From Acidobacteriota bacterium (GTDB taxonomy: Bacteria; Acidobacteriota; Terriglobia; Bryobacterales; Bryobacteraceae): a DNA stretch of 49,916 nt. Position numbers and translations under genes: made by a program. Shown here in pieces: positions 1 to 49,916 of this stretch. Numbering within the stretch: the first letter of the stretch is position 1; every line of letters starts with the position of its first letter. A model generated the notes under the pieces. That model was not told the origin of the DNA and searched no databases. It saw only the letters and a program-made list of their open reading frames with translations. The DNA is taken from positions 1 to 49,916 of the forward strand of contig JACQZR010000051.1 of the NCBI GenBank assembly GCA_016213775.1, written 5' to 3'.

Positions 1-803
1 AGAAGCGATTCCGAAAGAATCTCCCCCGCCGTGCTCATCCCACTCTCGGTCAACTGGAAGCCAGCATTCGCAACGCTCTGCGACCCGCTGAGGCCTACAA
101 CATGGTCCCCGGTCGCGATCCCCAAAACGGTTAAGCACCCGGCTCTGGTTGGTGTCTACAGTCGCGTGGATTGGTACCAGGTGGCAGTGGATTGCGCCGA
201 AGGGTTGGCCTCTTTCGGGGCGGCCGTTTACGCCCTCCTGTGTTTAACCGGACCAGCGTGGGCGGGTGGCATTGCCGTAGCTTTCCTTTTGCGGCGGCGC
301 GAGTATTTCCCCGAGGCTCGCCCGGGCCACACGCCACGCTTGCGCGAACATGCACTCAACTGCCGGCTGGCAGTGGTGGCTGCGCGGCATGCAGCGGAAC
401 GCGCCGCTGCTTGGCTTCGCCGCCACACTTACCCTTTCCTCTCTGGGTGACGTGCTGCGATTCCTCCTGCCGGCCCTTGGGTTGGGCGTGTCCGCTCACA
501 TCAGCTATCGCTACCTGTGCGCTCGCTCGGATGCGATGCGCCTCGCCATGGAATGTGTCGCTCGTGAGATAGCGAGTTACCTTGCGATTCTCTGCCGTGT
601 TAGGCGGCAGCCGGTGATCCAGAATCCGGTCGAAGCCAGCGCGCAACCTCCTTCACGTAGGGGTGACACGCAGTTACTGAGAACGCAAGGATCTTGCTCG
701 AAAGCGGCGTGGCGAGACAGACATTCCCGATATTACTGTCGCCGTCAGCTTTTTCAATCGCTCCAACCGCCCTCAGGAATCCCCCAAGAGGTAACATCAA
801 AGC
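1..803. other. No confident gene
   Basis: Several overlapping open frames cover this stretch, but none shows a ribosome binding site or a recognisable domain. On the plus strand two frames (about 31-450 and 350-862) encode hydrophobic stretches with basic residues, such as FGAAVYALLCLTGPAWAG and a segment near 410-510. They could be pieces of one frameshifted membrane protein, but I cannot show this. I leave the region unassigned. Confidence 0.4.
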
Positions 804-989
804 ATGGCAACGATCTACACAAATCCGAAGGATCTGCCGCAGAGGAATGTCTCCATTCCTAACGCGAAGCCACCTGTCATGAAGGTGCCGCGCTCCACCC
901 AGGATGACCCGGAAGAGGCAGATGAATTCGTGGATTATGTCCGCCAACTCCGAGGCAAACCCAAACTGTCGCCTCGGAATCCGAAGTGA
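804..989 (+). CDS. Small antitoxin-like protein, partner of broken VapC
   Basis: A 61-residue polar protein whose stop codon overlaps the GTG start of a PIN-domain toxin gene (GTGA), the usual layout of a VapBC-type pair. The sequence has proline-rich and acidic parts (DDPEEADEFVDYVRQLRGK) and a basic tail, as expected for a short antitoxin whose C-terminus wraps the toxin. I do not see a clear AbrB or Phd DNA-binding fold. The ATG at 804 has an AGAGGT element about 10 nt upstream. Its identification rests mainly on context. If it is an antitoxin, its toxin is no longer intact. Confidence 0.55.
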   Translation: MATIYTNPKDLPQRNVSIPNAKPPVMKVPRSTQDDPEEADEFVDYVRQLRGKPKLSPRNPK

Positions 990-1323
990 CATTCCTCCTC
1001 CTCGACACGAACATCATCACCTACATGGTCAAGCCTCGGCACGTCTTCTACGATCAGTGTATAGCGGCAACCGAGGGGTGCCATTGGTGCATCTCCTTCA
1101 TGACTCGAGCGGAGCTGATCGCCTGGCCGGATCGCCGAAAGTGGGGGACGGTCAAGCGTCAAGAGTTCGGGTCCTGCAGGAGAGTGAGGCTATCGGACGC
1201 ACAATGGCTTTCGCGGATGCCTGGATTGCGGCAACAGCCCTTCAGTATGGCATTCCCCTGGTGACCGCGGACTACCGGGATTTCGAGCATCTGGCGGGCC
1301 TGGATCTCCTCAGGATCTCGTAA
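986..1323 (+). pseudogene. vapC: VapC-like PIN-domain toxin, frameshifted and shortened
   Basis: VapC toxins are PIN-domain ribonucleases of about 130 residues. From the GTG at 986 the reading frame gives the typical start FLLLDTNIITYMV with the first catalytic Asp, then MTRAELIAWPDRRKWG. Near 1155-1165 the match moves to another frame, which supplies the typical end ESEAIGRTMAFADAWIAATA and GIPLVTADYRDFEHL, with the later acidic residues. The two halves together are about 20 residues shorter than a normal VapC, so an internal deletion shifted the frame. The product made from 986 would stop at 1264 with an unrelated tail and should be inactive. It follows a small antitoxin-like gene. Confidence 0.75.
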
Positions 1324-1338
1324 GACATGAATAACCGG

Positions 1339-2913
1339 CTACATCCCCCAGACGGTGATGGTGTGGGCGCCGGAGGATTCCTGGCGGCGGAAGATTTTCT
1401 CTTCCCAGGTGGCGTTGGCGTTGCGGTTGAAGATGACGAGGTGGCCGTCGGAGGTACCGGCCCGATCCATGTAGTCGGCGGTTTGGGGCAGTCCTTCGGC
1501 GATGGTGGCGTCGAGCGATTTGTGCTGGATCTTGATTTCCACGACGGATCGTTGCACACCGGCAGGGTGTTTCCAGACAACAAGAAGGTCGGTGCGGCGG
1601 CGGCCAAGTGAGTACTCGCGGTCGATGCGGCCGCCCCCGTTGACGATGCGTTGCAGGAAGGCTTGCATGAGGAGATGCGGGCCGGCTTCGCGGTATGTGA
1701 AACGGTCGAGCCAGGCGTCGGCGTTCTCGCGGAAGAACTGCTGAAAGCCTTCCAATAGCTTTGCCATGTCGAGGCTGCCGTCAGGGGCGATGTACCAGAG
1801 TTCGCTTTGGGCGATTTCGAGGGCGAGCTGGGTTTGATAGCTGAGCTCGCGAGGGATGATTTCTCGGTAGATGGCGTTGGAGATTTGCAGGCCCGCGCCT
1901 TTGACACGTTCGATGAGGCCGAGGTCGATCACGTATTGTGTGTCGTCGTTGTACATTGCCGTATCGAACTGGGCGTCGCCGAGCATGATGGGCTGGATGA
2001 CGCGGCGGACGCGCTCTTCGCTGAGCTTGTCTCCGAGTTGATCGATGTGGGTGTCGCGCCTGAGGATGAGGCTCTCCTTGGCGTCCTGAATGATGTCGGC
2101 GGTGATGGGTTGAGTGCGGTCCTGTTGCAGCCGGAAGCAAGCTTCAAAGGCGAGGGCGTTGACGAGCCATGGTTGGCCCCGAGTCAAGTCCCAGACGAGC
2201 GGGAAGACGGCTTCCTCGAAGACCTGCCCGGTCTCCGTGGTGTGTAGTTGATAGAGGCGGCGGATCTCAGCATCCGTGAAATTGCCGAGGCGAAGGGATT
2301 CAGCTTTGATGTTGAAGGCACTGCCACCGGTGATGATTTCCCTGGTGCCGTGGATGCGGTAGTCGCGAAGGTCGCGCACGCCGCAGAGGACGATGGTCTG
2401 GGGGAAGGCGTTGGGGCGGAAGGGATAGCCGGCGCGGAGTTGGCGCAGGACGGAGAGGAGGCTGTCGCCCACCATAGCGTCGATCTCGTCGATCATGAGG
2501 CAGATGGGGAGCGGGGATCTCGAGCACCATTCTGACAGCATTGTTCGCAGCGCATCGGAACCGCTTTGCAGAGCGTGCGCGCGGAAATCGTTGGGGAACG
2601 GATCTTGCAGAGCACGTTTTGCGCGCTCGCCGATCACGGAAAGGATGGATCGCATCGCGGCTTCGATGTCGTCCCGATGAGCTTGCGCGCCTTCCACATT
2701 GATGTAGAGAGCACGGTAGCGCCCGGTGGCGTTCAGTTCATCGACGAGGGCGAAGAGGGCGGAGGTTTTTCCGGTCTGGCGGGGAGCATGCAGAATGAAG
2801 TACTTGCGTGCTTCAATGAGCGGCATGATTTCGCCGTAATTCATTCGCTCGATCGGTGGAATCGAATAATGGATATCGGATTGAATAGGTCCCGCGGTGC
2901 AGAAGTGTCTCAC
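1339..2913 (-). CDS. AAA-like ATPase with C-terminal PD-(D/E)XK-like domain
   Basis: A 524-residue protein of a family common in Acidobacteria and cyanobacteria (AAA_35-like). The start at GTG 2913 gives the characteristic opening with TAGPI...HYSIPPIER. A Walker A motif, APRQTGKTS, lies at residues 43-51, and a Walker B-like segment (LPICLMIDEIDAM) lies near residue 170. The C-terminal about 100 residues contain RRTDLLVVW followed by SVVEIKIQ, a D...ExK arrangement typical of restriction-like nucleases. The cellular role of the family is not established; an ATP-dependent DNA-acting or signalling role is inference. It stands about 20 bp upstream of the coxC 3' end side, on the same strand as the oxidase operon but after its last gene. 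Confidence 0.8.
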   Translation of the reverse strand: MRHFCTAGPIQSDIHYSIPPIERMNYGEIMPLIEARKYFILHAPRQTGKTSALFALVDELNATGRYRALYINVEGAQAHRDDIEAAMRSILSVIGERAKRALQDPFPNDFRAHALQSGSDALRTMLSEWCSRSPLPICLMIDEIDAMVGDSLLSVLRQLRAGYPFRPNAFPQTIVLCGVRDLRDYRIHGTREIITGGSAFNIKAESLRLGNFTDAEIRRLYQLHTTETGQVFEEAVFPLVWDLTRGQPWLVNALAFEACFRLQQDRTQPITADIIQDAKESLILRRDTHIDQLGDKLSEERVRRVIQPIMLGDAQFDTAMYNDDTQYVIDLGLIERVKGAGLQISNAIYREIIPRELSYQTQLALEIAQSELWYIAPDGSLDMAKLLEGFQQFFRENADAWLDRFTYREAGPHLLMQAFLQRIVNGGGRIDREYSLGRRRTDLLVVWKHPAGVQRSVVEIKIQHKSLDATIAEGLPQTADYMDRAGTSDGHLVIFNRNANATWEEKIFRRQESSGAHTITVWGM

Positions 2914-2932
2914 GCACTCTTATGGTAGCGCG

Positions 2933-3499
2933 CTAGTCCCAATTGCCCCAGAACCAAAAAAGCCACAACAGGTACAACCAAAGCACGCCAAGGAAGTGCC
3001 AGTAGACGGCAGTCACATCGACGGCGGTGCGGCGGCCTGGCCCCAATTGCAGACGAAGGGCGCGGACCATCAGATAGAACATCGCGATCCATCCGCCGGC
3101 GAGGTGGAGCGCATGTGCGACAGTGCCGACGTAAAAAAACGCACTGCCCGGGTAACTGTTGATGTAAACGCCGGAATGACGAAGATGCTGCCACACGGCG
3201 AACTGCCCGGCGACGAATCCAGCGCCGAGGAGCGTGGCCGCGGCCCAGCCGATGTTGAAGCGCATGCGGTGCCCGTTGAGGAGATCGCGGCGGGCTTTTT
3301 CAGCGGCGATGCTGCTGAGCGCGAGCACACCGGTATTCACCCAGAGAAGTTGCGATCGCGGCACACCAACCCAATCCTTGGACGCGCCGCGGCGGACCAC
3401 CATCGCGCTGGTGAATGCCCCAAAGAGCATGATGATGGTGGCGAAGAAGGCGTAGAGGCCGGTGAATGAAGCTTGACGGCTGATCCCAGGTGAGGTCAT
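2933..3499 (-). CDS. coxC: Cytochrome c oxidase subunit III
   Basis: Subunit III of an A-type haem-copper oxidase, an inner-membrane protein that stabilises subunit I. At 188 residues it is of the short, five-helix type. Hydrophobic helices are visible around residues 12-35, 50-65, 82-105, 122-145 and 160-185. The family pattern FFYVGTVAHALHLAGGW and the end TAVYWHFLGVLWLYLL are present. The ATG at 3499 overlaps the coxA stop codon (ATGA), so translation is probably coupled. It is the last gene of HD-coxB-coxA-coxC. No coxD or assembly genes are seen nearby. Confidence 0.92.
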   Translation of the reverse strand: MTSPGISRQASFTGLYAFFATIIMLFGAFTSAMVVRRGASKDWVGVPRSQLLWVNTGVLALSSIAAEKARRDLLNGHRMRFNIGWAAATLLGAGFVAGQFAVWQHLRHSGVYINSYPGSAFFYVGTVAHALHLAGGWIAMFYLMVRALRLQLGPGRRTAVDVTAVYWHFLGVLWLYLLWLFWFWGNWD

Positions 3500-5199
3500 G
3501 TCCCAGTGTCCTCTTCTTCATTTTGCATCCGGAAATCGCGGCGTGCGCCGGGGGTGGAGAACTCATAGGCGCCGCGGTACACAACGGGCGGCTCATCGGA
3601 CGGGGTCGCCCATTCGAGTGTAGTGGCGCGCCATGGGTTCGCCGGCGCTTTCGCACGGCTACGAAGGCTCCAGAGCAGATTGAAGAGGAAGAGGAATTGA
3701 ACCGCTGCGGTGAAGAACGCGGCGTGGGTCATGCCGAGGTGAAGCATCTTGAGATCGCGGAGGAATTCGAACTGCGAGAAATCGGAATAGCGGCGAGGGT
3801 TGCCTGCGATGCCCGCGAAGTGCATCGGGATGAAGATCATGTAGACGCCGATGAAGGTACAGTAAAAATGCACTTTGCCGGTGGTTTCGCCGAGCATGCG
3901 GCCGGTCATCCTGGGCCACCAGTAATAGGTTCCGGCGAACATCGCGAATACGGCGGCGACGCCCATGATCATGTGGAAGTGGCCGACCACCAGATAGGTG
4001 TCGTGGAAGTAGAGGTCGAGCGCGGGCTGGCCGAGCCAGATGCCGGTGAGCCCTCCGGTGACGAAGACGCTGACGAATCCGAGGGCCCACAGCATTGCGG
4101 TAGTGAGGTGCAGACTGCCGCCCCAAATCGTTCCCAGCCAGTTGAAAGTTTTGATGGCCGAGGGGACGCCGATGATCAGCGTAAGGACGGAGAAGGCAAT
4201 GGAGGAGTACGGGTTCATCCCGCTGATGAACATGTGGTGGCCCCAGACGAGAAAGCCGAAGAAGCCGATGAATAGCAGGGCGGCGACCATCGCTTTATAG
4301 CCGAACACCGGTTTGCGGGAGAACGTCGCGAGGACGGTGGAGATGATGCCCATGCCGGGGAGTATCGCGATGTAGACTTCGGGGTGGCCGAAAAACCAGA
4401 ACAGATGCTGCCACAGCAGCGGTGAGCCGCCAGCGCGCCCGATCGGCTTGTCGTTGATGACCAGTCCGGCGGGCAGGAAGAAGCTGGTGCCGAGCTCGCG
4501 GTCCATCAACAGGAGGACGCCGGCGGCAATGAGGACCGCGAATGCGAACAGGCTGATGATGGCGGTGGAGAACCATCCCCAGCAGGTGAGCGGCATGCGG
4601 AGCAGCGACATACCCTTTGCGCGTAGCTCGAGAGTGGTGGTGATGAAGTTGATCGCGCCCATCAGAGAACCAGCGGAGAAGAGCGCGATGCTGACCACCC
4701 AGATAGTCATACCTTGGCCCAGGCCCGGACCCGCAACCGGGCCGACGGCGCTCAGCGGCGGGTAGGCGGTCCAGCCCGAGATCGGTGCGCCGCCCTCAAC
4801 CACAAACGCGGAGCAGAGGACGAGGAACGACAGCGCGGTGGTCCAGAACGAGAGCATGTTGAGGCGCGGGAACGCCATGTCATGCGCTCCGATTTGCAGC
4901 GGGAGGAAATAATTGCCGAAGCCGCCTTGCGGGACTGTGGTCAGGAGGAAGAAGACCATGATGGTGCCGTGCATGGTCATGAGAGCGAGGTACAGCTCGG
5001 GGGTCATGACACCGCCGGGCGCGCCGTTGGGCCACAGGATTTCGAAGAGCTTCACTTTGGCTTCCGGGTAGCTGAGATGGAAGCGCATGGCTACGGAGAG
5101 CGCCATGCCGGTGAAGGCGGCGATCAGGGCCAGGATGAAGTATTGCAGGCCGATGATCTTGTGGTCAGTGCTGAAAATGTAGCGGCCCAGGAAGTTCAT
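3496..5199 (-). CDS. coxA: Cytochrome c oxidase subunit I
   Basis: Catalytic subunit of an A-type haem-copper terminal oxidase, reducing O2 to water and pumping protons. I see the FSTDHK start signature, the low-spin haem ligand region MTMHGTIM, the CuB/Tyr cross-link motif GHPEVYI, the CuB His pair in WGHHMFISGM and the haem ligands in VVGHFHMIMG. About 12 hydrophobic helices are evident. I prefer the ATG at 5199 (567 residues, MNFLGRYIF), which overlaps the coxB stop as ATGA, to an in-frame GTG at 5223. The haem-copper ligands all appear intact, so the enzyme should be functional. Confidence 0.95.
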   Translation of the reverse strand: MNFLGRYIFSTDHKIIGLQYFILALIAAFTGMALSVAMRFHLSYPEAKVKLFEILWPNGAPGGVMTPELYLALMTMHGTIMVFFLLTTVPQGGFGNYFLPLQIGAHDMAFPRLNMLSFWTTALSFLVLCSAFVVEGGAPISGWTAYPPLSAVGPVAGPGLGQGMTIWVVSIALFSAGSLMGAINFITTTLELRAKGMSLLRMPLTCWGWFSTAIISLFAFAVLIAAGVLLLMDRELGTSFFLPAGLVINDKPIGRAGGSPLLWQHLFWFFGHPEVYIAILPGMGIISTVLATFSRKPVFGYKAMVAALLFIGFFGFLVWGHHMFISGMNPYSSIAFSVLTLIIGVPSAIKTFNWLGTIWGGSLHLTTAMLWALGFVSVFVTGGLTGIWLGQPALDLYFHDTYLVVGHFHMIMGVAAVFAMFAGTYYWWPRMTGRMLGETTGKVHFYCTFIGVYMIFIPMHFAGIAGNPRRYSDFSQFEFLRDLKMLHLGMTHAAFFTAAVQFLFLFNLLWSLRSRAKAPANPWRATTLEWATPSDEPPVVYRGAYEFSTPGARRDFRMQNEEEDTGT

Positions 5200-5978
5200 T
5201 TGGCGGCCTGCTTTCCGAGCCACGAGTCGAAGTCCGGTTGTGGCAGAACAATCATGACGCTGCGCATCTGGTGATGGCCGAGACCGCAGAGTTCCGAGCA
5301 GGCGATTTCGTATTCGCCGGGCTTGTCGGCGAGGATGTGGAGCGGGATGTCGAGGCCGGGCACCAGGTCCTGCTTAACGCGCAGTTCGCGGACGAAGAAG
5401 TTGTGGAGCACGTCATTGGAGCGGAGGATCAACTGCACGGGGCGACCAGCAGGGATGCGGAGTGCGGCGTTGACAATGTCGTCCTTGCCGGCCGGATCGT
5501 CGGGGAGGATACCCGCTGGATTACCCGCGGCGTCATTGGCGAGGCGCGCGTCAGTCTTGCCGAATTTGCCGTCCGCACCGGGGTACCGGAAGTTCCAGGC
5601 GAACTGCTTTCCCGAGGCTTCAATGCGCATCGGCGTGGTGGAGAAGGTGGAGAGGTGGACGTCGCTCCACATGCGCGCGCTACCGATGGCTGCGCCAAGG
5701 AAGAGAATCGCGGTGAGGGAGGTCCAGAGTAGCTCCATGCGGTTGTTGCCGTCGCTGTGGACCGCCTGCTGGCCGCGATTGCGATGCCTCCAGATGAGCC
5801 ATCCGAGGGCCAGTTGTGCGGCCAGGAAGACGATGCCGGAGAAGATCAGGTTGGCGGAGAAGTAGGAATCGAAGGCTGCGGCGTGCGTGTTGATGGGCGC
5901 CGGGAACCACCATCGCTTGGTAGCGAATCCCGCGGTCACTACGCCCGTGACCCCCCAAATGACTATCGCCAGCAACAT
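5196..5978 (-). CDS. coxB: Cytochrome c oxidase subunit II
   Basis: Subunit II carries the CuA centre that receives electrons from cytochrome c. The CuA motif CSELCGLGHHQM is complete near the C-terminus, and the upstream His ligand is in DVLHNFFV. The N-terminal half has hydrophobic membrane segments (LLAIVIWGVTGVVTAGF and two more, one unusual extra segment around MELLWTSLTAILFLGAA). There is no fused cytochrome c domain. The ATG at 5978 (260 residues) lies 1 nt after the stop of the HD gene (TAA-T-ATG); an in-frame TTG at 6008 would add ten residues but overlaps the HD gene, so I prefer 5978. Confidence 0.93.
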   Translation of the reverse strand: MLLAIVIWGVTGVVTAGFATKRWWFPAPINTHAAAFDSYFSANLIFSGIVFLAAQLALGWLIWRHRNRGQQAVHSDGNNRMELLWTSLTAILFLGAAIGSARMWSDVHLSTFSTTPMRIEASGKQFAWNFRYPGADGKFGKTDARLANDAAGNPAGILPDDPAGKDDIVNAALRIPAGRPVQLILRSNDVLHNFFVRELRVKQDLVPGLDIPLHILADKPGEYEIACSELCGLGHHQMRSVMIVLPQPDFDSWLGKQAAK

Positions 5979-5979
5979 A

Positions 5980-6555
5980 TTATTCAGCCGGCTTGGGAGC
6001 GCCTTCAAGACCGAGTTCGGGTGCCTTGGCTTTCATGGCATCGATGCAGAAGCCGATGTGGGTGTCGAGATCGACACCGAGCTCAGATGCACCGTTCATG
6101 ATGTCGTCACGGTTGACGGCGCGGGCGAAAGCTTTGTCCTTCATCTTCTTTCGCACGCTGGCAACTTCCACTTCATGGATGCTGCGACTGGGTTTGACGT
6201 ACGAGATGGCGGTGAGGAACCCGGCGAGCTCGTCGCAGGCGAACAGGACTTTCTCCAACGCGGAGACGCGCGGGACTCCGCTGTAGTTGGCGTGGGAGAG
6301 GATCGCGCGGCGGATATCTTCAGGCACGCCGCGTTCGGCGAGAATCGGCTCGCCCTTCATGGGATGATCGGGGGCCTGCGGGTGGATCTCCCAATCGAAA
6401 TCGTGGAGCAGAGCGGTGATGCCCCACTTCGCTTCGTCCTCGTCGAGGTTGCGGGCGTAAGCCGTGACGCAGCATTCCACTGCCAAGGCATGGCGGCGCA
6501 GACTGTCCGACTGCACGAATTCACAGACAATGTTCCAGGCTTCTGAGCGGTCCAT
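5980..6555 (-). CDS. HD-domain hydrolase, first gene of the cox operon
   Basis: A 191-residue protein with the HD phosphohydrolase signature: H22 in RRHALAVE, H51-D52 in ALLHDFDWE, a later His in AILSHANYSG and an Asp in FACDELAGFL. Members of this compact HD group are metal-dependent phosphohydrolases of mostly unknown substrate. The ATG at 6555 is chosen because the family match begins there (MDRSEAW). It ends 1 nt before coxB, so it leads the oxidase operon. Whether it acts on a nucleotide linked to respiration is inference. Only about 35 bp separate its start from the divergent kinase gene, so the promoters must overlap. Confidence 0.82.
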   Translation of the reverse strand: MDRSEAWNIVCEFVQSDSLRRHALAVECCVTAYARNLDEDEAKWGITALLHDFDWEIHPQAPDHPMKGEPILAERGVPEDIRRAILSHANYSGVPRVSALEKVLFACDELAGFLTAISYVKPSRSIHEVEVASVRKKMKDKAFARAVNRDDIMNGASELGVDLDTHIGFCIDAMKAKAPELGLEGAPKPAE

Positions 6556-6589
6556 CGTGTAACGATTCAGCTTACCAATATTGTGGACA

Positions 6590-8044
6590 ATGGGACGAAT
6601 GCGCAACGCGGTCGTGGCATATCGGGTTGGGGTTCTTCTAGTGGTGATTGCGCTGTGTACGGCGGCTGGATCTCGAATCATTCCTGTCAACGCGGCAACC
6701 ATCGCTCTTGTGTATCTGCTTGTCATTCTGTTTGTGGCAACGCGCTGGGGACTGACTGAGGCTATCATTGGCTCGGTTGTTTCGACGCTGTGTTTCAACT
6801 TCTACTTCCTGCCGCCGGTGGGGACATGGACGATTGCCGATCCGGAGAACTGGGTGGCGCTGGTGACGTATCTGGCGACGTCGATCACCGCGAGCCGGCT
6901 TTCCGTGCAGGCGCGGGAGAGGACACTGGAGGCCACGGCGAGGCGCGAGGAGATGGAACGGCTGTACGCGTTGAGCAGGGCAATTCTGTTGACTGACCCA
7001 ACCCGGCCGGTTGCGCGGCAGCTCACCAATCACGTAGCGCGGAGTTTTGAAATCCGGGCGGTGGCATTGTATGATCGCGCCACCGGAGAGCTGCACCGCT
7101 CGGGTCCGGAGGATTTTCCGGGGCTCGATCAGCAGTTCCGGCAATCCGCGATGGAGGGGACGCAGTTCCAAAGCAGCGATAAGGTGATCACGGCGATTCG
7201 GCTGGGTTCGGAACCGGTGGGCAGCATCGGGATCAGCCGCGGGGATCTGTCCGATTCCGCCCTGCAGGGGCTGGTGAACCTGGTGGCGATTGGGATGGAG
7301 AGCGCCCGGGCCCAACAGGCGGCCAGCCGGGCGGAGGCGGCGCGGCAGAGCGATGAGTTGAAGTCCACACTGCTGGATGCGATTGCGCATGAGTTCAAGA
7401 CTCCGCTGACGACCATCAAGGTATCGACAACGACGTTGTTGTCCAGCGGGCCGCTATCCGGCGAGCAGCAGCGGGATTTCATTTCACTGGTGGATGAAGA
7501 GGCGGACCGGCTGAGCTCGCTGGTGACCGATGCGATCGCGATGGCTAGGCTGGAATCGGGCCGGATGCAGGTTCATCTCGAGCATATCGACATGGCGGAG
7601 TTGATCCGCCGCGTTGTGAGTCAGATGAAGCTCGCGCTGGAGGACCACTCGGTGGAATTGCGCTTCGCCGGCGATCTTCCGGCTGTTCCGGCCGACCCCG
7701 CACTGATCGAACTCGTGCTGCGGCAGTTGTTGGGGAACGCCGCGAAATACTCCGGCTCGAAGGGGCGAATCGAAATCCGATTGCGGCGGGAGGAGAATGA
7801 GCTGGTGGTGACGGTACAGGACAGGGGCCCCGGTATTCCCGCTTCAGACCTGCCGCGGGTGTTTGAGAAGTTCTATCGTGCCGCGAACACGCGGCTGCAA
7901 GTGCCCGGTGCGGGATTGGGGCTCCACATCGCGCGCGAGATTGTGGAAGCTCATAGCGGCCAGATCACTGTCGAGAGCGCTGCCGGCCAGGGAGCTTGCT
8001 TCCGCATACAGCTTCCGCTGGCCGGGCAGGGTGTGCCGCTATGA
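6590..8044 (+). CDS. KdpD-like sensor histidine kinase (DUF4118-GAF-HisKA-HATPase)
   Basis: A membrane histidine kinase resembling the C-terminal half of KdpD but without its N-terminal KdpD/USP domains. Four closely packed transmembrane helices of the DUF4118 type fill about residues 8-105 (VNAATIALVYLLVILFVATR and following). A GAF-like region spans about 130-250. The phospho-acceptor His is about residue 267 in DAIAHEFKTPLTT. N-box LLGNAAKYSG, G1 DRGPGIP and G2 GAGLGLHIAREI are intact. ATG codons at 6590 and 6599 are both possible. It overlaps the response regulator gene (ATGA). No kdpFABC genes are in view, so potassium sensing cannot be assumed; the divergent cox operon is a possible target. 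Confidence 0.88.
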   Translation: MGRMRNAVVAYRVGVLLVVIALCTAAGSRIIPVNAATIALVYLLVILFVATRWGLTEAIIGSVVSTLCFNFYFLPPVGTWTIADPENWVALVTYLATSITASRLSVQARERTLEATARREEMERLYALSRAILLTDPTRPVARQLTNHVARSFEIRAVALYDRATGELHRSGPEDFPGLDQQFRQSAMEGTQFQSSDKVITAIRLGSEPVGSIGISRGDLSDSALQGLVNLVAIGMESARAQQAASRAEAARQSDELKSTLLDAIAHEFKTPLTTIKVSTTTLLSSGPLSGEQQRDFISLVDEEADRLSSLVTDAIAMARLESGRMQVHLEHIDMAELIRRVVSQMKLALEDHSVELRFAGDLPAVPADPALIELVLRQLLGNAAKYSGSKGRIEIRLRREENELVVTVQDRGPGIPASDLPRVFEKFYRAANTRLQVPGAGLGLHIAREIVEAHSGQITVESAAGQGACFRIQLPLAGQGVPL

Positions 8045-8727
8045 GCGCGGGAAGGATCCTGATCGTGGATGACGATCCGCAGATCCGCAGGGTGTTGAAG
8101 ATGACTCTGTCTGCGGAAGGTTATGAAGTGGAGAGCGCGCGGAATGGGGAGGACGCTCAAGAAACTCTGCGGGTGATGCACTTTGACCTGCTGCTGCTGG
8201 ACATGAACATGCCGGGCTCGGGTGGCTTGGAGACGTGCCGTGCGGTGCGTTCCGGTTCGGAGATTCCCATCATCATGCTGACGGTGCGCAACACGGAGCA
8301 GGACAAGGTTGTGGCGCTGGATGCGGGCGCGGATGATTTTGTTGCCAAGCCGTTTAGCACCGCCGAACTGCTGGCGCGCATTCGAGCGGCGCTGCGGCGG
8401 GCCCCGGTGCCGCCGGAGGGCGGTCCGGAGCGGATGCAGGTTGGCGACGTGGAGATTGATTTTCGCGGGCGCAAGGTGATTGCGAACGGGGCGGTGGTGC
8501 GGCTGACGCCGAAGGAGTTCGATCTGTTGCGGTACTTTACTCTGCATCCGGACCGCGCGATTCCGCACCGGGAGTTACTGCAGGCGGTCTGGGGCCCCGA
8601 CTATGGCGATCAGGTGGAGTATCTGCGGGTGTTCATCAAACAACTGCGGCAGAAGATTGAGGCGAAGCCGGACAAACCCGTTCATATCTTGACGGAGCCA
8701 TGGGTGGGGTACCGGTTCTTACCGTGA
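8041..8727 (+). CDS. KdpE/OmpR-type response regulator
   Basis: A 228-residue two-domain regulator. The receiver domain shows the acidic pocket DDD at residues 10-12, phospho-acceptor D54 in LLLDMNMPG, T81 in MLTVRN and K103 in VAKPF. The C-terminal winged helix (from about residue 135) has the OmpR-type pattern LTPKEFDLLRYF and ends in WVGYRFLP. The start overlaps the kinase stop codon, so the two are co-translated partners. It most resembles KdpE. Targets are unknown; the divergently transcribed HD-cox operon is the nearest candidate. Confidence 0.92.
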   Translation: MSAGRILIVDDDPQIRRVLKMTLSAEGYEVESARNGEDAQETLRVMHFDLLLLDMNMPGSGGLETCRAVRSGSEIPIIMLTVRNTEQDKVVALDAGADDFVAKPFSTAELLARIRAALRRAPVPPEGGPERMQVGDVEIDFRGRKVIANGAVVRLTPKEFDLLRYFTLHPDRAIPHRELLQAVWGPDYGDQVEYLRVFIKQLRQKIEAKPDKPVHILTEPWVGYRFLP

Positions 8728-9049
8728 TCTGGGCTTGCGTGTTTTTGCCTGGGTGATGCGCCAGGAAATGGACAGCAGCTCGCGCAGGGCGTCGGGTTGG
8801 ATGCGGGCCAGACGGACGAGAACCACCGGATGGCGTCGATAGTAGGGGGAACGCCTCCCCCTCCTCATGTTCGGCCCTGATAACGAGCGTTTCCGGCTCC
8901 GCCGATGGATGCATTGCGAGGCCGGCCATGAATGCGCCCCGCATTTTGAGGACCGGTGAACCGTCGTACCGGATGGCGCCGGTTACGCCTGGCAACGTGA
9001 GGCCGACGGTCTTGACGATGTTGAAGCCGTTGGGAGGCATAGTGTCCAT
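8719..9049 (-). pseudogene. MmcQ/YjbR-like DNA-binding protein, frameshifted
   Basis: The first frame (ATG at 9049 or 9040) gives the family's opening: IVKTVGLTLPGV, DGSPVLKMRGAFMAGLA, SAEPETLVIRAE. After IRAEHEE the match moves to another minus-strand frame, which supplies YYRRHPVVLVRLARIQPDAL and the end LSISWRITQAKTRK, stopping at 8719. Compared with the family, some residues are also missing at the junction (around 8860-8870). The gene is therefore broken by a small deletion. Its 3' end overlaps the end of the response regulator gene on the other strand by 9 nt. Confidence 0.7.
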
Positions 9050-9265
9050 GAGCTCGCGGAAATAACGGGTTCGCACTATGTTTGACCTTCCTCTCCTAAC
9101 TCGCTCGCCCTACTCAGCGATGTAGTCTGTGTCCGTGGTGGGAGCGCCAATGTGGAGCGGTGGACGGCGACCGAGATCATGATGTGAAAGCGCGGCAGCC
9201 CGGCGGTGCGAGAATGCTTGGAGGCAGTTTGTAATTTCGCAACTTTGCGAATACACTGGGATCGA

Positions 9266-9634
9266 GTGACTAAGACCAGAGTTGCTCTCTACCGGGAGGA
9301 AGACGGATCATGCCCGTTCGTGGAGTGGTTCGACAAGTTACCGGCGAAGGTACAGGACAAGTGCTACCTCCGGTTGGAGCGATTGCGCGAGATGGGACAC
9401 GAATTGCGTCGGCCCGAAGCGGACTTCCTGCGCGACGGAATTTACGAACTGCGCGTAAGCCTGGGAGGCGTCCACCACCGGATCCTGTACTTCTTTCACG
9501 GCGCGATTGCGGCCGTGGTCTCTCACGGTCTTGTGAAAGAGCGGATGGTCCCGCCGAAAGAGATCGACTACGCCGTCGAACGGAAGAAGCCGTTTGAGGC
9601 GAATCCGGCGAAGCACACTTATGAGGAGGCTTAA
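9266..9634 (+). CDS. HigB/Gp49-type RelE-superfamily toxin
   Basis: About 122 residues with the layout of the phage-derived Gp49-like/HigB toxin family, which are ribosome-associated mRNA endonucleases or relatives. Recognisable parts are CPFVEWFDKLPAKVQDK, a helix with LRRPEADFLRDGIYELRV and HHRILYFFHGAIAAVVSHGL. The start is taken at GTG 9266 because the family match begins at VTKTRVALYREED; further upstream codons (from 9206) do not look coding. It lies 2 nt before the antitoxin gene with its TTG start, toxin first, as in HigBA loci. It appears intact. Confidence 0.85.
   Translation: MTKTRVALYREEDGSCPFVEWFDKLPAKVQDKCYLRLERLREMGHELRRPEADFLRDGIYELRVSLGGVHHRILYFFHGAIAAVVSHGLVKERMVPPKEIDYAVERKKPFEANPAKHTYEEA
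9624..9629 (+). promoter_or_regulatory. Strong RBS fixing the TTG start of the antitoxin
   Basis: AGGAGG sits inside the last codons of the toxin gene, 7 nt before the TTG at 9637. It supports that rare start codon and gives the antitoxin a stronger initiation signal than the toxin. Confidence 0.75.
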
Positions 9635-9636
9635 CC

Positions 9637-9969
9637 TTGCCCGATAACAAAACAAAGCCGTCGAAACCGACTCGCGATGCGGTGGAAATCCTTCGCCGCC
9701 GGGTCTATGAAGGCAAACCAGCCCGGCTGAGAAATCTGGACGAGGCGCGCGCCAACGAAGAGATCGCCCGCAAAATCTACGAACTGAGGGCAGCGGCGGG
9801 CATCACCCAAACTCAGCTTGCTAGGCTCGTCGGCACCACGGCATCGGTCATCTGCCGCCTTGAGGATGCCGATTACGAAGGCCACTCCCTGGCAATGTTG
9901 CGCAGGATCGCCGGCGCGTTAGATCAGCGGGTCGAGATCCGTTTTGTGCCGATTCGGCGGTCGGCATAG
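9637..9969 (+). CDS. HigA-type XRE-family antitoxin
   Basis: A 110-residue protein with a helix-turn-helix in its C-terminal half: ELRAAAGITQTQLARLVGTT followed by ASVICRLEDADYEGHSLAMLRRIA. This is the classic XRE/Cro fold with a recognition helix. The N-terminal half is charged (RDAVEILRRRVYEGKPARLR) and probably binds the toxin. In this family the antitoxin neutralises the toxin and represses the operon. The TTG start is supported by a well placed AGGAGG. It follows the toxin gene directly. Confidence 0.85.
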   Translation: MPDNKTKPSKPTRDAVEILRRRVYEGKPARLRNLDEARANEEIARKIYELRAAAGITQTQLARLVGTTASVICRLEDADYEGHSLAMLRRIAGALDQRVEIRFVPIRRSA

Positions 9970-10050
9970 CCACGGCATGGGCGACAACATGACCGAGTCG
10001 GACAAGCATATTGAGTTGCTCTTCACACGTGGGCTCACGGAGATCATTCG

Positions 10051-10611
10051 GTGCGGTACGGGGAGACCGCTCTTCGACAGGACCAGGCCGAGTACGCGGC
10101 CCATTTTCTTCAACGTTCTGCGACGTATTTGCTGGCCGTTGCGGTGAAGGACGCCATTCGAGCTGCCGTAAGCGACCCCAAGGCATCCGCCGAGTCTGAT
10201 GTCCGTGCAGCCTATCAGATCGCCCGCGTGATCCGGAATGCTTTCGCACACGCGCCGTTATCGCCGATCTGGTCGATTGATTCAGATTGCTTGAACAAGA
10301 CGTTCGAGATTGCGGATGTCGTCCGGTCAGACACGACAGGTCTGCATGGGAAGGCGTTTGATTGGCATGACTACGGCGGGCCGCTCGCCTTGTACCGGCT
10401 TGCTCAGTTCACGAGAATTCAGGTGCTCAATGATGGTCCGCCGCCTCGAAAGGTCTTGTCGATTCCGACGACCGTGGTCTATCAGCAGGGAAATCTGATC
10501 CTGCGAAGAGTGGACGAAATTCCTCGAGATGCTATTCCCGTCACCATCGCGCGGCTCCCGGACGGTCGCATTCCTCTGGGAGGCGGGTATTTCCTCGTTC
10601 CCAAGGATTAG
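10051..10611 (+). CDS. HEPN-like protein, probable frameshift at the N-terminus
   Basis: A helical first half (AEYAAHFLQRSATYLLAVAV, then AYQIARVIRNAFAHAPL) contains RNAFAH, which fits the R-x4-6-H active-site motif of HEPN ribonucleases. I assign HEPN only as a likely fold. The GTG at 10051 is not a convincing start. Just upstream, a different frame from ATG 9977/9989 reads MTESDKHIELLFTRGLTEII, which looks like the natural beginning of the same protein, so a one-base indel near 10040-10050 is likely. HEPN proteins often act as toxins; the adjacent HigBA pair fits a small defence or toxin cluster. The C-terminal half is not recognised. Confidence 0.5.
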   Translation: MRYGETALRQDQAEYAAHFLQRSATYLLAVAVKDAIRAAVSDPKASAESDVRAAYQIARVIRNAFAHAPLSPIWSIDSDCLNKTFEIADVVRSDTTGLHGKAFDWHDYGGPLALYRLAQFTRIQVLNDGPPPRKVLSIPTTVVYQQGNLILRRVDEIPRDAIPVTIARLPDGRIPLGGGYFLVPKD

Positions 10612-10719
10612 GAGTAGCTACACGGTTCCAGCGGAGGGGTCGATACGTATTAAGTCCTATTCACACCGACGGCCCGATCCTTGAATAACTCGGGCTGCTT
10701 GCGATACGGAATGTCTCGA

Positions 10720-10743
10720 GTCCAAATTTGGGCAAATTTGGAC
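10720..10743. repeat. Perfect inverted repeat, 11-bp arms, GG spacer
   Basis: GTCCAAATTTG and its exact reverse complement are separated by GG. It lies on the 3' side of the truncated tRNA-Ala, about 85 bp beyond its CCA end. It could be a protein-binding dyad or part of a transcript end for the tRNA, but there is no T-run. Confidence 0.7.
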
Positions 10744-10826
10744 TTCAAATGCACTCCGCGTGGCCTCTTCTGCGACGTGAAAGCGCGAGAGCATTTTCGT
10801 AAGTCTATGTTCTGTTGGGTTCGTTT

Positions 10827-10871
10827 TGGTGGACCTGGTGAGATTCGAACTCACGACCTCTTCCATGCCAT
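10827..10871 (-). other. Element end (att): 3' fragment of tRNA-Ala(GGC)
   Basis: Read on the minus strand this is the 3' part of a tRNA: anticodon loop ATGGCAT with anticodon GGC, the 3' strand of the anticodon stem GGAAG, variable loop AGGTC, a perfect T-arm (GTGAG-TTCGAAT-CTCAC), acceptor strand CAGGTCC, discriminator A and CCA. Upstream of the loop the expected pairing strand CTTCC is replaced by CTTAA, and no D-arm or 5' acceptor strand follows. The tRNA is thus cut at the anticodon loop. This is the usual product of tyrosine-integrase insertion into a tRNA gene, with the intact copy rebuilt at the other end of the element, outside this window. Confidence 0.85.
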
Positions 10872-10946
10872 TTAAGAAATATCAATCACTTGCAGGCAGG
10901 AACGACGGAAACACAAGACTTAGCGTATCACGCCGTGGACGCCGGT

Positions 10947-11003
10947 GGACTCCACGAGGCGTATTTTGGGCGTCTGGACTCCACGCGGACTCCAGGACTC
11001 CAC
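10947..11003. repeat. Four direct copies of GGACTCCA(C/G)
   Basis: GGACTCCAC occurs at 10947, 10976 and 10995, and GGACTCCAG at 10987, all in the same orientation within 57 bp. They lie about 75-130 bp from the tRNA-Ala fragment and upstream of nothing coding. Clustered short direct repeats beside an attachment site are typical of integrase arm-type sites; this role is inferred. Confidence 0.7.
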
Positions 11004-11057
11004 ACCTGGGGCTGGCACCCCGCGTGCTTTCACGCGCGCGGTTGCAGGCTGTGGTGA

Positions 11058-11083
11058 TTGTTGTCTGCTGGAGCAGACAACAA
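11058..11083. repeat. Perfect inverted repeat, 12-bp arms, GG spacer
   Basis: TTGTTGTCTGCT is followed by GG and its exact reverse complement. There is no T-tract on either side, so a simple terminator is unlikely. It sits between the GGACTCCA repeats and the 3' end of the integrase gene. It shares the architecture (perfect arms, GG spacer), but not the sequence, of the dyad at 10720. Confidence 0.75.
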
Positions 11084-11268
11084 CGGATTTCTCTATAAGG
11101 ATGATGCCCATGTGGAGTTACCGTTTCGCGACTTCAACTCGCCGGTGCGGGCCGGGAGCAGTTGTCAAGGATTGCTTGACGACTGGATTCCCGCGCGAGA
11201 ATGCGCGGAACGCGATGCGGCATTTGCCTTGGACGGGGGGGACTTGGGGGCCGACGGGAACCTTGAGA

Positions 11269-12594
11269 TTAGTGGATGGTCTGGGGTCCGGCGACCGTGC
11301 CATCCAGCTCGGCGAACTTCGCGGTAGGCGATGCCGGGATCTCGCTAACGGCCTCGTGCTCGCCGGAAAGCTTCTCGCCCGCGCTCGCCAGCTTGTCCTG
11401 AATTCGGCGCGTGAGATCGGCTTGCCGGTTGAGTTGGATCTTCGTGTATCCCTCGGTCATCCGAACCGTGCTGTGGCCAGCCATCTTCGAGGCCTCGATG
11501 CTTGATCCTCCGGCTTCCTGGACCCAGGTGATGTAGGCCCGCCGGAGCGAATGTGGTCCGAGGCCAGGGAAGTCGCAACCCTCGGCTGCCGCCGCCTTCT
11601 TCAACGCTTGCCGTACTCCGGAATCCCACAGCGGCAGGCCACTGCCGTCCGTTCGGGCGAAGATCCATTTGTCCGGCTGTGCTTTGTCTGCGGTGGCCTT
11701 CACGCGGTACCGGTCCGCCAAGTTGCCCAACGTAAGAGGCCGCTTGCTGGTCTTCGATTTGGGATCGTCGATGTCGCCTCGCCAGTTGCGTTGCACAATG
11801 CGGATCACGCCCTCGTTGAGATCGAGGTGCTGCCACGTCAGGCCCAGTATTTCGGAGATGCGCGCGCCGGTGGCAAGCGCGGTTTCGATGATGAGCAAGT
11901 TGGGGTCGCTCAATCGCGCCAGTACCTTGACCGTCTCATCTTCCGTGAGAATCCGCTCCGGCCGCACGGTCCACTTCTCCCCGATCTTGACGCGCGACAT
12001 TGGGTTGCGGCGTCCTTCCGGCCAGTAGCCCCACTCCTCGGCTTTCGTGTAGATGCCGGACATGATTCCTCGCAGGTCGTTCATCATGTGCCAGGATTCG
12101 CACGTCTCGAAGAGCCATTGCTGGACCTCGTCCGGATTGATCTCGCACAACCGGCGAGTGCCCCACTTCGGGACGATGCGCTGCTCGAGGTGGATGACGT
12201 ACTTCTCGCGCGTCGGCTTCGCCAGCAGAAAGCGCCCGGCGACCTCCGCTTCAACGTGCGCGGCCCTGTACTTTTCGACCATCCTGCCGAAGAGCGCCAA
12301 GCCGTCGGCGACCTTCTCCTGCACGGTGGGCTTGTTGATCTTCGCGAGGAATTTGTCCCGCTCGACTTCCGCCTGTTTCTTCGTCAGCCGGTTGTCACCC
12401 TTGCTCGGACCGATGGTGTTGAACTTCCGAATGGCCTTCGTCGTACCGTCCGCCTGCAGGGCATCTTCCCAATAGCGGAAATACCAGTACGAGCCTCCGC
12501 GATCCGTTCGCTCGTGAACGCCAGGGTGCTGAATCCGTATTTTCAATCTTAAGCCTCCAGTTAGCGCCTGAAGGTTACCGTCGTTCAAAAGCAT
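11269..12594 (-). CDS. int: Tyrosine recombinase (integrase)
   Basis: A 441-residue site-specific recombinase. The catalytic domain shows the Arg in ATGARISEILGL (about residue 245), the HxxR box GPHSLRRAY (about 348), and the His/Tyr pair in MAGHSTVRMTEGYTKI (nucleophile Tyr about 383). The middle part (about 90-200) looks like a SAM-like core-binding domain. The extra N-terminal part with GGSYWYFRYWED is of the arm-binding type seen in element integrases. The ATG at 12594 is preferred over a TTG one codon earlier. It is transcribed toward the truncated tRNA-Ala, its likely target. Confidence 0.93.
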   Translation of the reverse strand: MLLNDGNLQALTGGLRLKIRIQHPGVHERTDRGGSYWYFRYWEDALQADGTTKAIRKFNTIGPSKGDNRLTKKQAEVERDKFLAKINKPTVQEKVADGLALFGRMVEKYRAAHVEAEVAGRFLLAKPTREKYVIHLEQRIVPKWGTRRLCEINPDEVQQWLFETCESWHMMNDLRGIMSGIYTKAEEWGYWPEGRRNPMSRVKIGEKWTVRPERILTEDETVKVLARLSDPNLLIIETALATGARISEILGLTWQHLDLNEGVIRIVQRNWRGDIDDPKSKTSKRPLTLGNLADRYRVKATADKAQPDKWIFARTDGSGLPLWDSGVRQALKKAAAAEGCDFPGLGPHSLRRAYITWVQEAGGSSIEASKMAGHSTVRMTEGYTKIQLNRQADLTRRIQDKLASAGEKLSGEHEAVSEIPASPTAKFAELDGTVAGPQTIH

Positions 12595-12626
12595 CAATCA
12601 AGTTCCATGTCTTCAATTACTTACAG

Positions 12627-14294
12627 TCAGACAACCACCGCCATCGAGGATTCTCTTTGGCAGACGTACAGCGTGTGCCTGGCGCGCGTCATGCCGACGT
12701 AAAAGAGCCGGATTACCGAATCTCGCTGTGCTCCGTGCCTCTGGTAGGCGGCGTCGCCGGCCCGGCTGAGATCCGGAAAGAGAAACACGACATCCGCCTC
12801 CCCGCCCTTTACCGAGTGGATCGTTCCGACGGTCACGAGAGGCGATTCCTCCAGCGCGCTGGGTCCGCGGGCGAGAGCGACTGCGACAGGAAACTGCACG
12901 CGTTTGTGGAAGGCGGGCGCGACGCGCCGGGACCACCATTGGAGTAGCTGCCGGGGATCGCTGGAAGCGGCTAGCAAAGCCTCAATCGCGGAGCACTCGA
13001 ACAATTCGTGGAGCCGCTCGGTCGTGACCGGAAGCGAATCGTCGGATTCGTCGATCAGAGCTTTGGCGCCCGGCCTCAGAATGCTTTTTGGGTTGAGCCA
13101 CTCTGCCCACAACTTGAGATCCCGGTGGTTCCACGGATGGTCGCCGAGCAGAGACAGAATCCGGTTTACCGAGGACCCCTTGCGTCCACGCCGCAGCGGA
13201 TTCCAGAAACCGTGGGATTTCCGGTACTGGTTGTGAAAGGGGATGCCGTGTTGCCGCAGCACCGCAATCGCTGGATGCAACATATAGGAGCACGACGCCA
13301 ACAGCATCACCTTCTGCCCTTTCTCCAGGTGCTGCATGATCGTCTTCAGAATCCAGTACTCAGGAGATTTGTAGCCGCCTCGTGAGAGGTGCATGCACAA
13401 GCCGTCCTCCGGTCGGGGTTCGTAGACTTTCTCCTGCCTGCGGGTGACTTGATGGATCAGCCGGTTCGCCCGCGCGTGAACGTTGCGCGGCACTCGGTGG
13501 CTCTCCTTGAGGATGATCTTGTGATCGTCGGGAATCTCGGGGTCCAGCACCGCGTCCGGCGTCGCGCCGCACCAGCTATAGATGGTCTGATCGTCGTCGG
13601 CCGCAATGATGAAGTACTGCGCGTTTTCTCCCCACCTCCGGACCAACGCCAACTGTATTGGATTGAGGTCCTGTGCTTCGTCTGCGAAGATCACATCCGG
13701 TCTCTTCGGCGCGATGCGGATATCCCGCGTTGCGGTCTCGATCAGGTCGCAGAAGTCCATCACCCTCCGCGAAGCCTTGTACCGGTTCCACTTGGCGGCA
13801 AATTCTCGAAGCGTCGCCGGCCAGATTTCCACGGGAAGCATCATTCCCCGAGACCGATTCAACTCACCAAGCCAGTAGTCGCCACTGCGCACATCGTCGA
13901 CGGACTCTTCGTCAGATTCCTCCCCGTCCAGCTTCCGGTCCTTCTTTGCCGGAGTAATTCGCAGGTGGGGGTTCGCCCGATTCCATTCCTCAACGTGCAC
14001 TTCAGCGATTTCGGGACGACCCAGCGCGTGCCAGCAATGCGAGTGGAGTGTCCCAACACGATCAGAACTGACTGGGAGGTCCTGCCCGGCGAGTTCCGCG
14101 GCTGCCGCTCTTGAGAAACTCGTCACCAGCACGGAGTCTTTGCCGAACCGCTGGACGGCGCGTCGGATTTGGCGGGTTATGTTGGTGGTCTTCCCGGTGC
14201 CCGGCGGTCCGAAGATGCGGTACTCCCCAGTAATGGAGTGGTCCCGCTGGCCAATGGCACTGAGAGCCTCCTCAACGTCAGGATGATTTGGCAT
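12627..14294 (-). CDS. UvrD/Rep-like superfamily 1 helicase
   Basis: A 555-residue DNA helicase. Walker A GPPGTGKTT is at residues 29-37, motif II FADEAQDLN near 203, motif III with DDDQTIYSWCGA, motif V with TVGTIHSVKGGEADVVFLF and motif VI VIRLFYVGMTRARHTLYV near the end. It is shorter than chromosomal UvrD (about 720 residues). On this element it probably unwinds DNA in replication or excision together with the primase whose gene it overlaps by 17 nt; that role is inferred from the neighbours. Confidence 0.9.
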   Translation of the reverse strand: MPNHPDVEEALSAIGQRDHSITGEYRIFGPPGTGKTTNITRQIRRAVQRFGKDSVLVTSFSRAAAAELAGQDLPVSSDRVGTLHSHCWHALGRPEIAEVHVEEWNRANPHLRITPAKKDRKLDGEESDEESVDDVRSGDYWLGELNRSRGMMLPVEIWPATLREFAAKWNRYKASRRVMDFCDLIETATRDIRIAPKRPDVIFADEAQDLNPIQLALVRRWGENAQYFIIAADDDQTIYSWCGATPDAVLDPEIPDDHKIILKESHRVPRNVHARANRLIHQVTRRQEKVYEPRPEDGLCMHLSRGGYKSPEYWILKTIMQHLEKGQKVMLLASCSYMLHPAIAVLRQHGIPFHNQYRKSHGFWNPLRRGRKGSSVNRILSLLGDHPWNHRDLKLWAEWLNPKSILRPGAKALIDESDDSLPVTTERLHELFECSAIEALLAASSDPRQLLQWWSRRVAPAFHKRVQFPVAVALARGPSALEESPLVTVGTIHSVKGGEADVVFLFPDLSRAGDAAYQRHGAQRDSVIRLFYVGMTRARHTLYVCQRESSMAVVV

Positions 14295-15996
14295 CGTCTG
14301 TCTCTCCGCTATTTCCGATGTGGCTCTCAGGAGGGAATTCGCTCGATGGCAGCAACCACCGGCTTTGGTCCCGCAACCGCGTCCGCTTGAGTCGAGTGCT
14401 CGATGCGCCGAGGGCCGAAAGCATCGCAGTCACCTCCTTGATCGCGCGATTCTCGCCCCACGCCTTGTTGATGTGCTGTTGCAGGTCATGCGAGCGAATC
14501 GCGATCTGTCCCTCGTAGACTGCGGGCTTGAAGCGAGTCTGATACGGCTGTTCTTCCTCGGCGTCGATGAATGCCGTTTCGGAGAGATAGCGTTCGACAT
14601 ACATCTTCGCGCCGCCTACGAGATCTGCTTCGTCGCCACCGTCCTCGACGGTCAAGGCATTCAGCATCATCTGAGCGACCCGGTCCCAGACCTTTCCAGG
14701 AATCCGCGGGACCAAGTGCTCAACCGCGCTCGCGATCTTCATCCTGAAACTCTGCTGCCCGACGAGTTTGTCGACACTGGCGAATCCGACTTTGGTGGCT
14801 TCAAGCTCCACTCGGTAGGTTGGTTCCTGACCGCCAATCTTGACGATCCTGAGCACGCGGACGCCGATGGCGTTGGAGATCTGCTCACACAGGAGTGCCC
14901 GCGCGGTCGCAGTGTCTGGCCTTTGCGGAGCCGGTTGGCCCGGCACCTCAGCAGGAGCGGCAATGTCCTCGTTGCGCCTGAATGCCTTGGCGATGGTCCG
15001 CTGAAAGTAGTCGAGCCGGGTTCGTGGTCGTTGGCTGTGGATTCTCCGGTGGTGAATGATCAACTCCACCACTTGCTCTTCCGACAAGCCGTTCTCGAAG
15101 CCAAAATTCGCCAGCGCCAGATCATAGCCGGACTGTGACTGATCCTTCAGGTCTTCGCGCTGGCGACGCCAGGTTTTCTTGAATCGTGGATCTCTCTCCA
15201 TGTACCGGCCCAAGAGTTCGTCGGACACCGTGGCGCTCGGGTCGACGGCCCAGGGCTTATCTGAGGACTTCGCCTTCCACGCTTGCGCGGCTCTATCCTG
15301 CGTTTCATCGTCCGGTATCTCCTGATCATCGAGATACTCTGCGAGGTCGCTCAGGTTGTAGCGACGGTCAGTCTGACGGTAGATCTCGACCGGTTTCGGA
15401 CTCGCGGGATTCTTACAGTTTTGCGTTCCGGGGACGCGGAGAACTCGGGCTAGATCCGCAAGACGATCAAACGACCAGCCGTGCGCTGCTGCATTGAGAC
15501 GGAGAAGCGACTGCCAGCGGAGCGCGAGATTTCCGGCATCTCGGCGCTCCTCGTCGGACGCGAAGATCAGCGGCTCTCGGAAAAGCCACCACGCATGCGC
15601 GCCGTTGCCGGTTCGGACCACGAAGGTGGGTGGAAACTGCTCGGGCAGGATCTTGAGCGCATCCTCAATGGTCGCCGGGAGCACCGCTTTGGGATGTGCG
15701 TCTGACTTTAGGTCGAGGTCGGCCCACAAGCCGACGATGCCAGCCACTTCATTCGAAGGGCAGCGGCGAGATGCCCCGTAGTCTTGGCCGGAGAGTCCGA
15801 CGCCCACATAGAGATCATGCTGGCGCATTGATCCGGCAAACTGAATCGCTCTCTCGACGTTCTGAAACCAGTTCGACTGTTTCTCCGGAAGCGTCCAAAG
15901 CAAGAGGTGTAGCTCGTCTGGCTTACCGGCAAACAGAGATTCGAGAAACACGGTCGCTTCGCGCGAGGCATTCGCGCTGACCGGCGTGGCGGTCAT
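14278..15996 (-). CDS. RepB-type archaeo-eukaryotic primase, element replication protein
   Basis: A 572-residue protein. The N-terminal part has the metal-binding pair D93/D95 in GLWADLDLKSD and the segment FVVRTGNGAHAWWLF (125-139), the signature of the RepB/AEP primase fold found in plasmids, phages and integrative elements. Further family features are RVPGTQNCKNP and PVEIYRQTDRRYNLSDL. The C-terminal 250 residues are not recognised. It overlaps the SF1 helicase downstream and the small gene upstream (ATGA-type), forming one replication operon. Function as an origin-acting primase is inferred from the fold. Confidence 0.82.
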   Translation of the reverse strand: MTATPVSANASREATVFLESLFAGKPDELHLLLWTLPEKQSNWFQNVERAIQFAGSMRQHDLYVGVGLSGQDYGASRRCPSNEVAGIVGLWADLDLKSDAHPKAVLPATIEDALKILPEQFPPTFVVRTGNGAHAWWLFREPLIFASDEERRDAGNLALRWQSLLRLNAAAHGWSFDRLADLARVLRVPGTQNCKNPASPKPVEIYRQTDRRYNLSDLAEYLDDQEIPDDETQDRAAQAWKAKSSDKPWAVDPSATVSDELLGRYMERDPRFKKTWRRQREDLKDQSQSGYDLALANFGFENGLSEEQVVELIIHHRRIHSQRPRTRLDYFQRTIAKAFRRNEDIAAPAEVPGQPAPQRPDTATARALLCEQISNAIGVRVLRIVKIGGQEPTYRVELEATKVGFASVDKLVGQQSFRMKIASAVEHLVPRIPGKVWDRVAQMMLNALTVEDGGDEADLVGGAKMYVERYLSETAFIDAEEEQPYQTRFKPAVYEGQIAIRSHDLQQHINKAWGENRAIKEVTAMLSALGASSTRLKRTRLRDQSRWLLPSSEFPPESHIGNSGETDDAKSS

Positions 15997-16307
15997 GGCT
16001 CGACCTCAATTCCCGCCGCGCGCGCTATCGCCTGGGTGATCGTGAGCGGTTTGGAGGTTCCACATGCTTCGCCCGCATTACCGTTGATTCGAACGCGGAC
16101 GTGGATACTTCCCTTGGCGTCGCCGCAAATGCTGTATTCCTGTGGCGCAGCCTCTTCCAGGAGCCGAAAAGCGTCTTCGAGCTTTTCAGCGGGCTGAAAT
16201 CGCCAACGCGGTGTCCAACCGCGATTGCCCATCATGAAGCGGTCGGGGCCGACGGTCCAGCCCATGACCCGTTCGGCCAGGATCGCGGTCAGGAGCTCAC
16301 TGGTCAT
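15993..16307 (-). CDS. Phage ABA-sandwich-like small protein
   Basis: A 104-residue protein resembling the phage ABA-sandwich domain family: an N-terminal helix with LTAILAERVMGWTV, a central KLEDAFRLLEEA helix and a basic strand GSIHVRVRING. Proteins of this kind occur in phage and element genomes without known function. Its stop overlaps the primase start and its start overlaps the end of the excisionase-like gene, so all are co-translated. Confidence 0.6.
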   Translation of the reverse strand: MTSELLTAILAERVMGWTVGPDRFMMGNRGWTPRWRFQPAEKLEDAFRLLEEAAPQEYSICGDAKGSIHVRVRINGNAGEACGTSKPLTITQAIARAAGIEVEP

Positions 16308-16528
16308 CGTGTGACCCCGTTGGTTCCTGCGGACGCCCCGGCGGGCACAGAGGTATTGGCGCGACGATCCAGGTAAGCCTGAAGGTCAGCGGCCGCGATC
16401 CTTATTGTCCGGCTGCTGATGCGCGAAGCACGGAGTTCGCCGTCGGCGATCAGCTTTCGGACAGTAGACGGTGCACACTGGAGTTTCGCGCCAACCTGCG
16501 CCACGGATAGTAGTTTTGAAACCGGCAT
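16304..16528 (-). CDS. Excisionase-like helix-turn-helix protein
   Basis: A 74-residue protein with a MerR/excisionase winged-helix: LLSVAQVGAKLQCAPSTVRK, then LIADGELRASRISSRTIRI and ADLQAYLDRR. This is the common excisionase (Xis) or DNA-binding regulator of integrative elements. It heads the operon of ABA-sandwich protein, primase and helicase. A role as recombination directionality factor for the neighbouring integrase is likely but inferred. 157 bp without a gene separate it from the Argonaute partner gene. Confidence 0.8.
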   Translation of the reverse strand: MPVSKLLSVAQVGAKLQCAPSTVRKLIADGELRASRISSRTIRIAAADLQAYLDRRANTSVPAGASAGTNGVTR

Positions 16529-16685
16529 TTTCTGTGCTCGGTTCCATCATCTGGGCGGTCGCGACGGTCAGAACATTGCCCGTGAATTATGTTGTTGATT
16601 GAAGGCGTTACTTCGATGTTGACGGCCAAATCGGGCAAGTCGGAATTGACCGTTTCTGGCCGGGGAAGTAATTGAAAGGATTAAC

Positions 16686-17702
16686 CTAAGACAGACGGCG
16701 TTGACCGTTCTTGCCCGTTGTCTGATTCTGTATCGCCCGTTTTTTTGTGACCTCGCGCGAGAGCGGATATCCTTTCGTCTCCCTGATGCGGTCCAGACAG
16801 CGCTTGATCGCGTCGTTGGACGCAAGCTGGCATTCAGCCCGAAGGCGCTTCTTCACGTTCACGTCCCTCATGATCTCCGCATTCGTATGGCTATTGAAGA
16901 GGTCTTTCCCGACGACCTCGTGAACGCTGGCATCCCTCTTGGACAGCGAACCGGCGATTGCTGCGGACTTGGACTTGCCTCCCGGAATGGGTGCCGCGTT
17001 TCGGACTACGAATTCCGTGGCAGCGAGGCGCAGCACGGCGCGGTCAATCGGCAAGTCGGCCTGCGATTCCGTCAGTGCCAATCGGAGAGTCTGATCTGAG
17101 TCTTCCGCGGCCAGCGCTTCATCGTTCAGGACGCTTCTGGCCACGAGTGCGGCGCGCAAGTCGGCCACGGCCGCCGACGGTGGGACCGAGAAATTCTGAG
17201 GGCTGCCCAACTGCTGATCCGCAGCCGCGAACAGGCAACGGTGCCAGTCTTCGGTGCGCTCCATATCGTAGCTTGCCTTCAGGAAGCGGGCGGTCCAAGC
17301 TACAACCTCGGAAGTGATCTGCCCGTCTGCGGCCGCCTTTACGCCAAGCGCTACGCCGAGGATTCCGACCGCGTCCTGGCAAAACGGCATCGGCACTCCG
17401 TCAACGAAGGGTTCTCGTCCGGCCAGACGACGAAGCCCCTGTTTGAGCGCGTCGACTTGCGGGCCTTCGATCACGCCAGCTTCGGCTCCGTAGCCAAGAG
17501 TCGCGACCGTCTGGAAATCCTGTTGTGCGCCCTTTCTTACGGCGGCAGCCGTTACGAGAGACGCAAGTTCTGCTTTGAGCGGCGGCTCGCGCAGGAGCCA
17601 CGCGGCGAATGCACGGCTCAATTCCGTCCGATCAGGGTCGTCCAGCCGCCTTCTCAGTGCGGCACGGGCGTCCGCCAGCAAGAACTCCGATGTCGCCGTC
17701 AT
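16686..17702 (-). CDS. Unknown 338-residue partner, translationally coupled to Argonaute
   Basis: The ATG at 17702 overlaps the Argonaute stop codon (ATGA), so the two are made together. I do not recognise a family. The protein looks mostly helical: an N-terminal domain (SEFLLADARAALRRRL... to about residue 180), a linker, and a basic C-terminal part (KKRLRAECQLASNDAIKRCL, then SREVTKKR) that could contact nucleic acid. No PD-(D/E)XK, HNH, Sir2, TIR or transmembrane effector motif is visible. Long-B pAgos with dead PIWI domains typically act with an effector from the same operon, so this is the natural candidate for effector or cofactor. That function is inference. Confidence 0.7.
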   Translation of the reverse strand: MTATSEFLLADARAALRRRLDDPDRTELSRAFAAWLLREPPLKAELASLVTAAAVRKGAQQDFQTVATLGYGAEAGVIEGPQVDALKQGLRRLAGREPFVDGVPMPFCQDAVGILGVALGVKAAADGQITSEVVAWTARFLKASYDMERTEDWHRCLFAAADQQLGSPQNFSVPPSAAVADLRAALVARSVLNDEALAAEDSDQTLRLALTESQADLPIDRAVLRLAATEFVVRNAAPIPGGKSKSAAIAGSLSKRDASVHEVVGKDLFNSHTNAEIMRDVNVKKRLRAECQLASNDAIKRCLDRIRETKGYPLSREVTKKRAIQNQTTGKNGQRRLS

Positions 17703-20002
17703 AAGAACCACCTCGTCTTGCCAATGCGGCCGAGCATGACTTCGGGATTCCATCGTTCCATCAGGGCGAGGTGACCAAGAGATCCTGCGATCAGATTCGA
17801 ATACTGGATTGTCACCGGGACTGACGACGGGAGGAAGGTGCGCCACGAATGGCTGGCGAACGCGAAGACCTGTCGCGTCAGGTAGGTCATGTCCGTGAAC
17901 GTTGAATCGCGATGGAGGTTGAGAAGCAAGGGACGCGGTGTCCCGTCCTCCGGACGTTTGACTTCTCTGGGGCCGGTCAGCGAGAGCAGCACTTCGTGAT
18001 TACCCAGCTCGAGGTATTGCCCGCGGGCTGGTGCATAGCTCCCCTTGGTCCCTCTTGACTCGAAGTCGGGGACGCCGTTCTGGCTCTTGTCGAACAGCAT
18101 GTACGGGTGCTGCTCGTTCATCTGAAGGAAGGCGTACTCGACGTCGTAGTCACCAAGCCCGGAGACGAGGTCCTTGATCGATTGCACTTCGTCCCCGCTA
18201 AATTTCTTGAACGTGGCATGGAAGACCAGCCGAACGGAATCCCTGGATTGCCAGTTCATCTCGCTGCGGACCTTCAGAATCGTAGCCCGCAGCGATTCAA
18301 GAAGAGCCGTGCGGTAGTCATCCATTGACACTGCCTTCGACAAATTGGAAAGGTAGTAATTGCCGTCGCCGCTGAAAACAGTGGTGATGCCCACGAACCG
18401 CTCACGTTCGCCGAGGCGGCTCTCGCCGATGTCCGCGCTCCCCAGCCCGATAACCAACTCGTGAGCGATAGTCGGATTTGCCTTCAGAAGCCACGGAATG
18501 CCGTTGAGCTTCGCGTAGGTGGCGAGGGCCATGTTATTCAGGACGTAGATCAGTTGGCTGTCGGGCCGTCGGGTGGTCTCGATCTCGAACTCTTGAACAG
18601 GAATCTGATGGGTATGAAACGAGACCTTGCACGCGAAGTAGGGATTGACTCGCGGGGCCAGGTCGTGAAATGGCTCCTCTATCTGAACCAGCGCAAGATC
18701 GAGTTTCTGTCCATTGCCGTGAGCCTCAACAGCCTGCTGGCAGGCCTTCTTATAGGCTTCAACAGAACCGTTCGCAGCGAGGAAGAAATCGTACTGGACA
18801 TTCTTCAGCGCAAACTTGCGGACCAGCCCCTTCTCGAAATAATTGGTCTTCTTCCTGCGATGATCTCCGTTCGGTGCTGGCAAGACAACGCCGTTTACAA
18901 ACTTGCGGACAAACTGCTCGACCTGGCCCTTCATGGATTGCTGGCACACGATGCCGATTCGAGGCTGGTTCGGAGTGAATACCTGAGCGCTGTACGGCCC
19001 GTATTCCGTCAGGCCCTTGTCATGCCATGTATTCGTTTTGGAGCCAGTCTGATCAAAGATGTACACGGGTTTGGGCGCTTCTTCTATACGCGGAAATGCG
19101 CGGTCGGAACTCGCAAGAAGCGGACCGAAAGAGAACGAGATACCGGGAGCCATTTCGTGCTGCTTCCCCCTGAAGAACTGAACAATGGTCCCGATCTTTT
19201 CGAGGCGCGCTTTGCCTTGGCGTAGCGCTGCCCGCTGACGTTCCAGACCTTCACGCACCTTTGCCGCGCCGTTTCCGAACTGATGCGAAATGCAATCATC
19301 GAACGCGCGCTTTTCCAGCCAGACCTCGCTGGCCTCGACCGATTCGACCAGATCAGGTGAATCGGTCAACTTCAGCAATGATCCGTCCACCGACGTGACT
19401 CGCCCCACCAGTTTCGTGTGCGGTGCAATCCGAGAATCGTTGCCCGACACGCGCCTGCCAACGTAGTGCCCCTCCAGAGCGAAGCCGGCCGCGATCAATT
19501 CAGATGCTTTCCGTTCGACAAGGCGCGTCGTGCGCACGTCCATGATTGCTGCAATTACGGGCTTCTGCTTGTAGAAATAGACTGGTCGGATCGCAAGCTC
19601 ATACAGAAGACGAACGGCCAGCCAGTCTGGCTGGGGAACGCCCGGCGGAACACTCGATCTCAGAAGGTCATCCCGAGCGATGAACTTCATTGGCTCGTAG
19701 CTGAGTACGGTCCGCCCGAGTCCGGTCAGGTAAGTGAGAAGTGAATTGCGAATGAGGGCGGCGGCCAACGGGAGACGTTCACTGATCCGCAGCGTCTCGG
19801 CCTTCCCGATCAGCGGAGCATCGGCGACTACCGGCACCGCGAGAAGGCCGTCCGGCCCGTCGCGACGAAATACGTGAGTGGCGTAGTGATCCTTTCGAAG
19901 CTGCTCCAGAACTTGCTCGCCATCGTCGCCGTAGGGCAGTCGTCCAACGCTGATCTCGTGATCATCAAATTGGATCGGCGAAAAATTCAGGACTAAGCTC
20001 AC
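17699..20002 (-). CDS. Prokaryotic Argonaute, long-B, RsAgo-like, catalytically inactive
   Basis: A 767-residue long pAgo with N, PAZ, MID and PIWI regions. It matches the RsAgo type closely in MID/PIWI: YVLNNMALATYAKLNGIPW, RERFVGITTVFSGDG, RPLLLNLHRDSTFTDMTYL, SSVPVTIQYSNLIAGSL and the terminal RWFL. The PIWI tetrad (DEDX) is lost: the first Asp position reads VIGLGSADI (about residue 520), and the third reads VFHATF instead of HRDG-like. Such proteins bind guide and target but do not cut, and rely on partners. A PAZ-like region is around residues 150-240. The GTG at 20002 is preferred because AAGGAG lies 6 nt before it; an in-frame GTG at 20017 is the alternative. Its stop overlaps the partner gene. 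Confidence 0.93.
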   Translation of the reverse strand: MSLVLNFSPIQFDDHEISVGRLPYGDDGEQVLEQLRKDHYATHVFRRDGPDGLLAVPVVADAPLIGKAETLRISERLPLAAALIRNSLLTYLTGLGRTVLSYEPMKFIARDDLLRSSVPPGVPQPDWLAVRLLYELAIRPVYFYKQKPVIAAIMDVRTTRLVERKASELIAAGFALEGHYVGRRVSGNDSRIAPHTKLVGRVTSVDGSLLKLTDSPDLVESVEASEVWLEKRAFDDCISHQFGNGAAKVREGLERQRAALRQGKARLEKIGTIVQFFRGKQHEMAPGISFSFGPLLASSDRAFPRIEEAPKPVYIFDQTGSKTNTWHDKGLTEYGPYSAQVFTPNQPRIGIVCQQSMKGQVEQFVRKFVNGVVLPAPNGDHRRKKTNYFEKGLVRKFALKNVQYDFFLAANGSVEAYKKACQQAVEAHGNGQKLDLALVQIEEPFHDLAPRVNPYFACKVSFHTHQIPVQEFEIETTRRPDSQLIYVLNNMALATYAKLNGIPWLLKANPTIAHELVIGLGSADIGESRLGERERFVGITTVFSGDGNYYLSNLSKAVSMDDYRTALLESLRATILKVRSEMNWQSRDSVRLVFHATFKKFSGDEVQSIKDLVSGLGDYDVEYAFLQMNEQHPYMLFDKSQNGVPDFESRGTKGSYAPARGQYLELGNHEVLLSLTGPREVKRPEDGTPRPLLLNLHRDSTFTDMTYLTRQVFAFASHSWRTFLPSSVPVTIQYSNLIAGSLGHLALMERWNPEVMLGRIGKTRWFL

Positions 20003-20008
20003 GGAAAA

Positions 20009-20014
20009 CTCCTT
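20009..20014 (-). promoter_or_regulatory. RBS deciding the Argonaute start
   Basis: On the minus strand AAGGAG is followed after 6 nt by GTG (20002). The longer start at GTG 20017 would place this motif inside the coding region and has no comparable signal upstream. Confidence 0.7.
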
Positions 20015-20067
20015 CACGGGATTCCGGCTCCGGCTCAGTTTTGGCCGGAACCACAGCTATCGCCAAA

Positions 20068-20535
20068 TCATCGGGCGGCGGAGAACGCCTCAAGCTCCTC
20101 AATGTCCTCCGTAAAGTCGAGCACCATCTGGATCGCCTGGCCGGAGTTGTAGTTCTCGTTGTAGCTGTCCACGTCGGCCTTGAGTTGCCGGCAATCACCG
20201 ACGATCTGCTGGCGCCTCTGCTGGAAGGCCACTTGCATGTGTTCCCGGCTGGCGGATCGGATGTCCGCCCAAAGCGGCATCTGCTCCCCGGCGCGATCCA
20301 CGGTCGCGACGTGCTTTGCGCGAACCCGTCTCCCCTGCGGATCGGTTACGTACTCCTCGCGCATCGCCCGCGACAGTTCCTCAGCGCACTGTCTGATCAA
20401 GGCCGATGGCTGGGGTGCCCACAACCCTTTCTCGATTGCCCATGCCCCGATCTCGCGGGATGTGGCGGTGGTTATGCCTGTCTCCCGCATGTACTTGTTC
20501 GCGATTTGCTGCAACTGCTCTGAATAGGTCGCCAT
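20068..20535 (-). CDS. Unknown 155-residue protein upstream of Argonaute
   Basis: A charged, mostly helical protein starting MATYSEQLQQIANKYMRE, with an Arg/Glu-rich middle part (AEELSRAMREEYVTDPQGRR) and a C-terminal helix rich in Asp and Glu. I do not recognise a family. A strong AGGAGT element precedes the ATG at 20535 by about 8 nt. It lies 27 nt after the HTH-ImmA gene and about 65 nt before Argonaute, all on one strand, so it is probably co-transcribed with both. It may belong to the toxin-antitoxin part or to the Argonaute system. Confidence 0.65.
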   Translation of the reverse strand: MATYSEQLQQIANKYMRETGITTATSREIGAWAIEKGLWAPQPSALIRQCAEELSRAMREEYVTDPQGRRVRAKHVATVDRAGEQMPLWADIRSASREHMQVAFQQRRQQIVGDCRQLKADVDSYNENYNSGQAIQMVLDFTEDIEELEAFSAAR

Positions 20536-20562
20536 GACTTTACTCCTTCCAAAAACTATGAG

Positions 20563-21693
20563 CTATGCCGAGATGGTGCTCCCCCACCCGTCTGTCAGTG
20601 CAGACGAGATAACGATGTTCCGCACCTTGACGAGCAGATCTCTGCTGTGGGCGTATGCGATCTTTTTCCGGTACTGAAGCTGCCCCACGACAATTCCGGG
20701 GTGGACCTCGTTGCTGTTGGCAAACGCGCTGATCTTGAGCTTCGAGTACAAGGGATGGATGCGGGCGATGAACTTTTCAAGCTTTGCCTGGCTGACAAGA
20801 AAGTTGACAGCGAAGAGATCGGCGGCCTTCTCCTCGTCGGCCTTGTCTTCAAACGGTTGGGCATCAACCCCAACAAGCTCAGTGTCCAAGGTCGGCGACT
20901 CCATACCGTCCTTGTTCTTCACGTGGGCAATCTCGTGCATCAGTGTGTGCCAGAACCAATCGATGCGGTCGTACCGCACGGACAACGCTATGACGGGCGA
21001 ACTCGCGTCAAGCCAAAAGCAAACGCCGTCAATCTTGGTATGAGGCAGCGGCTCGACGATAAGAAATCGAATGCCGGCTGCCGACAGCACGCGCGGAATA
21101 TGGCGGGCCTCCTCCAGGTCGCGCTTCAGCTTCGAGAGTCCTGCCAGGGCGGAGTTGAGGGATGCGGTAGAGAACTTGCCTTCGACCTTCAACGCGCGGG
21201 CGAGTTGCCTCGCTCGATACAGCCAAGCTAGCTGCGCCGGTGTGAGAGAACCGTCCGTCGACTTCCTTGCTGCGTGATCAAACCGGATCGGCTGATCAAG
21301 GGCTGAGATCTCAAAGAAGCCGAGGACCTGAGTTTCGAGTACTTCTGCGTTGCTGGTCGTCTCGATCCAGCCGCGCCGCTGCATTTCCTTGATGGGGGCC
21401 ATGCCGTACAGGAGCGCTCTCCTCGACACGGTGTCATCTTTAGCGGATACTCTTGATAGCTGGTAGGAGGCCTCCAGGTTCATCCAAAGCTGCGCACTCG
21501 TACCGAAGGCGTCGCCCAAGCCTCGGGCAGTCTCGGGCGTGATGGACCGCTTCCCGGCGACGATTTCGTTCACAACCTGCGGGGGCCGTCCCAAAATCTC
21601 CGCCAAGTCCATTTGCGTCCATCCGCGCTCGACGAGTTCTTCGCGGATGTATTCGCCGGGGGTGAATGCTTCCGGATTGATTCGCTGAGCCAT
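20563..21693 (-). CDS. HigA-type HTH antitoxin fused to ImmA/IrrE metallopeptidase
   Basis: A 376-residue fusion. The N-terminus is an XRE/HigA helix-turn-helix: FTPGEYIREELVERGWTQMD, then LAEILGRPPQVVNEIVAGKR. The C-terminal half is an ImmA/IrrE zinc peptidase with HEIAH (in LMHEIAHVKNKDG) and the downstream Glu in EEKAADLFAVNFL. ImmA-type peptidases relieve repression by cutting phage or element repressors. The ATG at 21693 is chosen because it lies 1 nt after the toxin stop (TAA-T-ATG). Together with the HigB-like gene it forms a TA module that also leads the Argonaute operon. Confidence 0.88.
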   Translation of the reverse strand: MAQRINPEAFTPGEYIREELVERGWTQMDLAEILGRPPQVVNEIVAGKRSITPETARGLGDAFGTSAQLWMNLEASYQLSRVSAKDDTVSRRALLYGMAPIKEMQRRGWIETTSNAEVLETQVLGFFEISALDQPIRFDHAARKSTDGSLTPAQLAWLYRARQLARALKVEGKFSTASLNSALAGLSKLKRDLEEARHIPRVLSAAGIRFLIVEPLPHTKIDGVCFWLDASSPVIALSVRYDRIDWFWHTLMHEIAHVKNKDGMESPTLDTELVGVDAQPFEDKADEEKAADLFAVNFLVSQAKLEKFIARIHPLYSKLKISAFANSNEVHPGIVVGQLQYRKKIAYAHSRDLLVKVRNIVISSALTDGWGSTISA

Positions 21694-21694
21694 A

Positions 21695-21991
21695 TTAGTG
21701 GTAGTCCTCGATGTTGACAATCACAATCGTTTTTTGGGGAGAGTTCCCTTCGAACTCGATTACTAACCTCCACTGATCATTCAGGCGCAAAGAGTGCTGG
21801 TGCTGCCGACTGCCCTGAAGCTTCTCCATCCGCAGCGACTTCCAGGCATAGAGATCGCGTTCGTCCTGCGCCTGACGGATGTAGTTGAGGCGGTTCCGAT
21901 ACGCCTTCACTACAGCGGGCGGCCATCCGCCGCTGTAGTGCGGATCGACCTCCAGTTGGTCGTAGCACGGATCTCGGAAGCGTACCTCCAT
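21695..21991 (-). CDS. higB: HigB-type RelE-superfamily toxin
   Basis: A 98-residue protein with the HigB pattern: LNYIRQAQDERDLYAWKSLR, EKLQGSRQHQHSLRLNDQWR and LVIEFEG followed by a final IVNIEDYH. HigB toxins are ribosome-dependent mRNA endonucleases. The antitoxin-peptidase gene follows after 1 nt. It is the first gene of the minus-strand operon that runs through Argonaute, divergent from DISARM. Confidence 0.88.
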   Translation of the reverse strand: MEVRFRDPCYDQLEVDPHYSGGWPPAVVKAYRNRLNYIRQAQDERDLYAWKSLRMEKLQGSRQHQHSLRLNDQWRLVIEFEGNSPQKTIVIVNIEDYH

Positions 21992-22244
21992 CCAATTCCC
22001 AGCTTAATCGCTTCGAAGAGATCTGTCAATCACGGATTCACGGGTACCGTGTGTTTTGCAATAGGAGATTCGGTTTGTGCCACTTTTTGGGTCTGCGGAC
22101 GCCCAGCGGTGCCTGTCGCGCGAGCAGGGATGGACGGCGGGGTCATCCTCGGCACCGGCACGCCTCCCGATCACCCCACTTGGTGCGGTGGGATGTCAAG
22201 AAACGATATAGTAGCTGTTCAGACCCAAATGCTTCGCTTTCAGC
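21992..22244. promoter_or_regulatory. Divergent promoter region between the TA-pAgo and DISARM operons
   Basis: About 250 bp without a gene lie between the divergent starts. On the plus strand a TATAGT box at 22207-22212 precedes the drmD start by about 35 bp, but no good -35 box sits at the usual distance. I cannot place the minus-strand promoter. Shared control by the HigA-type protein is possible. Confidence 0.4.
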
Positions 22245-25200
22245 ATGAAGACCCGCGGCCCCACTCCCGAACCTGGTCAGATCGTAGCGGTCCGCCAGCG
22301 CCTCTATCTCGTTGAACAATCAGTTCCTCCGGTGAATCCGGGAGACTCCCCGCTGGTCCGGTTGTCGTGCGTCGATGATGACGCGCAGGGCCAGACGCTC
22401 GACGTCCTCTGGGATATTGAGCCGGATGCCCGCGCACACAAATCCGACCGCTGGCACGGTCTCGGCACCCGTGACTTCGACGATCCATCGCTCTTCGCCG
22501 CATACCTAAACACTCTTCGCTGGAATTGCGTCACGGCCACGGACGCGACGTTGTTGCAGGCTCCGTTCCGCGCAGGTATCCGCATTGAGGACTACCAGCT
22601 TGAACCACTTCGCAAAGCACTGCGGCTGCCCCGCGTAAACCTCTTCATTGCCGACGACGTTGGACTCGGCAAGACCATTGAGGCCGGACTCATTGCCCGC
22701 GAACTGCTGCTGCGCAAAAAGGCGCGAGAGATCGTGGTCAGTTGCCCGCCGTCCATGCTTCAGCAATGGCAGGAGGAACTGGAGTGGCGGTTTGGGCTTC
22801 GGTTTGAAATCCTGGACCGGGAGTACGTGGCAAAGGTTCGCCGTGAGCGCGGCTTTGGTGTGAATCCCTGGACTACGCACCCTCGGTTGCTGGTATCGCA
22901 CCGGCTGCTCATTGACGAGTCGTACACCGCGACTCTCCGCGACTGGCTCGGGGCATTTCTTCCGGGGACGCTGTTCATTCTGGACGAAGCGCACCATGCG
23001 GCTCCTGCTTCCGGGCAACGATACGCGATTGACACGAAGATCACAAAGGCCATCCGTGATCTCGCCCCCCGCTTCGAGCACCGGCTTTTCCTTTCCGCCA
23101 CTCCGCACAACGGCCACTCGAACAGCTTCTCCGCGCTGCTCTCACTGCTGGACAATCAGCGTTTCACGCCCGGCGTTCCCGTGAACCCAAAACTGACCGA
23201 GCCAGTGCTCGTGCGGCGGTTGAAGGACGATCTTCGTAAGATCCGAGGCGGATTTCCCGAACGGCGAGTGGAGCAGATCGATGTAAAGGATCTGCCGGAA
23301 GATCAGCCGGAACTCAAGCTCGCAGCACTGCTGGATGAGTACCGCGAAGTGCGGGATCAGAGGTTGGCCGGCGAATCGAAGAGAGTGCAAGCTTCGTCCG
23401 GATTGCTGATCTGCGGCCTTCAGCAAAGGCTCCTTTCGAGTATTGAGGCTTTCGCACGCACGTTGCGTGTTCATCGCAAGACAGTTGAAAAGCAATGGGC
23501 CGCGCCCTCGACGCCGCGGACCATGCTGCTCGACCTTCGCGCGCCGGATGCAGACGATGACCGGACTGAACTCACACCTGAGGAACTGGAGCGCGATGAC
23601 GATCTGCGCATCGAAGCCGTCTCGACGGCTTCCGCTGGCGTGAATCGTGATGCATTGCTCTACGACAGGGAGCGCGCGCTGCTGGACCGGATGACGCAAC
23701 TTGCGGAGGGTTCCCGCCATCTGCCGGATGCGCGCATCAACGAGCTGGCCAAGTGGATTCGAGCAAACTGCTTTGAGCACGGGAAATGGACCAACCGGCG
23801 CGTGCTCATCTTCACCGAGTGGGAAGATACGCTGCGCTATCTGCAGACACAGATCAAGCGAATTGTGGCGGACGCGGACCCCGACGAAGAACGTGTCAAG
23901 ATCTATCGGGGCTTCACAAAGAAGCAAGACCGGGAAAGCCTCCGCGACGCCTTCAACGCGCCACCTGAGGAGCATCCGCTCCGCATCCTGATCGCGACGG
24001 ACGCCGCGCGCGAAGGCCTGAACCTCCAGGCGCACTGCCACCATCTATTCCATTTCGACGTTCCATGGAACCCGAGCCGGATGGAGCAGCGCAATGGCCG
24101 CATCGACCGCAAACTGCAGCCGTCGCCCGTGGTCTGGTGTTACTACTTTTTCTACTGGCAGCGCACCGAGGACCGGGTATTACAGGCGATCATCCGAAAG
24201 TCAAAGAAGATTCGGGAGCAACTGGGCAGCGCTACCCAAGTGATTGAGCCGAAGTTGGACCTGCTGCTTCGGTCAGGCATCCGCCGCAGTACGGAGACGG
24301 AACTCCTGGCTGAAGTGAATGCTCTCGACGCTTCGGCAGAGGAACGCCAGGCCATCGACGACGAACTGGAGTCCGGCCGCAAACGCGAACTGGCACTGCG
24401 CGAGGAACTGGAAGTGCTGCAAGGCATCCGCCAGAAATCGGAACGCGAGATGCAGTTCAGCGAGGAGCACTTTCACGCCACGCTCGATTGCGCTCTGGCA
24501 CTGGCTGGCTGCGACGGGCTACGTCAGATACCCGGTCCAGCGGATGAGCCTTCGCGGTATTCGATTCCCGCGCTCGACCGGCAGGCAGGCTCCGGCTGGA
24601 TCAACACCACCGATACCCTTCGCGCAAAACGGCAGAAGGATCAGAACATCTTCGAATGGCGGCGCGAGGCGCCCGTCCGCCCCGTCGTGTTTCGCGACCC
24701 GAACAAGGTGACGGATGAAGTGGTGCAACTGCATCTGGAGCATCCGGTAGTACAGCGACTGCTCCAGCGGTTCCTCTCGCAGGGGTTCGTGCATGACGAT
24801 CTCTCGCGCACATGCGTTGCGCAGAGCCGCGATTCGGTTTCGCGCGTGGTGCTGCTGGGCAGGTTGGCGCTTTACGGACCGGGAGCGGCGCGGCTGCATG
24901 AAGAGATCATCGCGGTAACGGCACGCTGGACCGATTCGAAGATCCGCCGCGAACCGCTGAAGCCGTATGAACGCGACACGGAGGCGACGACTATCAACCT
25001 GCTCTACCAGTCCTTGATCGACGCGCAAATCCGGGAAGTGCCGGAAGTCGTGTCGAACCAGTTGCGCGAGGCTGCAGCACAGGATGTGAGCCAACTCTGG
25101 CCGCATCTCCAGGAGCGCTCCCGCAAGATCGAGGAGAGCGCACGGGCCGCTCTGCAACGCCGGGGCAACGAGGAAGCCGAGGCGATGCTCCGGATTCTGG

Positions 25201-25439
25201 AGACGCAGCGCAAACAGATCGAAGCCAAGCAACGCGCAGACACACAACTGGTCTTCGAAAGCATGATGGAAGAGGATCGACGCCAGCGGGAAGCCGAGCA
25301 CCGGTTCCAGACCGACCGTCTGAATCGGCTGCCGGAAGAACTGGCCAAGGAACCTGATCGCATTCGGGCCATTTACCAGGTACAGGCGACGCGCGTGGAG
25401 CCCGTGGGACTCGTCTATCTCTGGCCGGTGGGGGCTTAA
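22245..25439 (+). CDS. drmD: DISARM DrmD, SNF2-like helicase
   Basis: A 1064-residue SNF2/SF2 ATPase, the defining first gene of class 1 DISARM. Walker A ADDVGLGKTIEAGL is at about residues 136-149 and DEAH at 247-250 (LFILDEAHHAAP). Motif III is FLSATPHNGHSNSF. The C-terminal helicase lobe has VLIFTEWEDTLRYL, LIATDAAREGLNLQAHCHHL and PWNPSRMEQRNGRIDR. A long coiled-coil-like region rich in Arg and Glu fills the last third. The stop overlaps drmMI (TAATG). Confidence 0.93.
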   Translation: MKTRGPTPEPGQIVAVRQRLYLVEQSVPPVNPGDSPLVRLSCVDDDAQGQTLDVLWDIEPDARAHKSDRWHGLGTRDFDDPSLFAAYLNTLRWNCVTATDATLLQAPFRAGIRIEDYQLEPLRKALRLPRVNLFIADDVGLGKTIEAGLIARELLLRKKAREIVVSCPPSMLQQWQEELEWRFGLRFEILDREYVAKVRRERGFGVNPWTTHPRLLVSHRLLIDESYTATLRDWLGAFLPGTLFILDEAHHAAPASGQRYAIDTKITKAIRDLAPRFEHRLFLSATPHNGHSNSFSALLSLLDNQRFTPGVPVNPKLTEPVLVRRLKDDLRKIRGGFPERRVEQIDVKDLPEDQPELKLAALLDEYREVRDQRLAGESKRVQASSGLLICGLQQRLLSSIEAFARTLRVHRKTVEKQWAAPSTPRTMLLDLRAPDADDDRTELTPEELERDDDLRIEAVSTASAGVNRDALLYDRERALLDRMTQLAEGSRHLPDARINELAKWIRANCFEHGKWTNRRVLIFTEWEDTLRYLQTQIKRIVADADPDEERVKIYRGFTKKQDRESLRDAFNAPPEEHPLRILIATDAAREGLNLQAHCHHLFHFDVPWNPSRMEQRNGRIDRKLQPSPVVWCYYFFYWQRTEDRVLQAIIRKSKKIREQLGSATQVIEPKLDLLLRSGIRRSTETELLAEVNALDASAEERQAIDDELESGRKRELALREELEVLQGIRQKSEREMQFSEEHFHATLDCALALAGCDGLRQIPGPADEPSRYSIPALDRQAGSGWINTTDTLRAKRQKDQNIFEWRREAPVRPVVFRDPNKVTDEVVQLHLEHPVVQRLLQRFLSQGFVHDDLSRTCVAQSRDSVSRVVLLGRLALYGPGAARLHEEIIAVTARWTDSKIRREPLKPYERDTEATTINLLYQSLIDAQIREVPEVVSNQLREAAAQDVSQLWPHLQERSRKIEESARAALQRRGNEEAEAMLRILETQRKQIEAKQRADTQLVFESMMEEDRRQREAEHRFQTDRLNRLPEELAKEPDRIRAIYQVQATRVEPVGLVYLWPVGA

Positions 25440-28400
25440 TGGCGGACAGTCCACTTCGGCGCGCGCATCAGGAATGGATCGGCAACGTCCGCCCCGAGGG
25501 ACTGCTGGTCTCGTTGCCCGCGCTGGAACTCGCGCAGGCGGCGGTGGACCACAACCCGACCGCGATCCATCGGGCGCTTCTGGAGCTTCTGCCACGCGAT
25601 CGGCAGAATGAACCGATTCCTGATCTGCCTGGGTTTTCGCAGTTCGCCGAACGCGTGCTGGGTTGGCCGATGGATCTCTACGGCGCGCCGCCGGAAAACC
25701 TGCACACGTTCCTCGAAACGTACCGCGAGGATTTGCGGCCCACCGCAGCGCTTCTGGACCTCGACGGGAACGTACTCCTCGCTGTTAGCGAAGTGCCCAA
25801 GGGCACGGACTTCGATTCGCCGCCGAAGCACGAGACGCGTGGCTGGAATGCTTCGCCGCATGCGCGGCTGGAACGTCTGCTGCGCGAAACCGGGCATCCA
25901 GTGGGAGTGCTGGCAGGTCCAGAAGCCATCCGTCTTGTGTACGCGCCCAAAGGCGAATCGAGCGCGCACGCCACATTCAAGGTATCGGAGATGGCCACCG
26001 TTCAGGGTCGCGTCCTGCTCGGCGCGCTGCACATGCTGTTGGGTGTCGAGCGGCTCTACAACGGGAGACCGCATGAGCGGCTGCACGGAATCCTGCGGAA
26101 GAGCCGCGAGTTTCAGAACGACGTCTCGACCAAACTCTCGCGGCAGGTGCTGGAGGCGCTCTACGCGCTTCTCCATGGATTCCAGGAAGCCGACGATTAC
26201 GTTCACGGCGAGTTGCTGCGGGAAACGCTGGCCAAAGATCCGAACCAGGTCTACGGCGGACTGCTGACCGTGCTGATGCGCCTGGTCTTCTTGCTCTACG
26301 CCGAAGACCGGGGACTGATGTCACAGGACGCCATCTACGCGGAGAACTACAGCGTCAGCAAACTCTTCGAGCAACTGCGGGAGGACAAGCGGCGTTATCC
26401 CGAGCAGATGTCTCGGCGTTACGGGGCGTGGTCCAGGCTGCTGGCGCTGTTTCGTCTCGTGTACGGCGGCGGCAGCCACGGCAGGATGCGAATTCCGGCG
26501 CGGCACGGCTATCTCTTTGACCCGGCCCGGTATCCGTTTCTCGCCGCGCAGGACGTTCATGGGGAAGTGCCGCACGTTCCGGACGGAACGATTCTGGAAG
26601 TGTTGCAACGCCTGCTGATGTTGGACGACGAACGCCTCAGCTACCGCGCATTGGACGTGGAGCAGATCGGCAGTGTCTATGAAGCCGTAATGGGTTTCGA
26701 GTTGCACGTCGCGGAAGGGCCAAGCATCGCAATTCGCGCGAAGAAAAAGCAGGGCGCGCCCGTAACGATCAACCTCGAATCGCTGCTCGGCGTTTCGGCC
26801 GCCGAGCGGAACAAGTGGCTCAAGAAGAACACCGACCAGGAAGTGACTGGCGCTGCTTTGGCTGCGCTGAGAAACGCCTCGACGGTCGACGATCTGCAAG
26901 CAGCACTGAAGAACAAGATCCATCTGGAGGTCACGCCGGTTGCGGTGAGGGCCGGGGCCATGGTGTTCCAGCCGTCGCCCGAGCGGCGGCGCAGCGGTAG
27001 CCACTACACACCGCGCGCGCTCACGAAGCCGATTGTGGAAGCGGCATTGGAGCCGGTGCTGAAGGAATTGGGGACGGCACCGAGGCCAGAGCAGATTCTG
27101 GCGCTGAAGGTTTGCGATCCGGCCATGGGATCGGGCGCATTTCTGGTGGAGGCCTGCCGTCAACTGGGCGAGAAGCTGGTGGAAGCCTGGCAGCGGCACG
27201 GCGACAGGCCGGTTCTGGAAGCGGACGAGGACGAGTTGCTGCTCGCGCAAAGGTTGGTTGCGCAGCGGTGCTTGTATGGCGTCGACAAGAACCGGATGGC
27301 CGTGGATCTGTCGAAGCTCTCGCTGTGGCTTGCAACGTTGGCAAGAGACCACTCCTTCACGTTCCTGAACCACACGCTGAAGCATGGGGATTCGCTGGTG
27401 GGCCTGACTCCGCGGCGCATCGCTAGCGTGGATTGGGAAGATGAGAAGCCACTGTTGTTCCTGGAGAATCAGCTACGCGGGCAGATCGAGCGCGGGGCGC
27501 GAAATAGGACGGAGATTCTGGAGGCGCGCGATGGTACCTCCTACGATCTGCTGGAACAAAAGCTGGCCACGGCCGACGAACAACTGGAACTGGCCCGCAT
27601 GGTTGGCGACGCGACGTGCGCCGTGTTCTTCCACAACGAGAAGCCAAAGGCCCGAACCGCGGCGCGGCTGGGCTTAATCGAGAAGCTCCAGCAATACATC
27701 GAGAAGAGCGATATGGGGGCTGCGGCGTGTATCGAGAGCGAACGGCTGGTGTTGAGGAACGCGGAGAAGCCGGTTGTTCCGTTCCATTGGCAGATCGAGT
27801 TCCCTGAAGTGTTCGTGCTGGATGACGGGCTGAGGCCGACGCGCGGGTTCGACGTCATGGTTGGCAACCCGCCGTTCGCGGGAAAGAATACGATGGCCGA
27901 AGGGAATGCAGACGGCTATCCTGAGTGGCTGAAAGAGATACATTCGGAAAGCCACGGCAACTCAGATCTGGTGGCCCATTTCTTTCGCCGAGCATACTCG
28001 TTACTCCGTGACCGGGGGTGTTTTGGCCTGATTGCCACCAACACTATTGGGCAGGGGGATACAAGGTTCACGGGCCTGCGCTGGATTCGCAAGCAGGGCG
28101 GGACAATCTACCGTGCAGTGAAGCGCCTGCCGTGGCCAGGGGAGGCCGCAGTCGTTGTAAGCGTTATTCATGTGTGCAGGGGACCGCATTCGGGACCGTA
28201 CGTACTTGGGAAGCGCGAGGCTCCGGTGATCACGGCGTATTTGTTCCATCGTGGGGGCGATGAAAGCCCAGCCGAACTTGCCGCTAACCAAGGCAAGAGT
28301 TTCCAGGGCCACATTGTCCTCGGGATGGGATTCACTTTCGACGACACGGATAAGGATCAGGTAGCCTCGCCGTTGAGCAAGATGAACGAATTGATCCGGG

Positions 28401-29458
28401 AGAATCCGTTGAACGCTGAACGCATCTTTCCGTATCTCGGTGGCGAGGAGGTCAACGATGATCCGGAGCACAAACACCATCGGTACGTTATCAACTTTGA
28501 GGACTTCCCGCTGAGACGAGAACCGCGTGCGCCTTCGTGGGAGAGCGCCAAGGATGATGAGCGCCTTGGTTACTTGCGGGAAGGAGTTGTGCCGCTCGAT
28601 TATAGTGAGCCTGTCGCGAAGGACTGGCCGGAACTGCTCGACATCGTCCAAGAACGGGTCATGCCTGCCAGGTTGAGGGACAATCGTCCGAAGTACAGGA
28701 ACTTCTGGTGGCAGTTTGCAGAGCGCCGGGTTGGTCTCCAGGTGGGATTACGCCGAGTCCCTCGCGTTTTGGGCCTCAATTGCGGCGCGTGCCCGCACCT
28801 CGCCGTAGCTGTCCTGCCGAGCGGGGTTGTGCCCAGTCACGCACTGGTAGTTTTGGTTTTGGGTGAATGGGCGGGTTTCGCGGTTGTGCAGAGCACCGTA
28901 CATGAAATCTGGTCGCGTCTGATGGCCTCGTCGATGAAGGACGATCTTCGCTACACACCGTCCGACTGTTTTGAAACCTTTCCTTTTCCCGTCAATTATG
29001 AGCGCAACCCAGTACTCGAATCGGCGGGCCGCGACTACTACGAATTCCGCGCATCTTTGATGATCCGGAACAAACAGGGCCTGACCAAGACTTATAACCG
29101 CTTCCATGACCCGGAAGAACAGTCCGAGGATTTCAAGAAACTCCGGGCGCTGCACCATTTAATGGACCGCGCGGTTCTCGACGCTTACGGCTGGACAGAT
29201 ATCCAGCCGGTCCCTCAGCACGAAGCTGAGTTCGAGGAGGAAACGACAGACGAGGACGACTTCTCCGGCGCGAAGAGGCCAAAGCAAAAGTATCGGCTCC
29301 GGTGGCCGGAGGAGGTCCGGGACGACGTACTTGCCCGGCTGCTGATCCTCAACGAACAACGCGCGACCGCAGAAGCGCAGGAGCCGAAAGTCAAGAGGAA
29401 GAAGAAGTCGAAGCACGTGACCGCGCCGCGCCTATTCGACACCGGAGACCCAGAATGA
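25439..29458 (+). CDS. drmMI: DISARM DrmMI, adenine-specific DNA methyltransferase
   Basis: A 1339-residue protein with an N6-adenine methyltransferase core. The SAM motif VCDPAMGSGAFLVEA lies near residue 557 and the catalytic NPPF (GNPPFAGKN) near 810; the DKNRMAVDLSKLSLWL element lies between them. The N-terminal about 500 residues resemble the Eco57I/type IIG-type helical region, and the C-terminus has a target-recognition-like part followed by a charged tail with RKKKSKH. In DISARM it marks host DNA. It overlaps drmD (TAATG) and drmA (ATGA). Confidence 0.92.
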   Translation: MADSPLRRAHQEWIGNVRPEGLLVSLPALELAQAAVDHNPTAIHRALLELLPRDRQNEPIPDLPGFSQFAERVLGWPMDLYGAPPENLHTFLETYREDLRPTAALLDLDGNVLLAVSEVPKGTDFDSPPKHETRGWNASPHARLERLLRETGHPVGVLAGPEAIRLVYAPKGESSAHATFKVSEMATVQGRVLLGALHMLLGVERLYNGRPHERLHGILRKSREFQNDVSTKLSRQVLEALYALLHGFQEADDYVHGELLRETLAKDPNQVYGGLLTVLMRLVFLLYAEDRGLMSQDAIYAENYSVSKLFEQLREDKRRYPEQMSRRYGAWSRLLALFRLVYGGGSHGRMRIPARHGYLFDPARYPFLAAQDVHGEVPHVPDGTILEVLQRLLMLDDERLSYRALDVEQIGSVYEAVMGFELHVAEGPSIAIRAKKKQGAPVTINLESLLGVSAAERNKWLKKNTDQEVTGAALAALRNASTVDDLQAALKNKIHLEVTPVAVRAGAMVFQPSPERRRSGSHYTPRALTKPIVEAALEPVLKELGTAPRPEQILALKVCDPAMGSGAFLVEACRQLGEKLVEAWQRHGDRPVLEADEDELLLAQRLVAQRCLYGVDKNRMAVDLSKLSLWLATLARDHSFTFLNHTLKHGDSLVGLTPRRIASVDWEDEKPLLFLENQLRGQIERGARNRTEILEARDGTSYDLLEQKLATADEQLELARMVGDATCAVFFHNEKPKARTAARLGLIEKLQQYIEKSDMGAAACIESERLVLRNAEKPVVPFHWQIEFPEVFVLDDGLRPTRGFDVMVGNPPFAGKNTMAEGNADGYPEWLKEIHSESHGNSDLVAHFFRRAYSLLRDRGCFGLIATNTIGQGDTRFTGLRWIRKQGGTIYRAVKRLPWPGEAAVVVSVIHVCRGPHSGPYVLGKREAPVITAYLFHRGGDESPAELAANQGKSFQGHIVLGMGFTFDDTDKDQVASPLSKMNELIRENPLNAERIFPYLGGEEVNDDPEHKHHRYVINFEDFPLRREPRAPSWESAKDDERLGYLREGVVPLDYSEPVAKDWPELLDIVQERVMPARLRDNRPKYRNFWWQFAERRVGLQVGLRRVPRVLGLNCGACPHLAVAVLPSGVVPSHALVVLVLGEWAGFAVVQSTVHEIWSRLMASSMKDDLRYTPSDCFETFPFPVNYERNPVLESAGRDYYEFRASLMIRNKQGLTKTYNRFHDPEEQSEDFKKLRALHHLMDRAVLDAYGWTDIQPVPQHEAEFEEETTDEDDFSGAKRPKQKYRLRWPEEVRDDVLARLLILNEQRATAEAQEPKVKRKKKSKHVTAPRLFDTGDPE

Positions 29459-32400
29459 CCTCAGCCGAAGTACGCGAACAACTGGTAGACGCCCTGCAAC
29501 TCGACCTGGTCGGTCCCACGCCAGAAGGCCTCGGGGATGCGGCCGAGCGGCTGGATCAGGCTCCGTCGCGGTGGTATCTGACCGGCTTCCTCGTGCCTGC
29601 CAACGCGGGACAGACGCAAGTAACCGATGCCGATGCCGACGACGATGTTCTCGAAACGGCGGAACCTCCGGGAGCCACGGACGACGACACGCCGCGAGAA
29701 CGAACAGCTAAACGAGAGCGGCGGCTCCCGAGTTCGATCGGCCTCAGCGTGCTCTTGCCCGGCGAAGCGCGACGGCTGGGTGTGCGAGTTACCTGGGGCG
29801 ACTACCGGTTGGAAGCCACCGAGACCACGGGACAGGAGATCTGGAAGCGCACGGCACGCAATGAAAACGTGGATCTCGACGTGAGCATGCCGGTGAACCA
29901 GCCAATCGAAACCGAGGTGCCGGGGTCGGACGGGTTGTTCGTCGCGCTGCTGGTGAGACCTTTGGGCGCGGTCTTCTCCGAAGCCGGTCTGCCTGCGGGC
30001 GCGAAGACGATCTCCGTGTTTCTGGTCAACAAGCGGCGTCCCGAGCAGAACGACCGGGTGAAGGACCGCGCGTTCGCCTTTCAGGTGCGGCTGGAGCTGC
30101 ATGCGGAGGTTCCGTTTTTGGCGCGTCCCGATATCCGGGGTCTGTTCACCAACGACTGGGACGATGAAGTTGCCGATTTGCAGTACCGCGATTCTGGCGA
30201 ATACTCTGTGGGCCACAACGTATCGACGGAGGCGTGTCTCGATGGCGGCGTGTGCCGCGTAGCGCGCACCTGCTGGATTCCGCGGGCCGAAGTGGAACGG
30301 GTCGAGCCGCCGGCAACGATTCCGAATGTCGAACTGGGCATGAGATCTCTGGAGGGTTTGGCGGACGGGGCGGATGCGTGGGCAAAGCTGGCTGCGTTAC
30401 CGCAAGCGTACCGAAGCCAGTGGATCGCTCCACAGAGAGCGGCGCTGGCTGCGATCTCACAACCCAAGCGGAGGGCAACGGCGCAGATTCTTCTGAATAA
30501 CGCAGATGCGGCGGCCCGGCGGATCGAACGCGGTATTGAACTCTTGCGTGACGATCCGCAAGCTCTGCTGGCCTTCCGTCTCGCCAACCGCGCGATGGCG
30601 GACGCGGCCCGGCAACGCCGAAACGTTCAGCAGCCGGAGTGGTTTCCGTTCCAGCTTGCCTTCATTCTGATGAACCTCGAAGGCATCGTGAATCCTGGAA
30701 GCGCCGACCGGCAGCGGGTGGATTTACTGTTCTTCCCAACCGGCGGCGGCAAGACGGAGGCCTACCTCGGGCTGGCGGCTTTCACGCTTGTGCTGCGCCG
30801 CCTCCGGAATCCGGGCATCACGGGCGCGGGGACCAGCGTGCTGATGCGGTATACGCTGCGATTGCTGACGCTCGACCAACTGGGGCGGGCGGCGACGTTG
30901 ATCTGCGCGCTGGAGTTGATCCGGCAGACGGACCGCGATCTCAATCTGGGCGACTGGCCATTCGAGATCGGGTTGTGGGTCGGGAAGGCGGCGACGCCGA
31001 ATCGGATGGGCAGCACGCGGCAAGGTGAGAACGACGAGGACACCGCGCGCCGCCGCACGCTGAAGTATCTGGCGAACGAGACGCGTTTCCCGCCGGTGCC
31101 GCTCGAAAATTGTCCGTGGTGCGGGAAGGCGTTCAATCGGGACTCCTTCAAACTGGCTCCCAACCAGAACCAGCCTCGGAACCTGCGGGTGAAATGTTCG
31201 GATTTCCGGTGCGCCTTCAGTGGCCGCGAGCGCGATCTGCCCATCGTGGCGGTTGACGAGCCAATCTACCGGAGACTGCCGTGCTTCATTATCGCCACCG
31301 TGGATAAGTTCGCTGCACTGCCGTGGCTGGGGAGGGTAGGCGCCTTCTTCGGGAAGGTGGAGCGCTTCGACCAGGATGGCTTCTATGGGCCGTGCGATCC
31401 GGGGGTCGGGAATGCGCTGCCGGGCGGGAGGCTGCTGCCGCCGGATCTCATTGTGCAGGATGAACTGCACCTGATCTCGGGTCCGCTGGGCACAATCGCC
31501 GGGCTGTATGAAACCGTGATCGACGAGTTGTCTGCCAACGGCGAACTGCGGCCCAAGATCATCTCATCCACGGCGACGGTGCGGAAGGCCGACGCGCAGA
31601 TCCGGGCACTGTTCGGGCGGACGGACGTAGAGATCTTTCCACCGCCAGGGCCGGACAGGAGGAATTCGTTCTTCGCGCAGACGGTACCCGCGGCTGAAAC
31701 GCCCGCGCGGCTGTATGTCGGAGTCGCTGCGCCGGGACGCAACGTGAAATCGGTGCTGCTGCGTGTGTATCTGGCGTTGTTGTGCCGGTCGCATCGTTAT
31801 CGGCAAGATGCTGCTTCGGACCCTTACCGCACGCTGGTGGGATACTTCAACGCGCTGCGGGAACTGGGGGGCGCGCGTCGGCTGATTGAAGACGAAGTGA
31901 AGAACCGCGCTTTCGGATATGCCGACCGAAAGAGGGTCGGAGAGGCGCAGGGTCTGTTCGATAAGCGCGATCTTAACAAGCTGGTCGTCGAACTGACCAG
32001 CCGTGTCGAAACGAGCGACGTCGCGGACGCGAAACGGCGGCTCGATCTGCCAATGACGGATAAGGAATCCGTGGACATTGCGATTGCCACCAACATGATC
32101 AGCGTCGGTCTGGATATCACGCGGTTGGGGCTGATGGTGGTGTTTGGGCAGCCGAAGACAACCGCGGAATACATTCAGGCCACAAGCCGAGTTGGGCGCG
32201 ACAGGAATAAGCCGGGGCTGGTGGTTACGATCCTGAATCCGAACAAGCCGCGCGACCGTTCGCATTTCGAGCGGTTTGCGGCGTATCACGAGAGCTTCTA
32301 TCGCAGCGTGGAGGCAACGAGCGTGACGCCGTTTTCGCCTCGCGCTCTTGATCGCGCACTGGCGGCGGCGACGGTGGCGCTGGCGCGGCATGGCCACAAG

Positions 32401-32811
32401 CCGATGACCAGGCCGGGAGGCGCGGATGCCATCGTCACAGAGCGGACCAATCTGGCGTTTGTGCCGGAAGCGTTAGGACGTCGGGCCGAAATGCACAAGG
32501 CTGGTGACCCGCAGGATCAGGCGGCGTTGCGACAAAACGTTCGCACCAGAACGATTTCCCTGTTGGAGACGTGGGAAAGGGTCTCGGTTGAACAGCAGGC
32601 ACAGACGGTGAGGATGAAGTATTACCAGCGCGAGGGAGATGAATCGGCTTTCTTGCTGCGCGATTACCTGGCAGAGGAGTTGAAGACGCTGCCGCCGTCG
32701 CACTGGAAAGCGAGATTTCGCGCCAAGTGGAGCATGCGGGATGTGGAGCCAGCGGTTAATATCAGCGTCCAAGGGCCGGGACAACAGAATCTGGACGAGG
32801 AGAGCGATTAA
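29455..32811 (+). CDS. drmA: DISARM DrmA, helicase-domain protein
   Basis: A 1118-residue ATPase of the DISARM core. Walker A FFPTGGGKTEAYLGL is near residue 427, DExH-like VQDELHLISGPLG near 667, and motif V/VI VGLDITRLGLMVVFG then YIQATSRVGRDRNKPG near 890-910. A Cys4 zinc-like site (CPWCGKAF at about 552 and KCSDFRC at about 580) lies between the ATPase motifs. The N-terminal about 400 residues are the variable DrmA part. The ATG at 29455 overlaps the drmMI stop (ATGA). DrmA forms the DNA-sensing complex with DrmB. Confidence 0.93.
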   Translation: MTSAEVREQLVDALQLDLVGPTPEGLGDAAERLDQAPSRWYLTGFLVPANAGQTQVTDADADDDVLETAEPPGATDDDTPRERTAKRERRLPSSIGLSVLLPGEARRLGVRVTWGDYRLEATETTGQEIWKRTARNENVDLDVSMPVNQPIETEVPGSDGLFVALLVRPLGAVFSEAGLPAGAKTISVFLVNKRRPEQNDRVKDRAFAFQVRLELHAEVPFLARPDIRGLFTNDWDDEVADLQYRDSGEYSVGHNVSTEACLDGGVCRVARTCWIPRAEVERVEPPATIPNVELGMRSLEGLADGADAWAKLAALPQAYRSQWIAPQRAALAAISQPKRRATAQILLNNADAAARRIERGIELLRDDPQALLAFRLANRAMADAARQRRNVQQPEWFPFQLAFILMNLEGIVNPGSADRQRVDLLFFPTGGGKTEAYLGLAAFTLVLRRLRNPGITGAGTSVLMRYTLRLLTLDQLGRAATLICALELIRQTDRDLNLGDWPFEIGLWVGKAATPNRMGSTRQGENDEDTARRRTLKYLANETRFPPVPLENCPWCGKAFNRDSFKLAPNQNQPRNLRVKCSDFRCAFSGRERDLPIVAVDEPIYRRLPCFIIATVDKFAALPWLGRVGAFFGKVERFDQDGFYGPCDPGVGNALPGGRLLPPDLIVQDELHLISGPLGTIAGLYETVIDELSANGELRPKIISSTATVRKADAQIRALFGRTDVEIFPPPGPDRRNSFFAQTVPAAETPARLYVGVAAPGRNVKSVLLRVYLALLCRSHRYRQDAASDPYRTLVGYFNALRELGGARRLIEDEVKNRAFGYADRKRVGEAQGLFDKRDLNKLVVELTSRVETSDVADAKRRLDLPMTDKESVDIAIATNMISVGLDITRLGLMVVFGQPKTTAEYIQATSRVGRDRNKPGLVVTILNPNKPRDRSHFERFAAYHESFYRSVEATSVTPFSPRALDRALAAATVALARHGHKPMTRPGGADAIVTERTNLAFVPEALGRRAEMHKAGDPQDQAALRQNVRTRTISLLETWERVSVEQQAQTVRMKYYQREGDESAFLLRDYLAEELKTLPPSHWKARFRAKWSMRDVEPAVNISVQGPGQQNLDEESD

Positions 32812-34607
32812 TGGCGCGGCCACAGATCCGTCAGGGACAACTGATTACGACTTTCGGCCCAGGTGCGATGACGGACCTGCCCGAGCGTAGCGTCCTGATC
32901 GCGGGGCTTGATGCTTGGGTGGGAGAGCGCCGGCAGATTCAGGAGCCGCGGCTGGCGCGCAAAGTCGCGCAGCTCTTGGGTGCGCAGACAATTCGGCTGG
33001 AGTGCCCTCCGGAGGCCGAGCGGGATGGCGGGGGCTTCGTACGGTCTTATGTGTTTCCGCTTTGGTTCGTTACGCAGAGCCTAGTACCGGGTCGCCCACC
33101 TGGATGGCGTACACGGCGGCTGGTGCAATGGTCCGGCCTAGAGGATAAAGGCAGGAAGTTCCTGATGGACGACAGGAGCAAGTCGTCGGTAACCCCTGTT
33201 CGTTTTGTGCGGGCGTGCCGGCGGGGGCATCTTGGGGACATCGACTGGCAAGCGTTTGTGCATGGGCAGAATCCGCCGTGCGGACGGGAACTGTACTTCG
33301 ACGAACGCGGCACGAGCGGCGACCTGGGTGAGACCTTTATACGCTGCGGGTGCGGGCTGGAGCGAGCCATGTCGCAGGCGGCTGATCCGAACAGCAGGGC
33401 GCTCGGCGATTGCGACGGGGCGCGGCCATGGCTCGGCCAAGGAAGAGTCGCCGACGAAAGATGCACCGAGAGAAACAGGCTGCTGGTTCGGGCTGCGTCG
33501 AACGCATGGCTGCCTCAGCCGCAAAGGGTGATCTCGCTGCCGGAACGGGGCGAGAGCATCCGGCAGACGGTTGACAGGCTTTGGATGTTTCTGGAGGCGA
33601 CCGAAAGCGCGGAGGATGTTGCGTACGAACGCAGAAAGCCCAAGGTTAACGAGGGACTGGCTGGGCTGACCAACGAAGAAGTGTGGGAGGCGGTCCGCGA
33701 ACGCAAGAATCCAGCGGACTCGGGCGAGAAGCCAGTGAAGCGGGCCGAGATTGAGACGCTGGTCGCGCCCGGAGACCAGATTGGCGAGGACACTCTCGAG
33801 TCCACATTCTTTGCGCGCGTGTTGCCGCAAGCGGAATGGAACCAGCCATGGATGGCGGGGATTGAGCGAGTGCTACTTGTCGAGCGCCTGCGGGAAGTGG
33901 CGGCTCTCGTTGGGTTCACGCGGTTCGAATCGGCATCGGCGGATGCGGAGACGGGCGAACTAGATGCGGGGGTGCGCCGGGCGGATATCTCGCGCCAACC
34001 GGAGTGGGTTCCTGCGGTGGAGAACCGGGGCGAGGGGATTTTCCTGCAGTTCAATCGAGAAGCATTGTTAACGTGGTGGCAGCGGACTGCGGTGGTGGAC
34101 CGCTATGCCGATCTCAAGCGAGGGTTCGACGCCTGGAAACAAGAACACACTTCCAGCGACCGAAGGCTGCCGAGCCCGGAATACCTACTGCTGCATTCGT
34201 TTTCGCATCTGCTGATCACGGCCGTGGCGCTTGAGTGCGGGTATCCGGCGAGTTCGATTATGGAGCGCGTCTACGCGGTGCCACAAGTTGGATATGGCGT
34301 TCTTCTGTATACCGCGAGTTCGGATGCGGAGGGCACGCTCGGAGGATTGGTGCAGGCGGGCAGACGGATTGCGGGATTCGTGCGGAGCGCGCTGGAGTTG
34401 GGAGCGCTTTGCTCGAACGATCCGGTATGCGGGCAGCATAGTCCAGCCAACGTTCTGGAAGGGCGGATGCTGCATGGCGCGGCCTGTCATGGGTGCGTGC
34501 TGATTGCGGAGACGAGTTGCGAACAGGGGAACGACTTCTTGGACCGCGCGCTGGTCGTGCGGACCGTCGCCGGTTTAGGCGCTGAGTTCTTTCCGGATCT
34601 GATATGA
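32811..34607 (+). CDS. drmB: DISARM DrmB, DUF1998 protein
   Basis: A 598-residue protein with the family opening IRQGQLITTFGPGAMTDLPE and a C-terminal DUF1998 domain: LLHSFSHLLITAVALECG near residue 460, then GVLLYTASSDAEGTLGGLV. Its Cys-rich end (LCSNDPVCGQ, ACHGCVLIAETSCEQG) probably binds metal. DrmB is the partner of DrmA in the DISARM core. It overlaps drmA (TAATG) and drmC (ATGA). Confidence 0.93.
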   Translation: MARPQIRQGQLITTFGPGAMTDLPERSVLIAGLDAWVGERRQIQEPRLARKVAQLLGAQTIRLECPPEAERDGGGFVRSYVFPLWFVTQSLVPGRPPGWRTRRLVQWSGLEDKGRKFLMDDRSKSSVTPVRFVRACRRGHLGDIDWQAFVHGQNPPCGRELYFDERGTSGDLGETFIRCGCGLERAMSQAADPNSRALGDCDGARPWLGQGRVADERCTERNRLLVRAASNAWLPQPQRVISLPERGESIRQTVDRLWMFLEATESAEDVAYERRKPKVNEGLAGLTNEEVWEAVRERKNPADSGEKPVKRAEIETLVAPGDQIGEDTLESTFFARVLPQAEWNQPWMAGIERVLLVERLREVAALVGFTRFESASADAETGELDAGVRRADISRQPEWVPAVENRGEGIFLQFNREALLTWWQRTAVVDRYADLKRGFDAWKQEHTSSDRRLPSPEYLLLHSFSHLLITAVALECGYPASSIMERVYAVPQVGYGVLLYTASSDAEGTLGGLVQAGRRIAGFVRSALELGALCSNDPVCGQHSPANVLEGRMLHGAACHGCVLIAETSCEQGNDFLDRALVVRTVAGLGAEFFPDLI

Positions 34608-35371
34608 ATCCGCTGGTGACGCTGGGGGCTTCGGAACTTCGGGCACTGGCGGCAGCCGCCTCGGACGGCAGGCTGAATCCGGCGACGCCTGGACTGGTGG
34701 GACGGTTCGTGTCGGATGGCCCGGCGGTTTCGCGGGCGCTGGTGAAACTGGCGGCATCATCGGGTGGCTCGCTGGCGGCGACATTGGAGTTGCTGGCGGA
34801 AGCCGCGGAGCGGCGCAGTTCAGTGGAAGATCTTGTGGAGTTGGTGCTCACGGGACCGAACACTGGTACGGGGCGCGACACGGGCGTCGTGGTGCGGCAA
34901 TTGTTCCGGGAGGCGCGGACGAGCGTCTGGGTTTGCGGATACAAGCTCTACAATGCGCGGGATCTGTTCGCGGATTTGGCGAGGCCGGAATTGCGTGTGA
35001 AGATGCTTCTGGACATCGGCGATGGCGAGGGGCAGAGCGAAGATGTCGCCGTCCGACGCTTCCTCGAAGACTTCCGGCGATGGCACTGGCCAGAAGGGCA
35101 TGCGCTGCCCGAAATCTGGTACGACCCTCTGTCGCTCCTGCCGCAAGGAGAGCACCGGGCGGTGGCTCATGCAAAGTGCGTCGTTGCGGACGAGCGGATG
35201 CTGTTCGTGTCTTCGGCGAACTTCACTGAGGCTGCTCAAAACCGAAATCTTGAGGCAGGTGTCTTGGTGGATTCCATAACGCTTGCCACCAGGATGGTGC
35301 AGTTCCTTGAAGGCCTGATCCGCGAGCGCCGGGTTCGTTCGGCGTGGCCTAGATTGGGGGCTGGTACGTAG
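34604..35371 (+). CDS. drmC: DISARM DrmC, phospholipase D-like protein
   Basis: A 255-residue protein of the phospholipase D superfamily. One clear HKD motif, HAKCVVAD followed by SSANFTEAAQNRN, is near residue 188. The N-terminal 100 residues are helical and not catalytic. In DISARM, DrmC is often dispensable; a nuclease role is expected from the fold. It is the last gene of the operon and overlaps drmB (ATGA). With it, the class 1 set drmD-drmMI-drmA-drmB-drmC is complete and uninterrupted. Confidence 0.92.
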   Translation: MNPLVTLGASELRALAAAASDGRLNPATPGLVGRFVSDGPAVSRALVKLAASSGGSLAATLELLAEAAERRSSVEDLVELVLTGPNTGTGRDTGVVVRQLFREARTSVWVCGYKLYNARDLFADLARPELRVKMLLDIGDGEGQSEDVAVRRFLEDFRRWHWPEGHALPEIWYDPLSLLPQGEHRAVAHAKCVVADERMLFVSSANFTEAAQNRNLEAGVLVDSITLATRMVQFLEGLIRERRVRSAWPRLGAGT

Positions 35372-35932
35372 GACTGATCGCGTGTGGGCAGCGATGCGGG
35401 AAGTCGTTCGTCGCATCGTTCACAGGACGTGGCAAATCGTTCCCCAATTGAAACAAAGGTATTCGAACGTTCACAAATATTGGCAAAGTGATTGATTTTG
35501 AATAGCCTACTCATAACCTGCGTAACGCGGTCATCTCCGCTTCGGACCGTGTTTCACTCCGAACGGCAACACTGCGGCTGAAACTGAAACGAACTGCGCC
35601 GGCTTCCGGTCGGCTGTTCGGGAACGTGGGGACAGCCGGCCATCTTTCCGCCTCCAGGGGTCGCCAACAGTCGCCAACCAGCGGGTGCGAAAGTGGCCTG
35701 CGGAATTGGACAAGCGCTGCACTTTCTGTTCTTACAAGCCGAAGAGTGCTCACATCCGCGACGGCTGATTGCGATCCTCGTTCAGCATCCCAGCGTCCTC
35801 CCGCCGATTTGCGATGGATGCACTGCCCCCAGTAGTGGCGGGGTGGCCGCGGTACACTTGTTCGAGGACTGAGGCGATCACTACCGCACTGCACCTCCAT
35901 CGCTCACGCTGAAATTCTCAAGGATCCTTAAG
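35372..35932. other. 561 bp without a convincing gene, before the synthetase-like cluster
   Basis: The stretch has a small hairpin just after drmC (35392-35418), an AT-richer part around 35440-35520, and a tandem GTCGCCAAC repeat near 35660. Open frames of 60-70 codons lack ribosome binding sites. A 32-codon frame at 35814-35912 (beginning MDALPPVVAGW) ends 20 bp before the next gene and is only a weak candidate for a leader peptide. The promoter of the next cluster must lie here. AAGGA precedes the ATG at 35933 at good spacing. Confidence 0.55.
35392..35418. terminator. Possible hairpin after drmC
   Basis: CGATGCG and its reverse complement CGCATCG flank a 13-nt loop 20 bp downstream of the drmC stop. 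There is no run of T after it, so an intrinsic terminator is doubtful. Confidence 0.25.
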
Positions 35933-36955
35933 ATGAGCACCCGTGACAAACTCGACGCCCCGAGGAGCCACCGGCATCCGGATCAGCACCTTCGGTCCCT
36001 ACTTACTGAACCTTGGTATCCCGCGATCATGACTGTGATCGACGCAATCGCAACTTCCTCTATTGACTTCTTCCGCGACCGAGGCATGCGATTCGTCTGG
36101 ACTCCTCTTACCACCGGGACGATCAGTAGTCCGACCGCGCCGGGAAGCGACTCACAACCGGTCAAGATCCGTCTCTGCGGGCGCGACACCTACCTCGCAG
36201 ACTCGATGCAGTTTCTTCTGGAGGCGGCACTTCGGCTACATCCGGGCGGCGTTTATTACATTTCCTGCTCACTAAGGGGAGACGAGCCAGACACACGGCA
36301 CCTCGCCGAATTCATGCACTCAGAGGTCGAGATTCTAGGAGGACTCGAAGACATTCTCTCGCTGGCCGAGGCATATGTCCGGCATCTCGCACGGTACATC
36401 CTCGTAACCATTCCGGATACGGTACTTCTGTTGTGTGGAAGCACCGATCACTTGCGAACGGTTTCAGAACAGTCTGTGTTTCCGCGGATCACATTCGCCG
36501 AGGCGACAGGGCGGCTCTCTCAAATCCCCTCTGCCCTACGAGCGACTTTGCCGGGCGAAGTCGCTCTAACTGCCGAAGGCGAGAGGCAACTCCTTCGTGA
36601 GATTGAGGGACCTCTATGGCTCACGCACTTCCCCTCCAAGACCTCGCCGTTTTATCAGCGACGCAGCACCGAAGAGCACTACACGCTATCGGCGGACCTG
36701 CTTCTGGGGAAAGGCGAAGTGCTGGGTTGCGGTGAACGGTGCGAGACGCGCGGGCAGGTCGAGGATGCACTGAGAGGCCAAAATGTCGACTTTGCTCCAT
36801 ACCAATGGTACCTAGATCTCAAGGATCTATCGCCGCTTCGAACAGCCGGTTTCGGATTGGGAGTGGAGCGCCTGGTGCAATGGATCAGCAAGGCCGAGGA
36901 CATTCGCGACTGCACTCTCTGGATGCGCGACCACCACCACCCCATCGACCCATAA
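35933..36955 (+). CDS. AsnRS/AspRS-like class II synthetase core without anticodon-binding domain
   Basis: A 340-residue class IIb synthetase catalytic domain. Motif 1 region: IDFFRDRGMRFVWTPLTTG (44-62). Motif 2: VYYISCSLRGDEPDTRHLAE (107-126), with the conserved Arg115 and the RHLAEF signature of Asx enzymes. A WLTHFPSKTSPFYQR segment and LLLGKGEVLGCGER follow the AsnRS pattern. Motif 3 is GFGLGVERLVQW (306-317). The N-terminal OB-fold anticodon domain of AsnRS/AspRS is absent, so normal tRNA charging is unlikely while Asx-adenylate formation remains plausible. Archaeal AS-AR asparagine synthetases have the same reduced form and are the main alternative. It opens a five-gene cluster with an MccF-like peptidase, suggesting aspartyl/asparaginyl-nucleotide chemistry (inference). 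Confidence 0.85.
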   Translation: MSTRDKLDAPRSHRHPDQHLRSLLTEPWYPAIMTVIDAIATSSIDFFRDRGMRFVWTPLTTGTISSPTAPGSDSQPVKIRLCGRDTYLADSMQFLLEAALRLHPGGVYYISCSLRGDEPDTRHLAEFMHSEVEILGGLEDILSLAEAYVRHLARYILVTIPDTVLLLCGSTDHLRTVSEQSVFPRITFAEATGRLSQIPSALRATLPGEVALTAEGERQLLREIEGPLWLTHFPSKTSPFYQRRSTEEHYTLSADLLLGKGEVLGCGERCETRGQVEDALRGQNVDFAPYQWYLDLKDLSPLRTAGFGLGVERLVQWISKAEDIRDCTLWMRDHHHPIDP

Positions 36956-36974
36956 TTGCGCAAACGCTCGCTAA

Positions 36975-37004
36975 ATGCTCGGACGACAAAGGAGAATCCA
37001 ATGA
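36975..37004 (+). CDS. Candidate 9-residue mini-ORF (MLGRQRRIQ)
   Basis: A nine-codon frame lies between the synthetase-like gene and the first methyltransferase, its TGA overlapping the ATGATG start of the latter. It has no clear RBS of its own; its sequence contains the RBS of the next gene. It resembles the mini-ORF at 39886 (both read M-x-G-R-x-R-R-I/V). It could be chance or translational coupling. Confidence 0.15.
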   Translation: MLGRQRRIQ

Positions 37005-37879
37005 TGGCACTCTCAGACCTGACGCCTGACGACATCAACCGAATGAGCTATAACGAGCTAATCGGCATTGTGCGAGAAACCAACAGACCACCCGGTGGAC
37101 GTAGGAGCGTCCACGAGATTGCAGCTCGGTGCTTCCTCCGTCCAGAAAGCCGGGTCCTTGACGTTGGCACAAGTACCGGTTTTACAGCCATCGAGCTTGC
37201 GCGCACGGTTGGGTGCGAAATCGTTGGTGTCGACATCAACGAAGAGAGTCTGGAGGAGGCGCGGCGGCGGGCACGCCGCCTCGGTCTGTCTCGAATCTCG
37301 TTCATTCGTGGCGACGCGCACGACCTCGCCTTCGAGGATCGTTCGTTCGATCTCGTTATTGCCGGCAATCTTGTCTCCTTGGTGCCGGACCCGAGCGAGC
37401 TCTTATCTCAACTCGTTCGGCTACTCTCAGCAAATGGCTGCCTAGCGTTGACTCCGATGTACTACATCCAAGCTCCGCCGGTGGATCTTGTGGCGGACGT
37501 CGGCAAGGCGATTAAGGTGGAACTCGCACCTCGCTTCCGAGCTGAGGCGCTCCGTACTCTACGGCTGCCTGATTGCGAGGTGGTCTACAGTGCCGACTTT
37601 GAGTTCGAGGAGGTGACTGAGGATAGGATCGCCGACTTCTGTCAGCAGATTCTAAGTCGAAGTCACCTTGAGTCTCTATTGCCTCGCAGTCGCGACGCGC
37701 TACGGGAGGTCTACCTCTCCTACATGAAGCTGTTTGCGCGGAATCTGTCGCACATGGGGTTCACGATTCTCATACTCCGCCCTGGAACCACCTCCGACGA
37801 CCCCGAGCTCTTCTCAGCAGTAGCCATCCCTGCCGGCGTGACAAGAAATCTGCCGAGAGAAATGGTGGCAAAGCTTTGA
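37001..37879 (+). CDS. Class I SAM-dependent methyltransferase
   Basis: A 292-residue Rossmann-fold methyltransferase. Motif I RVLDVGTSTGFTAIELA is at residues 51-67, followed by the acidic strand end IVGVDINEESLEEA, motif II-like FIRGDAHDLAFEDRSFDLVI and post-motif LALTPMYYIQAPP. The substrate cannot be read from the sequence; an unusually long C-terminal helical part (about 190-270) may bind it. AAAGGAGA (36988-36995) precedes the ATG at 37001. Its stop overlaps the TTG start of the MccF-like gene, so both are translated together. Confidence 0.85.
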   Translation: MMALSDLTPDDINRMSYNELIGIVRETNRPPGGRRSVHEIAARCFLRPESRVLDVGTSTGFTAIELARTVGCEIVGVDINEESLEEARRRARRLGLSRISFIRGDAHDLAFEDRSFDLVIAGNLVSLVPDPSELLSQLVRLLSANGCLALTPMYYIQAPPVDLVADVGKAIKVELAPRFRAEALRTLRLPDCEVVYSADFEFEEVTEDRIADFCQQILSRSHLESLLPRSRDALREVYLSYMKLFARNLSHMGFTILILRPGTTSDDPELFSAVAIPAGVTRNLPREMVAKL

Positions 37880-38928
37880 GCACGCTTCCTACGATTGGAG
37901 AACTTCAACGGCCACCCGCGCTTCAGCAGGGGGATAAAATCGGAATCGTCGCACCGTCGTTCCCGAGTGCAGCCTGGTATCCGGAGCGCTTCGCAAGAGC
38001 GCTTGACGCCCTGACAGAACACCTTCAAGTTACGCCGGTAGTGGCGCAACAGACTCGAATCGCAACCGGTTTTTCTTCTGGTTCTCCTGTTGAACGCGCA
38101 GATGCGCTGGAGATGTTCATGAAGGACCCCTCTATAAAGGCTATCTTCTTCACTACGGGAGGCTTCAACTCAGCTGACCTCCTTCCGCTCATTGACTGGG
38201 GAATTCTCCAGAGACAGCCCAAAATCATTCTGGGTTACAGTGATTTGACTAGTATTCTTATCGCCGGAATGGCTCTCGGTTCCTGTGTCACGTTCTATGG
38301 CCCCACAGTGCTACCGCAGTTCGGCGAGTACCCCCAGCCACTTCCTTACACACTTACTTCGCTTCGCGACGCTGTTATGGCCGGTCGCGCACCCCTTGAT
38401 GTCCCGGATCCGCCATCATGGACAAATGAGTTCCTCGACTGGGGTGGGCCCGAGTGGTCCTCCCGTCCTAGGACCATGTCTTCTCCGGCGAGCAGCGTCG
38501 TAATTCGGCCTGGCAAAGCGCGAGGAAGGTTGTTCGGGGGAAATCTTGAGACTCTGAACTTCCTCGCCGGTACGCGATATCTCTGTGTGCCGGATGAGCT
38601 GGTGCTCTTCTTTGAGGTTACAGCCAATGAGGCTTATCTTCCCCGTGTCCGGCGTGCTCTTCGGCACTTAGAGCAAGTTGGGCTCTTCAACCATATGCGC
38701 GCACTCCTGGTAGGTCGCGCCCCGGATTGTACTCCCGCCTACGGCGTCACCCTTCACGATCTGCTCCAGGAGGTGACCGCAGCCTACTCCGTTCCCGTGA
38801 TCGCCGATCTGCCGTTTGGTCACACCGACCCAATGACCACCTTGCCCATCGGAGTGTTGGCACAAGTAGTCGCGTCTGCCGGTAGCTTCCAGATTCAGAT
38901 ACTTGATTCTGGGGTCGCGGCCGAGTAA
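37876..38928 (+). CDS. MccF-like S66 serine peptidase (LD-carboxypeptidase family)
   Basis: A 350-residue S66 peptidase with a Ser-Glu-His triad at S122 (ILGYSDLTS), E247 (LFFEVTANE) and H316 (PFGHTDPM), close to the spacing in E. coli MccF (118/243/311). Family features GGFNSADLLPLIDW, FGEYPQPLPYT and GGNLETLNFLAGTRY support the MccF subgroup rather than the peptidoglycan LdcA type. MccF cleaves the amide joining Asp to AMP in processed microcin C and so gives self-immunity. In this cluster with an Asx-synthetase-like protein, a similar immunity or processing role is likely (inference). It starts at TTG 37876, overlapping the upstream stop. Confidence 0.87.
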   Translation: MSTLPTIGELQRPPALQQGDKIGIVAPSFPSAAWYPERFARALDALTEHLQVTPVVAQQTRIATGFSSGSPVERADALEMFMKDPSIKAIFFTTGGFNSADLLPLIDWGILQRQPKIILGYSDLTSILIAGMALGSCVTFYGPTVLPQFGEYPQPLPYTLTSLRDAVMAGRAPLDVPDPPSWTNEFLDWGGPEWSSRPRTMSSPASSVVIRPGKARGRLFGGNLETLNFLAGTRYLCVPDELVLFFEVTANEAYLPRVRRALRHLEQVGLFNHMRALLVGRAPDCTPAYGVTLHDLLQEVTAAYSVPVIADLPFGHTDPMTTLPIGVLAQVVASAGSFQIQILDSGVAAE

Positions 38929-38949
38929 CAACAGGTTGGGGATCGTCGT

Positions 38950-39879
38950 ATGCAACACCACACCAAAACTGACAAGCAGTCCGAGACTGGTAGCACCATT
39001 CATGATCATCCCTGGCTTGCTCACCTTATCGATGAGAAGGAGTACCTTCCCCCTTCCTACTACGCCAAATTGCTCAAGCCATACAGAGCGGGCGGCCGGA
39101 ACGATCTTGAGATTTTCGGCGAGTTTCTCTCGAGCCTCGCCCCTATACCAGCACGTGCCTTAGAACTAGGGTGCGGGAGCGGCCGAGCAACATCCGTGGC
39201 ACTCCGCCTATTGCCGACCGTAGAACTGACGGCAGTTGATCTCAGCTCGTCAATGCTCTCGGCTATGCCCCTTGACGGCCGCCTTCGTACCTTGTGCAGT
39301 GACATTTGTGCTTACCTCCTCTCCGCTAAGTGCGAGGCGCCATACGAACTCATCTTCAGTCTCTGGGCCTTCTCGCATTCGGTTCACATGTGGCTTGGGA
39401 GGGCGCGTACTGATCCAACGGTCTTTGATACCGCCGCCCGCGCTGTGCGCACCATGCTGACCGACCGAATCTCGCCAGGTGGTCGTTTTTTCATCATGCA
39501 CTTCGATTCTTTGTCCGAGGAACAGCGAGTAGCAATGCCCCAATGGGCAAAAGTGGATGCGATCTTTTCGGATGTGGAGTCGCAGAGTCCGTCGTTTCGA
39601 CTGATTGCGTCAATTATCGAAGACCTGAATCGCCGTGGTCGGGTTGAAGCAGGCGTCACCCACTTTCAAGGGGAGGCCATAGAGTACGACGGAATTGAGC
39701 AGGCGCTTGAGACTTATTTTAATTTCCACCTGGAGGGCCGGCTGAATCGTGCGCCCGCAGCCGAACTCGAGAAGGCAGTTTCCGAAGTCACTTCGGCACT
39801 CGAGCGACATCAAGACAGGAGCGGCCGAATTGTCGTGGTTCCGTCCTGGTTCGTTTTCTCGGGCACGCGAGTCGAGTAA
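38950..39879 (+). CDS. Second class I SAM-dependent methyltransferase
   Basis: A 309-residue methyltransferase unlike the first one in the cluster. Motif I ARALELGCGSGRATSVALRL lies at residues 68-87, and the strand end LTAVDLSSSMLSAM follows. A RISPGGRFFIMHFDSLSEEQ segment corresponds to the post-III region. An N-terminal part (1-60: HDHPWLAHLIDEKEYLPPSY) seems to form a cap. Substrate unknown. The ATG at 38950 is 21 nt after the MccF-like stop and in the same direction, so it is probably in the same operon. Confidence 0.83.
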   Translation: MQHHTKTDKQSETGSTIHDHPWLAHLIDEKEYLPPSYYAKLLKPYRAGGRNDLEIFGEFLSSLAPIPARALELGCGSGRATSVALRLLPTVELTAVDLSSSMLSAMPLDGRLRTLCSDICAYLLSAKCEAPYELIFSLWAFSHSVHMWLGRARTDPTVFDTAARAVRTMLTDRISPGGRFFIMHFDSLSEEQRVAMPQWAKVDAIFSDVESQSPSFRLIASIIEDLNRRGRVEAGVTHFQGEAIEYDGIEQALETYFNFHLEGRLNRAPAAELEKAVSEVTSALERHQDRSGRIVVVPSWFVFSGTRVE

Positions 39880-39885
39880 CGCTCC

Positions 39886-39921
39886 ATGCGCGGGCGATCA
39901 CGGCGCGTTATAAGGTTTTAA
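39886..39921 (+). CDS. Candidate 11-residue mini-ORF (MRGRSRRVIRF)
   Basis: A short frame in the 53-bp gap between the second methyltransferase and the MetRS-like gene. It is strongly basic and shares M-x-G-R-x-R-R-I/V with the mini-ORF at 36975. No RBS is visible. Microcin C-type precursors can be this small, but the C-terminal Asn that MccB-type enzymes need is missing. Confidence 0.15.
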   Translation: MRGRSRRVIRF

Positions 39922-39932
39922 GCATCTTCGAC

Positions 39933-41417
39933 ATGTCAACGGTAGTCACATCGGCCTTTCCTTTCGTCCCGGCGACCATCAGTCTCGCCAACATGGCAAG
40001 CACCTATGTTCCGGCGGATTCCTACACGCGGCTCCTGCGTTTATTCGGCCGGGACGCTGTTCATGTCACTGGAATCGACGTCCACAGCCAGTTTGTAAGC
40101 ACGGACGGCAAGACTAGGGACGGGTCGGAGGCTTTTTGTTCACAGAAGTGCTTGGAATACCAGCGGGCTTTTGAGTCACTTAACATCCAATTCGACGCAA
40201 TCGCGCGCACGGACGAAACCCACCATACCGAGGCGGTACGCGAAGCGCTGCAGGTTCTCCTCGCACACGGTGCCATCACGCAAAGACAGATATCGGTGGT
40301 GCGATGTGATGGTTGCGGGGCGTTTCCGGCTCCACGGCTTACCGAATCGTTCGATTTTGCCCGCTTGGGACTCGAAGGAGATGGTCATGCTGGCGCGGAG
40401 CCGCGATGTCCATACTGCCGGGCGCACCAATTCAGCGATGTCCTTTCCACTCATTATTTTCTTGTTCTTGAACCCTATCGCAACAAACTCCTCGCCGAAT
40501 GCGAACGCGTCGTCCGGGTAGAGGCCGCGCGACCTCTGATTCGGAGTTGGCTCGCCGAGCCACTTGCCGATTGGAACATCTCGCGCGACAATTCCATCGG
40601 AATTTCTTTAGAGCCTCAATTGCCGGGGAAGTCATTGTACTTGTGGTTTGAGTCGCTGATTGGATACTGGTCAATGGCGCGTCTGGCCGCAGCGAATCCC
40701 AAGAAGTTTGTTCATTTCTTTGGACAAAACATCCTGTACTACCATGCAGTAGTCTGGCCCGTGTTGTACGGTTTATGTTATGGCGGGGGGGCGAGCGACA
40801 TTCTCGCCGCAGTTCGCGGTCTTGTTGACAAGCAACGCAGTGATCCAGAACTGCTGGACATCGACCAGGCAGTGCGTTCGTACCCGCCAGACTACCTCCG
40901 CTTCTACTTGGTGTGGTCAGGAACTGACGGGCTGACAGATGTTCGCCTCACCCGCGCCACGCTAGTAGATGTCGTCAATGGAATTCTCTGCGACAGCGCC
41001 GGGAACCTTCTTAGACGTCTTGCTGTCCTTCTGCAGAAGCGAGCAAGAGCCGGCGTTCAACTCTCAAGCGAGGACGAACTGGTACAGACGTTTTACAAGG
41101 TGTTGATTCCTGCTCTCTTGCAGGCGATGGACGAGGCTCTGGTGGGAAAGTGCTTGAGGCTCATACTGGACTACGTCAGCCAGTTGAACCGTATGATGGC
41201 GGCCGAGAGGCTTTACGAAGCGGAGTCGGCAGCGGTGAACGGTCGCATCGCATTCATGCTCGCCACGGTTCTGACGCTGTTGAGCCCATTCGTGCCGCGA
41301 CTCGTTGAGGAGTACAACATCTTCGTCGGGTGGAGCCCAAGGTCGCTCGCGGACATCATGCGAGCTGCCGAATGTCCGCTACGACAAGAGGTCGGGCTCT
41401 GGAAGAAGCTGACGTAA
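39933..41417 (+). CDS. MetRS paralogue with degenerate HIGH and KMSKS motifs
   Basis: A 494-residue class I synthetase with the full MetRS layout. The N-terminal VTSAFPF...YVPADSYTRLLRLFG, the GxDxH element GIDVH, a zinc knuckle-like pair (CDGC 125-128, CPYC 159-162), DWNISRDNSIGI, LYLWFESLIGYW and HFFGQNILYYHAVVWP all align to MetRS. But HIGH reads SLAN (17-20) and the KMSKS position reads KQRSD (300-304). The anticodon-domain NxYxxxxxPW reads N-R-M-M-A-A-E-R-L. It therefore should not charge tRNA-Met and probably has a new role in this cluster (scaffold, binding or different acyl transfer; inference). It is the last gene of the operon. Confidence 0.87.
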   Translation: MSTVVTSAFPFVPATISLANMASTYVPADSYTRLLRLFGRDAVHVTGIDVHSQFVSTDGKTRDGSEAFCSQKCLEYQRAFESLNIQFDAIARTDETHHTEAVREALQVLLAHGAITQRQISVVRCDGCGAFPAPRLTESFDFARLGLEGDGHAGAEPRCPYCRAHQFSDVLSTHYFLVLEPYRNKLLAECERVVRVEAARPLIRSWLAEPLADWNISRDNSIGISLEPQLPGKSLYLWFESLIGYWSMARLAAANPKKFVHFFGQNILYYHAVVWPVLYGLCYGGGASDILAAVRGLVDKQRSDPELLDIDQAVRSYPPDYLRFYLVWSGTDGLTDVRLTRATLVDVVNGILCDSAGNLLRRLAVLLQKRARAGVQLSSEDELVQTFYKVLIPALLQAMDEALVGKCLRLILDYVSQLNRMMAAERLYEAESAAVNGRIAFMLATVLTLLSPFVPRLVEEYNIFVGWSPRSLADIMRAAECPLRQEVGLWKKLT

Positions 41418-41648
41418 GAGAGGAGACAGCGCATCACCTAGTCTGCGTCGTCCAAACTGGCATTCCAATAGGCGCGATTCGTTCGTAACGGGAGTACCCA
41501 AGCGCCAGAGACGTTGCCCGGTCGTATGGATGGGTAACGGCTAGACCCGTAGATGAGAGATGTGCCGCATTTGGGGCGGACGACACCAATCGCCTTCCCA
41601 AACGACGCCGGGCGGCTGATCGACCTTTCGGGACTTTTGAGCGTATGC

Positions 41649-41996
41649 TCAATTCGGTGGGGCTTTCGGGAACAGGGCTTCCAGAACCGGTTGGAGCCAA
41701 CGCCGGTCGCCTGCGGAATAGGACTCCCACATCTGAAGCGCGCTCCGGATGCGCGCGGTCTCCGGGTCGGAGAGCTCGAACTCTCTCGCCGGCAACGAGA
41801 GATCGGCATTCCATACCACGCGCTCCTCGCCACCCACCATCTCGCGCTTCAGTTCGACTGCGTTTTCTTCCTCGGCGGTCAGGGCGAGCTTGTCCTGCAC
41901 CGCCCAAATCACGCGGATTGATCCAACGTCTGCCCGCTGCGCGCCCAGCAGCGCGTGCAGGTTCAGGCGCTGAGTGTGGTCCAGAGTCAACTTCAT
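41649..41996 (-). CDS. Small protein of the tail module, unknown function
   Basis: A 115-residue protein starting MKLTLDHTQRLNLHALLGAQ with a central EENAVELKREMVGGEERVVW and a helix ending in LEALFPKAP. It resembles small conserved proteins found beside tail fibre genes of prophages, but I cannot name a family. AAAGGA lies about 8 nt upstream of its ATG. It is the last gene of the minus-strand tail module, 20 nt after the fibre gene. About 230 bp without a gene separate it from the MetRS-like gene, which is transcribed toward it. Confidence 0.65.
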   Translation of the reverse strand: MKLTLDHTQRLNLHALLGAQRADVGSIRVIWAVQDKLALTAEEENAVELKREMVGGEERVVWNADLSLPAREFELSDPETARIRSALQMWESYSAGDRRWLQPVLEALFPKAPPN

Positions 41997-42015
41997 CGGT
42001 TTGTCCTTTCGGGAA

Positions 42016-44046
42016 CTATGGATTGGTGTAGAGCAAGATGTAGCCTATGGTCGTGCCTACTGGATTCTTCACTTTCAACACGCCAGCCCATCCGTTCGGA
42101 TTGGTGGCACTCATTAGTTCGGCCAAACGGTAACCGTTGCCGGTACCGCCTGCGATGATCAGTTCGCCTCCTGCGGTGACTTCCAGTAGGGTATGATCCG
42201 CGAGGTTTGATCCGGGGCCGTACACGCGCAACGGCGACTCCGCGGTGTCCTCTGCGGAGATCACGACTGCGCCGCAGGCGACTCCGGCAGCCACGTTCGC
42301 CGTCTGCGACGCCCACGTGCGGGCGTATCCGATCTTGGGGTCGTTGCCCTGTTGGAGGCACGCGCCCCACAGGTGGATCGAACCGGTGGTCCAGTCGTCG
42401 CCATTCGAATCGTATTGGCGCACGACGATCCAGAGGCCGGTCTGCCCGCCAGCCAGAGTGCCGGTTATCTTGAACCGCTGCCACGCTGTCGTGATTGTGA
42501 CCTGCGTCGGCCCCGCCAGGTATGCACCATAGGCGTTGTTGACCATGGCGAGAGACGCCGTCCGGGTTCCTGAGGCGACCTTCGCCCAGACATAGAACGT
42601 GTACGTGCCGCCGTCCACAAGACCCGCGATTTGTTGTTGGATAATCGGCGTCGCCGTGCTCACAGTCACTGTGTCAGCGGTCGTGTTGCCGTCCGGAGCG
42701 GTGGTGCTGTTCGCGGTCACCGAACAGCTCCCGCCGTTCTTGTCCCACGTCCCGACGCTGAAGTCTTCGGAGTACTTCGCCATGTTCTCGAACGCACCAC
42801 CGACTGTCTGGTAGGGCCCGCACTCGACGAAAGCCTGATCCCCACCGACGTGCAGAGCGCCGGTGAAGGTGTCGCCGGCCATATTCGCTGGCGTGTAGCC
42901 GAGAGCGCCAGTCACGTCTCCAGAAGAGAGTGCGGCGACGTTAACTGCCGCGCCCGCCGAAGCCTGGCGCAGAAGGCCGGGGCCGGTTGCGGAGAGATCT
43001 GCTCCAGATCCACCCCGCGCGAGCGCCAAGGAGCCGGAGACGATGTCTGTTGCGGCGTGGGTGTGGGTTCCGAGGGAGATCACTCCAGCGGCCAGCGATA
43101 GCCCGGAGCCGACACTCAGTTCGGCGAAAGTGTCGGGCGAAGGCGAGTAGAGGAGTTTGTTGGCGGCGACCGTGGTCAGTCCGGTGCCGCCGCGACTCAC
43201 GCCGAAGGCACCGCTCACGATGTCACCGGCGACATGACTGTGCGCGGGCAGGTCGGAGGCGGCAAGCGACGCACCGGCTGTGACGCGGCCCTTGGCGTCC
43301 ACGGTGACCTTGGGGTACGTGCCAGGCGTGACTGCCGTGTTCGCCAGCGAGAGCACACCGGCGGCGACCGCCAGCCCGCCGACCGCATCGATCTGGACGA
43401 TGCCCTTGGTTCCGGTCGTGGCATCCGGGTACGAGAACGCGCCGAACGTCTGGCCAACCGCGAAGTCGATGATTGCTTCCATGGCGACGTGGTTCGCGGC
43501 GTTCAGGCTCATGCCGAGGTCGCCGGAGTTGTCGGCCTTACGCCACCGCAACCCCCCGTCATTGGGCAGGCGCACGAGGCCGGTTCCAGCCTTGGCTCCC
43601 GCGCCGAACTCCGCGCCGTCCACGAAAGACTTCAGGCCAGTGATCGTGACCGCGCCGTCCTTGCGGACGTAGTTGCGCGCGGACGTCACACCAACCTCAT
43701 TCTCGATGGCGAGGACCGCCGACTGGAGGGCGGTCAAGAAGCCGGAGACCATGTTCGCCTTCACCGCCACGCCGGAGGAGTGCTGCGCCGTCGACGTTCC
43801 AAACGCTCCCCGCTGGCATCCGGTGAACTGCGTCGCTGTCTTCGCGGTGTAAATGATCAACTCGTCGTTAATCGAGAGAATGCCGTACGTGGGGGCGAAG
43901 CCATCGGTGGACGCGACGCTGACGGTCGAGTCGCCCGCGAGGATCTGTTGCGAAGCCGTTGTGTCGAGCGGCTTGGTCGAGAACGCATCCGCTGGTGAAT
44001 ACAGGCTCGAAGCGTCGTCAATCGCGCTTGGGTAGTTAGTCGCCAT
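42016..44046 (-). CDS. Phage tail fibre-like protein
   Basis: A 676-residue protein. An N-terminal beta module (DSTVSVASTDGFAP... ELIIYTAKTATQFTGCQRGA) is shared with the neighbouring protein. The middle has trimeric fibre repeats with SRGGTGLTTV and ARGGSGAD, spaced by HTHAATDIVSGS and HSHVAGDIVSGA. The C-terminal 300 residues contain a carbohydrate-binding-like beta-sandwich (SEDFSVGTWDKNGGSCSV... TAWQRFKITGTLAGGQ). It probably binds the host surface. Its start overlaps the end of the upstream 1179-residue gene by 11 nt. Confidence 0.8.
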   Translation of the reverse strand: MATNYPSAIDDASSLYSPADAFSTKPLDTTASQQILAGDSTVSVASTDGFAPTYGILSINDELIIYTAKTATQFTGCQRGAFGTSTAQHSSGVAVKANMVSGFLTALQSAVLAIENEVGVTSARNYVRKDGAVTITGLKSFVDGAEFGAGAKAGTGLVRLPNDGGLRWRKADNSGDLGMSLNAANHVAMEAIIDFAVGQTFGAFSYPDATTGTKGIVQIDAVGGLAVAAGVLSLANTAVTPGTYPKVTVDAKGRVTAGASLAASDLPAHSHVAGDIVSGAFGVSRGGTGLTTVAANKLLYSPSPDTFAELSVGSGLSLAAGVISLGTHTHAATDIVSGSLALARGGSGADLSATGPGLLRQASAGAAVNVAALSSGDVTGALGYTPANMAGDTFTGALHVGGDQAFVECGPYQTVGGAFENMAKYSEDFSVGTWDKNGGSCSVTANSTTAPDGNTTADTVTVSTATPIIQQQIAGLVDGGTYTFYVWAKVASGTRTASLAMVNNAYGAYLAGPTQVTITTAWQRFKITGTLAGGQTGLWIVVRQYDSNGDDWTTGSIHLWGACLQQGNDPKIGYARTWASQTANVAAGVACGAVVISAEDTAESPLRVYGPGSNLADHTLLEVTAGGELIIAGGTGNGYRLAELMSATNPNGWAGVLKVKNPVGTTIGYILLYTNP

Positions 44047-47000
44047 TGAGCTTTCTCTCGTTCAACTCGAAGCGGTTCATTGCGCCCGATGCGGTTGAGG
44101 CTACCGGCACCGCGACGGTGGCCTCCAGCGCACGCGCCACGCGAGGCCTGTGATACGCGACCGCTGTGGCCCCTGCTTGGGTCCATGCTTCGAGCGGGAT
44201 CGGTCTGCTGTTCAGGCAGAACTGATCGAAAGCCCAGAAGCACATCGAATAGAGCTTCGCCGCGCGCCACATCCCGTATGCCTGCGCGATGGGTGGGTCC
44301 GGTGGGCCGTAGATGCCCGCCAGGTAGATGCACTCCGCAGCGGGCCGGCCAAGGACCTCGTTCGCGTACCTTATGGTCTGACGCATCCGCACGGAGTTCT
44401 TCTGCCACACGTCATAATCGAATCCCTCGCAGCGGAAGTACTTGATCCCGTACGAGGAGGTCTTCCACTCGTTCGGCAGGTTGACGTGCATCAAGAGCTT
44501 CCGGAATGCAGCGTCCGGGGCGGGCTTCCCTTGGTTCGCGTCGAGCGGCCAGAGGCATTCGAACACGGCGGTCGGATGGTAGGAGCGGACATGCGCCATC
44601 ACATCGGCGCAGTACTCCCAGATGCGGTCGCGCAGAAAATCCGCGGTCCCGAACGGGTGCGCCGGATCGCCCGCCGGATCGTCCGTGTTGGCGGTGAACG
44701 GCCAGATCTGGTGCCCCTTCGCGGCTTGGAAGGTATCGATAGTTTCCTGATCGTAGAAGCCCATCCCGCCGTTCGGGTCCTGCGTGGTGTTCGGGAAGTA
44801 CCACCACTGCGTCTCGCCGAACTGAAGGACGACCGGCGCGCCCGCCGCCGCGATCTCGTCGGCGCATTCCTTATACATCTGGCGCAGGTAGTTCCGGACG
44901 CGCTGCCCGAAGTGCATCTGGTGCGACGGGATCTCCAGAAACACGTCTGCGCCTGGCTGGACGACGCCACCGGTGTACAGCAGGTACTTCGCCCGCATTG
45001 CGGTCGGAGGATTGTAGACCTCCATCGAGAACGCAAACGACGCGGTGATGCCCGCCGACTGAAACTGGCCGGCAAGGTCGCGAATCCACTTCCGCGCGCC
45101 CTCGGTCATGACCGGCGAGACGGAGTCGATCAACTCCCAATCGCCCTCGCTGCCCGCTGTTCCGAGGTTGTCCGTCAGCGTGAGTGTTACGGAGTTCGGC
45201 GCGCCGACAGAGATCGATGGGAACGTCCACGAGGGGGCCTTCGACTGGATGCGCAGCGTCGCGCTGGTTCCGAAATTATCATCGGCCCAAACGCCCACGA
45301 ACGTGCCGTTGAGCGCGGCGCGCATCTGGCTCACGATGCTCTGAAGTGTTTCGCCGTAACCGATGGCGTGGTTGAGGGTCGTCCCGGAAATCGTGATAGA
45401 CGCCACGTCCCCCGGAACCGGACTGCCCGAGAACGCGATGGTCGCGTAGGGGTACGTTGCGCCTACGCGCCGCCGCTTGTTGTTCCAGAAGACGCCCATG
45501 TACACGTCGGCATGACCCTGCAGCCCGAGCTTCTGGAGGTGCCAGAGGTGCCAGGCGGGGGGCTTCTTGTAGCCGTGGTCGGTGTCGAAATCGATGGCGA
45601 GCGACACGTCCGAAAGGACCTCCGGCGCGTCCGGAACGTCCTGCGGCACCATCGGCCATAGGTAATCGAAGTAGAAGTAGTACCCGGTTGACGCAGCGTT
45701 CTTGTCGAATAGGGCGGTGATCTCGACGATGTGGTTTCCGGCCGCGACGTTGCCGCGAACCTTCAGGTTCGCCGTGGTGCCGCCGAACTCTGCGAGGTAG
45801 AGATCGTGCGCGGTGACGACGCCGTCCACCGAGACGTTGATCTTTCCACAGTCGGTGTACAGGAACGTCCCGAGATACAGATCGTGCGTTTCAGACTTCG
45901 AGTAGGTGATCCGCACCTTGCGAACGTCGAGCGCGTTGGCGGGTGCAGTACGTTTCGCGTGGCCCGCGCTCCACCATTGCGTCGGGAAGCCGCCCGCGTA
46001 TTTGTAGCTCTCCCAGAAGCCGGTGTACTTGCACCGGCCATCGGACTCCTCGATGCGCGGCGCGGCACCACCAACTTTGAGGGTGCGGTCGCCGGTGACC
46101 GTGATGTTCGAGATTGTAGCGGCCCACTCCGCGTCGGAGGCGAAGCCGCTCATGGGCGAGAGCTTCTTTACGCGGGTTCCGGCCGCCCAGGTGCCGGGCG
46201 TCGAGGACTGGTAGCCACGCTCGACCGTGATTTGCGTCGGCGAATCCAGGGAGACAAGGCGCACGCGCTCCTCAGCCGTCGAAGTGCCGATGAAGTACCG
46301 GCCTCCAGAGAGTTTCGATGAGTCGTCCACCTGCCAGACGGTGTCATTCGGACCCACGCCGGTGGTGAGGAAACAGCCATCTTCCAATTCCTGCTCCGTG
46401 ACCTCGAAGCGCGGAGCGAAGACCATGTACATCTTGCGGCAGTCGTTCATCGGCACCGTGCGGCCGAGCTTGTCGAGGAGGGGCTGCGTGAAATCGAGGG
46501 TGATGTGGTACTTGCTGTCGTTGTCGCCGCCAGAGAAACGCCGCGACGTACCGCTGCCGTCAGACCAGTCGATCTGCTGTGACCCAGGCGGGTCCGGTGG
46601 GTTGGCGTCGATGTGGCCTGACGTGACCGTCACCCGGTCGATGTTGCCGAGCTTGCCGTAGCGCGCGGCTGGAAGCGCGGGCGTCGCAAACTGAAGCTGG
46701 AGGCTGGCCACTGAAGTCGAGAACGCCGTCGCGGTCGCCGCGATGACACCGGATTGGTCGGGACCGAACCGGCCCGCGACCGGGTCGCCAGGAGTGTTGA
46801 TGATTTGGGCGAACTTCTGGAGCAGATGCTTTGCGCCCAACTGGAGCGTGACGAAACTTCCGGCGGGATGGCTCATGGTGACCACGCAGCGGATCGTGCC
46901 TGCGCCGACGGCCTCGACGCGCACCAGTTCTTCGTTGGTGCCGGTGCGCTCGATGTAGACGTAGTCGCCGACACCAATTCCCGCCGTGCTCGCGACCGGA

Positions 47001-47575
47001 ATATCCTGAGCACTCGTGCTTCCGGTCACGTTTGCAGAGAGCGTCGTTTCGACGATGCAGTCGGTATGCGCCACTGTGTAGCGGGTGTCGCGGAAGTAGA
47101 GGTGAAGGTAGTCGATCCCGTGGTACGGCGCGATCCCGCCGGCGCCGAACTTGCAGGAGGCAGGTATCTCGCCGCCGGAGACGACCGTCGCGTGGTCGAG
47201 CAGCCGCACCTCGTACACATCGTTCGGACCGCCCACGCCACACACGAAGGTCATCGCGTCCCAGGAGACGGACGGGAACTTCGCGGCATCAAGACGCATC
47301 GCGCCATCGAGCGCGTGGTCGTACTCGATATCGAACTCCAGCTTCAGGCCGGAGAGATCCGTGCGCGGCAGATGCTTCACCCGGAGATGGTTGAAGTAGT
47401 CGTAGGCATTCCAGAAGCCCAGGACGGCGAAATCCTCGGCGGCTTGGAAGATTCCAGAGATGGACACACCAGTGGCGGTGGCATCGTGAATCGCCGTCGT
47501 CGCAGCGCGCCCGGAGAAGCCCTGTAACTGGAAGTTCCGGCGCGGGTCGAAGAGGTTGAGCGGTTCTGAGGCCAT
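44036..47575 (-). CDS. Large tail/baseplate protein with TIM-barrel-like C-terminus
   Basis: A 1179-residue protein. It has two or more small beta modules (TSAQDIPVASTAGIGVGDYV and DTVWQVDDSSKLSGGRYFIG), LamG/CBM-like beta parts in the N-terminal two thirds, and a C-terminal 350 residues that look like a glycoside-hydrolase TIM barrel, with acids in LQFGETQWWYF and AVFECLWPLDANQG. Phage tips of this kind can degrade surface glycans; enzyme activity is inferred from the pattern only. It is on the minus strand between the FRG gene and the fibre gene. Confidence 0.7.
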   Translation of the reverse strand: MASEPLNLFDPRRNFQLQGFSGRAATTAIHDATATGVSISGIFQAAEDFAVLGFWNAYDYFNHLRVKHLPRTDLSGLKLEFDIEYDHALDGAMRLDAAKFPSVSWDAMTFVCGVGGPNDVYEVRLLDHATVVSGGEIPASCKFGAGGIAPYHGIDYLHLYFRDTRYTVAHTDCIVETTLSANVTGSTSAQDIPVASTAGIGVGDYVYIERTGTNEELVRVEAVGAGTIRCVVTMSHPAGSFVTLQLGAKHLLQKFAQIINTPGDPVAGRFGPDQSGVIAATATAFSTSVASLQLQFATPALPAARYGKLGNIDRVTVTSGHIDANPPDPPGSQQIDWSDGSGTSRRFSGGDNDSKYHITLDFTQPLLDKLGRTVPMNDCRKMYMVFAPRFEVTEQELEDGCFLTTGVGPNDTVWQVDDSSKLSGGRYFIGTSTAEERVRLVSLDSPTQITVERGYQSSTPGTWAAGTRVKKLSPMSGFASDAEWAATISNITVTGDRTLKVGGAAPRIEESDGRCKYTGFWESYKYAGGFPTQWWSAGHAKRTAPANALDVRKVRITYSKSETHDLYLGTFLYTDCGKINVSVDGVVTAHDLYLAEFGGTTANLKVRGNVAAGNHIVEITALFDKNAASTGYYFYFDYLWPMVPQDVPDAPEVLSDVSLAIDFDTDHGYKKPPAWHLWHLQKLGLQGHADVYMGVFWNNKRRRVGATYPYATIAFSGSPVPGDVASITISGTTLNHAIGYGETLQSIVSQMRAALNGTFVGVWADDNFGTSATLRIQSKAPSWTFPSISVGAPNSVTLTLTDNLGTAGSEGDWELIDSVSPVMTEGARKWIRDLAGQFQSAGITASFAFSMEVYNPPTAMRAKYLLYTGGVVQPGADVFLEIPSHQMHFGQRVRNYLRQMYKECADEIAAAGAPVVLQFGETQWWYFPNTTQDPNGGMGFYDQETIDTFQAAKGHQIWPFTANTDDPAGDPAHPFGTADFLRDRIWEYCADVMAHVRSYHPTAVFECLWPLDANQGKPAPDAAFRKLLMHVNLPNEWKTSSYGIKYFRCEGFDYDVWQKNSVRMRQTIRYANEVLGRPAAECIYLAGIYGPPDPPIAQAYGMWRAAKLYSMCFWAFDQFCLNSRPIPLEAWTQAGATAVAYHRPRVARALEATVAVPVASTASGAMNRFELNERKLNGD

Positions 47576-47580
47576 GTAAA

Positions 47581-47694
47581 TCAGAAGTTGGTTGGCAGGA
47601 AGTACGGCGACCCGAACAGCGGAATCTTCGCCTGCGCCCGTGCGTCCAGAACTGCCCGATGATACAGCTCAAATGCCCGGACGAAAGTTTCAGC
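47581..47694 (-). pseudogene. 3' remnant of a tail gene
   Basis: Directly after the FRG gene's stop a frame with tail-gene character continues to a stop 5 nt before the 1179-residue gene: AETFVRAFELYHRAVLDARA then IPLFGSPYFLPTNF. It has no start codon or RBS of its own, and its 5' part would lie inside the FRG gene in another frame. I read it as the end of a gene whose beginning was lost when the FRG gene came in. Confidence 0.45.
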
Positions 47695-49159
47695 AGAGCC
47701 CGAATCTGTCGAGCCTGGCAGGGGAGAAGAATGCGGCGGTGCTGGTACTGCGATACAGTACCTGGCACGGTGCGAGTTGTCGCACAAATACATTGGCCAG
47801 TGCCGCGAACTCAAACAATCGTGACGGCTCCTGAATCGCCTGTAGCAAGCCGGTCATATTGGTCGTGATTTGGGGCATAACCCGCGGGTTAAGGTACGTG
47901 CCGACATCGTTCCGGACGGCATGCAAGAGGTCTGTTCGCGAAACGAATGCTCGAGAGTAGGCACCATCGGAAGCACCGAACTCCACTTCCATACTGTCAC
48001 CTAAACACACACGCGCTGCATTTTCGAAAGCAGTCGGATCTCGCTCCTCAGCACCCGCTTGCCACAGAGCCAGGCACCGCCCCACGCTGTCAGCGATTTG
48101 CTCGTCAGAGTACGGTAGGGCTCGAATTCCATCCCACAGCCAGCGAAGGGCGCGGTCCAATCGGGTTAGCCGCTTTGGAAGAACCCCGTCACCTTCGATC
48201 CTCCAGGCGATGGCACGCTTCCTCGCACTTGATTCCTGTGCGAGATAGGAACCGATCTTGTCTCTCAGCGCTTCGCCGGATTGGAGTGGGTCGCTACCAT
48301 TTTGTGCATGAATCATGATCGCCTGCCCCGCTGAAACCTCGCTGTAAGTCTCTCTGGAGGACTCGATCCACGGTCGAAGATCAGTCTGCCAAGAGCTAAG
48401 CAAAGGAATTCCGTTTGGCACGAATTCTCGACTCCAGCCGCCCTGATCTTCGATTGTCATTTTACGTGCCCAAGGGAGCGACTGGACTACCGGCGTGCCC
48501 GCAAGGAGGCGTTCATTCATAAAGAACTGGTCAAGGAGTATCTCCAGCGCGCTTTTCTCTTGCGGATAAATCCTTTGTCGCGAAACAGTCTTGACGGGGC
48601 CGGTGTAGGGGAAGAGAATTCTATCGAGGTCATAGAAGTTCTCGAACTTATCATATGCGCAGAACAGAAACCTACCCTCTTGCGCCTCCAACCTCCAGAG
48701 ATTTGGGACTTCCACTTCGATGAACTCCGGGGGCGGGTACTCCGATGGCAGGTGCCGCCAGAATTCCTTTAGATCGCTGGTGTTTAGGCACAAGATGCAA
48801 CTATCGCCGTTCAGTGGTCTGTCATTCGGATTGTCAGCAGCGAAGAATCCGGCGATGTCGGGACTTGTAGTAAAGTCAACGTAGTTCGTTGGGATACCGT
48901 AATGTTGGGCAACTGCACAGGTTGCATCCACGTTCTTCACTAACGCTTCGAGGCCGGGTGTTGATTTCGCCCAATTAATGAAGCGCTTGGCTCTTTCGAG
49001 AGCCTCCTGCTCTCCATTCTTCCCGATCCGCACGAACGATGATTTGAGAGGCCAGTTCTGGACCTGACCACGAAACCAATCGTACTTTCCTTGGCGCTTC
49101 AGATCCGCAGCCAAGCGGACAGCGTCCTCTACATTCTGCGCTCGGTGCCACTGTGGCAT
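47690..49159 (-). CDS. FRG-domain protein
   Basis: A 489-residue protein with an N-terminal FRG domain: YDWFRGQVQNWPLKSSF (26-42) and AQHYGIPTNYVDFTTSPDIA (around 106-125). FRG proteins are uncharacterised in most cases but turn up often in phage-defence neighbourhoods. The C-terminal half is not recognised. Its start is the ATG at 49159. It sits between two tail genes in the same direction but does not look like a structural gene, so it is probably a moron or defence cargo. Confidence 0.82.
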   Translation of the reverse strand: MPQWHRAQNVEDAVRLAADLKRQGKYDWFRGQVQNWPLKSSFVRIGKNGEQEALERAKRFINWAKSTPGLEALVKNVDATCAVAQHYGIPTNYVDFTTSPDIAGFFAADNPNDRPLNGDSCILCLNTSDLKEFWRHLPSEYPPPEFIEVEVPNLWRLEAQEGRFLFCAYDKFENFYDLDRILFPYTGPVKTVSRQRIYPQEKSALEILLDQFFMNERLLAGTPVVQSLPWARKMTIEDQGGWSREFVPNGIPLLSSWQTDLRPWIESSRETYSEVSAGQAIMIHAQNGSDPLQSGEALRDKIGSYLAQESSARKRAIAWRIEGDGVLPKRLTRLDRALRWLWDGIRALPYSDEQIADSVGRCLALWQAGAEERDPTAFENAARVCLGDSMEVEFGASDGAYSRAFVSRTDLLHAVRNDVGTYLNPRVMPQITTNMTGLLQAIQEPSRLFEFAALANVFVRQLAPCQVLYRSTSTAAFFSPARLDRFGLC

Positions 49160-49283
49160 AAATGGATACTATCTCTGGAGCATTGTACTTCTCTCCCATT
49201 AAGGCGCGCCTCCCAGTGGAGCGAGACACTTGCAGAGGAGAAGCCCCGGATTGAAGACTGCAAGCCAACCTCGGCGTCAGAAG

Positions 49284-49916
49284 TCACGTCTGGATCACCA
49301 TCGTCAGATCTGAGCCCGCGTCCGGCGATGCGACCGCGAGGATATCGAACGCCAAGTCGTCGCCTTCGTTCAGAATGGGCGTCGGCCAGATGGCCGGACG
49401 GACGTTCTCTCCGGCCAAGTGGTCACCCGTTACAATCGCATCGAAGGTCTGGTTGCCCGGATCGACGGCGAGCAGATGCACGTATTCTTCATTCGCGCCG
49501 CCGAGGTCGATGTGGATGAACCGCCCGACCTCCAGACCAAGGCGGTTCCCGCCGTACGATGCCGTCGAGACCGTCTGTTGCGTTCCGGAGCCTGTGATGT
49601 CTTGCGCCAGCATGATGCCGTAATCGGCATACGGTAGTCGGCGCGTCGCCGGTAGACCGTAGCCCTGGTTGTTCACCATGAAGTCGAACGTGTTCTTGTA
49701 GGCGGTCGGCAACAACTGAGCGATGCCCATGTACTCAAGGGGCTCCCACGTCGCGCCGTCGTCGCGGCTGATCTTTATTAGATAGGCCGATTGACCGTCG
49801 GTGGTGCCTTGTTGGACATAGGCGTAGATGCAGCGGATGGACGCGGCGTCCTGCACCTTCATCGGTATCGCTACAGTGTCTTGCACTGCGAGCGCACCCG
49901 GAATCTGGAACGTGTA
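49284..49916 (-). CDS. Phage tail protein, 5' end beyond window
   Basis: The reading frame stays open to the right edge, so the gene is partial. Its last 210 residues show phage structural-protein character: KVQDAASIRCIYAYVQQG, SAYLIKISRDDGATWEPL, and a beta module with LGLEVGRFIHIDLGGANEEY like those in the large tail protein and the fibre. The C-terminus ends at VIQT*. The upstream part is not visible. About 120 bp without a gene separate it from the FRG gene. Confidence 0.6.
   Translation of the reverse strand, partial: YTFQIPGALAVQDTVAIPMKVQDAASIRCIYAYVQQGTTDGQSAYLIKISRDDGATWEPLEYMGIAQLLPTAYKNTFDFMVNNQGYGLPATRRLPYADYGIMLAQDITGSGTQQTVSTASYGGNRLGLEVGRFIHIDLGGANEEYVHLLAVDPGNQTFDAIVTGDHLAGENVRPAIWPTPILNEGDDLAFDILAVASPDAGSDLTMVIQT

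Follow-up and report, generated by a model that had tools for sequence, protein, structure and literature searches.

A compact five-gene cluster of the agrocin 84 kind with a MetRS-like protein lacking ATP motifs, a candidate source of a methionyl-AMP mimic

The window, the whole 49,916-nucleotide stretch of DNA analysed here, contains at 35933-41417 five closely spaced open reading frames (ORFs) on the + strand, which by sequence comparison form a real unit, beyond chance association. On balance, these genes probably represent a compact, horizontally spread cluster of the agrocin 84 (AgnA) kind that would make a stable methionyl-AMP mimic with methionyl-tRNA synthetase (MetRS) as its target. 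The computed part of this model comprises gene content, homology, kept and lost residues, co-occurrence and the spread of the cluster, which is patchy and horizontal; we infer the chemistry and the target, the most likely product being an N-acylphosphoramidate nucleotide that mimics methionyl-AMP. An earlier reading made from the sequence alone (the sequence-only reading) had placed five same-strand genes here, and all were confirmed in place and strand:

35933..36955, + strand: gene 1, AgnA-like enzyme, a class II AsnRS-type catalytic core
37001..37879, + strand: gene 2, MT1, a SAM methyltransferase (ORF open from TTG 36956)
37876..38928, + strand: gene 3, MccF-like S66 peptidase, overlapping gene 2
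38950..39879, + strand: gene 4, MT2, a second SAM methyltransferase, 21 bases past gene 3
39933..41417, + strand: gene 5, MetRS-like protein (Pfam tRNA-synt_1g), 53 bases past gene 4
39981..39992, + strand: HIGH-equivalent site of gene 5, Ser-Leu-Ala-Asn in the MetRS alignment

The likelier start of gene 2 is ATG 37001, which has AGGAG ahead of it at 36990-36994. The Pfam families follow the gene order, with a D/K/N class II core, a methyltransferase, the S66 N and C domains, a methyltransferase and tRNA-synt_1g (MetRS). The GC content of the cluster is 56.8%, against 60.3% for the whole window, and a search of 101 genomes gave an AgnA-level match in the window's own genome only.

Gene 1 encodes a synthetase core of the class II D/K/N type that lacks the N-terminal anticodon-binding domain, and it is 46% identical, across 97%, to AgnA of pAgK84, the synthetase for the biocontrol antibiotic agrocin 84. 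The class II residues R115, E262, R269 and R313 and the AsnRS-type E97, to which we assign the roles presumed for single residues of AsnRS and AspRS, are kept in 87 of 87 AgnA rows. The motif-2 E117 is D in the window AgnA, the sole case among the 87 rows, and this change was counted against the preferred explanation. In the tree, the AgnA clade stands apart from AsnRS with support of 100/100, and the NCBIfam scores of gene 1 lie below the cut-offs (at best 214.5 against 322). Gene 1 is thus classed, on its sequence, as an AgnA homolog, predicted to activate asparagine and to form a P-N linked nucleotide, so a known kind of cluster accounts for three of the five genes. That gene 1, with unrelated neighbours, is instead an AsnRS fragment or an ordinary asparagine synthetase, the latter named by the sequence-only reading as a possible refutation, agrees with the plasmid homologs listed first, which are mostly named asparagine synthetase A; this identity was rejected on the separate clade, the conserved AgnA residues and the sub-cut-off scores, is further contradicted by the agrocin-region counterparts of three genes and by the recurrence of the five-gene set, and is considered extremely improbable. 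A phage search with AgnA gave at most 31% identity in the best 8 of 10 records.

In the passages cited, the toxic part of agrocin 84 is a leucyl-adenylate analogue acting on leucyl-tRNA synthetase (LeuRS), and AgnB2 is a resistant LeuRS (PMC7916415, PMC5059758). As in the agn region of pAgK84, the window holds AgnA, a counterpart of the adjacent methyltransferase Arad_15003 (MT1, 46% identity, 267 aa) and a counterpart of the MccF-like AgnC5 (gene 3, 48% identity, 331 aa). Unlike that region, it is without the resistant LeuRS AgnB2, its ORFs include no match to AgnC1, AgnC4 or AgnC7 at E 1e-5, and it has just five genes, adding MT2 and a degenerate MetRS-like protein, the latter being present in place of any full-length resistant target synthetase in the cluster. 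The statement in the sequence-only reading that no such system had been described consequently needs dividing: it does not hold for genes 1-3, which match the agrocin 84 region, but it stands for the MetRS-like protein and the five-gene unit, which are undescribed as far as the searches reach.

AgnA homologs are widespread, occurring on 184 stretches, of which the best 80 were fetched, and 86 non-window loci were examined. In 10 of 87 loci the AgnA frame escaped the ORF picker, so the numbers of neighbouring genes may be underestimates, while tblastn recovered AgnA in all 86 non-window loci. The same five genes occur together in an alphaproteobacterial MAG (L050) and in one relative of that MAG (L159), the latter found without AgnA as bait. 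Between these two loci the five cluster genes match, but the other ORFs of the fetched stretches do not. The five-gene set is considered more than chance because the agrocin 84 region has counterparts of three of its genes and because all five recur together in L050 and L159. Co-occurrence of the AsnRS-like and MetRS-like genes within 10 kb, the check suggested earlier, was seen in L050, L060, L062 and L159 besides the window.

MT1 homologs (E < 1e-20) are present in 35 of the 86 AgnA loci, in 30 of them within 2.5 kb. MT1 and MT2 have no BLAST similarity to each other, in agreement with their earlier description as unrelated. MT2 belongs to a rare family: it is 34% identical to homologs in two AgnA loci (L050 and L093) and is present in L159, it appears in one plasmid record at 26% identity, and it matches none of the three pAgK84 methyltransferases tested. 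Its profile matched the L093 genome alone across 292 relatives of that genome, and only generic methyltransferases among solved structures. For gene 3, the best solved relatives are MccF proteins (E 7.6e-48), and S122, E247 and H316, which we take to form the S66 triad, bear out the MccF-like triad proposed before.

Gene 5, aligned with a set of MetRS that includes E. coli MetG, reads SLAN at HIGH and lacks the KMSKS loop, and the Asp of GKD is Asn in four of the four MetRS-like proteins aligned. It retains equivalents of D52, W253, Y260, H301 and W305, presumably the methionine-pocket residues of MetRS; all five are found in the window, L060 and L062, and only D52 and W253 in L050. Two alphaproteobacterial-type homologs are without Y260, H301 and W305 equivalents, and methionine specificity may therefore not span the whole MetRS-like family. 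This absence was counted against the preferred explanation, as was the replacement of Y15 by Phe in gene 5. Four invariant cysteines are kept, which we assume to be for zinc, and the positions aligned to N391 and W461, taken here as the MetRS anticodon residues, are altered. With those positions changed, a tRNA-dependent (Met-tRNA) transfer resembling that of cyclodipeptide synthases was set aside as a bare possibility. By their sequences, both synthetase paralogues are predicted to be unable to charge tRNA in the normal way, which supports the earlier proposal on this point. MetRS-like members score 494-889 bits on profile A2 against 172 for the best ordinary MetRS, the four members on which the profile was built reaching 708-889 bits by construction and G600 (494 bits) giving the sole independent score. 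In viral contigs, none of 56 pattern matches was confirmed as a MetRS-like protein, and in plasmids the best 30 of 263 records for gene 5 reach at most 25% identity, none being clearly apart from ordinary MetRS.

MetRS-like proteins have been recruited into natural-product synthesis in the MetRS/cupin hydrazine synthetases, as described in part of PMC11705231, and gene 5 could by analogy be an ATP-dependent acyl ligase joining two amino acids into a hydrazine or ester. The known ligases use ATP and have a fused or paired cupin, whereas gene 5 has lost its ATP motifs (HIGH and KMSKS) and none of 18 window proteins scanned with Pfam has a cupin domain, making this explanation very improbable.

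The retention of the methionine pocket alongside the loss of catalytic motifs would also suit an immunity decoy, which would bind a methionyl-nucleotide toxin and pass it to the MccF-like peptidase or shield the real MetRS. The S66 gene overlaps the MetRS-like gene in L050, L060, L062 and L159, and an intact resistant MetRS is missing from the window, whose genome encodes a single ordinary MetRS. Both points agree with a decoy, and the second was also counted against the preferred explanation. Against a decoy, the nucleotide side of the site has changed too, with HIGH lost and the GKD Asp replaced, and L060 encodes an intact MetRS besides its MetRS-like protein, a redundancy if the latter were a decoy. 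A decoy function is therefore possible, though doubtful. The L060 locus also encodes ThiF, ThiS, TfuA and YcaO. A MetRS-like protein and an intact MetRS are present in the cluster of Photobacterium galatheae, in whose draft assembly no housekeeping metG was found, the cluster MetRS being the only one detected; this points to MetRS as the target. In Vibrio ostreicida, a second intact MetRS is encoded at a distance of about 248 kb on the same contig. Two Photobacterium cluster proteins were assigned no family.

Next to the window cluster lie a DISARM set and further genes with a possible role in defence, and genes for a DNA methylase and Mrr are found close by in L050. These neighbours would agree with an intracellular defence or suicide module that makes the nucleotide in response to phage infection, with MccF serving as the antidote. 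A crude hydropathy count predicted no multi-pass protein up to about 10 kb from the window cluster, though this count is also blank near agnA in K84 and positive in only 25 of 86 loci; this result favours such a module and was counted against the preferred explanation. DISARM homologs (E 1e-5) were found in none of the 86 other AgnA loci among the ORFs picked, leading to rejection of a stable link between the cluster and DISARM, the match between L159 and L050 is limited to the five cluster genes within the fetched stretches, and agrocin 84 is described in passages of PMC5059758 as secreted by K84. A defence module is accordingly judged most unlikely.

The preferred explanation, synthesis of a methionyl-AMP mimic, resembles microcin C (MccABCDEF) in its MccF-type peptidase and in its predicted asparagine-derived N-acylphosphoramidate nucleotide, and differs from it in having an AsnRS-type enzyme in place of the ThiF-type MccB. 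In the part of PMC12250964 consulted, MccB forms the P-N bond on asparagine. A Pfam scan of 18 window proteins, the five of the cluster among them, found no ThiF domain. The sequence-only reading took the missing MccB as an argument against a plain microcin C locus; this does not extend to microcin-C-like chemistry, in which AgnA would be expected to stand in for MccB. Phosmidosine is a prolyl, O-methylated phosphoramidate. As a P-N bond nucleotide antibiotic in passages of PMC6429109 it is linked by chemistry only, and the open-access literature passages mentioning it name no gene cluster for it.

In the proposed pathway, AgnA would activate free asparagine with ATP to give an N-acylphosphoramidate (P-N) nucleotide, a role parallel to that of MccB on the last asparagine of a peptide. 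The MccF-like peptidase would remove or hydrolyse the acyl group, for trimming, self-protection or both, and MT1 and MT2 would place methyl groups on the product or on an intermediate. Without forming an adenylate, the MetRS-like protein would bind methionine, or an acyl group resembling it, and direct it to the phosphoramidate nucleotide, and the resulting stable methionyl-AMP mimic would inhibit MetRS. The aminoacyl-nucleotide product with MccF-type protection suggested by the sequence-only reading is thus supported as likely. A more far-reaching reading, held only tentatively, is that a new enzyme class begins with the MetRS-like protein, an ATP-free class I fold that moves methionine, possibly taken from a donor activated beforehand, onto the AgnA-made nucleotide phosphoramidate freed by MccF, and that AgnA loci are a large modular antibiotic family whose swapped synthetases reveal their targets. 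If true, the likely targets of many uncharacterised antibiotics could be read from the genome, and the MetRS-like protein would stand out as a class I synthetase retained for an adenylation-free function, an unusual case; the five-gene system makes the building of agrocin-type P-N bonds testable.

Agrocin 84 is treated as a single system in the literature passages seen, and AgnA here forms a widespread family in which the type of neighbouring synthetase changes. An MccF-like peptidase is present in 54 of the 86 loci and a further tRNA synthetase, of varying type, in 45. Further synthetases number 6.1 per 100 kb within 2.5 kb of AgnA against 2.35 at 7.5-10.5 kb, with distance from AgnA as the sole control. 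Pairs of one type, in which one copy is fuller and the other weaker or shorter, were counted by hand in 10 of 86 loci, the split being made on score and length with some housekeeping genes lumped in; L106, whose second GluRS reaches the end of the fetched stretch, was left out, and L078 was included although the cut-off called both copies full. Such pairs fit immunity plus biosynthesis. An S66 gene is the direct neighbour of synthetase homologs in 10 of 42 cases, compared with 27 of 400 for other genes (p = 0.001); two of the 10 adjacencies are in one frame, although such fusions call for caution in high-GC DNA. Counted against the preferred explanation are L024 and L033, in which LeuRS is paired with a ProRS-like core, and K84, in which no truncated synthetase core was found. 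Also against it, most aligned class II cores retain the arginines that we assign to motif 2 and motif 3 and may therefore still use ATP, unlike the MetRS-like protein.

The five genes at 35933-41417 of the window lie on one strand with short or overlapping junctions and were assigned to an AsnRS-type core (gene 1), the SAM methyltransferase MT1, an MccF-like S66 peptidase, another methyltransferase, MT2, and finally a MetRS-like protein, as the sequence-only reading had correctly described; its claim that the methyltransferases are unrelated agrees with BLAST, which finds no similarity between MT1 and MT2. GC content is 56.8% in the cluster against 60.3% in the window. Gene 1 matched 74 plasmid records, the top six being agrocin-type plasmids (46.4% identity, 97% coverage), in one of which the match is annotated agnA, Agrocin84-synthetase. 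In that record, of pAgK84, the agrocin 84 plasmid of strain K84, agnA is followed by a methyltransferase sharing 46% identity over 267 aa with MT1, and AgnC5, labelled MccF-like, shares 48% identity over 331 aa with the window S66 protein. MT2 matches none of the three pAgK84 methyltransferases compared with it, and the match of the MetRS-like protein to AgnB2 is confined to a 40-residue stretch. Published excerpts describe AgnA as a shortened homolog of AsnRS that lacks the anticodon-binding domain, AgnB2 as conferring self-immunity (PMC4392301), and the toxin as a leucyl-adenylate analogue whose gene cluster includes a resistant LeuRS (PMC5059758, PMC7916415). Excerpts found by searches of the open-access literature describe neither AgnA homologs outside K84 nor a MetRS-like protein of this kind.

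When 84,980 species genomes were scanned, 184 of 206 pattern matches proved to be AgnA-like stretches; the best 80 of these, with six plasmid loci, formed a sample of 86 loci analysed together with the window. In the tree, AgnA rows separate from four AsnRS rows with support of 100/100; the placement of the window and K84 AgnA is unsure because two long branches meet there. The class II residues and AsnRS-type Glu97 are kept in 87/87 AgnA rows, D90, D120, H129 and G136 distinguish these from the AsnRS rows shown, and the window AgnA alone among the 87 has Asp for Glu at position 117. Of 101 genomes searched, the window's own alone has an AgnA-level match to gene 1, the others scoring at most 97 bits. 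In ORF clustering, the commonest families besides AgnA were S66 (58 loci) and MT1 (35), both with the window represented, and one further family (17 loci, with weak matches to MT1 in five members). Searches found S66 (E < 1e-10) in 54 of the 86 loci and MT1 (E < 1e-20) in 35, both concentrated beside AgnA. Several loci hold fusion frames.

Fusion frames in AgnA-bearing loci
L028 9395-10990, GNAT-AgnA fusion
L093 4816-6261, GNAT-MT2 fusion
L048 2774-5110, ATP-grasp-MT1 fusion
L071 18595-20790, plus strand, AlaRS-type core and MccF-like S66 peptidase in one reading frame (Streptomyces)
L098 1782-4358, minus strand, AlaRS-type core and MccF-like S66 peptidase in one reading frame (Streptomyces)

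The GNAT of the L028 and L093 frames recalls the immunity domain of MccE in microcin C.

With E. coli synthetases as references, a further synthetase homolog was found in 45 of the 86 loci, in 40 of them within 7.5 kb, the types including Leu, Ala, Pro, Met, Phe, Glu, Tyr, His, Lys, Gly, Cys, Asp and Asn. Housekeeping genes are surely among them, for example in the Patescibacteria locus L059; compared by distance from AgnA, synthetase density per 100 kb is 6.1 in the nearest 2.5 kb and 2.35 at 7.5-10.5 kb, and S66 is adjoined by 10/42 synthetase genes against 27/400 other genes (p = 0.001). Ten loci by hand count carry two copies of one synthetase type, one fuller, the other weaker or shorter (Ala in L025, L026, L098 and L104; Pro in L030, L031, L069 and L078; Met in L060; Phe in L040), and a score-and-length rule applied to all 86 gives both kinds in 15, fuller copies only in 15 and weaker copies only in 15. 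The pairing of LeuRS with a ProRS-like core in L024 and L033 is unexplained by a simple model. Mapped on the AgnA tree, the synthetase type needs 42 changes, where shuffled labels need 45.3 on average (none of 200 shuffles was as low); it is therefore only slightly clustered, with frequent turnover. Class II cores mostly retain the arginines of motif 2 and motif 3; the motif-3 arginine is missing from the AlaRS-type cores of L104 and L080.

When the MetRS-like proteins of the window, L060 (Photobacterium galatheae), L062 and L050 (an alphaproteobacterial MAG) were aligned with E. coli MetG and further MetRS sequences, HIGH was found replaced (SLAN in the window, CIAH in L060 and L062, RYTN in L050), the KMSKS loop absent from 4/4 and the Asp of GKD changed to Asn in 4/4. 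The D52 and W253 equivalents are retained in all four, four cysteines are invariant, and the Y260, H301 and W305 equivalents are present in three, being missing in L050 and, by its sequence, in L159, the locus of a related genome. A pN of 0.122 against a pS of 0.784 in the Vibrionaceae pair shows that the gene is under selection. MetRS-like domains also occur in hydrazine synthetases with cupins, which are ATP-dependent according to excerpts of PMC11705231; the window protein is distinct from these. A search profile (A2) built from the four proteins gives 769, 889 and 708 bits for three of them and 494 for an independent member; among P. galatheae relatives, the best ordinary MetRS reaches 172. 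Members occur in 1/300 window-genome relatives (itself), 1/295 P. galatheae relatives (itself) and 2/268 L050-genome relatives, and this scattered occurrence, taken with the single AgnA-level match to gene 1 among 101 genomes and the GC difference, is the pattern of horizontal spread.

The genome carrying L159 was found by the MetRS-like profile alone, with AgnA not used as bait, and has MetRS-like, S66, MT2, MT1 and AgnA genes in a row; L050 has the same five. Because these five alone match between the two loci (62-76% identity), the other ORFs of the fetched stretch having no match, they appear to travel together as one unit. L060 and L062 hold MetRS-like, S66, AgnA and MT1 within larger gene sets in which no MT2 match was found, and L093 holds AgnA, MT1, the GNAT-MT2 fusion and S66, its fetched stretch lacking a MetRS-like gene. 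The co-occurrence of AsnRS-like and MetRS-like genes that the sequence-only reading had proposed to check is borne out in L050, L159, L060 and L062. The L060 set also includes a MATE transporter and ThiF-rhodanese, ThiS, TfuA and YcaO genes, the last four surrounding AgnA (2902-9775), which suggests that sulphur is inserted into the product.

As outlined in excerpts of PMC12250964, MccB activates its peptide's terminal Asn, forms a succinimide and then a P-N bond with a second ATP, and MccF cleaves the terminal aspartate from processed microcin C. AgnA would perform MccB-like chemistry on free Asn, its AsnRS-type pocket and intact class II residues making it a natural candidate for P-N formation there. 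The MetRS-like protein, by its motifs unable to make an adenylate, may place or select a methionine-like acyl group; the main rival reading is that it serves as a decoy.

We infer that methionyl-tRNA synthetase may be the target of the product, since K84 carries a resistant LeuRS and, on the same logic, L060 has an intact MetRS (10832-12532), which lies beside its MetRS-like gene. No housekeeping metG turned up when the draft P. galatheae assembly was searched with E. coli MetG, and the cluster MetRS is the only intact one found there, a draft gap being possible; in V. ostreicida, metG is present and another intact MetRS lies about 248 kb from the cluster. L083, L086, L087 and L094 have intact MetRS genes near AgnA but no degenerate form, and a MetRS near AgnA in L092 is cut by the end of the stretch. 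The window genome has one ordinary MetRS, so protection there would rest on the MccF-like protein.

Other features of the window
12627-14294, minus strand, UvrD/GajB-like helicase
17699-20017, minus strand, Piwi-domain protein near the helicase
22245-35371, plus strand, DISARM set of five genes (DrmD, DrmMI, DrmA, DrmB, DrmC) directly upstream of the cluster
42016-49159, minus strand, non-contractile tail sheath TIM-barrel protein, carbohydrate-binding-domain protein and FRG-domain protein with a PDC-S15 match

The Piwi-domain protein and the helicase (12627-20017) are possible defence genes.
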